Of a DNA stretch of 64,000 nucleotides, positions 1 to 64,000 are shown piece by piece; position 1 is the stretch's first letter, and each line of letters opens with the position of its first letter. Under the pieces are notes generated by a model, which worked only from the letters and a program-made list of their open reading frames with translations, was not told the origin of the DNA and made no database searches. Position numbers and translations under genes: made by a program. The DNA is from Mermis nigrescens (lineage: Eukaryota; Nematoda; Enoplea; Mermithida; Mermithidae), in the NCBI GenBank assembly GCA_036768485.1, contig JAVLUZ010000337.1, positions 1 through 64,000 of the forward strand. Reading direction: 5' to 3'.

Positions 1-13
1 ACAAGGTTAACTA

Positions 14-145
14 CTAGCACCACCAAATCTTTTTAATTTTTGTATCAATCAAACATTCTCTGTTCTCAATCAGTCGCCTAACAAACGTTGTTTTGCCTGA
101 TTTTGTTGGCCCGGAGACAAGGCAGATGGAAGGATGTTGAAAAAA
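14..145 (-). pseudogene. Polinton/Maverick packaging ATPase fragment
   Basis: The minus strand between a TGA (146-148) and tandem TAG stops (11-16) encodes about 44 residues with a clear P-loop, VSGPTKSGKTTFVRRLIEN, followed by a short tail ending IKKIWWC. The wording 'GPTKSGKT-F' before a basic 'RRLIEN' stretch resembles the Walker A region of the FtsK/HerA-type packaging ATPase of Polinton/Maverick elements. Other Polinton genes follow at 1401-3169, which supports the call. No Walker B region is visible, because the frame closes 44 residues in and the window ends. It could be another P-loop ATPase, but the neighbourhood makes a Polinton relic the best reading. Confidence 0.5.
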
Positions 146-677
146 TCATTTTGTTCATAAATAATGATTTATTTATATAGGTATTTATAGAATATGGTCA
201 CAATACAGAACATTGTGCTAACTACAGCACTACTATCTGAAATTGCCTAATACTCGCAATACAATCACCAAAAATTTACAGGTATTGTATTTCGATTATC
301 TCAGGCGACATTGCTGATTTTCAGATCGGGTAAAATCGTATGCATTGGAGCTAAAACTATTCAAGAAGGCGAAAATACAATAAAGGCATTCACCCATATA
401 CTAAAGATGGAGAATTCAATGTTGAAAATAAAGTTTGAACTGTTTGTTGGCTCGAAGCTAACTTGGGATTTCGCATTGATCTTTGTAAATTTTATGAGAT
501 GTTAAATGGGAAATGCATGTACGAAGTAGAATTGTTTCCTGGTTTAGCCACTACAAATTTAGAAATGTAACATTTTTTCTCTTTACAAGCGAAAAATGAT
601 TCTTACAGGTGCAAAACACTGGCATGAGTTGCATATAGCATATAAAATAGTCTCAACAATGCTTGAGCAATGCCAAA
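146..677. other. AT-rich stretch, no gene recognised
   Basis: Only short open frames with no recognisable domain. The stretch lies between Polinton fragments and may be eroded Polinton DNA, but nothing in it shows this. Confidence 0.4.
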
Positions 678-930
678 TTGAATAGTGACTTTTCCAAACT
701 TTACAAGAAATTTTCAAACTTAAAAAATTTCCAAACTTTACAAAAGATTTTCAAACTTTTCAAAAAAATTTCCAAACTCTGCAAAATTCCTATGCTTAAG
801 CACGCAAAATTAATTCCAAACTCTGCAAAAAATATTCCAAACTTTACAAAAAAATATCCAAACTTAACAAAAAAATTTCCAAAGTTTACAAAAATTTTCC
901 AAACTCTGCAAAACTTTAAAATAAAACCTT
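678..930. repeat. Degenerate tandem repeat, unit about 20 bp
   Basis: Repeated words of the form TTTCCAAACTTTACAAAAAA run for about 250 bp with single-base changes. The open frame across it (rich in F, K, N, L) is a by-product of the repeat, not a gene. Confidence 0.75.
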
Positions 931-1400
931 GGACATGGATGAGATTAGGTGCTCGTCATGTGTGTGGTGTAAAGGTTTGCAAAATAAAATTGGCCTCGGG
1001 ACTTAAAAATTCCCATAATTTAAATAATATGTAAATATCGCCCTTTTTTAATCGTTTTCTGATATACTTTGAGAAGCTCAATATAGCATTCTCATCAAAT
1101 TCCAGCAATCTTTGCTATTATTGCTCGCTCATCTGTGGCCAAAAATAATCTCCAATTGCATCATCAGACAAGTAAGTGCATTGTGACAAACGATGCAATA
1201 TATGATTGAAAAAACATCGGCTGACCTCCATTTTAGACTTAAATTGGAGATACAGAATTACTTACTATTTATAACTTTATTAGGTTCGAGACCCAGGAAT
1301 CAAACTTTTATGGCTTCCCTCGCCACCGTGCTAAATAACCAGTTTTATTGCCTTTCTTACGCGTTTCAAATCTTTTCAATCACATACAAATCGTCAGTTT
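931..1400. other. No gene recognised
   Basis: AT-rich sequence without a convincing coding frame, just downstream of the integrase relic on its minus strand. It could contain more decayed Polinton sequence. Confidence 0.35.
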
Positions 1401-2317
1401 TTATTTCAATTTTTTGCAGTTCGGGCTCATAAAAAACACCCTCGACTTTTCGCCCATTTGGTCTTCTAAAACATATACGGGTGGGATTCGAGCATATCTT
1501 TCTTTAATTACAAAAACTCCTAGTTTAGTTAGGCCAAAATCCTTTTTCAAAAGTGCGCTTAACTTACTCAGTCGGACTTTATCGCCAATATTAGATTTTA
1601 AGACCGTTCTGTTTATCAATCCTAAATGCTCTATTCAAAATTTCGTCTCATTTCTTACGGTCACATCAGCTGGAGATGTACCTATCCTACGATGCTTCGA
1701 GTGATTATAATTTTTCATCAAGTCGGGAAATACGTCAATAAATTTATACGAATTGCTCTTGGTGAAGTACCGCCACAAACGTTCTTTAAGCGTGCGATTA
1801 AAACGTTCAACTACGCCAGCTTTTGTTTCGCTTTTAGTCATGAAAAAATCGATAGATTCAGATTTAAGAAATAACTGGAACTCCTTGTTTGTAAATTCGG
1901 TCCCTGCGTCTGTTTGCAGCTTGTACGGTTTTCGATTTGATGAATGCAAAATGCTTTGAAAAGAGGTCAGAACTTGTTTTGAACTTTTGAATTCCAGAAG
2001 AACGACCATGCGTATTTTGAAAAAATGTCTATGCAATTCAATAGATACTTAAAATAATCGTTAAACTTGCTTGAAGACTGCAAATCTACAATATCAGCTT
2101 GCCATTGCTCATCAATGCTACTTACTAACACTTTATTTCGAGAATACCGCTTGAGGGCGGGTTTGTGTAATGTGTAGGTGGGCTGCTTTTCCAACCATCC
2201 TTTCACGTAGGACCGGTCTATTTTTGGCTTTACTTTTTTAGCCCTCTCATATAGCTGTTCCACGCTACTATACCCCTTTTTAGGGTCGTAATATATTTGC
2301 TTTAACACTTTTTCCAT
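1401..2317 (-). pseudogene. Polinton/Maverick-type integrase, broken
   Basis: A retroviral-like integrase (DDE fold) that would insert Polinton DNA. From the start at 2317 the first frame gives the N-terminal helical region and the first catalytic Asp in QWQADIVDLQ, then CIDIFSKYAW. The reading then moves to a second frame near 2000, which carries the second Asp (LQTDAGTEFTNKEFQ) and the Glu in GVVERFNRTLKERLW. An in-frame TGA at 1635-1637 precedes the C-terminal part, which has a GDKVRLSKL motif and an SH3/chromo-like tail to 1401. All three catalytic positions are visible. The domain order matches Polinton integrases of the F54H12.3-like class rather than LTR-element integrases: no HHCC finger or upstream RT is seen. 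One frameshift and one stop make it a pseudogene unless they are read errors. Confidence 0.8.
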
Positions 2318-2451
2318 TTTTTATTTCATTTTATACGAGTCTATCTATTTATTAACAATATTCTTAATGGCCTTATCCTGTTTCTCCAAGACGCAATGCT
2401 TACATTGTCTACTCTGAAAAAATTATTTTCTATGTAGTTTTTTCTCAAAAA

Positions 2452-3169
2452 ATGGATCAGTACTTTGAATTCAGGCGAGCACTCATTCACTTCTGTTCGT
2501 AGGTTTAAGTCAATTGCAAGGACGTTTCGGCTAAAGTTTCGAAACCTCGATGACTGTCCTGATATAGAAGAGATGTTTGAGCAGGCTATTCAGAAGATGC
2601 TCAAGCATTACCCCGGAGACAGTCTAATAGGTCTAGAAATCAAACATTCATGCCTTGACTCCCCTATATTAGTTCCATTTACTCAGCGTCAGTATTTGAA
2701 CGCCGACAAAGTTTTTAGTATTATTGAAAATATAGAACAGTCCAATAAGGAGTTTTAGCTTTGACGAAGATTTGATCTTCAAAATAGTCGTAGTAGATAA
2801 AAACACGCAATTGGATAGAGGAGCGTACGTTAAAATTGCATCAAATGATAATTTATCGCTACCTCGAGCTGTTGTTACAGGAATAGCAAAGTTGGACAAT
2901 AGCCCTAAATGGGAGTCTATTAGGAAAGGCGACAAAGGGCGACATTGTTTACAAAAACGGCTAGCTTTAGACTTAATGCACAAAGCTGATCTTAACACTG
3001 ATAAAGAGAAATACGGTCTTGAAGCTGTTGAAAAATTCAAAACGTTCTGGTACCTGACTACCAAATTAAACTTTACCCGGACAATATTTTGTTTTATGAA
3101 GGGCCAAGGGCCATCAGAATAATTAATTTGCGCGTAGATAATAATCGCTATGCCCTGATGACGAAATAG
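2452..3169 (+). pseudogene. Polinton protein-primed DNA polymerase B, N-terminal part, broken
   Basis: Starting at ATG 2452 (MDQYFEFRRALIHF), three or four successive frames carry the conserved N-terminal region of Polinton-type family B DNA polymerases. Recognisable words in order are RRFKSIARTFRLKF, IIENIEQSNKEF, NDNLSLPRAVVTGIAKLDN, W-SIRKGDKG-HCLQKRLALDLMHKA, YQIKLYP and ILFYEGPRA, followed by NNRYALMT and a TAG at 3167-3169. Frame changes fall near 2475, 2750 and 3045. The exonuclease and polymerase domains are absent, so only about 230 residues remain of a protein normally well over 1000. It is divergent to the integrase relic 135 bp away, suggesting both derive from one element. Confidence 0.65.
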
Positions 3170-3309
3170 CTGACTACTTTCGTAAACTAACTATAATGAA
3201 GCCCATACTAAAATTGCTATAATGGCTATAGTGAACACGGTGGCGCTTGTGGAACTTGGTGGCGCTTGTGGAGGTGGCGCTTGTGGACTCCCACAGGGAC
3301 TGCTACCCC

Positions 3310-3310
<1 letters not shown>

Positions 3311-3361
<51 letters not shown>

Positions 3362-3368
3362 ACACACA
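3311..3368. repeat. (AC)n microsatellite
   Basis: About 29 dinucleotide units. The Thr/His and Cys/Val frames across it are artefacts of the repeat. Confidence 0.97.
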
Positions 3369-3378
3369 CTGACAATAT

Positions 3379-3641
3379 TGTTTCGGAACAAGTTGTTTCG
3401 GAACCAACTGTTACTGTAAGAAAGAATGAAGCTCTCGATGCTTATGCATAAACATTCTAAAATTGGTTAAAAATTAGGAAAAAACTTTTTCCCCAAGCTT
3501 GCTTTACACTACTTTACACTTTACACTAGCTTTACACTTTACACTAGTCCCCCTACAAAATACGACAATACTCTCTAGGACTGGGCAACTTATATTGCCT
3601 TTGTTTCGGGACAAGTTGTTTCGGAACCAGCTGTTACTGTA
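3379..3641. repeat. Pair of direct repeats flanking about 180 bp
   Basis: The word TTGTTTCGGAACAAGTTG and its continuation GGAACCAACTGTTACTGTAA occur at 3379-3419 and, with two or three changes, at 3602-3641. Between them are repeats of CTTTACACTTTACACTAG. The core resembles the GGGGACGAATTGTT minisatellite at 50.1 kb, but relatedness is uncertain. Confidence 0.6.
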
Positions 3642-3659
3642 AAAAATTGATAAAATGCG

Positions 3660-5266
3660 GAGGAACCACCTTTTCAGGACCCCAAGCCATTTGCAACCTG
3701 GCGCGACCTCGATTTTGGGCCAGGGCGCAGATCCGCCGCGTCCACCGCCCCCGCTCCACCTGGCATCCTATGCTACAACACAGGCCCTTGTTTGTCCAGG
3801 CAGGCCAGACTTCTATGTTATAACACTACACACGCTATAAGATAGCAGTCTAGGGAAGCAGGGTATACTACTATGGGAATTGCGGCTGGCTTGGCTATTC
3901 AATATATATTTTAGGTTGATCCTCCGACATGCTGCTCTTGATGCTTTCGTGAATTAAAGTTTTATTCAATTACTTGTAGCTACAAACATTAGTCACTTGA
4001 ACACATGTCCGTTTTTAAGATAAAAAGTTTTTACGATGATTCAACACGAAAGTGTTATTTTTATGCTAACCCCACGATTTTTCTACATTGTGGCATAAGC
4101 TCAATGATTATTGCGTAAATTTACGGATTTCCGTCTTAAAAACCATGCTTAAACAATAATAACTGTCTAAAAAGTTGTAAAATTGTCATCAAAAGAGTCC
4201 TCTGACAGGAATAACATCGATCGAAATTCCAAGCAGACCTGCTCTTAGCTGCCTCAAAATTCCTCCGGAGAGCACAAAACAAATGTCAGTTAACGGATAC
4301 TATTTGAAATCTTCTCAAAAATATTTATTAACTTATATTTTATGATTACGTCGTTAGATTCGCTCGATTCCTTGAGTGAGAATTCCTTGTATTTGTGCTC
4401 ATTGGCATTTGAAGTGTCCTTCGAAGCATATATGTAGCAGGAGGAGCATGGAGGAATCCCAAATCCAAGTTCGGTCTATCCCATATCTTCCACCGAGATC
4501 AAAAATTTTTTGAACCCCATTCTTGGTGGTAGCTTGGTTTTTTGGCTATTTTTAGGTTGTTTCTACCATTTTCGGCCGAAATTGGAGGTCATTCACCCTC
4601 TCCTTGAAAATGGCAGGTTACCCTATCCTAAATTTTGAGCCGTTACTTGCCTGGTCCGCAGTCCAATGTCCTAGCTGTATGAGTACACTAAACATAGTTT
4701 AAAGAAGGAGCCAGAGTCCATTCTCCGTATTCTGGCTTAAGTCCAGCTCAAATCCGCACAAGACAAGTCGACAAAATGCCAAATATTATTGTGTCGCACG
4801 GTTTAACATTGAAGCTAGGCTTAAATCCGGCTTAAATCTGCACTGTATTGGAACCAGCTTCGAAAAGGCTCAAACCAGATCTAGCCTGTTTAGCTTTTTA
4901 CGTCGGGTTTAAACCTGAGTATATGATTAAAATTATAAATTATAATAATATAATTATGTCAACTTTCGTTATTAAATAGTATTTTTAATTTTTAATTTTT
5001 ATTTTAACAATTAATTATCCCAAATTTTTTCCACTTTTTAAATTTTCACTATGACTTTATTTAATTAGATGCTGAGTAATTACGGTTCCGTTACAAGTGA
5101 GCGTAGGCACCTCGTTTCGAAATTCCAACCACTATTAGAAACATTCGAATGTTATTTAAATCATCTAGTGATGTAGTGATTTAATTTTTTATGTTTTTTC
5201 TTCAAATTGACGTTTTCGATTCGCCCTAATCCAAAGAAGTTTGATAGCATCTATCAATTCTTTTAG
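3660..5266. other. No gene recognised; upstream side of ShKT exons
   Basis: A GC-richer patch (3660-3800) has an open frame with no recognisable domain. The rest is AT-rich. Earlier exons of the ShKT gene, including a signal peptide, should lie somewhere upstream of the acceptor at 5265-5266, but I cannot place them. Confidence 0.4.
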
Positions 5267-5559
5267 CTCAAGATCAATCGTGCCAGGATGCAATAAATTC
5301 TTGTGGACTGATCGCCAAGAAAATCTGTTCCGTTCCGCGGACTTCCGACTTGTTTGCGCCTATGGTTTTGCGTTGTCAAAAAACGTGCATGTTGTGTGGT
5401 CAATTCAAGCCTGTGGACAACTCAAGTAATTGCGGGACCTTCAGCGTTGACTGTTTGGACATGTTCGAGATGGCGACTGCGACAGCAAAAACCTACAGAA
5501 ACGAGCTCGCGCTAATCTTCTTTGCCCGAGGGTGTGTCACGTATGCAAGCAGCCTCCGG
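5267..5559 (+). pseudogene. ShKT-domain gene, exon with two domains and a one-base frameshift
   Basis: The exon opens after an acceptor (TTCTTTTAG, ending 5266) and closes at a consensus donor, CGG|GTAAGT, at 5560. Its first half encodes a complete ShKT domain (six Cys from SCQDAINSC to RCQKTCMLC). The second domain starts in the same frame (NCGTFSVDC), but its last four Cys lie in another frame, ending LCPRVCHVC. Cys2 and Cys3 are separated by 23 nt where 24 would match the homologous domain in exon 8301-8584. The exon is 293 nt, and 294 would make it a symmetric phase-1 module whose end fits the phase of the next exon. Read as it stands, the frame loses Cys3, Cys5 and Cys6. ShKT domains are small disulfide folds common in nematode secreted proteins and metalloproteases; the function here is unknown. 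Confidence 0.75.
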
Positions 5560-8300
5560 GTAAGTAGCGTCCTGACCTTAGACGCGCAGAATGGCCGATC
5601 TGGGGGGTAGGGGTCAAAAGACGAGGTTTTTAGGCCAAGATGGCCTCGTAAACTCGTATAAGCGCTAAAATTTCGCTAAGATTACGTTATTAATGAAGCA
5701 GTCAAAATTTGGTGCAAAAAAACTGATTTTGGTGCGAAATTTGATGCAAAAGATACGATTTGGTGCAAAGTTTGACGCAAAAATTCGATATTCCTGTGCA
5801 TAATTCGTAGGTTTTGATGGAAAAAATTGCTAAACGTAATTAGCCTGTGCATCTCGATATTTTCAAACAAAAATCTTTGTCTCCGATTGGTTTAAGAGCA
5901 AATGTGACTGAAAGTAAAGGAGCATTTAAAGTCTTATGTCAAGTTCCCGTATTTCTTTCTGCGACAGAAGTATCAACGTCGGAGTTCACTGGAGATACTG
6001 CTAAAAATTTTCCACTGTTCCTTTCCGGTCCAATTTTGTTTCACTTTTAAGCTGCTCTATTGCTGCTTATAGAAAGTCTTAAGTTTGTTTACGTCAAGTA
6101 ATTCGTGTTTTAGAATATTGGTCTTACTGTAGCATTCCGAAAACAGTGGCTGGTTTTGTTAATCAATCGTGAAAGTTTGAACTTGATTTCCCTTCAACTT
6201 GGTTCAAATTTTAACAAATGTACGAATTTGGTGCATTAGATGCAAAACAGCCAAACATTATGCGATTTGATGCAGGAAAACATATTAGCTGAATGCCGCA
6301 AATGTGTTTTTCAACGTTTCTCGACGTTCGATGTTATAAAAGGTTAAAAAATTTAGTGCAGCACCAAATTTTGGTCGCTCTACTTATTATGCAGTTTCTG
6401 GTCAATTTAGAGCACTCCTGAAGGAAAATTTCAATTTTTTTTATTCTTGTTCCTATTTGCCTCATTTTCCCAAAAAATTTCTGGTCCAGACCGAGATGTA
6501 TGCGCGGTTAGAGCTGGTTTCGCGGGGATCTCGACCCTTATAATGTAAATGGCAAATTTTCTGGGGAAAATGAGGCATGATTAAGGCCATAAATTGATGG
6601 AATCCACAATTTTTCCAAAGTACAGGAAATCGATCAGAAACTGTAAAATAAGGTAGTTTTAACAATATTTTATCATTTTAACCAATTTTTGAGGTCCATT
6701 TTGGCTCACAAGAAAAGCTCATTGACTCCGGATCACCCGATCCCCTAGATAGATCCAGCTGAGCATCTATAGTACATGCATAGGTGGCAGAAGAAGTGAG
6801 AATTTCTCGAGGTATGGGTAAAACTAAGACGTGAAATGCTCCAAACAGCGGCGGTTATAGGACGTTCGTAAGATGGCTATAGCTACCTAACCTAACACAA
6901 AAATGGTCAAAAAAGGCTTGAAAGTCGTTATTCGCGCGCTGAGCAGACGTGTGCTGTGAAGGGGGTGGATTTGAGAAAGGGGTTTGACCCTCTTAGAATG
7001 GCAACTGACCCCCCCCCCCGCAAAATGGCTGCGATTCCACCAGAATTGTCGATTTGTCGTAAAAGTTAGTCAGAGTTGCAAAAATGTGCCCTTTTAAGCG
7101 CTTTTAGCTTATTTTTTGGCTCAAAAATCTCAAAATTTTCGGCGCTTTGTCCCATATACATATTTTTTGACTATATTTTCTTCAATTAACTCAACTTTTT
7201 CAATTTTTTTTCAGAGATTTCTTTTACGTTTTTATCTTTTAGAAAGAGCGAGCAATGTCTGTAGACGTCAAAAACAGTGTTTTGACACTCTTCGTTTTTC
7301 AGCCCAAAAAGACACTTCTTAAAAATTTGCCTGACTACCTCCCAGAATTCCAATACTGTACAGCGCTGAGTATCGCCGTTTCGTCGTTTTACATCGTTAA
7401 CTTTTATTCGAAATGATTTCTGTTAAAGAGAAGAATTTTGTTAGAAATTTCACAATTTTTAGCAATGTTGTGCGAATGAGTGTTGAATTTTTCAAATTTG
7501 GTTAAAATAAATTGCGAAGCGCAAGGATCAAAATTATAAAAATAAGGCTTCCCTCGGCTGCTCGGAAAATTATTAATTTATAATCTTTCTTGATTTTTGC
7601 AATTTTGCTAAAATTTTACCACGCCGTGAAACGTTATGACATATTTTTATAGCCGAATTTACGTATACTTTTTCACCCATGGACACTAAAATATTAAATC
7701 AACATAAATAGAGTAATAAATTAATAGATCTATACGTTGCGTCTTTGACGAGGTAGACTTCGGATGTAAGAAAGGTGTTAAAAAATTATTGGGCAAACGG
7801 GAAATATATAACATGGAAGTTACTCCGGCAGCTCAGAGAGTAGAACGGAGAAGTTTTAATCGAGAATAGTATAACTGCAATTATAATTAAAAAAATTATA
7901 ATTATAGTAATTTAATTAATACTTTAATTTAATAATAAATGGTTATAATTAAAATTATAATTATAATAGTAGTAGACCAGTAACCGCGAGATGCCCATCG
8001 TGTATCCAATTCTACACGAATTCCAACGGGTAAAGCTGTAAAAATTACGGAATACTTCGAATAATGTAGGGAAAAATGTGAAATAATCAGAAAATCCCGA
8101 ATCAGCCACGCACTCAACAACAGTCGACTCATCCGATTCGACTTATTAGTTAAAAGGTCAACAAAAAGTTTAATAGATTAATAAATTGGTAAAGTTCCTC
8201 ATATTACGATGGAAATAAATCTGAAAAAATTAAAAAATGTGAAAATTGACGAGAATTCTGTAAAAATTCAAAATTCAAATTTCGACCGTTCCTTCTTTAG
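5560..8300 (+). other. Probable 2.7-kb intron of the ShKT gene
   Basis: Bounded by GTAAGT at 5560 and a pyrimidine-rich acceptor CCTTCTTTAG ending at 8300. It is AT-rich and holds an interspersed repeat copy (7000-7350) and short AT palindromes near 7880-7960. No coding sequence is seen. A further small exon inside it cannot be excluded. Confidence 0.55.
7000..7350 (+). repeat. Interspersed repeat family R2, copy 1
   Basis: Begins around GCAAAATGGCTGCGATTCC and ends near CTCCCAGAATTCC. Internal landmarks are CAGAATTGTCGATT, TTTTCGGCGC and GAGCGAGCAATGTCTG. The same order of landmarks recurs at 31640-32290 (split by a MITE) and inverted at 17110-17420, 33590-33905 and partly 62945-63115. No coding capacity or clear terminal repeats. 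Confidence 0.7.
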
Positions 8301-8584
8301 CCGACAATCCGTCCTGTCGCGATGGTATCAAAACGTGCTCCGAAATTGAGTCCGTGGCCTGCAAACTGAAAGAAGGGTCTGAGTTGTTCCAAGCTGTTTC
8401 CAACGGATGCATGCGGACTTGCCGAATGTGCGACGCGGGCTACTCGAGTACAGGCTACCAATGCGCAAATTTTGACCAGATTTGCTTCGATAAAGACATA
8501 AGACGAAAATGTTCGAGTAAAAACCTTAAGCGAAAAGCCCGCTATCATTTGTTGTGCGCCAAGGCTTGCGGCGTTTGCGCCTGA
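8301..8584 (+). CDS. ShKT-domain gene, terminal exon with two ShKT domains
   Basis: After the acceptor at 8299-8300 the phase-1 frame runs to TGA 8582-8584. It encodes two complete ShKT domains of six Cys each: one from SCRDGIKTCS to GCMRTCRMC, and one from QCANFDQICF to LCAKACGVCA, two residues before the stop. Spacings end in C-x3-C-x2-C in both, as in exon 5267-5559. The Cys-rich region with 'KCSSKNLKRKAR' resembles the second domain of that exon, so the gene probably grew by duplication of a two-domain exon. The protein is presumably secreted, though no signal peptide is in this exon. It could be a matrix, cuticle or excretory-secretory protein; nothing here shows toxicity. Confidence 0.8.
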
Positions 8585-8676
8585 ACGTTCAAAGAATTTC
8601 TTGGGCAAAAAAAGCAAAAAAACGATTAAAAAGCACTTTTTTCTAAAAAATTTGCCTGAAGCCAGACACGTTCTCT

Positions 8677-8682
8677 AATAAA
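8677..8682 (+). promoter_or_regulatory. Poly(A) signal AATAAA for the ShKT gene
   Basis: An AATAAA hexamer 93 nt after the ShKT stop codon, a normal distance for a 3' UTR. Confidence 0.5.
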
Positions 8683-8684
8683 CT

Positions 8685-10590
8685 TATGAGGGCAGTAGCA
8701 GGCCGATTCTGGGGTGATCCGTGGTGTAAAGCTTTCAGGGGCTTAAATGTGCGGGGGTAGGGTGAAAAGTCCTTTTGAAAATTTGAAAGTATACGAGTAC
8801 TTTTTACAATAGTCACACGAGGAAAAAACTGAAAATTCCTAAAGCTAGTATCCAACGTCAAAATGCTTGTCCCAAAATTCAAGAAATCAGCTATGCTACT
8901 GAAAACTGACGAAAAACGTCAAATACTGAATGCTATGAGTTTCTAGGGGTCTACCGATATAAACCCAAGAAATCCACCGTGTCCACATAAATAAGTTGGG
9001 ACCTCCGCGGATTTTGCGGTGGTGCTTTTTGCGATTTTTCTACATATTGGACCTCCGCATAATTTGGACGGTTCTCATATCGACCTCCACATTGGTTCCT
9101 ATGGCCACCCGCTTATGCCATTGACCTCTGAATTTTCGACTTTTCAGCAGACCGAGTAAAATTATTATGTTAAACTCAATCCGCACTCTTCGGCTCAGAA
9201 GTATCAATTTTTGGCTTTTGCCTAAAAGTGAATGTCGTCCAATTTGAATAATTTTTTGGAATATATTTTCTCGAAAATAGATCATTTCAAAAGCGTAAAA
9301 ATATTTTTTCAAGGCGTATCGTCGTTTTTAAGCCCAAAAAGGCTCTTTATTTCTAAAATATATAACTTTTTGAGTTACGTATTCTTGGCTGATTATGGGC
9401 TGAGGACACTCCTGGATTCCTTCTCCCTTATGCATGGTTCTTGGTCCTTTTTGTGTTGGCCATTGAGCACACTATACCTACCTCATTTACATTTTCTTCG
9501 TTTCGTTGGTCTTTTCATATTTTTTGTGCAAGTGTCTTCACTTTGAATATTTTTCTAGCTTCGTACATACATATGTACCGATGCGCGATCTGATTGTTTT
9601 TTTGGACCGGGTTTCGTAATTCTCGAACTACTTCCTTTGCTGATCGATGATTGGATTGCTTCATCGTGCTTACACATTTATTTTTTTGTTTTTATATATT
9701 TTATGTCGTAAACGTCTGAATATTTTCATATATTTCCCCTTTTATAGAGAATAAAAGACTACTTCAATGGAACTCAGAGTATTGCTACCTATATTTGTCA
9801 TTTTCTTGATATTACAATTTTATCCATCTGGTTGGATCATGTGACCTAAATGGATTCTTCCAAAAAATTGATCGCATCAACTGTTTTGTACGAAGGTATA
9901 ACAGGCGCAGTTACGCTCTTTTAGTATTAACATCTCAATTAATTGATAATTGCGAAAATGTTAAGAATATCAATTTTATATTCGCTCATATTTTTGATTA
10001 TGGACCATTTTTTCCATTGGATTATGCAGGGTGTTCAAGAAAAAATTTACGCGTCTTTATTTTATAACTCAAGCGAAGTTGATAGAACTTTCCGCAAGTG
10101 ACACTGAGTGTTTTCCGTCGTACAGTAAGTATAGCTGACACTACAGTGCAAAGTTAAACGATCACTCCAACCGATTTGAAACACCAAATTTCCCACATTT
10201 CTCTATAACTTATTTCAGGGACAAAATGCTTTATAAATTCGTAAATGACACTATTTTCCCATACTTAATCGCTGGTGATTACGTTATTCCCCGATTATGT
10301 TTGTATGAACAGGTTTGTTAGGACAACAACAATCTAACACAGCTTAAGAGAGTTAGTCGACGGAAGCTAAGTTTGAAATAAATTTACATTTGTGGCTTGT
10401 GCGTTATGAATGATATAAATTTTTTTATTTAATTTGATCTAATAATTTCTAGCATCATCTTGACTTTCTTAAATTAGAAGACGTAGGCACCTACTTATTT
10501 TTGGAGGTACACAGACTTAGATAATTTTTTATGCTGCTTGTTGAAATTTTTTACGAAAATTCTAAGAATTTCGTTACTACGTATTCAGCA
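8685..10590. other. AT-rich intergenic DNA with repeat scraps
   Basis: Contains GACCTCCGC-type short repeats (9000-9130), an R2-like tail near 9310-9370 and, at 10027, CAGGGTGTTCAAGAAAAAAT, which looks like one end of a Tc1/mariner-type element with no partner found. The 104-codon frame at 9235-9546 has no recognisable domain and I do not call it a gene. Confidence 0.45.
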
Positions 10591-11479
10591 TCTATAATAT
10601 TAATTTCGAGTTGTGTGTAAGTGTGTGTGTGTCTGTGAGGCAAAAAAGTTTTTACTGGATAATTTTGTTATACTTATTTTTTCACTCAATGGGTATTCTC
10701 GGGCGCTAATTTTAATTTTTTGATCAAAATGGCTCGATCGGACTCCTGAAACCCGGAAACTACGGATTTATGTAAAAGGTTTTGGTAGCTCTAGCCGCTT
10801 ATGCAATTGCCGCAGGGTAAAATTTTAAAGTCAACCTAAATCAACTTTTTATGCGCTATCGACTGGTGTAAACCACTTTACACTACAGTGTAAACTGATG
10901 TGATGCCGTAAGAAAAACGTGATTTACAAGTGTATTTTATCAAATATCTCAAATCGCAGCGAGTAAATTTTTTTAAAGTTTCCACCAATTATTGGATATC
11001 TTATGACTGACCTTACTGTTGAATTTGAAGAAAATTCACGGATTGGTTTCTGAGATACAGGAGCCAAAGGTACCCTATTGCATAGCGTAAAATTTAGGTT
11101 TTTGTCTTTTTGCAGAAGCACAGATTGACTGTTGCTTCCAAAATTTGGCCCCTGGGGTTTCTGAGACCGCTGATTCCATATTCGCTACTTTAAATATACG
11201 ATCTGGCATCATAAAACATGTATGAGACGGGCTGAAAGGAAATCACGTACGGGTACTTATAAACATGATTAATCACTGAAAAAGAGCTTGCACCATGTCA
11301 AAATTTTTGACCTTGTAAACCAGCGAGCGTGAAATTTAATGCGAAGCAATCGAAAGCAGCGAACATGCGGCTTTCGAAAATACAAATCCAAATGTTTTTG
11401 CTTCTAGCGGCTAATTTAATCTGCAACTTTTTGCATTTGTTTACAATGAGGGCAAAGTTGAACATTGTACAAAGTTGAA

Positions 11480-11720
11480 CCCGACGCTATAAGATAGGAC
11501 GTGATACAACATACTTAATGCTATACAATAGGACGTGATGTAACATACTCCATGCTATACAATAGGACGTGATATAACATGCCCCATGCTATAAGATAGG
11601 ACGTGATATAACACACCCAGTGTTAAAGGATAGGACGTGATATAACATACCCCATGCTACAAGATAGGACGTGATATACCATACCCAGTGCTATAACATA
11701 TCCTGTGCTGTAAGATTGGT
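11480..11720 (+). repeat. Tandem array in Helitron A, unit about 33 bp
   Basis: Six or so units of the form AAGATAGGACGTGATATAAC plus ATACCCAATGCT. It is followed at 11750-12070 by about seven units around ATCAAAAATATGGTTTTGAC. The same two arrays appear in the same order in Helitrons B and C. Confidence 0.85.
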
Positions 11721-12240
11721 GTCCCAAAACATCAAAAATATGGTTTGCACCAAAAAAATCTTTAAATCTCTCAAAACATCAAAAAAATGGTTCTGACCAA
11801 AAAATTTTTTTAAACACACTAAAACATCCAAGAAAAATGGTTTTGACCAAAAAAAATTTTGTTAAACCTCCAAAAATATCAAAGCATGGTTTTGGATCAA
11901 AAAAGTTTTTTTAAATATTTTAAAACGTTAAAAATATGGTTATGATCAAACAAAATTTTTAGAACATCCCAAACCATCTAACGGTATAATTTCCAGAACA
12001 TCCCAGAACATCAAAAATATGATTTAGGATAAAGAATTCTCAGAACCATTCTATAACGTCAGAAATATGGATTTAATCAAAGAAATGGTTGACAAAAGAC
12101 ACTTTTAATAAATTTAAAAAATACAAAATGTTTTTACCAACAATTTTTTTAGAAATATCCCAAAAATATCAAAAGTCCCGAAAAATAAAAAAATACAAGA
12201 GACATCTCAATCCCATACAGCTATCAGGCCTAAGTTCAGC

Positions 12241-12267
12241 CAGGGCAACGCCGGGCAGCTCAGCTAG
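12241..12267 (+). other. Internal bypassed Helitron 3' terminus in copy A
   Basis: GGGCAACGCCGGGCAGCTCAG followed by CTAG closely resembles the true terminus of Helitron C (GAGCAACGCCGGGTAGTACAG then CTAG). It lies 132 bp before the actual end of copy A and recurs in copy B near 14444-14470, so the A/B lineage seems to have read through an older end and acquired a new one. Confidence 0.6.
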
Positions 12268-12399
12268 ATATAAAAAATATAAAAACCGCTCGCCGATCCA
12301 TTGCAGAGTCATTCAATTTTTTATACTAATTACTGGCTAAGATATTATTTGTTTACAAACACTCTAGCAGATGGGGCAGCGAAGCGCCCCATTCGCTAG

Positions 12400-14599
12400 T
12401 CTATAATATTAATTTCGAGTTGTGTTTAAGTGTGTGTGTGTCTGTGAGGCAAAAAAGTTTTTACTGGATAATTTTGTGATACTTATATTTTCACTCAATG
12501 GGTATCCTCGGGCGCTAATTACAATTTTTTAGATTAAAATGGCTCGAATCGGACTCCTGAAACCCGGAAACTACGGATTCATGTAAAAGGTTTTGGTAGC
12601 TCTAGCCGCTTATGCAATTGCCGCAGGGTAAAATTTTCAAGCCACCTAGATCAACTTTTTATGCGCTATCAACTGGTGTAAACTACTTTACACTACAGTG
12701 TAAACTGATGTGATGCCGAAAGAAAAACGTAATTTACAAGTGTATTTTATCAAATATCTCAAATCGCAGCGAATAAATTTTTTTAAAGTTTCCAACAATT
12801 ATCGGATATCTTATGACTGACCTTACTGTAGAATTTGAAGAAAATTCACGGATTGGTTTCTGAGATACGGGAGCCTAAAGGTACCCTATGCATAGCGTAA
12901 AATTTAGGTTTTTTGTCTTTTTGCAGAAGCACAGATTGACTGTTGCTTCCAAAATTTGGCCCCTGGGGTTTTCTGGGACCGCTGATTCCATATTCGCTAC
13001 TTTAAATATACGATCTGGCATCATAAAACATGTATGAGACGGGCTGAGAGGAAATCACGTACGGGTACTTATAAACATGATTAATCGAGCTCGCAACAAG
13101 TCAAAATTTTTGACCTTGTAAACCAGCGCGCGAGAAATTTAATGCGAAGCAATCGAAAGCAGCGAACATGCGGCTTTCGAAAGAAATCAGCAAAATGAGC
13201 TTGTTAAGCGAGAGTTGTAAACCAAGAGAAAAACTTAAAGTTTAAACATACCATTAAATTATGAAGAGAATTATAAAATATTTTAAACTAGAAGAAAATG
13301 AAAAAGGTGGGATTTCAGTAAATTAAAACAAATTTAGAGGATATGATGGAACATTATTGTTGAGAATAGGACGATCACGTGCTATATATAACGACTCCTT
13401 GATTAAAAGATCAAAAGAGTTGGATGCTCGACTAATAACCTTGAAGCAATCTGATTTAATTGAATGATTGCTATTTGAGACATGTTTGTAAATAGCAGAT
13501 AAGCTATCAAGCTCATTTTTCAAAACTATTACCTAGTGCACAGTCGCTTCTAAAATCAGCAAAACATGCGGCTTTCGAAAATACAAATCCAAATGTTTTT
13601 GCTTCTAGCGGCTGATTTAATATGCAACTTTTTGCATTTGTTCACAATGAGGGCAAAGTTGAACATTGTACAAAGTTGAACCCGACGCTATAAGATAGGA
13701 CGTGATACAACATACTCAATGCTATACAATAGGACGTGATGTAAGATACCCCATGCTATACAATAGGACGTGATATAACATGCCCCATGCTATAAGATTG
13801 GACGTGATATAAGATACCCAGTGTTACAGGATAGGACGTGATATAACATACCCCATGCTACAAGATAGGACGTGTTATACCATACCCAGTGCTATAACAT
13901 ATCCTGTGCTGTAAGATTGGTGTCCCAAAAGATCAAAAATATGGTTTGCACCAAAAAAATCTTTAAACATCCAAGACATCAAAAAAATGGTTTTGACCAA
14001 AAAATTTTTTAAACACACTAAAACATCCAGAAAAAATGGTTTTGACCAAAAAAAATTTTTAAACCTCCAAAAATATCAGAAGCATGGTTTTGGATCAAAA
14101 AAAGTTTTTTTAAATATTTTAAAACGTTAAAAATATGGTTATGATCAAACAAAATTTTTAAACATCCCAAACCATCTAACGGTATAATTTCCAGAACATC
14201 CCAGAACATCAAAAATATGATTTAGGATAAAGAATTCTCAGAACCATTCTATAACGTCAGAAATATGGATTTAATCAAAGAAATGGTTGACAAAAGACAG
14301 TTTTAAAAAATTTAAAAAAATACAATATGTTTTTACCAACAATTTTTTTAGAAATATCCCGAAAAAGATCATAAGTCCCGAAAAATAAAAAAATACAAGA
14401 GACATCTCAATCCTATACACCTATCAGGCCTAAGTTCAGATAGGGCAACGCTGAGCAGCTCAGCTAGATATAAAAAATATAAAAACCGCTCGCCGATCCA
14501 TTGCAGAGTCATTCAATTTTTTATACTAATTACTGTTTAAGATATTATTTGTTTGCAAACACTCTAGCAGATGGGGCAGCGAAGAGCCCCATTTGCTAG
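12400..14599 (+). mobile_element. Non-autonomous Helitron B, immediately 3' of A
   Basis: Begins TCTATAATATTAATTTCGAG at the base following the CTAG of copy A and ends GCCCCATTTGCTAG before T 14600. Its sequence parallels copy A throughout, with scattered differences. Removing the Penelope-like insertion and its duplicated target (about 398 bp) leaves about 1.8 kb, matching copy A. The terminal hairpin has a one-base change in its loop. Non-coding. Confidence 0.85.
13183..13562 (-). mobile_element. Penelope-like 3' fragment inserted in Helitron B
   Basis: The insertion is flanked by the 18-bp direct repeat AACATGCGGCTTTCGAAA (13165-13182 and 13563-13580), a single-copy site in Helitron A, so it is a target-site duplication. 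On the minus strand the frame 13523-13323 reads through SAIYKHVSNSNHS to PILNNNVPSYPLNLF and a stop. It matches almost word for word the end of the GIY-YIG fragment at 34465-34877. The remainder is that element's 3' UTR. It is a short 5'-truncated copy. Confidence 0.8.
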
Positions 14600-14603
14600 T
14601 ACA

Positions 14604-16014
14604 TCTATATATTTGTGAAAGTTTGTTTGTATGTATGTATGTTTGTTCGAGGTTGGCTCCGGCCCCATAATAGTTGGTGGGCTGACGTTTGGCCCGAGGT
14701 CGGCCTACTGGGGAAGGATCCGTAGCGATATTTAGAATCGACCAATCACAGCCATTCGCCCTGCACACTGAGGAAGTGGACTATGTCCCCACGCTATAAG
14801 TATAGGCGATTTCGGGAGAAAGCCGTTTTTTTTGGAATTTTTTTAAAAATGGGCCCTATCTTATAGCACAGGGCATGTTACACCGTCTCCTATCTTATAG
14901 CACACGTATATGTTATACATACTATACTATGCCACGTTTGTATAATGTTACTATACCCTGTGCTATAGGATAGGACGTGATATAACATACCCAGTGCTAT
15001 AAGATAAGACATGATATAACATTTCCAATGCTATAAAATAGGACGTTATATAACATACCCAATGCTATAAGATAGGACTTGATACAACATACTCAATGCT
15101 ATAAGATAGGACGTGATATAACATACCCATTGTTACAAGATAGGATCTGATATAATATACCCAATGCTGTGAGATAGGACGTAATATAACATACCTAATG
15201 CTGTAAGATAGGACGTCATATAACATACCCCATGCTATAAGACAGAACGTGATGCAACATACCCGATGCTATAAGATAGGACGTGATACAACTTACTCAA
15301 TGCTATACAATAGGACGTAATATAACGTACGCCATGCTATACAATAGGACATGATATAACATACCCCATGCTATAAATAGGACGTGATATAACATACCTT
15401 ATGCTATATATTAGGATGTGATATAACATACCCCATGCTATAAGATAGGATGTGATATAACATACCCAGTGTTACAAGATAGGACATGATATAGCATACC
15501 CCATACTACAAGATAGGACGTGTTATACCATATATAGTGCTATAACATATCCTATGCTGTAAGATAGGTGTCCCAAAACATCAAATATGGTTGCACCAAA
15601 AATCTTTAAACATCCCTAAACATCAAAAATGGTTTTGACCAAAAAAAATTTTTAAACACACCAAAACATCAAAAATATGGTTTTAACCAAATAAAAATTT
15701 TTAAACCTCCAAAAACATCAAAAGTATGGTTTTGGACCGAAGAAAGTTTGTTTAATATTCCAAAACGTTAAAAATATGGTTATGATCAAACAAAATTTTT
15801 AACATCCCAAACCATTTAATGGTATAATTGCATTTTTTTCAATTCTTGAAATTTTGTCAGATGTTACAATAAAGATTATGCCATCTATAACACAGGCCTT
15901 TTGTATAGTGTGACACGATTTCAAGAATTGAATCAAAACAATATCAAATACAGCTTGCGATGTGTGCATAGCTAAATTATTTTTCACCCGAGCAACGCCG
16001 GGTAGTACAGCTAG
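14604..16014 (+). mobile_element. Non-autonomous Helitron C
   Basis: Starts TCTATATATTTGTGAAAG after an A and ends CAGCTAG before a T. The terminal hairpin is ACCCG...CGGGT. Its 5' end differs from copies A and B, but the internal arrays are shared. The palindromic pair CAATTCTTGAAAT / ATTTCAAGAATTG lies at 15839-15940. No coding region. Confidence 0.8.
14860..15575 (+). repeat. Expanded tandem array in Helitron C
   Basis: About 20 units of the GATAGGACGTGATATAAC / ATACCCAATGCTATAA repeat, many more than in copies A and B. Units differ by a few bases, so expansion is not very recent. Confidence 0.85.
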
Positions 16015-16934
16015 TTTAAAATATTCTTCACACGCTGTTTATACAAGAAATTAAAAATCAATTGTCATTTACACCGATTCATTCTTCAGCCGCAATTTTA
16101 TAGTTATATTTTTGCGCTCGTAAATCATATGAAATCGAATTTTGATAGGCGTTGCACTGATCTGGAGAATCTGAAAGTTTTGATTTCTTCATACAGTCGT
16201 TCTAATACAAGTGATTATCTTCTATTTCGACAGAAAGTTATTTCATACGTAAATACATTGGGTTTCCTCGATGGTAAAGGATGATATCATCACTGCCTAC
16301 TACCTACTTACCTAAAAACAACCTACTGCCCTACTGCTCTGCCACTGATATACTGATCATTTCAAGCTTCTTTTGGTGCGAAAAGAAATATTTTAGTTCA
16401 CAAACGAAATTTTAGCACATGATTGCGAAGATTGATTTTGCTCCATAAGTCCGATTATATCTTATTTCAGATAATCTATTAAAGCGACCAAAAGACCCAT
16501 ATTTGCTGTTAGTTGTTAGATGATCTTATTTAAATTATATGTTTGGGCAATTTGAGAGTAGATACTCTGAGTGTTTTCCAGCAGTGTAAGCAGACAATTC
16601 ACGATTGAAACGAATTTTAAATTCTTAATCCGTTTGCACACGTTTTTGTGAAATAGACCATAGAATAAGACCAATTATGTTGTGCATTTTTATAGAACGA
16701 TGACTACTTAAAATGCATGTTCAAGTCTATATTTTTAAGCGAAAACAACGTATAAGTCAATGAGTCTCCTTTGGAAATGCTACTTAAATGATGAAACAAA
16801 TAATTAGTGCAAAGATCAGACGGGAAATTCGTTAAAACAGCTAGCCGTTTCCAGAAATTCACAGCATTAGAATTCTGGGGGAGTGGGTGAAATTTTAAAG
16901 AAGTTTTTATTGCCCGAAAATAGTGGCTACGCGC
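16015..16934. other. No gene recognised
   Basis: AT-rich, no domain-bearing frame and no repeat that I can pair inside the window. Confidence 0.4.
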
Positions 16935-17099
16935 AGGCACGTAGCTATGGGGGAAAGGGGGAAGGGGTTCGGACCCCCCAAATTCAGAAAAAAACCGGAA
17001 AAATAGGACTATTCAAACGTTATTTTTGGCCTTTTTGGGCTTGGACCCCCCAAAATTAGTGTTGTTCCCCCCAAAAATAGGACAACCAGCTACGTGCCT
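16935..17099. mobile_element. Small MITE with 12-bp terminal inverted repeats
   Basis: AGGCACGTAGCT at the left end and AGCTACGTGCCT at the right end are exact inverted repeats enclosing a G/C-run-rich 165-bp body. A target duplication is not clear. Confidence 0.6.
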
Positions 17100-17109
17100 C
17101 GATGCGCGT

Positions 17110-17420
17110 CAAAAACATCGTTTTCGGCCTTTTTGACGATGCTCTATTTTTCTGGAGCATGGAAACATGTGAAAAAAGTTCGAAAAAATCGAAAAAGTCG
17201 AATAAATTGAAGGATACATGGTCATAACATTACTATATGGCGCGAAGCGCCAACAATTTGACACTTTTGAACAATTACATGGCTAAAAACGCTTTAAAGA
17301 GCATCTTTGCTACGAATTGTTGACATTGTTAAGAAGATTTGAAAAATCGCGAATTTCGAGGGTGCGAAAAATGGGGAGGTAAAATTTCTCTGGGGTAAGG
17401 GGTGAACTCTTCCCCAAGAT
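17110..17420 (-). repeat. R2 repeat copy, inverted
   Basis: Carries the R2 landmarks in reverse, including ATGGCGCGAAGCGCC and GCTAAAAACGC, and ends at CCCCAAGATCATGTA as the copy near 63100 does. Confidence 0.55.
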
Positions 17421-17579
17421 CATGTATGGCCGTTTCTCTTCCGTCACCAAATTGTCCCAGTCGATATTCACTAACCTAATGTTACTTACAGTACACCTTA
17501 AGAAAGTGTGCTAGCGCAGCAACAAGCTGAAGTGTTAGCTTCCCTCATTTCAGACTACATGCAATATTATCGCTTCCAT

Positions 17580-17800
17580 TTGCATTACTTTTCGCTTCGA
17601 TACTTTTTAATTTTCGTCATTGATATATGCAACATTTTTCGCTTCGCGACTTTTTTGATTAAAAGTCGTTGATATCTGCATCTCAAAAGGTTCGTTGTTA
17701 TCTGCATTTTATTGAAAAATTTCGTTGGCATCCTTTCAAATAATTTTATTCTTATCTGCATCCTTTTTGACCAGATTCATTCTCATCTGCATATTTAACA
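17580..17800. repeat. Degenerate tandem repeat around GATATCTGCAT
   Basis: Repeated words such as TCGTTGATATCTGCAT and TCGTTGTTATCTGCAT recur every 30-40 bp. The open frame at 17725-17931 partly covers this repeat and is not called a gene. Confidence 0.55.
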
Positions 17801-18250
17801 ATGACCGTTTTTTATCTATTGTCCTTGTTGGAAGAACCGATTCATGGTTGAAAGAAGCAAGCTGCTGCTACAATTTATATACGTTTTTGAATCATTTCGT
17901 TATCAAAAGTAATTATTTGCAGAGGTCGTAACAAGGCTTTTTTATTTTGCAAGGGCCATGTTTTTGGTATAAAGCATTGAGAGTTGCTTGAAATTTTTCG
18001 ATTTTATCACGCGTTCGTTTAAAAAATATTTCTTTGTTATCTTGAATAATCTTAACAATGAAATTTTAAATGATTCGTCTTCAGATTTCTTGTTCGAATG
18101 CGAAAGAGTGTAAAAAGATATTGCCACGCTTCGTACGTATGTATATATAATTGAATTTCATGTTGCTTAATAAGCTTGTTCTTTTTCATGTTATTAAAAT
18201 AAAAGTAAGAAAAATTAGAGCAACAAAGGTATTTATACCGTGTAGAATCG

Positions 18251-18478
18251 ATGATGAGACTCCTATTGCTGATTTTGCTGATATTTCGCTTACGCAATTC
18301 GTCGGGCGTCGATGTTTCGCCTAAAATTGTTGAAATTAAAGATCAGATGAAAGCGGTTGAGAATCAACTTGACGAAAAAGCTCGTCTAAATTTGACTATC
18401 ACGCTTCAATTGAAGTTTTTGCGTTTGCTCGAAGTGCAAGGCAAGCTCAATTATTCTGCAGAGACTGAGGTACTATAA
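18251..18478 (+). CDS. Candidate small secreted protein, 75 aa
   Basis: A short frame with gene-like layout. It starts with a signal-peptide-like segment (MMRLLLLILLIFRLRNSSG) and continues into a charged, probably helical stretch (IVEIKDQMKAVENQLDEKAR) with two possible N-glycosylation sites, NLT and NYS. TATTTATA lies about 20 bp upstream, ACCGTGTAG just before the ATG could be a trans-splice acceptor, and AATAAA follows at 18482-18487. I recognise no family. The alternative frame overlapping the start on the minus strand has no such features. GAG|GTACTA before the stop could also be a splice donor, so the protein may be longer. Confidence 0.45.
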   Translation: MMRLLLLILLIFRLRNSSGVDVSPKIVEIKDQMKAVENQLDEKARLNLTITLQLKFLRLLEVQGKLNYSAETEVL

Positions 18479-18487
18479 ATCAATAAA

Positions 18488-18826
18488 TATATGAATAAAA
18501 GTAAGAAATAAATAAATAAACAAAACACTATTTCCGTTACTCAGAAGTAGATAGGAAATATAAACTTCTTTTAAAATTTCAATGAAACAGAGCTTCAAAA
18601 AATATGTGATTTTTACGTTTTTTTGTGTATCTTTTATGTATACACTTCTGCTTACTTCTTCACATTTCAGTTCTTACGTCTCGTAAAACCTGTAATTTAT
18701 CATAATATAATTTTTGTAGGTATGTACATTTGTGCTATTTCTCGCGTCTGTTTGGTTCTTTCATATTAATAGCATGCTTCACTACTTCCTCTTCCTTTTC
18801 TTAAACTTTATCTACTTATTTGTTAT
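18488..18826. other. Insertion-site flank of the LTR element
   Basis: AT-rich DNA with no gene seen. The last three bases before the LTR are TAT, and TAT also follows the 3' LTR, so a clean 4-bp duplication is not visible. Confidence 0.4.
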
Positions 18827-19124
18827 TGTAAGAAAGATAGGGTACAAGGACGTGAATAAAGACACAAAGATATGATTAAATTGGGTTTTCGTATTAATAT
18901 CGTTTATCACATAACTATGCGTGTTATAATCCTGTTTTAGGTGGCGGGTTCGTAATATGATAAAGTAGGTAGGTACAAATCAAGTAGGCGGATACTTCAA
19001 TGGGGGTATTTATACTCCATGCACCATAGTAAAATGGTTAGTTTCCGGCAATCATGCACCATCTAAGGTACGTACGGTAGGTGAGAGTTAAGATCTGTTG
19101 TGTAAGACTGACCATGGTCTTACA
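18827..19124 (+). repeat. 5' LTR (298 bp)
   Basis: TGTAAG...CTTACA. It aligns along its length to 30156-30436 and, inverted, to 55460-55742. The TATA region is GGGTATTTATACTCC, where the other two LTRs have GGGGTATATATACCCC. The hexamer AGTAAA stands where they have AATAAA, so this LTR has probably lost both signals. Confidence 0.9.
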
Positions 19125-19145
19125 TATTGGGGGGCAATCCGGGAA
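19125..19145 (+). other. Primer-binding-site position
   Basis: Immediately after the LTR comes TATTGGGGGGCAATCCGGGA, and in the inverted copy TATTGGGGGCAATCTGGGA. A TGG-initiated tRNA complement two bases after the LTR is the usual arrangement. I could not assign the tRNA. Confidence 0.5.
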
Positions 19146-21701
19146 ACTGATCACTTCTCAGGATCTCTCGCCGCCTACCGTACACCGGAACTACCCGGCG
19201 ACCAACACGTGAGAAGCGCCACGATGCCGATAAGCTCGACTTTTCTGTCGATTTCTTTTTTTATTGCTGCTGTTCGATCGTTGTTATCTTTTGAAATCCG
19301 CCTATTGCCCGGTGCTTAGTCCAGTGTGTGTGCTGAGGGTAAACTTATTGTCCATTAGCTCAGTTATCGACATCGAATCCATGTGCCTGATGTAGGCGAT
19401 TCCTGTTTTCATGGGTGGTCCGATATATGCTATTGAAAGTTTTGATTCTTTTCTACTTCTTGTGTTGTTTTCACACGGTGCGTCATAAGGCTATAGTAAG
19501 CAGTAATGAACTGTCGATGTTTAATTTGAACCTTTTATTGCTAATCTTATTTGTTCTTTGTTGGTGCGAAATAGTTATTTACGAGAAAACATAAAGGCTA
19601 CGCATTTCCAGCTAAAAGAGGTATGAAATGTGCAAATAATTCTCGTATATTTCCAAAAATCTCTTAATAGCCTAATTCAGATCATTTTGTTGAACTCGCA
19701 TTTGCATATGTGTTCTGTTAATCGCATTTGCATATGTGTTCTGTTAACTGCAATAACGAATTTCAAATAACTTTTCCTGAGTACAAAAATCAGATTTTTC
19801 GCTGAAAATGCATGAAATGAGACGTGCTGATTCTGCCAGCAAACCAAACTCCCTATTTGCTTGTGATTTGTTTACTCGATTTCGTTTGCTGAGCATGCTC
19901 ATATCTTTTGTTGTCATTGAGTTGCGAATCCCTTCGGACAGTTTTGTGAGCTCAATGTGATATCAAAAAAAAATGATGTTCAAAAATCAAATGTGCAAAA
20001 GTTTTGCGTTAATATCACGTTCTGAAAGTTTTACATCACAAAATTTCTTTGTCACAATTTGATATTTTGTCATGATACCTGACCAGTTAACCACATCATT
20101 TAATGTGCATGCTAATTACATTAGCTATGCTCTAATGCCTAATTTGCATAAACTTTATTTACTACGAAAAATCATATTTTCGCCAAATCTGTGCAAAAAT
20201 GTTAATTCTCTTGCCTCCATAAACCCCATTTTACCCCACTTACTAGTTGCTTATTGGAGTTCGTATGTGCATGCTCGTGCTTCACGTCGTACCCACCGGT
20301 TTTCTAAGCACTTTTGGGGGTAGCTTTTGTGAATTCATAGCAAATATTCACAATGACCTTGAAGTAAATATGCAACGTTTCTTATAAACATTTTCCGATT
20401 TTGAAATCTTCGGATTTTTGACCGCTAATGCGCACTTTATCAGTTCATTCACATGCATGCAAAATTATTTGTGCGTACCTATCTCCGCGACCTTATCCAA
20501 GTCCGGCGCGCATTCTTGCCAGGTTAGAGAGAGATTTTGAGAGAGAGCACGAGATGCATTTCGCCTTCGTAATTCGACTCAACAATTTTATCTTCAAGGA
20601 CAACATTTCAAAATTCAACTCTAATGCTCAATCTTTACGCCAAGAAATCGCACCATTTTCGGTCATTTGCCTATCAATCTTCAGCTCAAATGATTTTGCC
20701 TACCTTGAAAATGAAGTAAATTCCCGTATAAGATCAGAAGAGTTCACTATGAGAAATCTTTATACTCATATTTTCTTTCGGTCATTTAACTTTACCAAGT
20801 TTATATTCTAACTTGAACTTCAAAACTGCGTCTACCTTGAAAATGACCTAATGTTACTTTTATGGCAAAAAGTTCATTGATAAGTTTTCATTGCCTTTCA
20901 CGAGCCGACACATCACATTCAAATCAAAACAGTTCTTGGACACTTTCTGGTCACTAACCACATTCCAACTTCGTAAATATTTGATAAACAAGATGAAAAA
21001 GACGATCAAAATACGTAATTTTGTCCTTTCGAGATTGCATAATGTTTATTCGAAACTTTGCAACATGATTTTGCGCCAACAAGCGCGTCATCCCCGAAAC
21101 GCAATCTCAAATCGCACATTATACGCGCACACCTTACCTGTGATATTTCATTTTGCGCACTATTGCCCGCCAGCCGTTTTTAGTCCGTCATAGGTGACGT
21201 AGACTGTGTTGACCGGTCAATTGCGTAGCGAGCTGGCCGCTACCGTATGCCCCATTGTTTGTTTATTTATTAATCGGCACGAGGTTACATTGACACTGTT
21301 TAGGGGCATGTTTTTTTGTGTTGACACGCGTGTGTACGCTGTATGGCGCAGTTGTCGGCTTGCCCGAGATGACCTACATAAATTGAGCGCTCAATATGGC
21401 ATGGTCAGTGGTCACTCGAGGCGTGAAACCGCGGTTCGTAAAACTTGTTTTAATGTGTTGCTCGCCTTATAAATGTAATGCCGACGGAAACAGCGTAAAA
21501 CAGAATATGTAACCTAGTAATAAGCGTAAGGGCAACGCTTATATGATAAGTGCGCATGTAAAGCAGCATAGGGATCTAAGGCGGTGACCCTAATTTGTTT
21601 CGGGCGATTATCCATGCACATAATAATAATCACCTTTTTAAAAGCGCAAAAACCAGCTGTTTGTTTTTTTTAAAGAAATTTTATGTTCGCGTTTATCCGA
21701 A
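19146..21701 (+). other. Long leader of the LTR element
   Basis: About 2.6 kb between the primer site and ORF0. It holds short frames (for example 20428-20811 and 20891-21193) whose lengths are not kept in the inverted copy, so I read it as untranslated. The leader itself is conserved in that copy (52914-55459), so it belongs to the element rather than being a later insertion. Confidence 0.6.
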
Positions 21702-22274
21702 ATGTCGGCCGCAATGCTCCAAGAAATACGGGCCAAATTATCAGACTATGTCAGCGCTTTACGCCGTTGGCAAACGGCCAACGAAACCAACGAAGAAATG
21801 GCCGAACGAATAACCGAGCCTTTTCGTTCTCATCTCAGCCCCGACGCGAAGCCACTTTTTCAGCGTCTCGCCAACGTCGCTGGTTTGGCGCCGACCACCT
21901 ATCTCCACAGATACGTGTGGAATCTTCTCCACGAAGATTCCATACCCGTCCATTTCGTCGTGACTCGCTTGGTCGAGCTTCTCGACCAAGAGGCCCAGGT
22001 TTGTTGGGCCTGTATGGCTCACGACGATGGCGGTATGGAGGGGAGGATTCCACTCCGGCTCGGTTGGGCACTTACCATCGACACCCAACCGCCGGAGGTC
22101 GGCGCCGACCGTTGGAGCGCCGCCGCCAACCAATGGGGCGCCGGCTACCCGTGGAACACCAACGGTGGCGTCACCAGCCACGATGGCAGCGTCTACGACA
22201 GCGGGCCCAGCTCAACTGGGTTAACTCCGACACCGTCAGAAGCCGCTTTTTATGGCGGCAGCGCCGAATGCTAA
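21702..22274 (+). CDS. ORF0: unknown 190-aa protein upstream of gag
   Basis: An open frame from ATG 21702 to TAA 22274-22276. Its first two-thirds look protein-like and helical (AKLSDYVSALRRWQTANET, IPVHFVVTRLVELLDQEAQV, then a CWAC pair). The last third is rich in G, S, W and P. No family recognised. The inverted copy has an aligned frame (52913-52524) with roughly three-quarters identical residues, but a one-base difference in a G-run closes it after about 129 codons. A second overlapping frame (21683-22300) is also open in both copies, so frame choice rests mainly on protein-like composition. Ty3/gypsy elements do not normally carry an ORF here; an RNA-binding or regulatory accessory role is only a guess. 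Confidence 0.5.
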   Translation: MSAAMLQEIRAKLSDYVSALRRWQTANETNEEMAERITEPFRSHLSPDAKPLFQRLANVAGLAPTTYLHRYVWNLLHEDSIPVHFVVTRLVELLDQEAQVCWACMAHDDGGMEGRIPLRLGWALTIDTQPPEVGADRWSAAANQWGAGYPWNTNGGVTSHDGSVYDSGPSSTGLTPTPSEAAFYGGSAEC

Positions 22275-22847
22275 GGGCGCCGCGTCGAAATTTCCGCTGA
22301 TCGTTATCAATATTATGTGCGGAAAGTATCTATCAGCTCATCGGCACCGATTATTTATGAAACGATAACACTGCATAATCAACTATTATAGTGTAGCGCA
22401 AAGCGCATAGCTAACGAAATAAAATATTAGTCCATACTTGGTTCAGTTATTGTACGCTCTTAGCTTAATTGCTACAATTATCTTCGTTTGATTGATGCTT
22501 ATTTAGATTATTTAACTCTCTCTCTCTCTGCCTAAATTCCTTTTACTGTTTGCATATTTCATTGAATTTTGCAAGCTTTCTATTCAACGCTATTTCGAAA
22601 TCCGGAGCGCCAACGAATTTGAATCCTACAATTATATTATTTAATTATTCTTTAACGATATTTTGAAATATAGTCCGAAATTGAAGGATTAGACATATCC
22701 TCAGACAAATGATTTTAAATATTTTTCTCGTGCTGTTTTTCAGATAATTGAAAGAAACGTGAAATAGCTACAAAGTTGCAGTCAATTAACGGATCTTGAA
22801 TAATTTTCTTGCGCCATATTTACATATTTTTAGATTATCAAAATCCA
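22275..22847 (+). other. Spacer between ORF0 and gag
   Basis: AT-rich, with a short (TC)n at 22508-22530. ACATATTTTTAG at 22822-22833 could be a 3' splice site 14 bp before the gag ATG. No coding frame. Confidence 0.45.
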
Positions 22848-23870
22848 ATGAGCAGTCGTAAAATCTCTACGAGCTTACGACCAACAAATACGATGGAACG
22901 AATGAGAGAGCAATTGGAGCGTTTAGAGGTAACGGTAAGACGTCAACAGCGTCAAATGGAAGACGCTCAGCAGGCGGCGCCACTAGCGCCTCCTGTAGTG
23001 TCTGCTAGCACTGGCGGAGCTGCTAGCATAGGTGAGTATTTTCATGGGAGGTCGGACGAAAATTTCGATCGCTGGACTGATCGTTTTATCCGCGTTGCTG
23101 TAGCTAATGGTTGGGATAATCAAAAACGTAGGGTACTACTCCCGACCTACTTAAGAGATTTTGCGGAAGTGGCTTACGAATCTATCCCAGACGAGGAGCG
23201 GCTAGGGTTAGATTTTAATGCCTTAATTGAGCGACTCCGTCGTCGTTTTGTACCTGTTGAAAATACTGAATTAAAAGCACTGCAATTGCATAATCGTAAA
23301 CAGGGACCTCGGGAACCCGTCATCAGGTATGCCCTTGAGCTACAGCAACTAGCTATGCAAGCTTACCCAGGGGTAACAGCCGATATTTTAGATGCACTAA
23401 GTCGACGTTTCTTTGTTGATGGTTTAAATAGCGATCTTTGGCGCTTTGTTTCAGATCGAAAACCAAATACTTTTGCGGAAGCCGAAATGTTAGCTCGTCA
23501 GGCTGAAACGCAGCTTCAGCTAGAGGCTGAACGACAGCCGTCTGGCAGCTCGTTCGCGACGAGCTCCCATGGTTCAGCTGGAGGTCGCCGTCCGCCTGGG
23601 TCCCAGCGCCCCCGTCCGGCCCCACAGCAGCAACGTTCGACTCAAATACGTTGTTTTCAATGCGGCCGGTTAGGCCATATAAGCCGAAATTGCCATCAAC
23701 CGCCCCAATATGGTTCGTCATTTCGCACTACTCGTCCTACGCCGCCTATGCATGCAACATTCAATCGTCCAACCCATCGTCCGGCGTCACAACCACCACC
23801 AGGCCGAAATCGCCCGGGGTTGAACCATCGTCACGCCAAACAAACCCCCGGCGTGTTTTTGCGGTTCTAA
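22848..23870 (+). CDS. gag: Gag polyprotein, 340 aa
   Basis: Structural protein of the element's particle. From ATG 22848 the protein begins with a charged coiled-coil-like region (MERMREQLERLEVTVRRQQR), then a retrotransposon gag capsid region containing the word GEYFHGRSDENFDRWTDRF and a second half with ELKALQLHNRKQGPREPVIRY. A Gln/Pro-rich linker leads to one CCHC zinc knuckle, CFQCGRLGHISRNC (C-x2-C-x4-H-x4-C), near residue 270. The frame upstream of 22848 opens only with a non-ATG codon, so I use the ATG. Its last 220 nt overlap the next ORF in the -1 frame. The aligned copy at 51608-50595 keeps the frame partly and the same stop position. Confidence 0.9.
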   Translation: MSSRKISTSLRPTNTMERMREQLERLEVTVRRQQRQMEDAQQAAPLAPPVVSASTGGAASIGEYFHGRSDENFDRWTDRFIRVAVANGWDNQKRRVLLPTYLRDFAEVAYESIPDEERLGLDFNALIERLRRRFVPVENTELKALQLHNRKQGPREPVIRYALELQQLAMQAYPGVTADILDALSRRFFVDGLNSDLWRFVSDRKPNTFAEAEMLARQAETQLQLEAERQPSGSSFATSSHGSAGGRRPPGSQRPRPAPQQQRSTQIRCFQCGRLGHISRNCHQPPQYGSSFRTTRPTPPMHATFNRPTHRPASQPPPGRNRPGLNHRHAKQTPGVFLRF

Positions 23871-26512
23871 ACGACTCGGAGGAGCCGAGTGATGCAGATT
23901 GGGTTGAGGAGAATAGTAAGGAGGGAGATGTCATATGTGCTATTGACGAAGGTATGAGTCCGGTAGATTGTGATAATATGTCACTGCAAGCTAATATTAA
24001 TCAACCGGCATTTTTGCTTTTTGAGCCTAATCATCAGTTTTGGAATTATTTTAAAAGATTGCAAATCGCCACAAGATATATTGCTACATTTTTCGCGTTT
24101 TTGGCCATTTTCTTGAGTTTTTCAACACTATTTTTCGGCTATTTCACTTTTAATCGCACCTCATTTGCAATACAAGCTTATCAAATTTGTGAACATCAGA
24201 CATCTGGGGCTCATTTTTCTTTACCGTCCGGGTTGGCTTGTCAACCACCCACCCCAGCACTTATACGTACGTTTGCAGCTCGTATTTGGACACCTAATTT
24301 AGATGCAGAACGCATTAAAGCCTATAAATGTGCAGGAGTAACGCATACGATATGTACTAACACCGGATTTTTGGGATCTCGCGGGATAACTCGAGATTCT
24401 CAAGTCACTGACCCCATAAATAGTTATCGCTGTCAACGAATGATTTTAACTGAATATTTTCGGGGTCAAAAATTATATAAAGTGAAATCTCATTTATGGC
24501 ACACTAATATTACTTTGCAAGTACGTTATGAATATTGTTGCAAGGACGTATGTCAAACTATTAGCAATGGTATGATACAAGAAGGTCAAATAGCTACTTA
24601 TGATGGTATTCATTTAACATCTAATCTTGGTGATCTCTCTGCATGTAAGCCAGATTCTGGACAATGTGAAATTGATGATGCAATAGTTATATGGGAGCCG
24701 AACGACCTGAAAGCCCCATGTCCATATGTACAAGGTGGTTCTTACGTAATTAAGCGGTCGGGACCTTATTATATTATTGAGAATATTCAAGAAGCTTTCA
24801 CTGCTATTCGAAAATTACCTGTGCCAAAACATGTTTGTTTACCTAATTTTCTCATCGCTTTGGACCAAGGAACTTTGATGCAAGCTTATGATAATGAAAC
24901 TTTTCATTTGGCACAACCAGAATCAAATATTTCTCAAAATTTTTCGGAAATCCCCGCACCAGCTAATCTTATAAAATCCGGAGAATCTGCGGAAATAAAT
25001 TCTCGATTACAGTATTTAGAAGCTTCTTTTAATCGCTTGGAAACCACCCGTTTTTCTCAAATCTGGACGCATATTTGTCGTATAGCTGATGCGCAGCTTC
25101 AAACTGTGCGTCAGTTATTGCGTTTAGATGCTACTTTAGCTGCAAGGTTATGGACTCAGCGTAATGATGTAGCAGCCCGAGTCGCAGGGGAAACCCTCCT
25201 CATTTGGCCATGCGTTCAGGTTCAGCCCGACCTTATTTTTTGGAATTATCGTGTCGGCAAGGAGTGCTATGCGCTCTTGCCTCTTGTTATTAACGAAACT
25301 CTGTATTTTATTTTGCCAGGAACGCAAGACTTAGTTTCAGCTGCTCCGCAGGTGCCCTGCTTTCAAGCACCTTCTGGCGTCCATTATGACGCCAGCCAGC
25401 ACCGATGGATAAGTTCCCACGGCGTAGTTGACGTCAAACCACTATTACAACGACGGTTGGACGTTTCAATACTCCTAGATTCACCCACCACCATCATTTT
25501 TGACGCCCCGATGGTTTTTCGGGATCTAGGGCGCCAACCGCCTTTTCAGACGTCACTCGAGCTCACCGCTCTCGAAACCTGGCGGTTGCGACAGCAAATG
25601 CAACAACTCGTGAATTTTACGTCCACCCTAAACATAGATCCGGCACAATTTCGCCAAGTTTTGCGCGATATTGGGGATGGCGTAAAAGACGTTAATGGTC
25701 TGGCGGTTTCACACCTCCAGACCGCAGTAAGTGGTTTATTTCAGCAAACTGGTCATGCTATATCTTCACTTACAGGTGGAATCGGCCAGACCTTAACTAA
25801 TGCAATATTTTGGTGTTTTGTCATTATAATTGTGCTTGGTTTAGGCTATCTAGGGCTGAGATACGGCTGGTGCTGTATCTGGTGTCATTGGGGTTGCGGC
25901 GTTTGCTCATCTGCTTGCCGCTGGTTCGCTATGCTGTGCCCACGTTTGTGCACGCAAATGACGTCATTGTGCTGCCCTCGACATTCACACCCCTTGAGCC
26001 GACAGCCCCTGACAGTTCGTTATCGCGCCCAGCAGCCAGAAATATCCGCCGAAACACATTATCGGCGCCGAAATCGTACGCCGATTTTGGCCATTGCACA
26101 AACCGGGATAGCTATGTCCCGGCCTCATATACATGTCCGTATGCCCAACGGACGTCGGCTACTAGCCCTTGTTGACACAGGGTCTACAGTGTCAATTTTA
26201 GATAATATTACGTATTTAGAGTGTAAAGATGACCAACCCTTGCAACCGCGTCAAACGGTTACAGCCACTTCTATTACTGGTCATGCTATACAATCACCTG
26301 GTGAAATTATTTTAGACGTACAGATTGGAACTCAAAACTTACCTATAAAATTTGTCATAATGCAAAACAGTCCTTATTCTATAGTAATAGGCTGTGACGT
26401 AATAAATAAATTATGTGGCAGTTCACAACGTTTCACTTTTGACTATAAACAAAAATGTGCTCGTTTTGGTCAAAACACGCCTATTCCATTAATTTTCTCA
26501 ACAAGCGCATAA
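23651..26512 (+). CDS. Envelope-like glycoprotein joined to aspartic protease (953-codon frame)
   Basis: One frame carries two units. Residues about 143-167 are a long hydrophobic segment (signal-anchor or signal peptide). A Cys-rich ectodomain follows with several N-x-S/T sites (NRT, NIT, NET, NIS, NFT). Near residues 660-715 comes a Gln/Leu-rich, possibly coiled-coil stretch, then a membrane span at about 719-740 (CFVIIIVLGLGYLGL) and a Cys-rich tail. The protease begins near residue 830: LVDTGSTVS has D842-T843-G844, and VIGCDVI is the second conserved motif. The layout resembles a class I-like viral surface protein; I cannot name its viral source. No ATG precedes residue 4. The frame may be entered from gag by a -1 shift, or the glycoprotein may start at an internal Met after splicing. 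It ends at TAA 26510-26512, where the RT frame takes over. Confidence 0.75.
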   Translation: MFSMRPVRPYKPKLPSTAPIWFVISHYSSYAAYACNIQSSNPSSGVTTTTRPKSPGVEPSSRQTNPRRVFAVLNDSEEPSDADWVEENSKEGDVICAIDEGMSPVDCDNMSLQANINQPAFLLFEPNHQFWNYFKRLQIATRYIATFFAFLAIFLSFSTLFFGYFTFNRTSFAIQAYQICEHQTSGAHFSLPSGLACQPPTPALIRTFAARIWTPNLDAERIKAYKCAGVTHTICTNTGFLGSRGITRDSQVTDPINSYRCQRMILTEYFRGQKLYKVKSHLWHTNITLQVRYEYCCKDVCQTISNGMIQEGQIATYDGIHLTSNLGDLSACKPDSGQCEIDDAIVIWEPNDLKAPCPYVQGGSYVIKRSGPYYIIENIQEAFTAIRKLPVPKHVCLPNFLIALDQGTLMQAYDNETFHLAQPESNISQNFSEIPAPANLIKSGESAEINSRLQYLEASFNRLETTRFSQIWTHICRIADAQLQTVRQLLRLDATLAARLWTQRNDVAARVAGETLLIWPCVQVQPDLIFWNYRVGKECYALLPLVINETLYFILPGTQDLVSAAPQVPCFQAPSGVHYDASQHRWISSHGVVDVKPLLQRRLDVSILLDSPTTIIFDAPMVFRDLGRQPPFQTSLELTALETWRLRQQMQQLVNFTSTLNIDPAQFRQVLRDIGDGVKDVNGLAVSHLQTAVSGLFQQTGHAISSLTGGIGQTLTNAIFWCFVIIIVLGLGYLGLRYGWCCIWCHWGCGVCSSACRWFAMLCPRLCTQMTSLCCPRHSHPLSRQPLTVRYRAQQPEISAETHYRRRNRTPILAIAQTGIAMSRPHIHVRMPNGRRLLALVDTGSTVSILDNITYLECKDDQPLQPRQTVTATSITGHAIQSPGEIILDVQIGTQNLPIKFVIMQNSPYSIVIGCDVINKLCGSSQRFTFDYKQKCARFGQNTPIPLIFSTSA

Positions 26513-28685
26513 AGAACGAATCGCTTTTGTCTCAGTGAAAGACACAATTTTAGTACCTCCAGTTTCTATTTATTCTTTACCAATCAATGTTGATTTAAAC
26601 ACTTTTAATTCAACTTGGGTAGATATTAATTCTTTTACACCTTGCGACGCAATTTATATACCAAATCTGCGTTTAAATTTAAACGAAAACGATTTTTCTT
26701 CCCTTCCTATTATCAATTACTCTAAGCAACCTATTCGCTTATATAAAAACATGCGTATTGCTAGAATTTGCTCTGTTAGTCACGTCTTAACAGGTGAGGA
26801 AGCGGGAGAGTTTCGGGAAAATCAATGTCAGGAAAAACTCAAAAATTTCCGCGAATTGATTCAAGAAAAATTGATTCATGTCCCGGACCCAAGCGTTCGA
26901 AAACAATTTTCCGAATTTTTGGAAAAAAATTCATCTATTTTCGGAGTTAATAGATCCTTGGGACGGACGTCCATTGTACAGCATGGTATCGATACGGCCA
27001 ATCACAGGCCGATTTCTCAGCCGCCTTATCGAATACCGTATGCTAAACGGCAAATTGTTGAGGAGCATGTAAATAAAATGTTGGAAAATGGCATTATTAG
27101 GCCATCTCAGAGCCCATGGGCTGCTCCCATCGTTCTAGCTGATAAAAAGGACGGATCCAAACGTTTTTGTGTCGATTATAGAAAGTTAAACGAATGTACT
27201 GTAAAAGATTCGTACCCATTGCCATTAATTGAGGACATTTTCAGTCAACTCAAAGGATCTACGCTTTTCACAACCTTAGATTTAGAACAAGGTTATCATC
27301 AAATCGAGTTAATTGAAGAAGACAAAAATAAAACAGCTTTTAACTCATTTTTGGGTCTCTTTGAATTTAACGTCCTTCCATTTGGCTTGTCCAACGGCCC
27401 AGCCACTTTTCAGAGAACTATGGAAAAAGTTCTGAGAGATTTAAAATGGCGAAATTGTTTCGTTTATCTGGATGACATTTTAATTTGTAGTTCTGACCCC
27501 GAAACTCACATTAAACAGCTTAAACAAGTTTTCGATCGGCTTGGCCGAGCTGGTTTAACTCTGAAATTGCAAAAATGTGAATTTGCTTTGAATGAAGTAA
27601 GCTACCTAGGTCATATTATCGATCGTAATGGTTTGCATGTTAATCCGGCCAAAATAGACGGATTATTCCACATGTCAGTGCCTCAGACTGTCACAGAGGT
27701 ACGCAGCTTCCTAGGTTTAGCTAATTACTATAGACGCTTCATTAAAAATTTCGCAGATAAGACACATGCACTTAATAAATTGTTGCGTAAAAATGTGCAT
27801 TTTGTTTGGTCGGAAGAATGCATGCAGAGTTTTCAAACGATCAAAAATGATTTAGTTTCTGCTACTACCCTAGCTTTTCCAGATTTTTTGCAGCCATTTT
27901 TGGTTCAGACAGATGCTAGCGGAACTGGGATCGGGGGAGTCCTAGCCCAAATGATAGAGGGGCAGGAATGTCCGGTAGCATTTGTCTCACGCACGTTAAC
28001 TAAAGCTGAGCGTAATTATTCAACTGTTGAAAAAGAGGCACTGGCTATTACTTATGCCATTAAACAGTTTCGCTCGTACTTATATGGACACCATTTCACG
28101 CTCATTACAGATCATGCTCCCATCCGTCTCTTAAAAATTCATGATTCGGCACCATCTAGACTCGTTCGTTGGGTCTTATCATTGCAGGAGTACGACTACG
28201 AAATCGTTTATCGCAAGGGTCGTGAAAATGCAAACGCCGACGCTCTTTCACGCTTGCCTGCTGCTCCCATTATTACAAAAGCAGCCATAAATGCAAAGCA
28301 GGTGTGCGCGGTGGAGATGCCGCGTGACCTAATAAGTATGCAGAGACGTGATGTGTTCTTAGGTGCCATTTTTCGTTTATTACAGGCTCGACGGGTGCCG
28401 TCACACATGAACGCGGAGCAGTGGGACGCCGCCGAGAATTATCTACTCGGAAACGACGGCGTCCTTAAATATCAAAAGGATCCGAACGCCGAACCATTAG
28501 TGGCCGTCCCCCGAAGGTTAATTCCCACGCTGCTCCAGGCGTTGCATGATGACGCCACCAGCGGACATTTAGCTTTTCAGCGTACCTATGAGAAAGCTAA
28601 AGAACGTTTTTTTGGCCGGGGTTGCGTTCTGATATATTTAAATATTGTAGGGAGTGTTTGCCCTGCCAGAAACGTCAACCCATAA
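26511..28685 (+). CDS. pol: Reverse transcriptase / RNase H, with start of integrase
   Basis: Copies element RNA to DNA and degrades the RNA strand. The frame runs on from the protease after a one-frame change; the first usual codon is GTG 26535. Counting from there, residues about 1-110 link protease to RT, and RT covers about 180-365 with FCVDYRKLNECT, YLDD at 311-314 and FGLSNGPATFQRTM. RNase H has D460 (QTDASGTGIGG), E501 (VEKEALAI) and D526 (ITDHAP). The tether and integrase N-terminus follow, including GHLAFQRTYEKAKERFF, the His part of the HHCC finger. The frame is lost in a T-run at about 28607-28613, and the Cys part of the finger continues in another frame. All RT and RNase H catalytic residues are intact. 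Confidence 0.92.
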   Translation, partial: KERIAFVSVKDTILVPPVSIYSLPINVDLNTFNSTWVDINSFTPCDAIYIPNLRLNLNENDFSSLPIINYSKQPIRLYKNMRIARICSVSHVLTGEEAGEFRENQCQEKLKNFRELIQEKLIHVPDPSVRKQFSEFLEKNSSIFGVNRSLGRTSIVQHGIDTANHRPISQPPYRIPYAKRQIVEEHVNKMLENGIIRPSQSPWAAPIVLADKKDGSKRFCVDYRKLNECTVKDSYPLPLIEDIFSQLKGSTLFTTLDLEQGYHQIELIEEDKNKTAFNSFLGLFEFNVLPFGLSNGPATFQRTMEKVLRDLKWRNCFVYLDDILICSSDPETHIKQLKQVFDRLGRAGLTLKLQKCEFALNEVSYLGHIIDRNGLHVNPAKIDGLFHMSVPQTVTEVRSFLGLANYYRRFIKNFADKTHALNKLLRKNVHFVWSEECMQSFQTIKNDLVSATTLAFPDFLQPFLVQTDASGTGIGGVLAQMIEGQECPVAFVSRTLTKAERNYSTVEKEALAITYAIKQFRSYLYGHHFTLITDHAPIRLLKIHDSAPSRLVRWVLSLQEYDYEIVYRKGRENANADALSRLPAAPIITKAAINAKQVCAVEMPRDLISMQRRDVFLGAIFRLLQARRVPSHMNAEQWDAAENYLLGNDGVLKYQKDPNAEPLVAVPRRLIPTLLQALHDDATSGHLAFQRTYEKAKERFFGRGCVLIYLNIVGSVCPARNVNP

Positions 28686-29627
28686 CTTACTTTTTACCCG
28701 TCCAACCCCTTCACTCTATTCCAGCAGCTGCTGCTATGCAGCATTGGGTTATGGATACCATGGGACCACTGCCAACGGCCCATGGAAAAATTAATGATTT
28801 TAGTTTTCATAGATCGGATGACAAAATGGGCTGAGACCGTGGCTACCGTAGACATCCGAGCCACAACCATTGCGGAGCATTTCCTGGAGCGCATCGTTTT
28901 GCGTTTTGGGGCGCCCAAGGTTGTCCAATCGGATCGCGGCACGGGCTTTGTTGCTGCCGTTTTTCAGGAGGTTTGCCGGCTATACTAGGAGCGGCACATC
29001 ACCTCGACGGCCTATTGCCCCCAGACGAACGGATTGGTGGAGCGTTTCAACCGTACGCTGCAAACCATGCTGACCACAACCGTTCAGGACGAGCAGAACG
29101 AGTGGGATCGGTTCCTGCCGGCTGTCACCTTCGCCTACAACACCACCCGACACGCCAGCACGGGATACACGCCCTACTACCTCGTTTATGGGCGCCAGGC
29201 GAAGCTACCAATGGAGCAAGCCTTAGATGCTGATACGCCCGATGAACCAGAGGCTGCCTCTGTCCGAGAAATCCATCGTCATTTACGTCTGGCACGCCAA
29301 TTTGCCATTGAGGCTGCCCAGAGAGCCCAGCGACCGCAGAAGGAGCAATATGATTGTTGAAATTGCACGGAAAAACCAATGCCTTGTTATCGTCCGGGCC
29401 AATTAGTGCTTTTGCAGAATGCCCGAGCCACGTCGAAATTCCATTCTCGCTGGCTCGGTCCATATGAAGTTTGTTGTGTACCCCCACCAAATGCCACTAT
29501 TTGCGAATTGGTGGGACGTCAACGGATTCGGGTCATCCATTTGAATCAAATTCGTCCATTTTGGGGCGAAAAACGCGATGCATTAGATGATGCAGACGCC
29601 ATGAGCGATGGCAGTATTGAGTACTAA
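28614..29627 (+). pseudogene. Integrase core and C-terminus, broken
   Basis: The finger Cys pair (CRECLPCQKRQ) is in one frame to about 28790. After a change in an A-run (GGAAAAATTAA) the core continues: VFIDRMTKW carries the first Asp and VQSDRGTGF the second. A TAG at 28987-28989 interrupts before TAYCPQTNGLVERFNR, which has the catalytic Glu. A TGA at 29355-29357 interrupts before the C-terminal GPY-like domain (YRPGQLVLLQN, FHSRWLGPYEV). The frame ends at TAA 29625-29627. Domain order and motifs are those of Ty3/gypsy integrase. Two frame changes and two stops mean this copy cannot make a full integrase as sequenced. Confidence 0.88.
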
Positions 29628-30140
29628 ATTTTTGGTTTCTTTTATGCATGATGCGTACCTATACCTATATTTAATTATTTAATCTTGTAATACGTTATGT
29701 TGCCAGTGCATCAGAGGTGCATTATGCCATGATGCAGTACAAGTAGCAAATAGCAGAGGCGATTTATGCCATGCTATTGTCGATGTCCTATTGGCAGAGG
29801 CGACTTATGCCGCGCCAATCGCATTGTTGATGAGTTCCTATGCAATTTAGGGAGCTGGAGTGGACCAGAGCCTTGAATTGGCAAGGAATCGCACAATACC
29901 ACCCTGGGAGCTGAAGTGGACCAGAGCTCAGGCTAAAAAGGACGCATATTTCTTAATTTTTAATTAGTACGCATGTATGCATATTTAATCAATATTTTAT
30001 CTACTTCATTATGCCCAGTTTTCCATATTCTGCATCTATGTCGCCACCCGGAAATTTTTGGCTTCTAACATTTCAAACTGACGACAAAAATAAATAATAC
30101 TCGGAATTCAGCTAACACTTCTCCTCAGCCGAACAATCAA
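29628..30140 (+). other. 3' untranslated region of the LTR element
   Basis: Non-coding, with internal short repeats: GCAGAGGCGATTTATGCC at about 29754 and a near copy at 29794, and GGAGCTGGAGTGGACCAGAG at about 29851 with a near copy at about 29907. No env frame is present here, although this is where env usually lies. Confidence 0.7.
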
Positions 30141-30142
30141 TG

Positions 30143-30155
30143 TAAAAGGGAGGAA
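30143..30155 (+). other. Polypurine tract
   Basis: TAAAAGGGAGGAA directly abuts the 3' LTR and is the expected plus-strand primer. Confidence 0.85.
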
Positions 30156-30436
30156 TGTAAGGAAAGATAGGATTCATAAGACTTGATTAAATGGGGTTTA
30201 TGTGTCAATGTCGTTCCTCTTATCATAATACGTGTTTATATTCCTGTTATATGGTGGTAGGTTCGTAATATGTATAAGTAGGTAGGCACTAATCGAGTAG
30301 GCGGATACTTAGATGGGGTATATATACCCCATGCACCATAATAAAATGGTTAGTTTCCGGCAATCATGCACCATCTAAGGTATGTACGGTAGGTGAGAGT
30401 TAAGATCTGTTGTGTAAGACTGACCATTGTCTTACA
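30156..30436 (+). repeat. 3' LTR (281 bp)
   Basis: TGTAAG...CTTACA. It holds a 16-bp palindromic TATA region, GGGGTATATATACCCC (30315-30330), and AATAAA at 30340-30345. The same palindrome and hexamer occur in the inverted copy's LTR, so these are probably the ancestral promoter and poly(A) signals. Confidence 0.92.
30315..30330 (+). promoter_or_regulatory. Palindromic TATA region of the LTR
   Basis: GGGGTATATATACCCC is a perfect 16-bp palindrome with a core TATATATA. It lies 10 bp before the AATAAA. Confidence 0.6.
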
Positions 30437-30738
30437 TATACCACCTAATATGGTGGACAAACATTCACAAACATGTCGTCAATGAATGTTTGCAAAAGTT
30501 TGCAAACCTCCGAATATCGATTTTTTATGCAATGCTAGAATTGTTTGCAAACTTCTTCAAACAAAACATGCATGGGGCTCCGTTTGTGTCTCGGACTGTA
30601 TAATATAACCATATCTCTACAAAGATTGCATGTTATAATAAGCGGTGATTTGATTGAATCTGTGAAGGCGGAAAAATTAAACAGGCTGACAATGAGTTTT
30701 TTGCTAGGTAGACACTACCTTCAGCTCGGAGTCATAGC
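30437..30738. other. Flank with a short repeat shared with 57.95-58.01 kb
   Basis: GGGGCTCCGTTTGTGTCTCG and neighbouring TTTGCAAAC words recur near 57950-58010. No gene is recognised; the shared segment gives the word LRLCLGLY in both copies, but neither has a credible frame. Confidence 0.4.
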
Positions 30739-30999
30739 CACACCTGGGCGTAGGTATGTTTGGGGGTATGCACCTCCAGAAACCAAAATACCCCCCCCCA
30801 GAAATCAAAATACCCACCCTAGAATTCAATTTTTAAATTTTTTTGTTTTTTTTCACAATTTTTGATGCCAATGGATAGTGCTCGATGAGAAACGTTGAAA
30901 AATGGTATTTTTCCACCATACCACCATTTTTAAGGCCATTTTTTGACCTTTAAAAAATTTTGCACACCCCCCCCAGAATTTTGGTGCTGCTCACGTATG
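30739..30999 (-). mobile_element. hAT-type MITE, copy 1
   Basis: 261 bp beginning CACACCTGGGCG and ending GCTCACGTATG, flanked by the 8-bp duplication GTCATAGC (30731-30738 and 31000-31007). Non-coding family with central landmark GATGAGAAACGTTGAAAAAT. Confidence 0.85.
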
Positions 31000-31007
31000 G
31001 TCATAGC

Positions 31008-31639
31008 CACATCCAGAATTTTGGTTCAGAAGTCCCCACATGATAAAATTGTTTAACGATTATTTTGAGTATTCAGAGATGTTTTTGCTTTGCACGACAT
31101 TTGCACTTTAACCTGCCTAATAAGTATCGTTTTGTCGATTTTCATAGCGACGCAATTTTTAAATATGCCAGAAAACGCATAAACGTGATCAAAGACGTCA
31201 GAAACACCCAATTCTGTTCTCTTACGTGCTAATAATTGGAGATTTACGATTTTTTAAAAATTGTATTATGCACCTTGTGTAATGACCGGGCCCGTATCCT
31301 ATTTCATTTTGGGGGGGGGGTGAGGAAACTTTGAGGTCAAATATCTCGAGAACTATTAACAAACAAGCATAAATAAAGGCGTTTTTGAGCGTGGCGAGCC
31401 CTATCTACTCGTAATAGTGTAGAAAATTTTCGCGAAAAATGTCGAACAATTTTTACTTTGTTTCATAATAAAAGAAAACAAATCAACGTTGAAAACCATT
31501 GATAGATACGACTGATTTCACATCATTAAATCGACAAACGATTTAATGATTTAATTTAATTTAACAAACAAATCTTTGTGTTTTGCAAAGATCTACATAA
31601 CTAACCATACGTGTTCTTGGAGGGGTCGGGGGTTACTTT
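31008..31639. other. No gene recognised
   Basis: AT-rich with a G-run at about 31310-31320. No paired repeat or coding frame seen. Confidence 0.35.
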
Positions 31640-32290
31640 TAGAATGGTAACTGACCCCCTCGCAAGATGGCTGCGACCCCCTTCCCCAGAATTGTCGATT
31701 ATATGTAAAAGTTAGTAAAAATTGATGAAAATTTGTCTTTTTAGCATAGGTGGGCGGCACCAAAATTCTGGGGGATGCAAGATTTTTAAAGGTCAAAAAA
31801 TAACCTTAAAATGGTGGTATGGCAAAAAACACAATTTTTCAACGTTTCTCATCGAGCACTATCCATTGGCATCATAAAATTGCAAAAAACACCAAAAAAA
31901 TTAAAACTGAATTCTGGTGGGGTATTTTGGTTTCTGGGGGGGTTATTTTGGTTTTTCCGGGGGATGCATACCTCCTTCAAACCACACCCCCAAACGTCCA
32001 GGTGTGCTTTTTAGGCGTTTTTAGCTCATTTTGGCTCAAAAATCTCAAATTTTCGGCGATTAGCGCCATACGCACATTTTTCGACAATATTTTGTTCAAT
32101 TACTCAATTTTTTTCAAATTTTGTTCCGATTTCATTTACATTTTTATGTTCTAGAACGAGCGAGCATTGTCTGAAACGTCAAAAAATAGTGTCTTTGACG
32201 TGTATTCATCGTTTTTAGCCCAAAAAAGGCACTTTTTAAAAAAATTTAGGGCCTGACCCTCCCAGAATTCCCATGTTGTACAAGTATGTA
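31640..32290 (+). repeat. R2 repeat copy interrupted by a MITE
   Basis: R2 landmarks before (CAAGATGGCTGCGACCCC) and after (TTTTCGGCGATTAGCGCC, GAGCGAGCATTGTCTG, CTCCCAGAATTCC) the MITE at 31745-32006. Copy 1 at 7000-7350 shows the uninterrupted order. Confidence 0.75.
31745..32006 (+). mobile_element. hAT-type MITE, copy 2, nested in R2
   Basis: 262 bp, CATAGGTGGGC to GTCCAGGTGTG, flanked by CTTTTTAG at 31737-31744 and 32007-32014. The empty site is recognisable in the R2 copy near 7110, which proves insertion with an 8-bp duplication. Confidence 0.9.
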
Positions 32291-32859
32291 ACTAACTCAA
32301 ATTTTAGCGAATCTAAGCGGGGTTAAAGACCAAAATTATAGATAAACAATAAATTCGAGCGCCGTAAAATTTTGCATTTCGTAGCTCAGAACACGTAACC
32401 TAAAAACCTGTTTTGGTGGTGTTTTAGACCAACTTCGAGGATTTTTATCCTTTTGGTCTTTTCTTTGGGGGACCCTTGTCAGATTCAAAAATTAGTTTTC
32501 ATTCCAAAAGTCCGCCGTCCCCCTCCATGTTCGTTTAAAACCACAATTTATAGGCATTTCTGACGATTTTATTTCGTCGCAAAATATAAAAATATAAAAA
32601 CTCAAAAAATGTTTTAAAAATTTGAGTACATTCAACAAAATATAGACAAAAAATGATGCAAAAAAATTTGACACAATTAAGCTAAAAGATCGTTAAAAAC
32701 GCTTAAAACGCCGCCTTTTCCACGATTTTTAAGAAAAATAAGAAATTCTGGAGGTGAAAACATTTCTAGGGCAGATTCATTTCCATTTAGAAACCCAACC
32801 CAAGTCTCAAGACATGGAAAATCGGCTATTTTCCGAGTTTTGGTTTATGAAATATCTAT
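32291..32859. other. No gene recognised
   Basis: AT-rich with GCTTAAAACGCCG-type words related to R2 ends. Confidence 0.35.
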
Positions 32860-33015
32860 AGTCTGTTTCACACAACTTCAGTCAAAAATATTAAAACTAT
32901 CTCCGAAGATGACAGATTGCAATTTTATCATTGATCTGATAAAAAATTATCGTAACCCTCGGCTAACTGTCGATAAAAATTCTTAAAATTTATGCACAAA
33001 GTTATGTGAAACAGA
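32860..33015. mobile_element. MITE family M2 (AGTCTGTTTCA ends), copy 1
   Basis: AGTCTGTTTCACACAACTT on the left and AAGTTATGTGAAACAGA on the right form the inverted ends. The middle (GATTGCAATTTTATCATTGA) recurs with changes at 44405-44500. No clear duplication. Confidence 0.6.
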
Positions 33016-33589
33016 GTACCTATAAGTGTTTTTTCCAAGTAAAAAAAGCATTCTTTCAAGAGTTGGTTCGTTTGCTCCTAACTTTTTTTGACTTAAATAC
33101 CAAGTCTTGAAAAATTTTCTAGCAAAATCGCCTCGTTTTTCCCCAACTGAGTTTTCGGTCGGAAAACTTCCCAAGTGCTCAAAACCTTGCTTATTCGGTT
33201 TTGGCAGCTTAGCCATTGGTAAAAACATGCTTAAATTCACAAAAACTGCTATGAGCATTTAATTTGTTAAAAACATTTTTACTTGCTGTTCTATGCCGAC
33301 CCAAATAACATTTTTACTTGCTATTTAATGCTGAAAATGATTAATTAAATCATAAATATTTCCGTAGCGTTTAATCAGATAGTCGTGTCTCTTAAAAAAA
33401 TGATTATCAGAGAACTTTTGGGAAGATTGTTTGTTCCTGTAATATATGCAAATACGAGTATTGATCAGAAAGCAGAAAAATGAATTTAGAATTTTAATTG
33501 TCATAGAATTTGAAATTTGTTTCATGTTCCATAATTTCAGCAAAAAATTGTTTCACACTCTAGCAATTTGCCCGGATTATTCCTGGGAT
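33016..33589. other. No gene recognised
   Basis: AT-rich; the open frames at 32983-33258 and 33325-33543 on the minus strand have no recognisable domain. Confidence 0.35.
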
Positions 33590-33905
33590 CAGGCCAAAAA
33601 ATTTCAAAAGGTGTCTTTTTGAGCTAAAAAATGTCGGGTACACGTTAAAAACAATGTATCCAGACGTTCCGGACAATGCCTCTTCTTTCTAGAACATAAA
33701 AAGATAAAAAATTTAAAAGTTTTTAAAAAATCGAGAACTTGAACAAAGACTAGTCAAAAAATGCGTATATGGCACGAAGCGCCGAAAATTTGAGACTTTT
33801 GAGCCAAAAATGAGCTAAAAATGCTTAAAAGGATACTTTTTCAATTGTTCGTAAAAATCGAGAATTCTGGCGGTTGCAGCTATTTAATGGTGGGTCAAAA
33901 TCCCC
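33590..33905 (-). repeat. R2 repeat copy, inverted
   Basis: Reverse order of R2 landmarks, including GGCACGAAGCGCC and TTTTTGAGCTAAAAAATG, ending in a C-run. Confidence 0.6.
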
Positions 33906-33995
33906 CCCCCCAGAACACGCAAGTCATTGAGCAAGAAATTATTATATTTTCTAAAATATCCAGTCAGTCTTGCATAATAATTAACGTGTTATTAT

Positions 33996-34172
33996 CAGAC
34001 GTGGGCAGCAAGAAAATTCTGGGGGGGGTGCGAGATTTTTTGAAGGTCATAAAATAGCCTTAAAAATGGTGGTATGGCGAAAAAACACAATTTTTCGACG
34101 TTTCTCATCGAGCATTATCCATTGTCATCAAGCATTATGCATTGGCATCAAAAAATTGCGAAAAAGTCGAAA
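33996..34172 (+). mobile_element. hAT-type MITE, copy 3, truncated by a (TA)n array
   Basis: Starts CAGACGTGGGCAGC and follows the family consensus to ATTGCGAAAAAGTCG, then runs into the (TA)n array. The distal third is missing. Confidence 0.65.
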
Positions 34173-34314
<142 letters not shown>

Positions 34315-34317
<3 letters not shown>

Positions 34318-34345
34318 GGTGTTTCAATAAAAAAACTTTTGTAAA
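34315..34345 (+). mobile_element. Orphan Tc1/mariner-type terminal repeat
   Basis: CAGGGTGTTTCAATAAAAAA directly after TA resembles the ends of the Tc1-like element at 37867-39259. No matching right end follows within several kb. Confidence 0.5.
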
Positions 34346-34464
34346 GTTATGTGTGCTTGCAATGCTTACGAATAAGATCTTATTGAAATGCTTGCTAGTT
34401 TTCTTGCAAGATCTGTACCTTTTGCTTGTCATGTGCTTACTTGCCAACTTACAGGAAAACGTAA

Positions 34465-34877
34465 TTCTTACAAGCAAACGAGTAAGGTTTGTTTACAAAC
34501 CTGTCATGTGTATAAGCCGGTTTTTCAAGAACAAGGATGCTGTACGTGCTAAGCTACTCTCAAATTTAGTATATAAGTATACGTGTTCTAGCTGTATGGC
34601 TAGTTACATTGGCGAAACTCGCCGACATTTTGGGAGTAGAATTGCAGAGCATACTGGCATCTCATTTGCTACAGGAAAGCCAATTCAGGGTGATAGCTTA
34701 TCTGCTATTCACAAACATATCTCAAATAGCAATCATTTAAATACATCAGATTGCTTCAAGGTTATTAGTCGAGCATCCAACTCTTTTGATCTTTTAATCA
34801 AGGAGTCATTATACATAGCACGTGATTGTCCAATTCTCAACAATAATGTTTCATCATATCCTCTAAATTTGTTTTAA
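34465..34877 (+). pseudogene. Penelope-like element: GIY-YIG endonuclease domain, 5'-truncated
   Basis: The C-terminal part of a Penelope-like reverse transcriptase protein, whose GIY-YIG nuclease nicks target DNA. The readable part begins near RVRFVYKP and contains [14 protein letters not shown], then [17 protein letters not shown] (the YIG with downstream Arg and the Glu-His), and ends in [15 protein letters not shown] with TAA at 34875-34877. The CxxC before the YIG is typical of the group. The RT domain is absent. The upstream Tyr-Ile frame through the TA repeat is accidental. The 3' UTR to about 35090 matches the insertion in Helitron B, so the two are copies of one family. Confidence 0.75.
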
Positions 34878-35142
34878 ATTTACTTAAATCCCACCTCTTT
34901 CATTTTCTTATAGTTTAAAATCTTTTATAATTCTCTTCATAATTTAATGATATGTTTTAAACTTTAAGGTTTCTCTTTGTTTACAACTCTCGCTTAGCAA
35001 GCTCATATGTCAAATTTTCTTTGAATTTCATTGTTATATACCTACAATATGTCTCCATTTATATTTTGTTTTTTTTGGAAATCAAAACCATAGGCTGAAT
35101 TTCTTCATTTCAGACATATGACCAAAAGCAGCATCAGCACGA
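34878..35142 (+). other. Penelope-like 3' UTR and adjacent DNA
   Basis: The first 130 bp repeat, in the opposite orientation, the sequence at 13190-13320 (landmark TTTACAACTCTCGCTTAGCA). The remainder is unassigned. Confidence 0.5.
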
Positions 35143-35400
35143 CTGTAGGTTGGCGGCTTCAAAGTTCTGGGGGTGCAAAATTTTTTAAAGTCAAATATTG
35201 GCTTTAAAAATGGTACTATGGCTAAGTAAACACCATTTTGAACATTCCTCGTCAACCATTGGCATCAAAAAATCATGAAAAAAGCAAAAAATTCAAAAAT
35301 TGAAATTTTGGCGGTATTGCTGGGTATTTTTATTTTCATGTTAGGCATTTTGCTGTCTGGGGGTGCATACCACATGTGGGCGGGGTGGGGGTAAGCATCC
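35143..35400 (+). mobile_element. hAT-type MITE, copy 4, degraded
   Basis: Follows the family consensus (GTTGGCGGCTTCAAAGTTCTG ... GGGGTGCATACC) but its ends are eroded and no duplication is clear. Confidence 0.55.
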
Positions 35401-35444
35401 CCAGATGGCCAAATGCATAACAAGAAAATGGAAATAATCAACAT

Positions 35445-35896
35445 CATAGGTGGGCAGCTCCAAAGGTCTGGGGGAGGGTGCAAAATTTTTTTAAAGTCAA
35501 ATATTGGCCTTAAAAATGGTGCTATGGCGAAAAAACACCATTTTTGAACGGTTCTCATCGAGCTCTATCGATTGGCATAAAAAACTCGAAAAAAGCAAAA
35601 AAAATTCCAAAAAACTGAAATTCTGGGGGGATTGTTGGGTATTTGCCATTTCTTGTTGGGTACTTGCCTTCTGGGGGATGCATACCCCAAACCCCCCGCG
35701 CCCAGGTAAGCCCAACAATACCCCACAGTTCATTTTTGAAAATTTTTATGTTTTTTTGGATTTTTTGATGCCAATCGATATAGCTCGACGAGAAACGTTC
35801 AAAAATGGTGTATTTCATCATAGCACCATTTTTAGGCCAATATTCGACTCTCAAAAAATTTTGAATTCCTCAGAACTTTGGAGCTGCCCACTTATG
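35445..35896. mobile_element. Head-to-head pair of hAT-type MITEs forming a long palindrome
   Basis: CATAGGTGGGCAGCTCC at the left and GGAGCTGCCCACTTATG at the right are inverted. The left half is a plus-oriented copy and the right half a minus-oriented copy, meeting near 35705. The 452-bp unit could fold into one hairpin. Confidence 0.65.
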
Positions 35897-36579
35897 GTGC
35901 ATGCCCCCAAACCCCCCACGCCCAGGAATGATCACCACCACGATTATTGTGTGTATTCATAAAAAGCTATTTCTGACGTGAAAATGCGAATTTCGGACCA
36001 AAAACGGCAGCAACCCAGCACATTTTATTTAGTCCTTATAAAGTTTTCAAAAATTTCCGATAGCTGAAGGTTGGCTAAGACTTTCAACGTCTTACAAGAT
36101 TTTGGATTGCTGAATAAAACTATAAGCGTTTAATTATTTTTGTAAGAATTTTGGCCTGTTTTCATGACTTATAAGCACGATTGGCTCAGCGTGTTTTATG
36201 TATACAATTATAGCCTTCCTTGAAAAAAGCCGAGGAGGATGAATAATACACATTGAATAACCTTATGAGGAGACTGGCAGGTGCATCACTTGCTTTAGCA
36301 ATATTTTCTGCATCACTGGACTTGCTTAGCAGTAACTAGTACGCTTGTGAAAATTTCAATAGACTCATTTTATTTAATTAACTTAAATTTCAATTCAATT
36401 TTATTAAATTTCCGTTTAACCATTTTTGTGGCCTTACGCATGCGAATTAATTGAATTCAAGAGAAAACCATAAAGTTAAAGTAATCAGACTCTGTACCTA
36501 CAAGTATTTGACTTCATTCCAAATCATTTCTGGTCAGTCTGATAAAACGTCACTGTAAATCCGTAGATATATTTAAAAC
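35897..36579. other. No gene recognised
   Basis: AT-rich; no paired repeat noted. Confidence 0.35.
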
Positions 36580-37480
36580 TTATCTTGCTCTTCTGCTTGT
36601 CAGTGCTTGCAAGCAGAAACAAGCAAAAAAGTTGTCTTGCGAAAATGCATACTATGACCTATAAGTTTGCTTATTCATGCTTGTAAGCAACAAGAAAAAT
36701 CTTTAAAAAATCAATTTTTGGAGAACTGTTGAGTATTTACACTTTCGTGTTGGGTATTTGGCCTTCTGGGGTGCATACCTACACCAAACCCCCACACCCA
36801 GGTTAGCAAGGCCGGCCTCGTGAGTCAGCCGGCCTGTTTCGCTCAGTAATCGAGCTTCTTGAAGGACAAATTCCCTAAAAAAGTATTACAATGACTAATG
36901 ACTTGTAGATTAAAGTTGATTCACATTTTTATGCTCTTTTGCGAAAAGATATTTTCAATCATCTTCAATTTTTTTGTCATTTTTTCATCTTTTCAGTCAC
37001 TTTCATTATACTGATAATATTACCGTTTTTACAGCATGACGTGCCTAGTTAGGTACATATATGTATCTTATAAGACAGCTTGTATTATCTTATAAATGAA
37101 TCGTGTCTTGCTTGTCATGTCACAAGCACACTTAAGCAATCATGCAAGTCATCTTGCAATAAGGCATACAAGAACGTAATTTGCTTGCTCATGCTTGTCT
37201 GTAATACGCAGACGTAACTTTCTTACAAGACGGCTTTTTGCTTACGCTGTCCTACAATCCTGCTTGTCTTTAATTCTTGTCCTGCTTATGACTGTGCGTG
37301 TAAGCAAAAAGCAAAGGCTGGCAAGAATGTAAGATAGTATATGCCATCTTATAAGAATTTTATGTATTGTAAGACTGCTTGCAAGCAGTAACGTTTTCTT
37401 ATAAAATCTTGCAACAACATAAGCATCCGGAGGAAGAAAAATAAGATTTCTAAGAATCTTATAAGAATTCACCCGGTACT
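36580..37480. repeat. Region dense in short palindromes CTTGCAAG / CTTATAAG / AAGCAAG
   Basis: Words such as GCTTGCAAGC, CTTATAAG, CTTGTAAG and TGCTTGT occur tens of times over 900 bp at irregular spacing. A MITE scrap lies at about 36720-36806. The same vocabulary appears at 34350-34490. Confidence 0.55.
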
Positions 37481-37511
37481 TATCAAGATGTAATAAGCAA
37501 CATAACGTGGG

Positions 37512-39259
<1,748 letters not shown>

Positions 39260-39275
39260 TATATATATATAAGCA

Positions 39276-40072
39276 AAGAAAAATGCACCGATGGAACAAA
39301 AAAGATGAATATACTTGGAATTGTGGATTATTAAGGATGTAAAAGGAGGGGACTAGGAAAAATCTACCTAAAGTCGCAAAATCTGCTAAAAATTACACTT
39401 TCTCTAAGCAACGCAAAAAATCGAAGTATATTCTGCGGCCAACAGATCAAAATAAATATTTAACCATAAAAATGATTGAAAAAGTAGCACGTTAGTTATG
39501 CAGTAGCTATGGGAAATGATATTGAGTAAACTAACAGTCTTTCAAAGCCAATTGAATGAAATAGCAAACATCGATGCATCCAAGACAATTGAAGAAATTG
39601 TTGGTTTAAAACAGTTGGAAACGCGTAAGTTGACTTGAAACAGACTAAATGTAGGTACAGCATTCCCGTAACGATTGGTGTGCACTAATAAATCGGTCCC
39701 TGCTTTGCTTGCTATAATGGTCATAACAAAAATAGAACAACTTTAAATACAATACCACATAGTTTTCTATCAATCAGGATACATATGTACATACAAAGCT
39801 AGTCAGCGTTGCAAATTGCCAGCAATTAAAATAAGTAACCATTATAGATTTCGTTTATACGCTCTTATCTGAAACTTTGGACATTATTTAAAAAGAAACG
39901 TTCCAGAGGCCGCAGAATATACTTCGATTTTTTGCGTTGCTTAGAGAAAGTGTAATTTTTAGCAGATTTTGCGACTTTAGGTAGATTTTTCCTAGTCCCC
40001 TCCTTTTACATCTTTAATAATCCACAATTCCAAGTATATTTATCTTTTTTGTTCCATCGGTGCATTTTTCTT
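39276..40072. mobile_element. Non-autonomous element with 165-bp inverted repeats
   Basis: 39276-39440 and 39909-40072 are inverted copies with few differences, starting AAGAAAAATGCACCGATGG and ending GCGGCC at the inner side. The 470-bp centre has no gene. Confidence 0.85.
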
Positions 40073-40464
40073 GGCTAGTACCCTACTTTTAATTAGCGTG
40101 ATTTCAGTACATCAGTCAGTAAACACATACAGTAACATGCCACAATAATGACAGCAGTCCAAGAACGTGGAAAAGAATATTGTTCTTAACATCAGCATTA
40201 TCCTTTTTAAACAAGACAACCTTACATTATTTAAACAGATCAAGGTTTTTCAGCAAAAACTCAAAAACTTTACGCAAATATCAAGTGTAAGGAGCACTAA
40301 CGCTTAGATTTTGAAGTAAAATAAATTTGTAGTATAAACTACATATTAACAACAAATGAATATTGCAAGCTTTACACAACTACCAGGTGTAGAGAAAACT
40401 AACAGTCAGATTCCCAATTCTGATTTAACGTAGAACATTTTGCAAAAAAATTAAGCTTACGCAA
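40073..40464. other. No gene recognised
   Basis: AT-rich, containing TTTACAC words that lead into the tandem repeat. Confidence 0.35.
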
Positions 40465-40990
40465 GGCTCTAGAACTAAAGTTAATATGCAGTGTAAACCT
40501 TACACAACCACAGAGTGTAAAGAAGACTTTATTCGGATTCGTAATTCTAATATTACTTAGATATTACGATAAAGATTTATGAAAAAATTGAGTATCCACA
40601 ATAACTCGAGAACAAATAAACATCAGTTGCAAACTACTTCACACCACTGTTGGGTATAAGCAAACGCACTCAACTAGCGTCTCACATTTGATTCCTGGTA
40701 TATTTTTAGACTATAGAAAAAGTCAAGCTTCTCCAGGGCTATAGAACTAAAGTTAATATGCGGTTTAAACTTTACACAACCACAGAGTGTAAAGAAAATT
40801 TCAGTCGGATACGTAATTCTGATATTACTCTGATATTACAATCAATATTTATGAAAAAATTAAGTCTCCACAATGGCCCGAGGACAAATAAATATCACAT
40901 GTTAACAACTTACACCACTGTTGTGTGCAAACAAACTGGCGTATCACATTTAGTTTCTCGTTCATTTTTAGACTTGAGATCATGTCCAGA
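40465..40990. repeat. Tandem repeat, unit about 272 bp, two copies
   Basis: GAACTAAAGTTAATATGC and CACAACCACAGAGTGTAAAG occur at about 40468-40518 and again at about 40740-40790, with matching sequence after each. Partial earlier and later units extend to about 42800 through GTGTAAA/TTTACAC words. Confidence 0.75.
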
Positions 40991-41903
40991 CTCAAACCCT
41001 AGAACTTGACAGAAAAAACAAGACAGAAACACGTTTAACTCTCCCACTTTTTGACTTAACACCTCCCGAAAAAGCTAAATACTGATGTAAACAAATGCAA
41101 TTTGCTGTGACGCGTACCCCTTAGAAAGTACTTTATTTTTATCCTATTCGACCAAGCTTGACTTCTGAAGAGAAAGTGGCGAACAAAAAATGGACAAACA
41201 CGTATTTTCCACTGTCCACCACATTGTAAACTTCTAAAATCTTAACCTAACGCCCCTTTGAATGTGAAATAATTCGGTTCAGTCCAGTTTGTTGCCCTTT
41301 GATTGTAGTACGTTTGTATATGCCAAACTTATGTTCCGCAAAATATTTGTTATGATTTACCAATCAAAATACGGAAAGAACCCCTTTTTTCCCAATTTTA
41401 CACCTCAGATTTCGAACTTTACACCCCATAAACAAGTCAATATTACGTTTTTTTGAACGCGGCTTGCTTCGACGTGTAGCCATTAGAAGTTACTTTATTT
41501 CTATTTTATTCAATTCACCCCAACTCTTGACCGAAAAAGTTGGCAGAGAAATCTCGGACAAAATCTGTTTTTTACTCATCCACTAGAGTGTAAAGTTTAA
41601 ACACCTGGTACTAACTGCGGATTGATTGTAGAAGAGTTTGCTGGTAAGCACAAGATAGCCCTTGATCCGTTGTACATTTCTGTCAGAAAAAATTTCCTAA
41701 AACTCATAACCGGAGTTGTTGGCAGACATGAACAAGTCAAAAACTCGGCCGAAATGTGTCTCTTCACCCCCATATTTTTGCACTCTTTACACTCCCATTC
41801 GAGAACTGAGGCGAAATTCAAAAAATAAGTGTTAACTGCTGACCATAAATAGATGAATAAATCAAATAAAATACATGGTTTTGCAGAAAGAATTAAAAAA
41901 ATA
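40991..41903. other. Decayed GTGTAAA/TTTACAC repeat sequence
   Basis: Scattered TTTACACC and GTGTAAAG words, probably older units of the 272-bp repeat. The minus-strand frame 41597-41986 runs into the tRNA-like segment and is not called. Confidence 0.4.
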
Positions 41904-41996
41904 AAAAAGTCAGCATTCAGAAGATTTGAACCATCATTCTTTTCTTGAAACAGCATCCGAGAACGGAGTTCTAACCACTGCGCCAACTCGACCTTT
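41904..41996 (-). other. tRNA-derived SINE head or tRNA pseudogene
   Basis: On the minus strand, TGGCGCAGTGG fits the RNA polymerase III A box (41975-41985) and GGTTCAAATCT fits the B box (41922-41932), 43 nt apart. A T-run follows at 41899-41910. A cloverleaf cannot be closed convincingly, so I do not call a functional tRNA. Confidence 0.55.
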
Positions 41997-42935
41997 CAGC
42001 AGATTTTAGCTTGATTATACTATTTTAGAAAATTTTCATCATTCTACTGAAGTTCAAGAATAGTGCATTTATGATGATAAAAAATAATTATTTATTAAAG
42101 ACGAGTCAAAAACCTCTGAAATGAGAAAAATCTGATTAAAAATATGCAACACGGAGTTATCTATCGGCATTTGAAAATAGATGTAGATATAGATGTAAAT
42201 ATCCCTCATCAAACACTGGCTGTAGAAAAGTTTAAAGGTTAGATTCGTTATTGTGACCATACGGAGAACATTTTTAAATAAATTCATCATCCACGACGCT
42301 CTGGTCACAAAAATGCAGCTCAGTGTAAACTTTACACCTATGCTAATACCCAATATTAGGTGTATAGAAACAAAATAAACTGGGATCTTTAACGCTAAGG
42401 TCAGGGCACCTTTTAAGCATAATTAACATGTTCCGCCTACTTAGCGGAGTAGTTGAAGAAATATCGTTTTTCGTCTCAAACCCTTTACACTAAAACGATC
42501 ACAGATCATAAAATATTGCGTTAAAAGAGAAAAGAAAAAAGGTTCCACGAGATTTTGTAACCCTCTACATTATAAAACCAACTGGACTGCACAGAAACCA
42601 AAATTGAGTTAGATAAGCTGAAAACAAGCAAAGAGTAAAAAACCCGTATACTTTACATTTTTGTGCAACAACCATTGAGTGTTAAGAAATTTTAAGGTCA
42701 GATTCATAATTTACAGCTCAGGGACATTAAAAAAAAATTGGCTCTCCGCAAAATTATTTGATTCTTTGGTTTACACTTTACGCACTCATTGCTAACTCGG
42801 TATTGAGTGTAAACAAAAAAAAACAAAGGCATCGAATTTTTTAATTATCCATTGATTAAAAAAAACCGCATCTCCCAGATATAAGCCGTTATAGCTGTGA
42901 GGGGGGAACACAAATTCTGCACTCGCTGTGAAAAA
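41997..42935. other. Decayed tandem-repeat DNA
   Basis: More GTGTAAA-type words (42330-42800). No coding frame. Confidence 0.4.
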
Positions 42936-44335
42936 CATATAAGGCGTCTTGTATTAATTCATGGTTCAGTAAAGAACTTCGAAGAAGTTCTATAGAAGTT
43001 CTATAGAAGTTTGATAAAGAACTTCGAAGAAGTTCCATAGAAGTTCTATAGACGTTCGATAAAGAACTTCAAATAAGTTCTATAGAAGTTCTATGGAAGA
43101 CTGTCAAACTTCAAAGAAGTTATATAGAAGTTCGATAAAGAACTTCGTAGAAGTTCTATAGAAGTTCTATAGAAGTTCGATAAAGAACTTCAAAGAAGTT
43201 CTATGGAAGACTGTCGAACTTCGAAGAAGTTCTATAGAAGTTCGATAAAGAACTTCGAAGAAGTTCTATAGAAGTTCAGATAAATAACTTTGATCGAAGT
43301 TCTATAGAAGACTGTCGAACTTCGATAAGACGCTAATTGAAGTTCGATAAATTTTTAATAGAACTTCGATAGAATGCACATCGAAGTTCGTCTAACTTCG
43401 AGACAAAGTGCTGCAAATCTGTAATAGAACTTCGATGTTCTGCAAATCGAAGTTCGGCCTAAGTTCGACAAACCTCTTTTTGAACTTCGATAGTGAGCAA
43501 ATCGAAGTTCGACAGATCTTTTATAGAACTTCAAGTCGGAGTTCAAAGAGACCAAAAATGAGGTCATAGAACTTTGAGTGAGCAAATAGCAAGGATCATT
43601 TAAATTTTAATAGGTACCTAAGTACTTATACATATGTAGCTCCTAATACATGCTTCCTTGTTGGATAATAACCTTGAATTGTATTGATTTTCGGTATCCC
43701 ATTTCCGAGTCATGTGAAACATACTATAATTAATGCATGCGCCTACATAATTTATGCTCATCTTTATTGGCGATAGCATGACCTTGCACTCATCTCTTTA
43801 GCTACCCAAACATGTTTTTCTATACGCACCTTCAAAACGTTCTCGCTAGAAAAGGATCTACGACTTGACTTGATTGACATTTGGAAATCCAGAAAGATGT
43901 TTAATTACAAGAAATGGAATAAGGCAAAGCTTTTTTGCAAGCATAAATCGATAAAATCAAAGCTCACGCTTATGTTTAATCGAGGATTTTTATCTAAAAT
44001 TTAATTTTGTCATTTTCAACCAAAGTTTACAGCTATAAACAAAGCAGCACAATTGCGATTTAAATTCTAAAATTAGATGAGCGATATTTTTCCAATTTAT
44101 AACGCTGGTTCGAAAGAAGCAGCTCTTTTCTAATATTTAGTCTTAGCTTAATTTTATGATCCCTCAAAAAATGTTTTAAGTTCGAAAACATCAATTTTAA
44201 AGTTTTACGGCCATTTTAATTTGAAAAAATTGTTTTTACACGGCATATTATATTTAAAAAATGTAATAACTTTGAAATTAGTATTGAAATTTTAATTTTA
44301 AATGCCTTTTAAAATATTAACAATTTTTTAAATGA
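42936..44335 (+). mobile_element. Foldback element, left arm
   Basis: Begins CATATAAGGCGTCTTG, followed by about 580 bp of GAAGTTCTATAGAAGTTC-type satellite (to 43560), then unique sequence. The whole is inverted at 46640-47897. Arms over 1.2 kb with internal satellite are the hallmark of foldback-type elements. A third partial copy of the tip lies at 58680-58879. Confidence 0.8.
43000..43560. repeat. GAAGTTC/GAACTTC satellite of the left arm
   Basis: Built from AAGAACTTCGAAGAAGTTCT and TATAGAAGTTC words; many units are themselves palindromes around TTCGAA. Confidence 0.9.
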
Positions 44336-45754
44336 AGATGAAAACAACTGTGTAGGTATAGTCGGTTTGATGCAAGTTCGGTCGTTTTAAAACTATTTCC
44401 GGCACTGGCAGATTGCGATCATAGCATTTATCTGATCTGATGTATAATTATCGTGAACCTCGGCTTAGTGTCGATTAAAATTCTTAGAATTCATGCACGA
44501 AGTTATTAATGAAACAGATTGGGTACCTACATAGTTTACGAAGCTGACATGCGCTATGCAGTAAGAAATATGCATAGTTATAGACAATTAATGAGCACAG
44601 CTTTTTTGCACATTAAGTAATATGTAATTCGGCTCTTTACTGTGTGTATGCGACGCTAAAAGCAGCATGTAGGGAGCGCACATTATGCTATATATCATTC
44701 CCAGTGCTTAAACTCGTTCGTGCCTAATAATGGGGTTGAGGTTGGCTGCTTTGACAGAAATCTATCCTACTGTAGTTCCACGTATTTGAGGACGAGGTCA
44801 ACATCACAAACACGCACTCCATGCAGGAGTGCGTATGTACGCACTCCGTGCAGGCAGGCTGCTAATAAGGCATAAATTGTTTCATCCTGAGTGGAGAAAA
44901 AAATCTGTTTTTCTTCCTCATAACGTAGTATGGTGGCAGGGCCTAAAGGTAAAGTCTACAAAACGGAGTTCCGGAATGAAATTGGGAAACTTTATTCAGG
45001 TAGCCAATTCTAATTAATTGACTGAATTAGAAAAAGGATGGGTATACATTATGCGAGATAATCAAAAACAAGATGGAAAAATCAAATTTTTATTTCATTG
45101 TTTCGTGAACTTGGCGAAATTAAATTGAAATAAAAGAAAGTCAGCACTCAAGAAAGTGTAGGCTGAAAATTTTTTGATATACGTAGGTGCCTGATTTTCG
45201 GTTTTTTGACAAATGTCCTCAATTTAAAAACAACTTTAGAATAAATATGTCTTTACAGAATAATTATGATGAGTTTTTTACAATCAAATACAATTAACAA
45301 ACCATTTTCACTGTTTTAACATGTGGTTTGAACCTTTAATGGTTTGCTTTATGATTTTCGGAGTTTTATCAATCAGTAAAAATTGTTCAATGAAACACAT
45401 TACGTCGACATGGATGCATTAAATGAATGAGGATATCGGCTAATTGGCCTGACTACGAATACAAATGCCCGTTCGTTAGATTGGGTTCCTAGAAAATATC
45501 GATTCTTGCCTTTCATATGAAAATTTTTACCTGCGCGTAGGTCGGACAGACTGTGTGTTCTGTCCGTTTGACCATCAGTATAGCATCTTGCGTTAAATAA
45601 GCATTGCCTACACATGCCACGATGACATGTCCAATGACCCCTGCCCTATCGTGATGTCCTTTCTACTCGCCATTGTTTGAGTCAACTCATAAATCAACTC
45701 AAGCGCACATTCATGATTTGCTATACAGTGTAATACTAGCGAACGAGATGTCGC
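44336..45754. other. Foldback loop, left part
   Basis: Contains an M2-like scrap at about 44395-44520 (TTATCGTGAACCTCGGCTTA). No gene recognised. Confidence 0.45.
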
Positions 45755-46451
45755 CATACCTGGGCATGGCGGGTTTTGGGGTATGCGTATGCACCCTCAG
45801 AAGGTATGCGTATGCACCCCCCAGAAACCAAATCTGGGGGGTGCACGGTATGTGGCCACCTCCAGAATTCAATTTTTGAAAATTTTTTTCGTTTTTTTCC
45901 GCAATCTTTTTGTGGCCAATGGATAGTGCTCGATGAGAAACGTGTTTTTTTCGTCATAACACCATACCTGGGCGTGGGGCGGTGGGTAGGGAAGGGGGTA
46001 TGCATTCCCCCAGAAACCAAAGTACCCCCAGAATTCAATTTTTGATTTTTTTTTGTTTTTTTTCTCGCTATTTTGTGATGCCAATGGATAGTACTTGATG
46101 AGAAACGTTGAAAAATGGTGTTTTTTCGCAATACCATGCACCCCCCCAGATTTTTTGACCTTTGAAAAAATCTTGCATTCCCCCACCAGAACTTTGGTGC
46201 CGCCCATACCTGGGAGTGGAGGGGGATTTAGGAGGTATGCACCCCCGATAAACCAAAACACCTCTCCCGAATTCGATTTTTGAAATTTTTTTGTCTCTTT
46301 CACAAGTTTTTGATGTTAATGGATAGTTCTCGATAAGAAACGTTGAAAATTGTTTTTTCCCGCCATATCATTATTTTCAAGGCCATTTTTTGACCTTTGA
46401 AAAAATCTTGCACCCCACCCCCTCCCAGAACTTTGGTGGCGCCCACCTATG
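45755..46451 (-). mobile_element. Tandem trio of hAT-type MITEs
   Basis: Three minus-oriented family copies begin at 45755, 45963 and 46205, each with CATACCTGGG. The first two are truncated at their distal ends. The trio is flanked by GATGTCGC (45747-45754) and GTGGTCGC (46452-46459), an imperfect 8-bp duplication around the whole block. Confidence 0.75.
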
Positions 46452-46639
46452 GTGGTCGCCACACATAACGAAAAATAAAATTAATATGAACATTCAAGTC
46501 TAAATATTTTCAATCAGATGCAAGAGCTTCAAAACGCGATTGTGATCTAGAATTTATAATTCCAACCACATATTTAGAAATGGATTTTAATCTGATATCA
46601 GAAGTCCAGACTTAACACTAATGAACTAAATACTTAAGT

Positions 46640-47897
46640 TAGCTTTTAAAAACAATATTTTTTCAAATTTTACGCGCCTAAAATTAAAATTTCAATATGA
46701 AGTTTAGAGTTATTACATTTTTCATAATATACGTACAAAAACAATTTTTTGAAATTAAAATTTTTGTAAAATTTCAAAATTTTTTGAACTTAAAACATTT
46801 TTTGAGGGATCATAAAATTAAGCTAAGACTAGATATTAGAAAAGAGCTCCTTCATTCGAACCAGCGTTATAAATTGGAAAAATATCGCTCATCTAATTTT
46901 AGAATTTAAATCGCAATTGTACTGCTTTGTTTATACCTGTAAAGTTTGGTTGAAAATGACAAAATTAAATTTCAGATTAAAAATCCTCGATTAAACATAA
47001 GCGTGAGCTTTGATTTTAACGATTTATGCTTGCAAAAAAGCTTTGCCTTATTCCATTTCTTGCAATCAAACATCTTTCTGGATTTCCAAATGTAAATAAA
47101 GTCAAGTCGTAGATCTTTTTCTAGCGAGGACGTTTTGAAGGTGCGTATAGAAAAACGTCTATGGGTCGCTAAAGAGATGAGTGCAAGGTCATGCTATCGC
47201 CAATAAAGATGAGCATAAATTATGTAGGCGCATGCATTAATTATAGTCTGTTTCACATGACTCGGAAATGGGATATCGAAAATCAATACAATTCAAGGTT
47301 ATTATTCAACAAGGAAGCATGTATTAGGAGCTATGTATAGGTACTTAGGTACCTATTAAAATTTAAATGACCCTTGCTATTTGCTCACTCAAAGTTCTAT
47401 GACCTCATTTTTTGGTCTCTTAGAACTTCGACTTGAAGTTCTATAAAAGATCTGTCGAACTTCGATTTGCTCACTATCGAAGTTCTATAACAGGTTTGTC
47501 GAACTTAGGCCGAACTTCGATTTGCACAACATCGAAGTTCTATTGAAGATTTGCAGCACTTCGTCTCGAAGTTAGAAGAACGCTTGATGTGCATTCTATC
47601 GAAGTTCTATTAAAAATTTATCTTACTCCGATTAGCGTGTTATCGAAGTTCGACAGTCTTCTATAGAACTTCGATCAAAGTTATTTATCAAACTTCTATA
47701 TAACTTCTTCTAAGTTCTTTATCGAACTTCTATAGAACTTCTTCGACGTTACTTTATCGAACTTCTATAGAACTTCTTCGAAGTTCTTTATCGAACGTCT
47801 ATAGAACTTCTTCGAAGTTCGACAGTCTTCCATAGAACTTCTGTAGAACTTCTTTGAAGTTCTTTATCGAACTTCTATAGAACTTCTTCGAAGTTCT
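46640..47897 (-). mobile_element. Foldback element, right arm, cut by the gap
   Basis: Inverted counterpart of 42936-44335, including ACTTCTATAGAACTTCTTCG satellite from about 47400. The last 60 bp or so of the arm (the CATATAAGG tip) are missing into the N run. Confidence 0.8.
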
Positions 47898-47997
47898 NNN
47901 NNNNNNNNNNNNNNNNNNNNNNNNNNNNNNNNNNNNNNNNNNNNNNNNNNNNNNNNNNNNNNNNNNNNNNNNNNNNNNNNNNNNNNNNNNNNNNNNN
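47898..47997. other. Assembly gap, exactly 100 N
   Basis: A round 100-N run is a conventional placeholder for unknown length. It separates foldback satellite from the transposase, and both features are truncated at it. Confidence 0.98.
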
Positions 47998-49913
47998 ATT
48001 TATAAATGTTTGGGAAAAAAGATCCACAAGTGGCCAAAAAGCCGCGATGCCAACCTTCCACGTCGTTATTAGTACGGGACTGGCCGTTGAGTGATCTCTG
48101 ATGGACGTTCCACAGCTCAATCGGAAATGAGGGAATTTGCCGGCCACGCCTCAAACGTCGCCCAATATAAGTGTCTTCAAAGTAATTAGCGATAGGTAAA
48201 ATCTCGGGCGGAAAATTTTCTTGTTCAATAAGCTGATCGAATGCAGCTTCCACTTCGTGCTGAGGAACAAACGCCAATGAAGGAATAGCTCGAGCCCACA
48301 TCGCGAATTCGTGAGATTGTTGATACTGCTGTTGAAGCCCTTCAGCTTGAACTCGACGCCAAATATTTTGACACAAATGGAAGAAGCAACTCGGTTTTTT
48401 GTATACCTATAAATGACAAAAATGGTCGTATCATATTTACACTCATTTTATTTAGATATGCATAGATAAGATTCAGATATGAATGTAAAATCAGCTATGA
48501 CTTATCTATATATTTTGAGTTTTAAAATACTACCTGGAAATTCTGCATTAGACACTACCTGGTTTTTAGGAAATGATATTATTTGAAAAAATAGTCTATT
48601 TTTCGTGGACTTTTCATTTTAAATCTGGTTTTTTCAGTGTGTGTATTAAATGAATCAAACCTATCAATATTATTTTCTACAACATATTTTAATAAATATG
48701 TAATATACTTATTGAAATGTAAATTAATGCCAATATTTATATTTTAAGCTGGGGAAAACGTTTAAAAATTTTTAATTTTTGGTTTTGGTTAATATGTTTT
48801 TGATGGTTTTACACTGTAAAAAAATAGGCCCTAAACCTAGAAAAATTAAGGGGAATCCATTGCATTAATTTTTTAGGTTAAAAATTAACATAAAAATTTA
48901 TAGTAAATTAACCTAAAAAGATTAATGCAACAAACCTAAGATTTTTGGGTTACAATGCGTAAAGAAAAAAGTGTGCGTGACAACGGATTTGAAGCTGGGT
49001 CTCTCGTTTGCAAGCCTGAAGATCTAACCGCTGCAAAGGCCACATATTCTGAAAAAATGCATGCACACCTATATCTACTAAATTAATGTTGATTTTACCT
49101 GGAAATTCTGCATCGAAGGCCTGCATTGCTGCTAGCTCAAAATCGGTCATCAACGATTGTGGTTGTAATCTTGGCTGCAGATGCTTTAATTCTTGAAGCA
49201 ACTTCACATAAGTAGCTCTGGTTTTGTTTGGGAGTAGGGCGTAAACAACTGGAATCACAGCATCAAATCGAACGACGTGCAAAGTATAAAGCTGTTGAAA
49301 AAGCTGAGGCGCTGTATGAAACGTGCCATCTGCAAACCATTCACGACTTTCGGCCAATATGCGCAAATTATCTGGTGTCGTAAAAATAAGTATGCGACCT
49401 GGAAGCATCGTTTGATCTGAGTCGTACATCAAAAACGGTTGGGCATTTCCATCAACCGTAATTTCTTTGTATTTTTGTGGAAAAATTAAATCAGCTAACG
49501 TGTTAGGCAATGGTGGTGCACCGCCATTTTGATTACGAACGTTACGAATAGTGCGTTTCAACGATTCTTTTCTTGGTAAAACAGCTAATACGTTAACATG
49601 AGTATTTTGTACAGCCGTTGAAAGGATTTGCTGAGGTAATTCTTGGGTGGTAGCAGCCCGGTGCTTCATTTCATCGACGATCCTGATCGCTTCTGATCTC
49701 GCAGCTTGGGCAGCATGATTATGAGCGGTAACAGTTTTTTCAACATTGTCCGTAAGACCTTCCGTCCAAACCCGCCCTTTACAAGTGCTGCGCTTCTCGC
49801 ACACCCATATTCCATGTTCGCCATCAGCGGTACGTTTAGACAAAGTATAGACGTACCCATCGTGCACAAGTTTTTTTAAAATTCTTTTCAGATTTGACGA
49901 AATTGCCGTTCAT
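47998..49913 (-). pseudogene. MULE-type transposase with FLYWCH finger, truncated
   Basis: Two exons on the minus strand. Exon 1 (49913-49099) starts at ATG 49911-49913 and encodes a FLYWCH zinc finger (LVHDGYVYTLSKR, GIWVCEKRSTCKGRVW, TAHNHA), then the MULE transposase core: REWFADGTFHTAP has the first Asp and MTDFELAAMQAF the second. The donor is CCAG|GTAAAA at 49098. Exon 2 (48406-47998) has CFFHLCQNIWRRVQ and RTNNDVEGWHRGF, which contains the Glu, and then meets the gap. Two frame breaks are in A-runs (seven A near 49870, six A near 48397); in each, one base fewer fits the family frame. The 3' end is lost in the gap. Such genes are common in nematodes and other invertebrates. Confidence 0.75.
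48407..49098 (-). other. Intron of the MULE-type gene
   Basis: 692 bp between the donor at 49098 and the acceptor ATTTATAG. It includes a tRNA-like segment at about 48963-49055 (GCAGCGGTTAG, then GCTTCAAATCC on the minus strand). Confidence 0.55.
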
Positions 49914-50089
49914 TATTGAGCACTGATTAATTAGATCACACAATGTAAATGTTTTTGCAGCATTCAGCATTATTTACAGTAGCTGAGGTCCTGATAATAG
50001 CATTTAAAAAACCTAACTTACTCATCGTGATGAGAGTTTAAGTTGATCTACGAGGCAAATTGAAGACACACTTTATACTGCACAGGGAC
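49914..50089. other. Short spacer
   Basis: AT-rich; upstream side of the MULE gene. No promoter element stands out. Confidence 0.3.
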
Positions 50090-50222
50090 GAATTGTTTAG
50101 AAACGAATTGTTTGGGGACGAATTTTCCTGGGGACGAATTTTCCTGGGGACGAATTGTTAAGGGACGAATTGTCGGGGACGAATTGTCGGGGACGAATTG
50201 TTGGGGACGAATTTTCCGCATC
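50090..50222. repeat. Minisatellite of GGGGACGAATTGTT units
   Basis: About eight units of 14-19 bp (GGGACGAATTGTT, GGGGACGAATTTTCCT). It starts where the inverted LTR element is cut, inside its glycoprotein gene. Confidence 0.85.
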
Positions 50223-50600
50223 CCGGTTGACACATCAACCTGGATAGTAAAGAAAAATGAGCTCCCGATGTTTGATGTTCGCAAAATTGATAAGCTTGTA
50301 TTGCAAACAATGAATGATTAAAAAAGAAATAGCCGAAAAATAGTGTCAAAAAACTCAAGAAAATGGCCAAAAATGTTAAAAATGTAGCAATATATTTGCT
50401 GGCTATTTGCATTCTTTCAAAGTAATCGTAAAACTGAGTGTTAGGCTCGAAAATTGCAAAGTCTGTTTGCTTTATATTAGCTTCGTCACAATCTAGCGGG
50501 CTCATACCTTTGTCAATAGCACATATGACATCCACCTCCTTACTATTTGCAGACTCCTCAACCCAATTGGCATCACTCAGCTCATACGAGTCATTTAGGA
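50223..50600 (-). pseudogene. Start of the glycoprotein gene in the inverted copy
   Basis: The frame overlapping the gag end continues through VDVICAIDKGMSPLDCD and a hydrophobic segment (IATFLTFLAIFLSFLTLFFG) to SGAHFSLLSRLMCQP, then enters the minisatellite. It retains the same position relative to gag as in the full element. Confidence 0.75.
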
Positions 50601-51608
50601 CAGCAAAAACACGCCGGGGGTTTGTCTGGCATGACGATGATTCAACCCTGGGTGATTTTGACCCAGTGGCAGTTGTGACGTTGGACGATGGGTTGGATGA
50701 TTGAACGTTGAACGCATGGGCGGGGCTGGACGATTATTGCAAAATGACGAACCATATTGGGGCGGTTGCTGGCCGTTTTGGCTTATATGGCCTAAATGGC
50801 CACATCAAAAGCAACATATTTAAGTCGAACGTTGTTATTGTTGGGTTGGCCGGAGCACCGGGCTCTAATGGACAGCGGCTTCCCCTGAAGCATGGGAGCT
50901 CATGGCGAACGAGCTACCAGATGGCTGTCATTCAGCTTCGAGTTGAAGCTGCGTTTTGGCCTGATGAGCTAACATTTTGGCTTCTGCAAAAGTATTAGGT
51001 TTTTGATCTGAAACAAAGCGTCAAAGATCGCTATTTAAAGCATCAACAATGAAATGGTGACCCAGTGCATGTAAAATATCGGCTGTTACCCCTGGATAAG
51101 CTTGCATAGCTAGTTGCTGTAGCTCAAGGGCATACCTGATGACGGGTTCCTAAGGTCCCTGCTTACGATTATGTAACTGGAGTGCTTTTAATTCAGTGTT
51201 TTCAACAGGAACAAAACGGCAACGGAGTCGCTCAATTAAGGCATTGAAATCTAGCGCGAGCCGCTTGTCATCTGGGATAGATTCATAAACCACTTCCGCA
51301 AAATCTCTTAAGTAGGTCGGGACCCTATGTTTTTGATTATCCCAACCATTAGCTACAGCAACATGAATAAAACGATCAGTCCAGCAATCGAAATTTTTGT
51401 CTGACCTCCCATGAAAATACTCACCTATGCTAGCAGCTCCGCCAGTGCTAGCAGAAACTGCAGGAGGCGCCAGTGGCGCCGCCTGATGAGCGTCCTCCAT
51501 TTGACACTGTTGGCATCTTACCGTTACTTCCAAACGTTCCAATTATTCTCTCATCCGTTCCACGGTATTAGTTGGCCATAAGCTCGTAGAGATCTTATGA
51601 CTGCTCAT
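50595..51608 (-). pseudogene. gag of the inverted copy
   Basis: Starts at ATG 51606-51608 (MSS), is broken at least twice (TAA near 51543-51545, a frame change near 51150) and keeps the gag stop position (50595-50597). The best-preserved part is GEYFHGRSDKNFDCWTDRF to LKALQLHNRKQGP. Several Arg codons of the first copy are Cys or His here, as expected from CpG decay. The zinc-knuckle region is damaged. Confidence 0.75.
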
Positions 51609-52344
51609 TGAATTTTCAATTTTAATCTAAAAATATATATATCACAAGAAAAATATTTAGGATTAGCTAATTGACCGCAAGTTTGTAGATATTCCACGTT
51701 TGACAAGTGCTTTTCTTTCAATTATCTGAAAAATAGCACGAGCAAAATATTTAAAATCATCTGTTTGATAATATTTCACGACTAATCCTTGAATTTTGGG
51801 ATTATTTTCCGAAATAGCGCCAACAGAATATTTATAGCTGGATAATTCAAATTTGTTTAAGCTTCAAATTGGAAAATCGTGCATTTAAATTGGAAATTCG
51901 CGAAGTATCCATGAAGCATCCAAACAGCAAGGAAATTTAGGCGAGAGAGAGAGAGTTATGTTTTATACAATTATAATCCAAAACAAATAACTGGATTCTA
52001 GCATGAATTAAGCTAAGTAGCCCAGAGCCTTGAGTAGGCAACTATCAAACGAAGGAAATTGTAGCAATTTAGCTAAGAGCATGCAATAATTGAACCAAGT
52101 ATGAGCTAATATTTTATTTCGTTAGCTGTGCGCCTGACACTACATTATAATAGTTGATTAAACAGTTATATCGATTCATAAACAAATCAGGTGCCAATGA
52201 GCTGATTAAATGGTTTCTGCACATAATATTAATTATAATTAGTGGAAATTTTGGCGAGGCGCTCTTAGCATTTGGCGCTGCCACCGTAAAAGCGGCTTCT
52301 GACATTGTCAGTGTTAGCCCAGATGAACTGGGCCTGCTGTCTTC

Positions 52345-52913
52345 CTAGATATCCGGACTGCTGCTGCCATCGTGACTGGTGACGCCACCGTTGGCATCCC
52401 AGGGGTAGCTGGCGCCCGAATCGTAGTTGGTGCCCCATTGGTTGACGCGCCCATGCATGGCGCTCTGGTAATTGGCAGTGGCGCTCCAATGGTTGGCGCC
52501 AAGCTCCAGCGGTTGAGTGTCAATCAAAATTGCCCAACCAAGCCGGAGTGGAATCCTCCCTCCATACCACCATTGTTGTGACCCATACAGGCCCAGCAAA
52601 CCTGAGTTTCTTGGTCGAGAAGCTTGACCAAGCAAGTCATGACAAAATGGACGGGTATGGAGTCTTTGTGGAGAAGATTCCACACGTATCTGTGGAGACG
52701 TGTGGTCGGCGCCATACCAGCGATGTTGACGAGTAGCTGGAAATATTGTTTTGCGTCGGGATTGAGATGACAATGGAATGGCTCGGTAATTTGCTCGGCC
52801 ATTCCTTCGGTGATTACGTTGGTTGTTTGCCAGTGGCGCAAAACGTTGACATAATCTGATAATTTGTCCTGAGTTTCTTGGAGCATTACGGCCCACATTT
52901 TGAATGAACGCAA
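52345..52913 (-). pseudogene. ORF0 of the inverted copy
   Basis: Aligned with 21702-22274. The frame from 52913 keeps KLSDYVNVLRHWQTTN, RLHRYVWNLLHKDSIPVHFV and CWACMGH, then ends early at 52524 because a G-run has three G where the first copy has four. The rest continues in the neighbouring frame. Confidence 0.6.
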
Positions 52914-55459
52914 ACATAAAATTTCTTAAAAAAAATAACAAACAGCTGGTTGTTCATTTGCGCGTTGAAGAGGTGACAATTATTATGTTCAGGTATAATC
53001 GCCCAAAAGTAGTTATGGTCACCGCCTTAGACCACTATGCTGCTTTGCATGCACACTTATCGTACAAGCATTGCCTTTACGCTTATTGGTTACATATTCT
53101 GTTTTACGCTGTTTCCGTCGGCATTACATTTATAAGGCGAGCAACACATTAAAACAAGTTTTATGAACCGCGGTTTCACGCCTCAAGTGACCACTGACCA
53201 TGCCATATTGAGCGCTCATATTATGTAGGTCATCTTAGGCAAGCCAACAGCTGCGCCATCAGCGTATCACACGAGTGTCAACACAAAAATACATGCCCCC
53301 AAACAGTGTCAATGTAACCTCATGCCAATTAATTTATAAATAAACAATGGGGCATACGGTAGCGGCCAGCTTGCTACGCAATTGACCGGTCAACACAGTT
53401 CTATGTCATCTATGACGGACTAAAACCGGCTGGCAGGCAATATTGCGCAAAATGAAATATCACAGGTAAGGTGTGCGCGTATAATGTGTGATTTGAGATT
53501 GCGTTTTGGGGATGACGCGCTTGTTGGCACAAAATCAAGTATCAAGTTGCAAAGTTTTGAATAGACATTATGCAATCTTGAAAGGACAAAATTAAGTATT
53601 TTGATCGTCTTTTTCATCTTGCTTATCAAATATTTACGAAGTTGGAATGTGGTTAGTGACCAGAAAGTGTCCAAGAACTGTTTTTATTTGAATGTGATGT
53701 GTCAGCTCGTGAAAGGCAATGAAAGCTTATCAGTGAACTTTTGGATCGCCATAAGAGTAACCTCAGGCCATTTTCAAGGTAGATGCAGTTTAGAAGTTCA
53801 AGTTAGAATATGAACTTGGTAAAGTTAAATGACCAAAAGAAAATATGAGTATAAATATTTCTCATAGTGAACTCTTCTGATCTTATACGGGAATTCACTT
53901 TAGGTCATTTTCAAGGTAGGCAAAATCGTTTGCACTGAAAAGTGATAGGCAAATGACCGAAAATGGTGCGATTTCTTGGCGTATAGATTGAGCATTAGAG
54001 TTGAATTTTGAAATGTTGTCCTTGAAGATAAAATTGCTTAGTCGAATTACGAAGGCAAAATGCATCTTGTGCTCTCTCTCAAAATCTCTCTCTAACCTTG
54101 CAGGAATGCGCGCCTGACTCGGATAAGGTCATGGAGATAGGTACGCACAAATAATTTTGCATACATGTGAATGAACTGATAAAGTGCGCACTAGCAGTCA
54201 AAAATCCGAAGATTTCAAAATCGGAAAATGTTTATAAGAACTTTGCATATTTACGTTTTCAAGGTCATTGTGAATATTTTCTATGACTTGACAAAAGCTA
54301 CCCCCAAAAGTGCTTAGAAAATCGGTAGGTAAGAGGTGAAGCACAAACATGCACATACGAGCTCCAGTAAGCAATAAGAGGGGTAAAATGGGGCTTATAG
54401 AGATAAGAGAATTAACATTTTTGCACAATAGATTTGGCGAAAGTATGATTTTTCGTAGTAAATAAAATTTACCCAAATAAAGCATTAGAGCATAGCTGAT
54501 GTAGTTAGCTTGCACATTAAAAGATGTGGTTAACTGGTCAGGTGTCATGACAAAATATCAAATTGTGACAAAGAAATTTTGTGATGTAAAACTTTCAGAA
54601 CGTGATATTAACGCAAAACTTTTGCACATTTGATTTTTGACCATCATTTTTGATATTACATTGAGCTCACAAAACTGTACGAAGGGGTTCGCAACTCAAT
54701 GACAACAAAAGATATGAGCATGCACAGCAAACAAAATCGAGTAAACAAATCACAAGCAAATAGGGAGTTTGGTTTGCTGGCAGAATCAGCACGTCTCATT
54801 TCATGCATTTTCAGCAAAAAATCTGATTTTTGTATTCAGGAAAAGTTATTTGAAATTCGTTATTGCAGTTAACAGAACACATATGCAAATGCGAGTTCAG
54901 CAAAATGATCTGAATAAGGCTATTAAGAGATTTTTGGAAATATACAAGAATTATTTCCACATTTCGTACCTCTTTTAGCTGGAAGTTTTCTCATAAATAC
55001 CTATTTTGCACAAACAAAGAACAAACAAGATTAGCAATAAAAGGTTAAAATTAAACATCGACAGTTCATTACTGCTTACTATAGCCTTATGACGCACTGT
55101 GTGAAAACAACACAAGAAGTTGAAAAGTATCAAAACTTTCAATAGCACATATATTTATCAGACCACCCATAAAAAAGGAATTGCCTACATCAGGCCCATG
55201 GATGCGGTGTCAATAACCAAACTAATGACAGTAGTCACGGTTTTTCCCCAGAACACACACTGGACTAAGCACCGGGCAACAGGCGGATTTTGAAAGATTA
55301 TCGACGATCAAACAGCAGTACTAAAAAAAGAAATTGACAGAAAAGTCGAGCTTATTGGCATCATGGTGCTTCTCACGTGTTGGTCGCTGGGTAGTTCTGG
55401 TGTACGGTAGGTGGCGAGAGATCCTGAGAAGTGATCAGTTTCCCAGATTGCCCCCAATA

Positions 55460-55742
55460 TGTAAGACCATGGTCAGTCTTACACAGCAGATCTTAACTCT
55501 CACCTACCGTATGTAACTTAGATGGTGCATGATTGCCGGAAACTAACCATTTTATTATGGTACATGGGGTATATATACCCCATCTAAGTATCCGCCTACT
55601 TGATTAGTGCCTACCTACCTACTTATACATAATACGAACCCACCACCTAATAACAGGAATATAAACACGTATTATGATAAGAGAAATGACATTAACATAT
55701 AAACCCCATTTGATCAAGTCTTTGAATCCTATTTTCCTTACA
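55460..55742 (-). repeat. LTR of the inverted copy (283 bp)
   Basis: Starts (minus strand) TGTAAGG and ends CTTACA, keeping GGGGTATATATACCCC and AATAAA. It is closer to the 3' LTR at 30156 than to the 5' LTR at 18827. Confidence 0.9.
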
Positions 55743-56549
55743 GTTCACAGCTACCATAAATCTTTCCTACATAATATGCTGCCGTTCGTTAATTACTCAT
55801 TTCAATAGATCCATCTCATTGAATGATTGATGACTGATCGAGTTATGGCACACGAATCAGTGAATAACAGGTCGCTATGTACCGATGTAGTTTATAGGTA
55901 GGTACACAAACAGCATATTCATGCTGAATACAATGTACATAGGTAGGCAAGGCACCTAAATTGACAAATTGCACGAGTGTCATGGGCTACCTCAAGTTGC
56001 CTCAGGAACCTTATTTATTGATCGACTGGTGCGCATCTGGTCGATTGGATCGGTAATTAGTCGGAATTGGAAAGAATTATTCCTAATGAAATCTAAGAAT
56101 TGACCAAAAATTTTAGAATTCATAGTTTGCGATTAAATAAAAGTTTTTTAACCTTCATGCATTTCTGACATTGAAATCCGAAGTAAACAGAAAATTTTCC
56201 TTTTATCTTTGTCTAGCCATATTAACTCGTTTGACGTCCTTCAAAATTATTGGATAAAAAATTTCATCAACCGCCTGATCAAATTTTAAGATTATTTGAT
56301 ATGATGCGTAATAGTCAACTATAATTATGAACCCGCGAAATTCATAATATCTGATTAGAGTACACATGCACTGTTCTTAATTAGTTGTGTTTCGCCATTC
56401 TTACAAATAGTATGCGATTTGTTCATGTTGGCGTCAAGGATAATAAATGCCTATAGTCTGTTTCACATAACTACGTGCATAAATTCTAGGTTTTTCATCG
56501 ACATTAAGCAAATGGTCACAATAATTATATATCAGATCAATGCTATAAT
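55743..56549. other. No gene recognised
   Basis: AT-rich flank of the inverted LTR copy. ATAGTCTGTTTCACATAACT at 56452 is a lone M2-type end. Confidence 0.4.
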
Positions 56550-56821
56550 CACACATGGGTGTAGGGGTTTTGGGGGGTATGCACCCCCAGAAGTTGAAAT
56601 ACCCCCCCCCACAAATCAAAATACCCCCCCCAGAAAAATTTTTTTTGCTTTTTTAGCAATTTTTGATGCCATTGGATTGTGCTCGATGAGAAACGTCAAA
56701 AAATGGTTGTTTTTTCGTCATATGACCACTTTTAAGACCATTTTTTGACCTTTAAAAATTTTTTCACCCCCTCCAGAAATTTTTTCACCCCCCCCCAGAA
56801 TTTTGGTGCTGCCCACCTCTG
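56550..56821 (-). mobile_element. hAT-type MITE, copy 8
   Basis: 272 bp, CACACATGGGTG to CCCACCTCTG, flanked by GCTATAAT at 56542-56549 and 56822-56829. Confidence 0.88.
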
Positions 56822-56912
56822 GCTATAATCGCAAATCTGTCAGCTATTGTCGGAGGAAGTTATTCAAATAGAACAACAATCATTATTTATTACAGCTTCA
56901 GCAAGTAGGCAT

Positions 56913-57156
56913 CATACGTGGGCAGCAATAAAATTCTGGGGGGTGCAAGATTTTTCAAAGGTCGAAAAAGTGCCTTAAAAATGGTGGTGTAGCAAAACAC
57001 CATTTCTCAACGTTTCTCATTGATCACTATCCATTGGCATCAAAAAAGTGCGAAAAAACAAAAAAATTCCAAAAATTGAATTCTAGGGGAGGGGTATTTT
57101 GATTTCTGGGGGGATATTTTGGTTTCTGGGGGTTGCATACTCCACGCCCAGGTGTG
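56913..57156 (+). mobile_element. hAT-type MITE, copy 9
   Basis: 244 bp, CATACGTGGGCAGC to GCCCAGGTGTG, flanked by GTAGGCAT at 56905-56912 and 57157-57164. Confidence 0.9.
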
Positions 57157-57222
57157 GTAGGCATTGAATAGTATAATTTTAATTTGGTATTGTCTGTTCA
57201 TATTATCGCCATGCTTACCTGC

Positions 57223-57445
57223 AGTCTGTTTCATTTAACTTTGCGGTTTTCTTTTAAATTTTCCCGTAAGAATCAGGCTACAAAAATGGTTTAAAATGTT
57301 GATGCAGTAATAGCGGCTTAGCAATGGCATACGTCTCAGTATGACACGTTATACTGTAAAATATCATATTTACCGCATTAGTTTAAAACACTTTTGTAAT
57401 CACTTTAAATTTTTTCAAAAACCTCAAAGCTGAATGAAACAGACT
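57223..57445. mobile_element. MITE family M2, copy 2
   Basis: AGTCTGTTTCATTTAACTTT at the left and CAAAGCTGAATGAAACAGACT at the right are inverted ends; 223 bp, non-coding. A second full copy is at 61727-61945. Confidence 0.75.
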
Positions 57446-58679
57446 ATAGTATTATGTACCTTAAAAGAGAACTAAAAATTATAGGGGTACACGCAGTATA
57501 ACTAAACGCTGAATCCCTTTTCTAACACTATCTAATAAATAAATAATCCAATAAACATTACCTAAATACTTAGGACACTACGTGAAATATTACTGTAGGT
57601 ATGTGTTTGCACGCATATAGTAGACATATAGGTAAGTAGGTACGTGTGATGCGCAGTGTGTGGCCGGTGGCCATCTTATGCAACCACATTGGTAATAGAT
57701 ATGAAACAGTACTACCGTTTTAATGCGCACATTACGTGGCAGGTACCTACCTCCTATAGGTAGTACCTACATTATGTATATTACATACATAGGTATCTAC
57801 TATGTATACATGGACCGATAATTGTAACTAATAAGTGGCAATTAGAAACCCTGCCTAACAAGCCGAGATTTACGACATAGCGAGAGTTTATGGATGTTTG
57901 CCCAAGTTTAAATGACCCAAGTTGACCTTCGAGGTCATACAAACAAAAATTGTTTGCAAATGATTGAAGAAGTTTGCAGTTTGGGGCTCCGTTTGTGTCT
58001 CGGACTGTACCTATGTATACTTACATATTTTAAACGCGCTATCTATCCAACTAAATTTATTTTTAGCACGACTTTTACGCCATGCATGCAAATAGATACT
58101 AATTTTGACTTGCAAAAAAATACGTGTCCAAACGCAAAGCAATCACTATATGAATTTAAAATACATGTGTCCAGACGCACAGCAATCACTACATGAATTC
58201 AAAAAATTATAACAAACTATTTCTGAAGCAATTTAGAGAAGAAAATGAGCTTTCCAAAAAAACTAAACATGCCAGGGTGTTAAACTTCACAATTCGAGGA
58301 AAATAAAGATTCATGGGAAAATTTCCCATAAATTTTCGGGTTTTCATCGACTTTAAACACACTAGACACGATTTATACGGAACATTGATTGACAAGTAAA
58401 ATCGTTCAAATCAGCTTCATTAATATTCCCTTCGCCAGCGACCGGCTTCATTAAATATTCAGTTTAGCGAGCAAACCCCAGTTCCGTACTTACACGTTAA
58501 AGGTTATGCTAGGTGAACAATTTTCGTCAGATCAGTATGTAAACTTCGAAATTCGATATGAGACCAGGCAATAAAAATTATGGCCACAAGTATGACACCG
58601 TGCCATGTAAGTGAAGTTAATATATCGGCGGCTGACGCCGCCGAAAAAAAAATTTTAAAATTAAAATTGTCGTAAAACA
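57446..58679. other. No gene recognised; GTAGGTACCTAC words
   Basis: 57600-57810 is rich in TAGGTACCTAC-type words. 57950-58010 shares GGGGCTCCGTTTGTGTCTCG with 30.57 kb. No coding frame. Confidence 0.4.
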
Positions 58680-58879
58680 GTCTTCTAGAGAAGTTCAATC
58701 AAAGCTATTTAACGAACTTCTATAGAACTTCTTTGAAGTTCGACAGTCTTCTATAGAACTTCTATCAAAGTTAGTTATCGAACTTCTACAGAACTTCTTC
58801 GAAGTTCTTTATCGAACTTCTATAGAACTTCTTCGAAGTTCTTTTCTGAACCATGAATCAATACAAGACGCCTTACATG
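58680..58879 (-). mobile_element. Foldback element tip, solo fragment
   Basis: GAACTTCTATAGAACTTCTT satellite ending AATACAAGACGCCTTACATG, the reverse of the left-arm tip at 42936. A hAT-type MITE inserted at its end. Confidence 0.75.
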
Positions 58880-59140
58880 CACACCTGGGCGTGGGGGGGT
58901 TAAGGGTATGCATCTCCCAGAAACCAAAATACCCCCAGAAATCAAAATACCCCCCCAGAATTCAATTTTTTAAAATTTTTTTCGTTTTTTTCGCAATTTT
59001 TTTTTGATGCCAATGGATAGTGCTTGATGGGAAACGTTGAAAAATAATGTTTTCATCGCCATACCACCATTTTTAGGGCCATTTTTTGACCTTCAAAAAA
59101 ATCTTGCAACCTTCCAGAATTTTCTAGCTGCCCACGTATG
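58880..59140 (-). mobile_element. hAT-type MITE, copy 10
   Basis: 261 bp, CACACCTGGGCG to CCCACGTATG, flanked by CTTACATG (58872-58879) and CTTATATG (59141-59148), seven of eight matching. Confidence 0.85.
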
Positions 59141-59348
59141 CTTATATGGAGTAAAATAAAAATTATTTGAATTATTTTTTTGTTTTAAACTGTTTTTATC
59201 TATGTATTGCTGGAAAATTTCGCCCAATATGTCACTCCCAAGTAGTTTTTTAAAGGTTGTCTCACTGCTTTCTTACTGTCAATATCAAAAACCCACGAAA
59301 CACTTGCAAAACTCCACCAAAAACCCACAATAACTCGAAAACCTCACC

Positions 59349-59580
59349 AAAATGCTAGCTCCTGATACCGACGTTTTCCAATTTTGGTGTCTACATCAAC
59401 ATACATACAAAAGATTGTCCGTTATCGCGTGTGCAATCTTCTTTCAGATCCTGCATCCTCCGCTTCCATTGAAAAGGCCTTTTCAGCCGCAGGATTATCG
59501 TGTTTGGGGACGTCGGAACAGATTGAAAGATACCAATTTATAGAATATTACCTTGTTGAAAATAAACCAACTTTTTATTG
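59349..59580 (+). pseudogene. hAT transposase C-terminal dimerisation domain, frameshifted
   Basis: One frame gives DVFQFWCLHQHTYKRLSVIA. A second gives NLLSDPASSASIEKAFSAAG, the most conserved hAT C-terminal signature, and the first frame resumes with GRRNRLKDTN. Two compensating frame changes thus split the hATC domain. The catalytic core is absent upstream. It may be a relic of the kind of element that mobilised the 8-bp-duplication MITEs here, but no shared ends prove this. Confidence 0.75.
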
Positions 59581-59842
59581 AAATTCGAATTATTTGTTGA
59601 TTAAAATTGTTGTTGATGTATGTATGTGAGACAGAAAGGAATATATGTATATCATTTTCATGTAAAAGCTCTTAAATGCAAATTTTCCTCGGCTCTGCCC
59701 CAGACCCCTCTGGGGGCTATTATATTAGTCCGGCCCCCGAGACCCCCAATCTACATATGTCGGTTTGGGCGCTCTACGCCGTCCTTTTTAACAAATTGCT
59801 GCACAAAAAATATTTTTATCTGAATCATGATCTGTATCTGGA
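59581..59842. other. No gene recognised
   Basis: AT-rich, with a short C-rich patch at 59690-59750. Confidence 0.3.
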
Positions 59843-59992
59843 TCTTTTTAAATTTTGATCTGGCAAAATTATCTGGATCTGCATCTGCTTATTTTCTGAT
59901 CTGGTTATCTGATCTGGATCTGCCAGAAAATCTCAACCCGATCTTTATCTGGATCTGGATCTGGGTAAAAATCTGGATGTTTTACATCACTG
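59843..59992 (+). repeat. GATCTG-rich repeat, copy 1
   Basis: CTGGATCTGGATCTG words, ending AATCTGGATGTTTTACATCACT. Inverted relative to 61564-61692, sharing CCCGATCTTTATCTGGATC (with one change). Confidence 0.65.
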
Positions 59993-61173
59993 TTGTTGAG
60001 CATTATAGTAAAAGTGCGAAAATGATTGTGTACCAGATTGTCTATTCTCTGCTTTGTTTGTCTTTTGTGTACTAGTTTGTCTATTCTGTGCTTTCTTTGT
60101 CTTTCTTTACAAGGACACATAATCATATTTTTAATGAAAGGAATGGCCAAATTTTCTTATATTTTTGCGCATTTCCTGTTTTCTGAAGTGCATCTTGTTA
60201 ATAAGAAGGCAACAAATGGGCCTGAAAACGGTAAGAACAAAATTTTCACTGATACATTTTTCTATATAATATTGGCAGCGACCCGTTACTGCGCTATGTA
60301 ATTAGCAAAGGTCGAAAAACGCATTTCAGCTGAAAAGTTTTATGCGATGTAGGAGTTCATAAATTTTAAGTGTTTTTGGGCTAAATTCAGAACCGAGATT
60401 TGGCCAATTTAGCGAAAATTTTAACATTACTATTTAACTTTATAATACTTTTTTTACAAAATTTTCCAGGACTCTGTCTCGGATGCCGCTGGGGATGCTT
60501 GAGCGCACCACCCCAGACCCTCCTCAGCCGTAAAATCTAGGGTTAAGAATTTCTAAAAATTTCCGACGTTTTGCGCCGGCATTAATTTGTCTGTTTTGTA
60601 TGATTTAAGCTGTATAAATTGAGTTAAAAGTGCAAAAACGTCAAAATTTTCCGGCGCATAGCGCCGCCATTTACTGTTCTTTCTTTTTAAAAAGCTCCGG
60701 CATTGCGTTTAAAAGCCTGAATCACTCAAAATATCTTCATACAAAGTTAGTAATTTGCAGTTTTCTTGTTAGAAGCTTGAACTGTCAAAATTATTTTGTA
60801 CGAGTTTGATAATTTTCTGCTCTGTCAGTCTAATAGTATTCACAGAATTACAAAATGTTAAGGGCAGTAAAAAATGACTAAATTTCTTGGCACTTTCCGC
60901 CACTTATAATTTCTGAACTGTTTATCAATAGAAAGGCCGTAAATTCTATACATACGAAAACGGTAGAATTTCCAAAATTTTTCGGCATTTGGCGCCGCTT
61001 TACACTTTTTGTATTTTTTAATCGTCAGAAACCCATAAATTAGCTAGGCTACACTACTAAAGGTCGAAAAACACAGTTTTACTATACATAACGTTACTGG
61101 CATACAATGCAAAAGTATGTAGTCTTAAAAATTTTTGTTTATACCCCCTCCCAAACCAAAATCCTGGCTATGC
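59993..61173. other. No gene recognised; GGCGC hairpin words
   Basis: Repeated TTTTCCGGCGCATAGCGCC-like words at about 60560, 60650 and 60990 relate this stretch to R2. A TTGTCTATTCTGTGCTTT repeat lies at 60040-60110. Confidence 0.4.
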
Positions 61174-61439
61174 CTCTGTGAGCAGCACCAAAATTGAGGG
61201 GGGTGAAAAAATTTTTGGGTGGGGTGAACAAATTTTCAGAGGTGAAAAAATGGTCTTAAAAGTGGTCGTATAGCGAAAAATCCATTTTTCGACATTTCTC
61301 ATTGAGCACTATTCAAAGGCATCAAAAAATCGCTAAAAAGCGAAAAAAGATTTCAAGTATTACATTCTGGTGGTTATTTTAATTTCTGGGGGTATTGCCT
61401 AGTTCTGGGGATGCATACCCCCACCCCCGCTCACGTGTG
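61174..61439 (+). mobile_element. hAT-type MITE, copy 11, ends eroded
   Basis: Family landmarks TCTCATTGAGCACTATTC and GGGGATGCATACCCCC are present. The ends (GTGAGCAGCACC, GCTCACGTGTG) are recognisable but no duplication is seen. Confidence 0.65.
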
Positions 61440-61563
61440 CCCCCCACCTCCATGTGCATGTTAGGCTACATCAACTTAGATGAGTTACCTACCTACAGTA
61501 AATCGTAAAACAGAAAGAATACTATCGCAAAAAGAACTTTCTGATATGTTTAACCAGATATAA

Positions 61564-61692
61564 CTTGAATAAACAGATCCAGATCCAGACAAAGATCGGG
61601 TTCTGATTTTCAAGCAGATCCAGATCATAAAGTAACCAGATCCAGATTATCTGGATAAAAAGATAAGATCCAGATGATTTTTTACGTCACTA
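61564..61692 (-). repeat. GATCTG-rich repeat, copy 2 (inverted)
   Basis: AGATCCAGATCCAGACAAAG onward mirrors the copy at 59843. Confidence 0.65.
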
Positions 61693-61726
61693 TTCAGAGT
61701 CCAGTACCCAATCTCCTTCGAACTAT

Positions 61727-61945
61727 AGTCTGTTTCATTTAACTTTAAGGTTTTTTTAAAATTTAAAATGACTCACAAGTGTTTTAAACTAGTACAATAA
61801 ATGATTGTCTACAGTATGACAGGCCAACTAACGATGTATGCCAGTGTTAAGCCGCATTACTACATCAAGAGTTTAAAACCGCATTTGTAGCCTACTTCCT
61901 GTCGAAAAATTTGAAAGAAAACCGCAAAATCAAATGAAATAGACT
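61727..61945. mobile_element. MITE family M2, copy 3
   Basis: AGTCTGTTTCATTTAACTTT to AATCAAATGAAATAGACT; 219 bp; the centre aligns inverted with copy 2 (GTATGACAGG, CAGTGTTAAGCCGCATTACT). Confidence 0.75.
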
Positions 61946-62014
61946 AAAACTCATACCGAAGTGCTGTACATTTAAATAAGCTTGCATGAACTTTACCAAC
62001 CCTAATTGTATGTA

Positions 62015-62210
62015 CAGTCAAGACCACAAGTAACGTCGCTCAAGCGCAAGGCACGACAGGCAACAGGCGCCTGTGACCTGCATGTGAATCGGCCAAAATT
62101 TTATATTAGTAAACACGCGCGTCGAAAGAAAATTGCCTGTGCAATGCCTGTAACTTTGCCAGGCGCCTGCAGGACATGCGCTTGAGCGACGTTACTTGCG
62201 GTCTTGACTG
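62015..62210. mobile_element. MITE with 34-bp inverted ends and TA duplication
   Basis: CAGTCAAGACCACAAGTAAC at the left is inverted at the right (GTTACTTGCGGTCTTGACTG), with TA on both sides (62013-62014, 62211-62212). The 196-bp body is non-coding. The TA target fits the Tc1/mariner group. Confidence 0.88.
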
Positions 62211-62212
62211 TA

Positions 62213-63158
62213 TAGCATCAAACATGTATTTCACATCTTCTGAATATCGATAGTTTAGCAGGTACAAAATTTATTTTTGGCATATCAAAATGATACTAGA
62301 GTATGCTGAATATAGAGCTCCAAATTAATCAAATGACGCAGTTGATAGAAGCTGTTCAGATCTAGCGACTCAAACAGACAGCAATGATCACATCAAGTTG
62401 GACAATTAAAAATGAATAAACAAATATACACATAAGATCGTGTCTTCCCATACATTACAACGAACGAACTGCGATGCTACTAAAAATATAATTCAACTTC
62501 AGCTAAAGTACATAGCTCAAATAAGAAATTTGATTAGTAAGATCCATCACAAATAAGGATACGGATTAGTAAACTTCATGCCGTCATGATTATACTGTAA
62601 TTAAGTAGTAGGTAAGCTATCGTCCAATCGAAGCAATGGTCATTGATAAACGGGTGGTGCCTAAAGAATTAAACACAGTCGTTTAAATAGGTAGGTACCT
62701 ACAGCAGACTTACAACGGCAAACTTTAGAAAAGATTACTATAAGTCTGTTTAATTCAATCAACAGCTTCTAATCCACACGAAACAGGCTACAAAAATGCA
62801 GAAATACACAGCAATGTAATTCTGGGCAGATGGGTGAGTACGCAACAAACCAATATTTTCTGGCATTTCCGACGATCAGATATCTTTCTATAGCATACGT
62901 ACAAACAAAAATTTTGAAACAAAGTCGAATAATACGAGTAGGTCAATGGCGTGCAGCAACGGATATTTGACACTTGTGAGCGAATGAATAGCTAAAAACG
63001 CTTCTAAAAGATCCTTAGGGGGGATAATCAAAAAGTTTCAGCAGGGAGCAAGGATGGGGTGAAAATTTTTCAAGAAGGTGGAGGGTGGTTGAAACCGCCT
63101 TACCCCCAAGATCATGTAAAGTGGCGTATAAGTCTGATGTAGTTTTGCCACTGGTTAG
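62213..63158. other. AT-rich, with an R2 fragment
   Basis: An inverted R2 piece lies at about 62945-63115, ending CCCCCAAGATCATGTA. No gene. Confidence 0.4.
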
Positions 63159-63412
63159 CATACGTGGGCAGCAAGAAAATTCTAGGGGGGGTGCAAGATT
63201 TTTTGGAGGTCAAAAAATGGCTTTAAGAATGGTGGTATGGCAAAAAACCATTTTTCGACGTTTCTCATCGAGCATTATCGAAAAATTGCGAAAAAAACGA
63301 AACAAATTTCCAAAAATTGATTTCTGGGGGTATGTTGATTTCGGGGGGGGGTATTTTGTTATCTCGGGGGGGGGGGTGCGCATACCCCTCAAACCCTCCA
63401 CGCCCAGGTGTG
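63159..63412 (+). mobile_element. hAT-type MITE, copy 12
   Basis: 254 bp, CATACGTGGGCAGC to GCCCAGGTGTG, flanked by CTGGTTAG at 63151-63158 and 63413-63420. Confidence 0.92.
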
Positions 63413-63662
63413 CTGGTTAGCATTAAAGGTCATACTTAACTCGACATACTATGGAATATAATTTACAGCCTTAGCAAAAAAATAAATAAATCAATGAAGT
63501 CTATAACACACGTGAGCAGCTAAAAATTCTGAGGGGTCCGATGGGGCGAAATCAAGAACAGCATCAAAAATACAATTCTGGTGTGGATCCGTCGGATTCT
63601 CAGGGGGTTCAGAGTTACCCACAACCAGGGCCGTATTTAAGGGGGCAACGGAGTAGCCTGGC

Positions 63663-63919
63663 CATAGGTGGGCAGCACCGAAATTCTGGGGGGGGGGGGT
63701 AAAAAATTATTCAAAGGTCAAAAAATGGTCTTAAAAGTGGTCTTACGGCGAAAAAAACACCATTTTTCGACGTTTCTCATCGAGCACTATCCAATGGCAT
63801 CAAAAAATCGCTAAAAAACCAAAAAATTTTCAATATATGAATTCTGAGGGAGGGGTATTTTGATTTCTGGGAGGTATTTCAACTTCTGGGAGGTGCATAC
63901 CCCCTCACGCCCATGTGTG
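63663..63919 (+). mobile_element. hAT-type MITE, copy 13
   Basis: 257 bp, CATAGGTGGGCAGC to GCCCATGTGTG, flanked by AGCCTGGC at 63655-63662 and 63920-63927. A degraded relative may lie at 63500-63640. Confidence 0.9.
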
Positions 63920-64000
63920 AGCCTGGCCCCCAATGGCCAGAAAAAAGTTTTGGAAGGTAAGATAAAGCACGGAAAGATGAGAAAATTGAATGTCTTCAGC

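What the first reader, a model, noticed from the sequence alone, without database searches (positions are those of the whole stretch)
22848..29627. Glycoprotein gene lies between gag and protease in a Ty3/gypsy element
The 953-codon frame at 23651-26512 has an N-terminal hydrophobic segment, a Cys-rich glycosylatable ectodomain, a membrane span and a Cys-rich tail, and then runs straight into an aspartic protease (DTG) and RT. In the env-bearing Ty3/gypsy elements I know (errantiviruses), env is downstream of integrase; here the 3' region has none. The glycoprotein may therefore be translated as part of a Gag-Env-Pro-Pol chain, needing signal-peptide-like topology inside a polyprotein, or be made from a spliced RNA. 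I know of no established family with this order.
Basis: partly seen in the sequence, partly recalled or inferred. Interest (0 to 1): 0.88.

Follow-up and report, generated by a model that had tools for sequence, protein, structure and literature searches.

The report
Envelope gene sits inside retrotransposon polyprotein
In this genome (probably a parasitic worm), a group of virus-like jumping genes carries its envelope (membrane-fusion) gene in the middle, between the capsid gene and the enzymes instead of at the end, a gene order I could not find described.

Summary
The 953-codon frame encodes a signal-peptide-like segment, Cys-rich ectodomain, membrane span, Cys-rich tail and aspartic protease. 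The ectodomain core matches the chu/bornavirus-type class III fusion protein (Pfam Monjiviricetes_fusion E=5.7e-12; 13 of 13 aligned relatives); the PDB profile search found only herpesvirus gB, weakly. Of 70 env loci listed in the genome, 54 have a listed RT downstream on the same strand, none upstream. Of 18 I chose to read, 15 show gag-env-RT; in 8, gag and env share one open frame, in 2 it runs from gag to integrase (2287 and 2302 aa). Two loci of a sister group (RT 52-55%, Env ~30%) have the same order in one frame. Env is under purifying selection (dN/dS ~0.07). A protease-site-like motif recurs in the Gag-Env and Env-Pro linkers. I infer a Gag-Env-Pro-Pol polyprotein threaded through the membrane and cut by signal peptidase and its own protease. 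The window copy is broken (pol out of frame, stops in integrase) and a mosaic. No RNA or protein evidence was available.

The parts
18827..19124 (+). 5' LTR (298 bp, TG...CA)
   Evidence: 99.7% identical to the 3' LTR of relative L010
19128..19145 (+). putative primer binding site just after the 5' LTR
   Evidence: position and TGG start; primer tRNA not identified
21642..22274 (+). orf0, 210-aa ORF upstream of gag, no Pfam match; related sequence upstream of gag in L009, L011, L013, L014, L023, L025 and in the inverted copy
22848..23870 (+). gag (capsid plus CCHC zinc knuckle at about 23649-23693)
   Evidence: Pfam Retrotrans_gag 6.7e-4 (below its cutoff), zf-CCHC 3e-4 (above cutoff)
23813..23819 (+). 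only X XXY YYZ heptamer in the gag frame within the gag/env overlap; possible -1 frameshift site (weak)
   Evidence: 1222 of 2000 codon shuffles also contain one; downstream fold no better than shuffles (z 0.02)
23849..23866 (+). linker motif, site A (after the Gag zinc knuckle), protease-site-like
23927..23944 (+). linker motif, site B (DVICAI), before the signal peptide
   Evidence: in the linker of 12 of 14 loci with an open env frame; not found in the open frames of the other two (L017, L024), which start close to the signal peptide
23651..26512 (+). env-pro frame, 953 aa (open from 23531)
24059..24178 (+). internal signal-peptide-like segment, predicted cut before YQICE
   Evidence: hydropathy; A or G at -1 in 13 of 13 aligned sequences; no signal-peptide predictor was run
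24179..25774 (+). Env ectodomain; Pfam-matched class III core 24995-25369
25778..25879 (+). Env transmembrane segment
25880..26020 (+). Cys-rich tail of Env, predicted cytosolic
26081..26095 (+). linker motif, site C (PILAI) between the Env tail and protease
   Evidence: a form of it in 13 of 14 loci (not L026)
26117..26413 (+). aspartic protease domain (DTG)
   Evidence: Pfam RVP 2.9e-5
26493..28685 (+). RT, RNase H and integrase zinc-binding domain, in a shifted frame in this copy
28686..29360 (+). integrase core, interrupted by stops in this copy
30156..30436 (+). 3' LTR, from a different subfamily than the 5' LTR
50224..55742 (-). second, truncated copy: LTR, orf0, gag and start of env in the same order

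Best explanation
This is one copy of a large, old group of env-bearing Ty3/gypsy (Metaviridae) elements whose gene order is gag-env-pro-RT-RNaseH-integrase. Shown: order, frames, conservation, Env class by sequence. Inferred: a ribosome makes Gag-Env-Pro-Pol as a chain. In some families it is one uninterrupted frame; in others a frame change lies after gag (window family) or between Pro and RT (L020 family) and would need frameshifting. Gag stays in the cytosol; an internal signal peptide after Gag sends the Env ectodomain into the ER lumen and signal peptidase cuts it free. A transmembrane segment brings the chain back, so Pro and Pol are again cytosolic. The element's own protease then cuts at conserved Y/C/F/L-A-V/I-like sites in the Gag-Env linker, between Env tail and Pro, and in some families between RNase H and integrase. 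Env, a relative of chu/bornavirus-type class III fusogens, would let particles enter cells.
For: Order: 15 of 18 loci read; 54 of 70 env loci have a listed RT 3' within 8 kb, 0 of 70 one 5' within 6 kb. One frame: gag to integrase in L013 and L019 (2287 and 2302 aa); gag+env in one open frame in 8 of 18, domains checked by Pfam piece by piece in L013 and L019. The L013 copy has 238-bp LTRs 99.2% identical and a 4-bp TSD. Sister group: L031 and L032 have gag-env-pro in one frame, Env 27-33% identical, Pfam Monjiviricetes_fusion 2e-18 and 1.3e-12. Class III: 13 of 13 members hit PF24664, 11 of 13 BDV_G, 1 of 13 Glycoprotein_B; all 31 PDB matches up to E=1 are gB, best E 0.0025. Hydrophobic segment followed by A/G and [YF]Q[LIY]CE in 13 of 13. 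Selection: env dN/dS 0.069 for L013-L023 (dS 0.74), RT 0.062 (dS 2.1). Motif, strict form: 18 hits in 2421 linker positions against 5 in 15811 elsewhere, shuffled linkers mean 0.3, maximum 3; loose form: 35 against 54, shuffled mean 5.0, maximum 13. Codons of the motif vary, so selection is on protein. Env, gag and RT distances are correlated across 10 loci.
Against: No RNA, ribosome or protein data. A uniform chain would make Env, Gag and Pol equimolar, unusual for a retroelement. Only 2 of 18 loci are open from gag to integrase, and some families break the frame after gag or after Pro. The window family needs frameshifting, for which the only heptamer is one expected by chance, without special structure. 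5 of 10 linkers have an acceptor-like site followed by an ATG in the env frame, so splicing stays possible. The motif was found by looking at these same sequences, the loci are related (several near-identical), 3 of 11 loci have no strict match, and the site-B and site-C patterns also match elsewhere in some proteins. The RNaseH-IN form was seen only in L009, L010, L013 and L023. The [YF]Q[LIY]CE start is not kept exactly in the sister group. The PDB match is weak and covers about 90 residues; the AlphaFold model of Env alone was unusable (mean pLDDT 36.6). If the assembly is the published Mermis one it is nanopore-based, so single-base frame breaks may be errors.
Confidence: 0.74

Rival explanations
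1. The order is real, but Env is made from a spliced RNA that skips gag, as in vertebrate retroviruses; the shared frame is a by-product.
For: Loci have Met codons in the env frame upstream of the predicted cleavage site. 5 of 10 linkers tested have an acceptor-like site whose first downstream ATG is in the env frame. A frame break lies after gag in the window family.
Against: Those sites lie at scattered positions (-9 to -519 nt before mature Env) and L020 has no acceptor-like site at all. The gag-env linker carries protein-level conserved motifs upstream of the signal peptide, which a spliced env would not need. Env and pro are fused in one frame in the window and in most loci read.
Confidence: 0.18
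2. Env was inserted into the gag-pro junction as a dead passenger and is only carried along.
For: Many listed copies contain stops.
Against: dN/dS about 0.07 in L013-L023, like RT; 16 ectodomain Cys invariant in 13 sequences; kept in a sister group with about 30% Env identity.
Confidence: 0.03
3. The glycoprotein acts as a membrane anchor or cell-to-cell spread factor for Gag particles, not as an infectious envelope.
For: Fusion to Gag would tether Gag to membranes; the window sequence lacks the basic KR/RR site that 8 of 13 aligned Env sequences have in mid-ectodomain.
Against: The full ectodomain, its Cys and the fusion-core region are constrained, as expected of a fusogen.
Confidence: 0.15

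Closest known systems
Errantiviruses / gypsy (Metaviridae with env)
   Same: Ty3/gypsy-type RT and LTR layout plus an envelope gene (RT best PDB match is Ty3; errantivirus layout recalled; ICTV profile PMC7879559 seen as search listing only)
   Different: env lies 3' of integrase there (recalled); here env lies between gag and pro and its glycoprotein matches class III chu/bornavirus-type models
Atlas virus, hookworm Belpaoviridae (PMC9094657, passages read)
   Same: nematode element with Env as part of a single polyprotein (2828-residue Gag-Pol-Env)
   Different: BEL/Pao, Env at the C-terminus, class II phlebovirus-like fusogen
Anakin, mosquito BEL-Pao with chuvirus glycoprotein (PMC7642597, passages read)
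   Same: retroelement that captured a chuvirus-type glycoprotein
   Different: BEL-Pao; the paper's introduction puts the envelope-like genes of Roo, Tas and Cer-7 downstream of the polyprotein; no gag-env-pro order in the passages seen
Jingchuvirales glycoprotein EVEs (PMC10084718, passages read)
   Same: chuvirus-type glycoproteins next to Gypsy fragments in insects
   Different: the authors state no clear evidence of capture by Gypsy elements
Lokiretroviruses and TelKA of bdelloids (PMC9040795, PMC5408684, passages read)
   Same: retroelements with Env related to fusion proteins of negative-strand RNA viruses
   Different: TelKA carries a paramyxovirus-F-like protein as ORF3, a class the paper describes as downstream of pol; lokiretroviruses have a dual RNase H and are close to retroviruses
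Cer1 of C. elegans (PMC10309623, passages read)
   Same: nematode Gypsy/Ty3 element with gag and pol not separated by a stop
   Different: the passages describe a spliced cerv gene, not an envelope between gag and pol
Alphavirus structural polyprotein (recalled, no call)
   Same: cytosolic capsid followed by internal signal and envelope in one chain
   Different: no protease-reverse transcriptase returning to the cytosol; analogy of mechanism only

Membership tests
Metaviridae (Ty3/gypsy) | domain order PR-RT-RNaseH-IN in pol | tested here: met
Metaviridae (Ty3/gypsy) | RT closest to Ty3-type RT | tested here: met
   Ty3 RT/RNase H best of 205 PDB sequences, E 2.7e-86; PDB sampling of LTR elements is thin, and the RT tree holds no named clades
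Metaviridae (Ty3/gypsy) | LTRs with TG...CA ends and 4-6 bp TSD | tested here: met
   L013 4-bp and L009 5-bp TSD; none seen for the mosaic window copy; no LTR found in the piece fetched for L019
Errantivirus | env located 3' of integrase | tested here: not met
   0 of 70 env loci have a listed RT upstream within 6 kb
Errantivirus | errantivirus-type fusion protein | tested here: not met
   viral-glycoprotein matches are Monjiviricetes_fusion, BDV_G and Glycoprotein_B only
Class III fusion glycoproteins (chu/borna/herpes gB type) | sequence match to a family profile | tested here: met
   (Pfam above cutoff for Monjiviricetes_fusion in the window, L031 and L032); weak gB match
Class III fusion glycoproteins (chu/borna/herpes gB type) | class III fold of the whole ectodomain | tested here: inconclusive
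   single-sequence model mean pLDDT 36.6
Class III fusion glycoproteins (chu/borna/herpes gB type) | membrane fusion activity | not testable with these tools
   needs experiment
Belpaoviridae (Atlas-like) | BEL/Pao RT | tested here: inconclusive
   favours Ty3; no BEL/Pao RT was in the comparison by name
Belpaoviridae (Atlas-like) | Env at the C-terminus of the polyprotein | tested here: not met

The most novel reading that the evidence does not exclude
A lineage of nematode LTR retroelements makes its envelope as a middle segment of a Gag-Env-Pro-Pol chain threaded out and back through the ER membrane, so that capsid and enzymes are held at the membrane beside the fusogen until cut by signal peptidase and the element's protease: an assembly logic not described for any reverse-transcribing virus in the papers I could search.
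Probability: 0.6. Interest if true: 0.9.

Novelty: new variant of a known kind. Interest (0 to 1): 0.86.

Why it matters
Env-bearing retroelements that I know of put env after pol, expressed apart or at the end of a polyprotein. A conserved gag-env-pro-pol order shows that env capture need not happen 3' of pol and that an envelope can be encoded inside the main chain, beside Gag. It gives a testable model of how one polyprotein supplies cytosolic and lumenal parts and, set against PMC10084718, a case of a Ty3/gypsy lineage holding a chu/borna-type fusogen through long evolution.

Tried and rejected
Rejected: chance or fused-ORF artefact (order repeated in many loci and in a sister group); nested insertion in this copy (inverted copy in the window and 15 of 18 loci share the order); dating the window copy by its LTRs (mosaic); a well-supported frameshift site after gag in the window family (heptamer expected by chance in 1222 of 2000 shuffles; fold z 0.02); an env splice acceptor at a shared position. 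Protein database searches with Env found nothing at E <= 0.01 (only proteins of 0.55-1.75 times the query length are candidates, so full polyproteins could not appear). The viral contig scan found none. Rfam on the window: no match. The single-sequence structure model was unusable, so no fold search was run. I did not hand genome loci to structure prediction because its stated list does not name fetch from genomes; the second job was unused.

Limits: the genome search scored 70 env and 138 RT candidates of 1874 and 3765, so counts are lower bounds and absence from a list is not absence. The 18 loci were chosen by me for variety out of 70 and include near-identical ones (for example L009-L011, L013/L014, L015/L023, L017/L022). 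Host identity rests on assembly size (523,963,438 b, 860 contigs; Mermis nigrescens 524,220,005 b, 867 scaffolds, PMC10989877 passages): a lead, not a test. dS is saturated for most distant pairs.

Full report
What is there. The window holds an LTR element from 18827 to 30436 with a 298-bp 5' LTR and a 281-bp 3' LTR. In order it carries orf0 (21642-22274), gag (22848-23870), an env-pro frame (23651-26512, open from 23531) and pol (26493-29360, broken). Env has a hydrophobic segment, an ectodomain, a transmembrane segment and a Cys-rich tail. A second, inverted, truncated copy at 55742-50224 carries LTR, orf0, gag and the start of env in the same order.

What Env is. Pfam places residues 449-573 of the 953 in Monjiviricetes_fusion (E=5.7e-12) and, below cutoff, BDV_G. 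In an alignment of 13 natural Env sequences of the same genome (the others 46-55% identical to the window's), 13 of 13 match Monjiviricetes_fusion, 11 of 13 BDV_G and 1 of 13 Glycoprotein_B. A profile of that alignment against the PDB matched 31 distinct sequences at E up to 1, all named glycoprotein B, best E 0.0025, over about 90 residues. gB, like the chu/bornavirus group, is a class III fusogen (recalled). Sixteen Cys of the ectodomain and four of the tail are invariant. The model of Env alone was too poor to use.

How general the order is. The own-genome search listed 73 Env matches, which merge to 70 loci, the window's included. Against the 138 listed RT matches, 54 of 70 env loci have RT downstream on the same strand within 8 kb, 50 of them at 600-1500 bp, and 0 of 70 have RT upstream within 6 kb. 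Of the 16 without a listed RT, L024 does have RT downstream and L026 has none in the stretch read; the other 14 were not looked at. I read 18 loci, L009-L026, chosen for variety; several are near-identical. Gag lies upstream of env in 16, RT downstream in 17, both in 15; L012 and L015 lack a gag match and L026 lacks RT. Gag and env share one open frame in 8 of 18, and gag to integrase is one frame in 2 of 18, L013 and L019. Pfam on pieces of these two confirms gag, protease, RT, RNase H and integrase. L013 has 238-bp LTRs, 99.2% identical, and a 4-bp target duplication; the piece fetched for L019 (L028) showed no LTR match.

Deeper relatives. Of 22 listed RT matches at 51-55% identity, 10 sit in open frames of 2149-2525 aa. 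Two of these were read, L031 and L032: both have gag, env and pro in one frame, with Env 27-33% identical to ours and Pfam Monjiviricetes_fusion at 2e-18 and 1.3e-12. Of four RT loci without an Env row, three have env upstream of RT (two with a frame break inside env) and one begins inside the protease; a fifth was set aside because of a run of N. I found no relative with intact gag-pro adjacency, but sampled only these. Sixteen element RTs form one clade against 119 database RTs (support 0.96), with P0002 as nearest neighbour.

Constraint. For L013-L023 env dN/dS is 0.069 at dS 0.74, and RT 0.062 at dS 2.1; L013-L025 and L025-L023 give 0.077 and 0.072 for env at dS near 1.8-1.9, and most other distant pairs are saturated in dS. 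Env, gag and RT distance matrices of 10 loci are correlated (0.46 to 0.72, with 1 to 15 of 2000 permutations as high), consistent with one old acquisition and joint descent.

Frames and processing. The window family (window, L009, L011 and the inverted copy) has a frame change after gag; L010 has the gag C-terminus and env in one frame. The L020 family has Gag-Env-Pro (1386 aa) and RT-integrase (1066 aa) in overlapping frames with an A-run heptamer in the overlap; a 1386-aa frame recurs in 7 rows and a 1066-aa frame in 10 rows. Homopolymer errors of a nanopore assembly could make or hide such breaks. All 13 aligned Env sequences have a hydrophobic segment, then A or G, then [YF]Q[LIY]CE, the pattern of a signal-peptidase site (inference, no predictor run; the search presupposed A or G). 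The sister loci L031 and L032 do not keep this exact start. A motif of the form V/I/T/M/A, then Y/C/F, A, V/I occurs 18 times in 2421 linker positions and 5 times in 15811 others in 11 loci; shuffled linkers give 0.3 on average, 3 at most. A looser form gives 35 and 54, shuffled mean 5.0. It lies after the zinc knuckle, before the signal peptide, between Env tail and Pro and, in L009, L010, L013 and L023, between RNase H and integrase. L020, L022 and L024 have no strict match. The motif was chosen after seeing the data and the loci are related.

Splicing. Among 10 loci, 5 have an acceptor-like site in the linker whose first ATG is in the env frame, at positions from -9 to -519 nt before mature Env; the other five have none of this kind. 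No shared arrangement was seen, and RNA data would decide.

Model. Gag, signal peptide, lumenal Env, transmembrane segment, cytosolic tail, Pro and Pol give a topology in which Gag and Pol are both cytosolic. Signal peptidase would cut before Env, and the element's protease in the linkers. This would explain how Env can stand in the middle without trapping the enzymes in the lumen. It is inference from anatomy.

Known and not known. Atlas virus (PMC9094657, passages) has Env in a single polyprotein, but at its end and in BEL/Pao. Anakin (PMC7642597, passages) is a BEL-Pao with chuvirus glycoprotein. PMC10084718 (passages) reports no clear Gypsy capture of such glycoproteins. The phrase gag-env-pol was in 0 papers and a set of like phrases gave 0; the broader searches showed no such order in their listings or in the passages I read (passages; outline only for PMC12440569). 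Subscription papers and most preprints were not searched.

Host. The genome size and contig count are close to the published Mermis nigrescens assembly; the window also has FLYWCH/MULE and a sub-threshold ShK match. This is a lead only.

Noticed in passing
21642-22274: orf0: a 210-aa ORF between a 2.5-kb leader and gag, no Pfam match, with related sequence upstream of gag in other families (28% identity to L025) and in the inverted copy; an unknown accessory gene of the group.
   Followed up: partly
28600-30436: The 3' end of the window element, with its LTR, is only 79-92% identical to L009 while upstream of 28400 it is 98-100%: the copy is a mosaic of two subfamilies, and no target duplication is seen.
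   Followed up: partly
50224-55742: The inverted copy differs from the window copy largely by G>A and C>T (255 of 588 differences, 141 of those at CpG), as expected of decay by deamination.
   Followed up: partly
L031 (between Env and RT): By eye, a second protease-like segment (without DTG) precedes the Pfam-matched protease; perhaps a duplicated protease.
   Followed up: no
Env mid-ectodomain in alignment A1: 8 of 13 sequences have a basic KR/RR site; the window, L012 and L026 lack it, and L017/L022 have one further on.
   Followed up: no
48953-49909 (-): FLYWCH plus MULE transposase ORF.
   Followed up: no
38201-39059: Transposase pieces: HTH_Tnp_Tc3_2 and DDE_3, both below Pfam cutoff.
   Followed up: no
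10591-15829: Large direct duplications, 87-96% identical.
   Followed up: no
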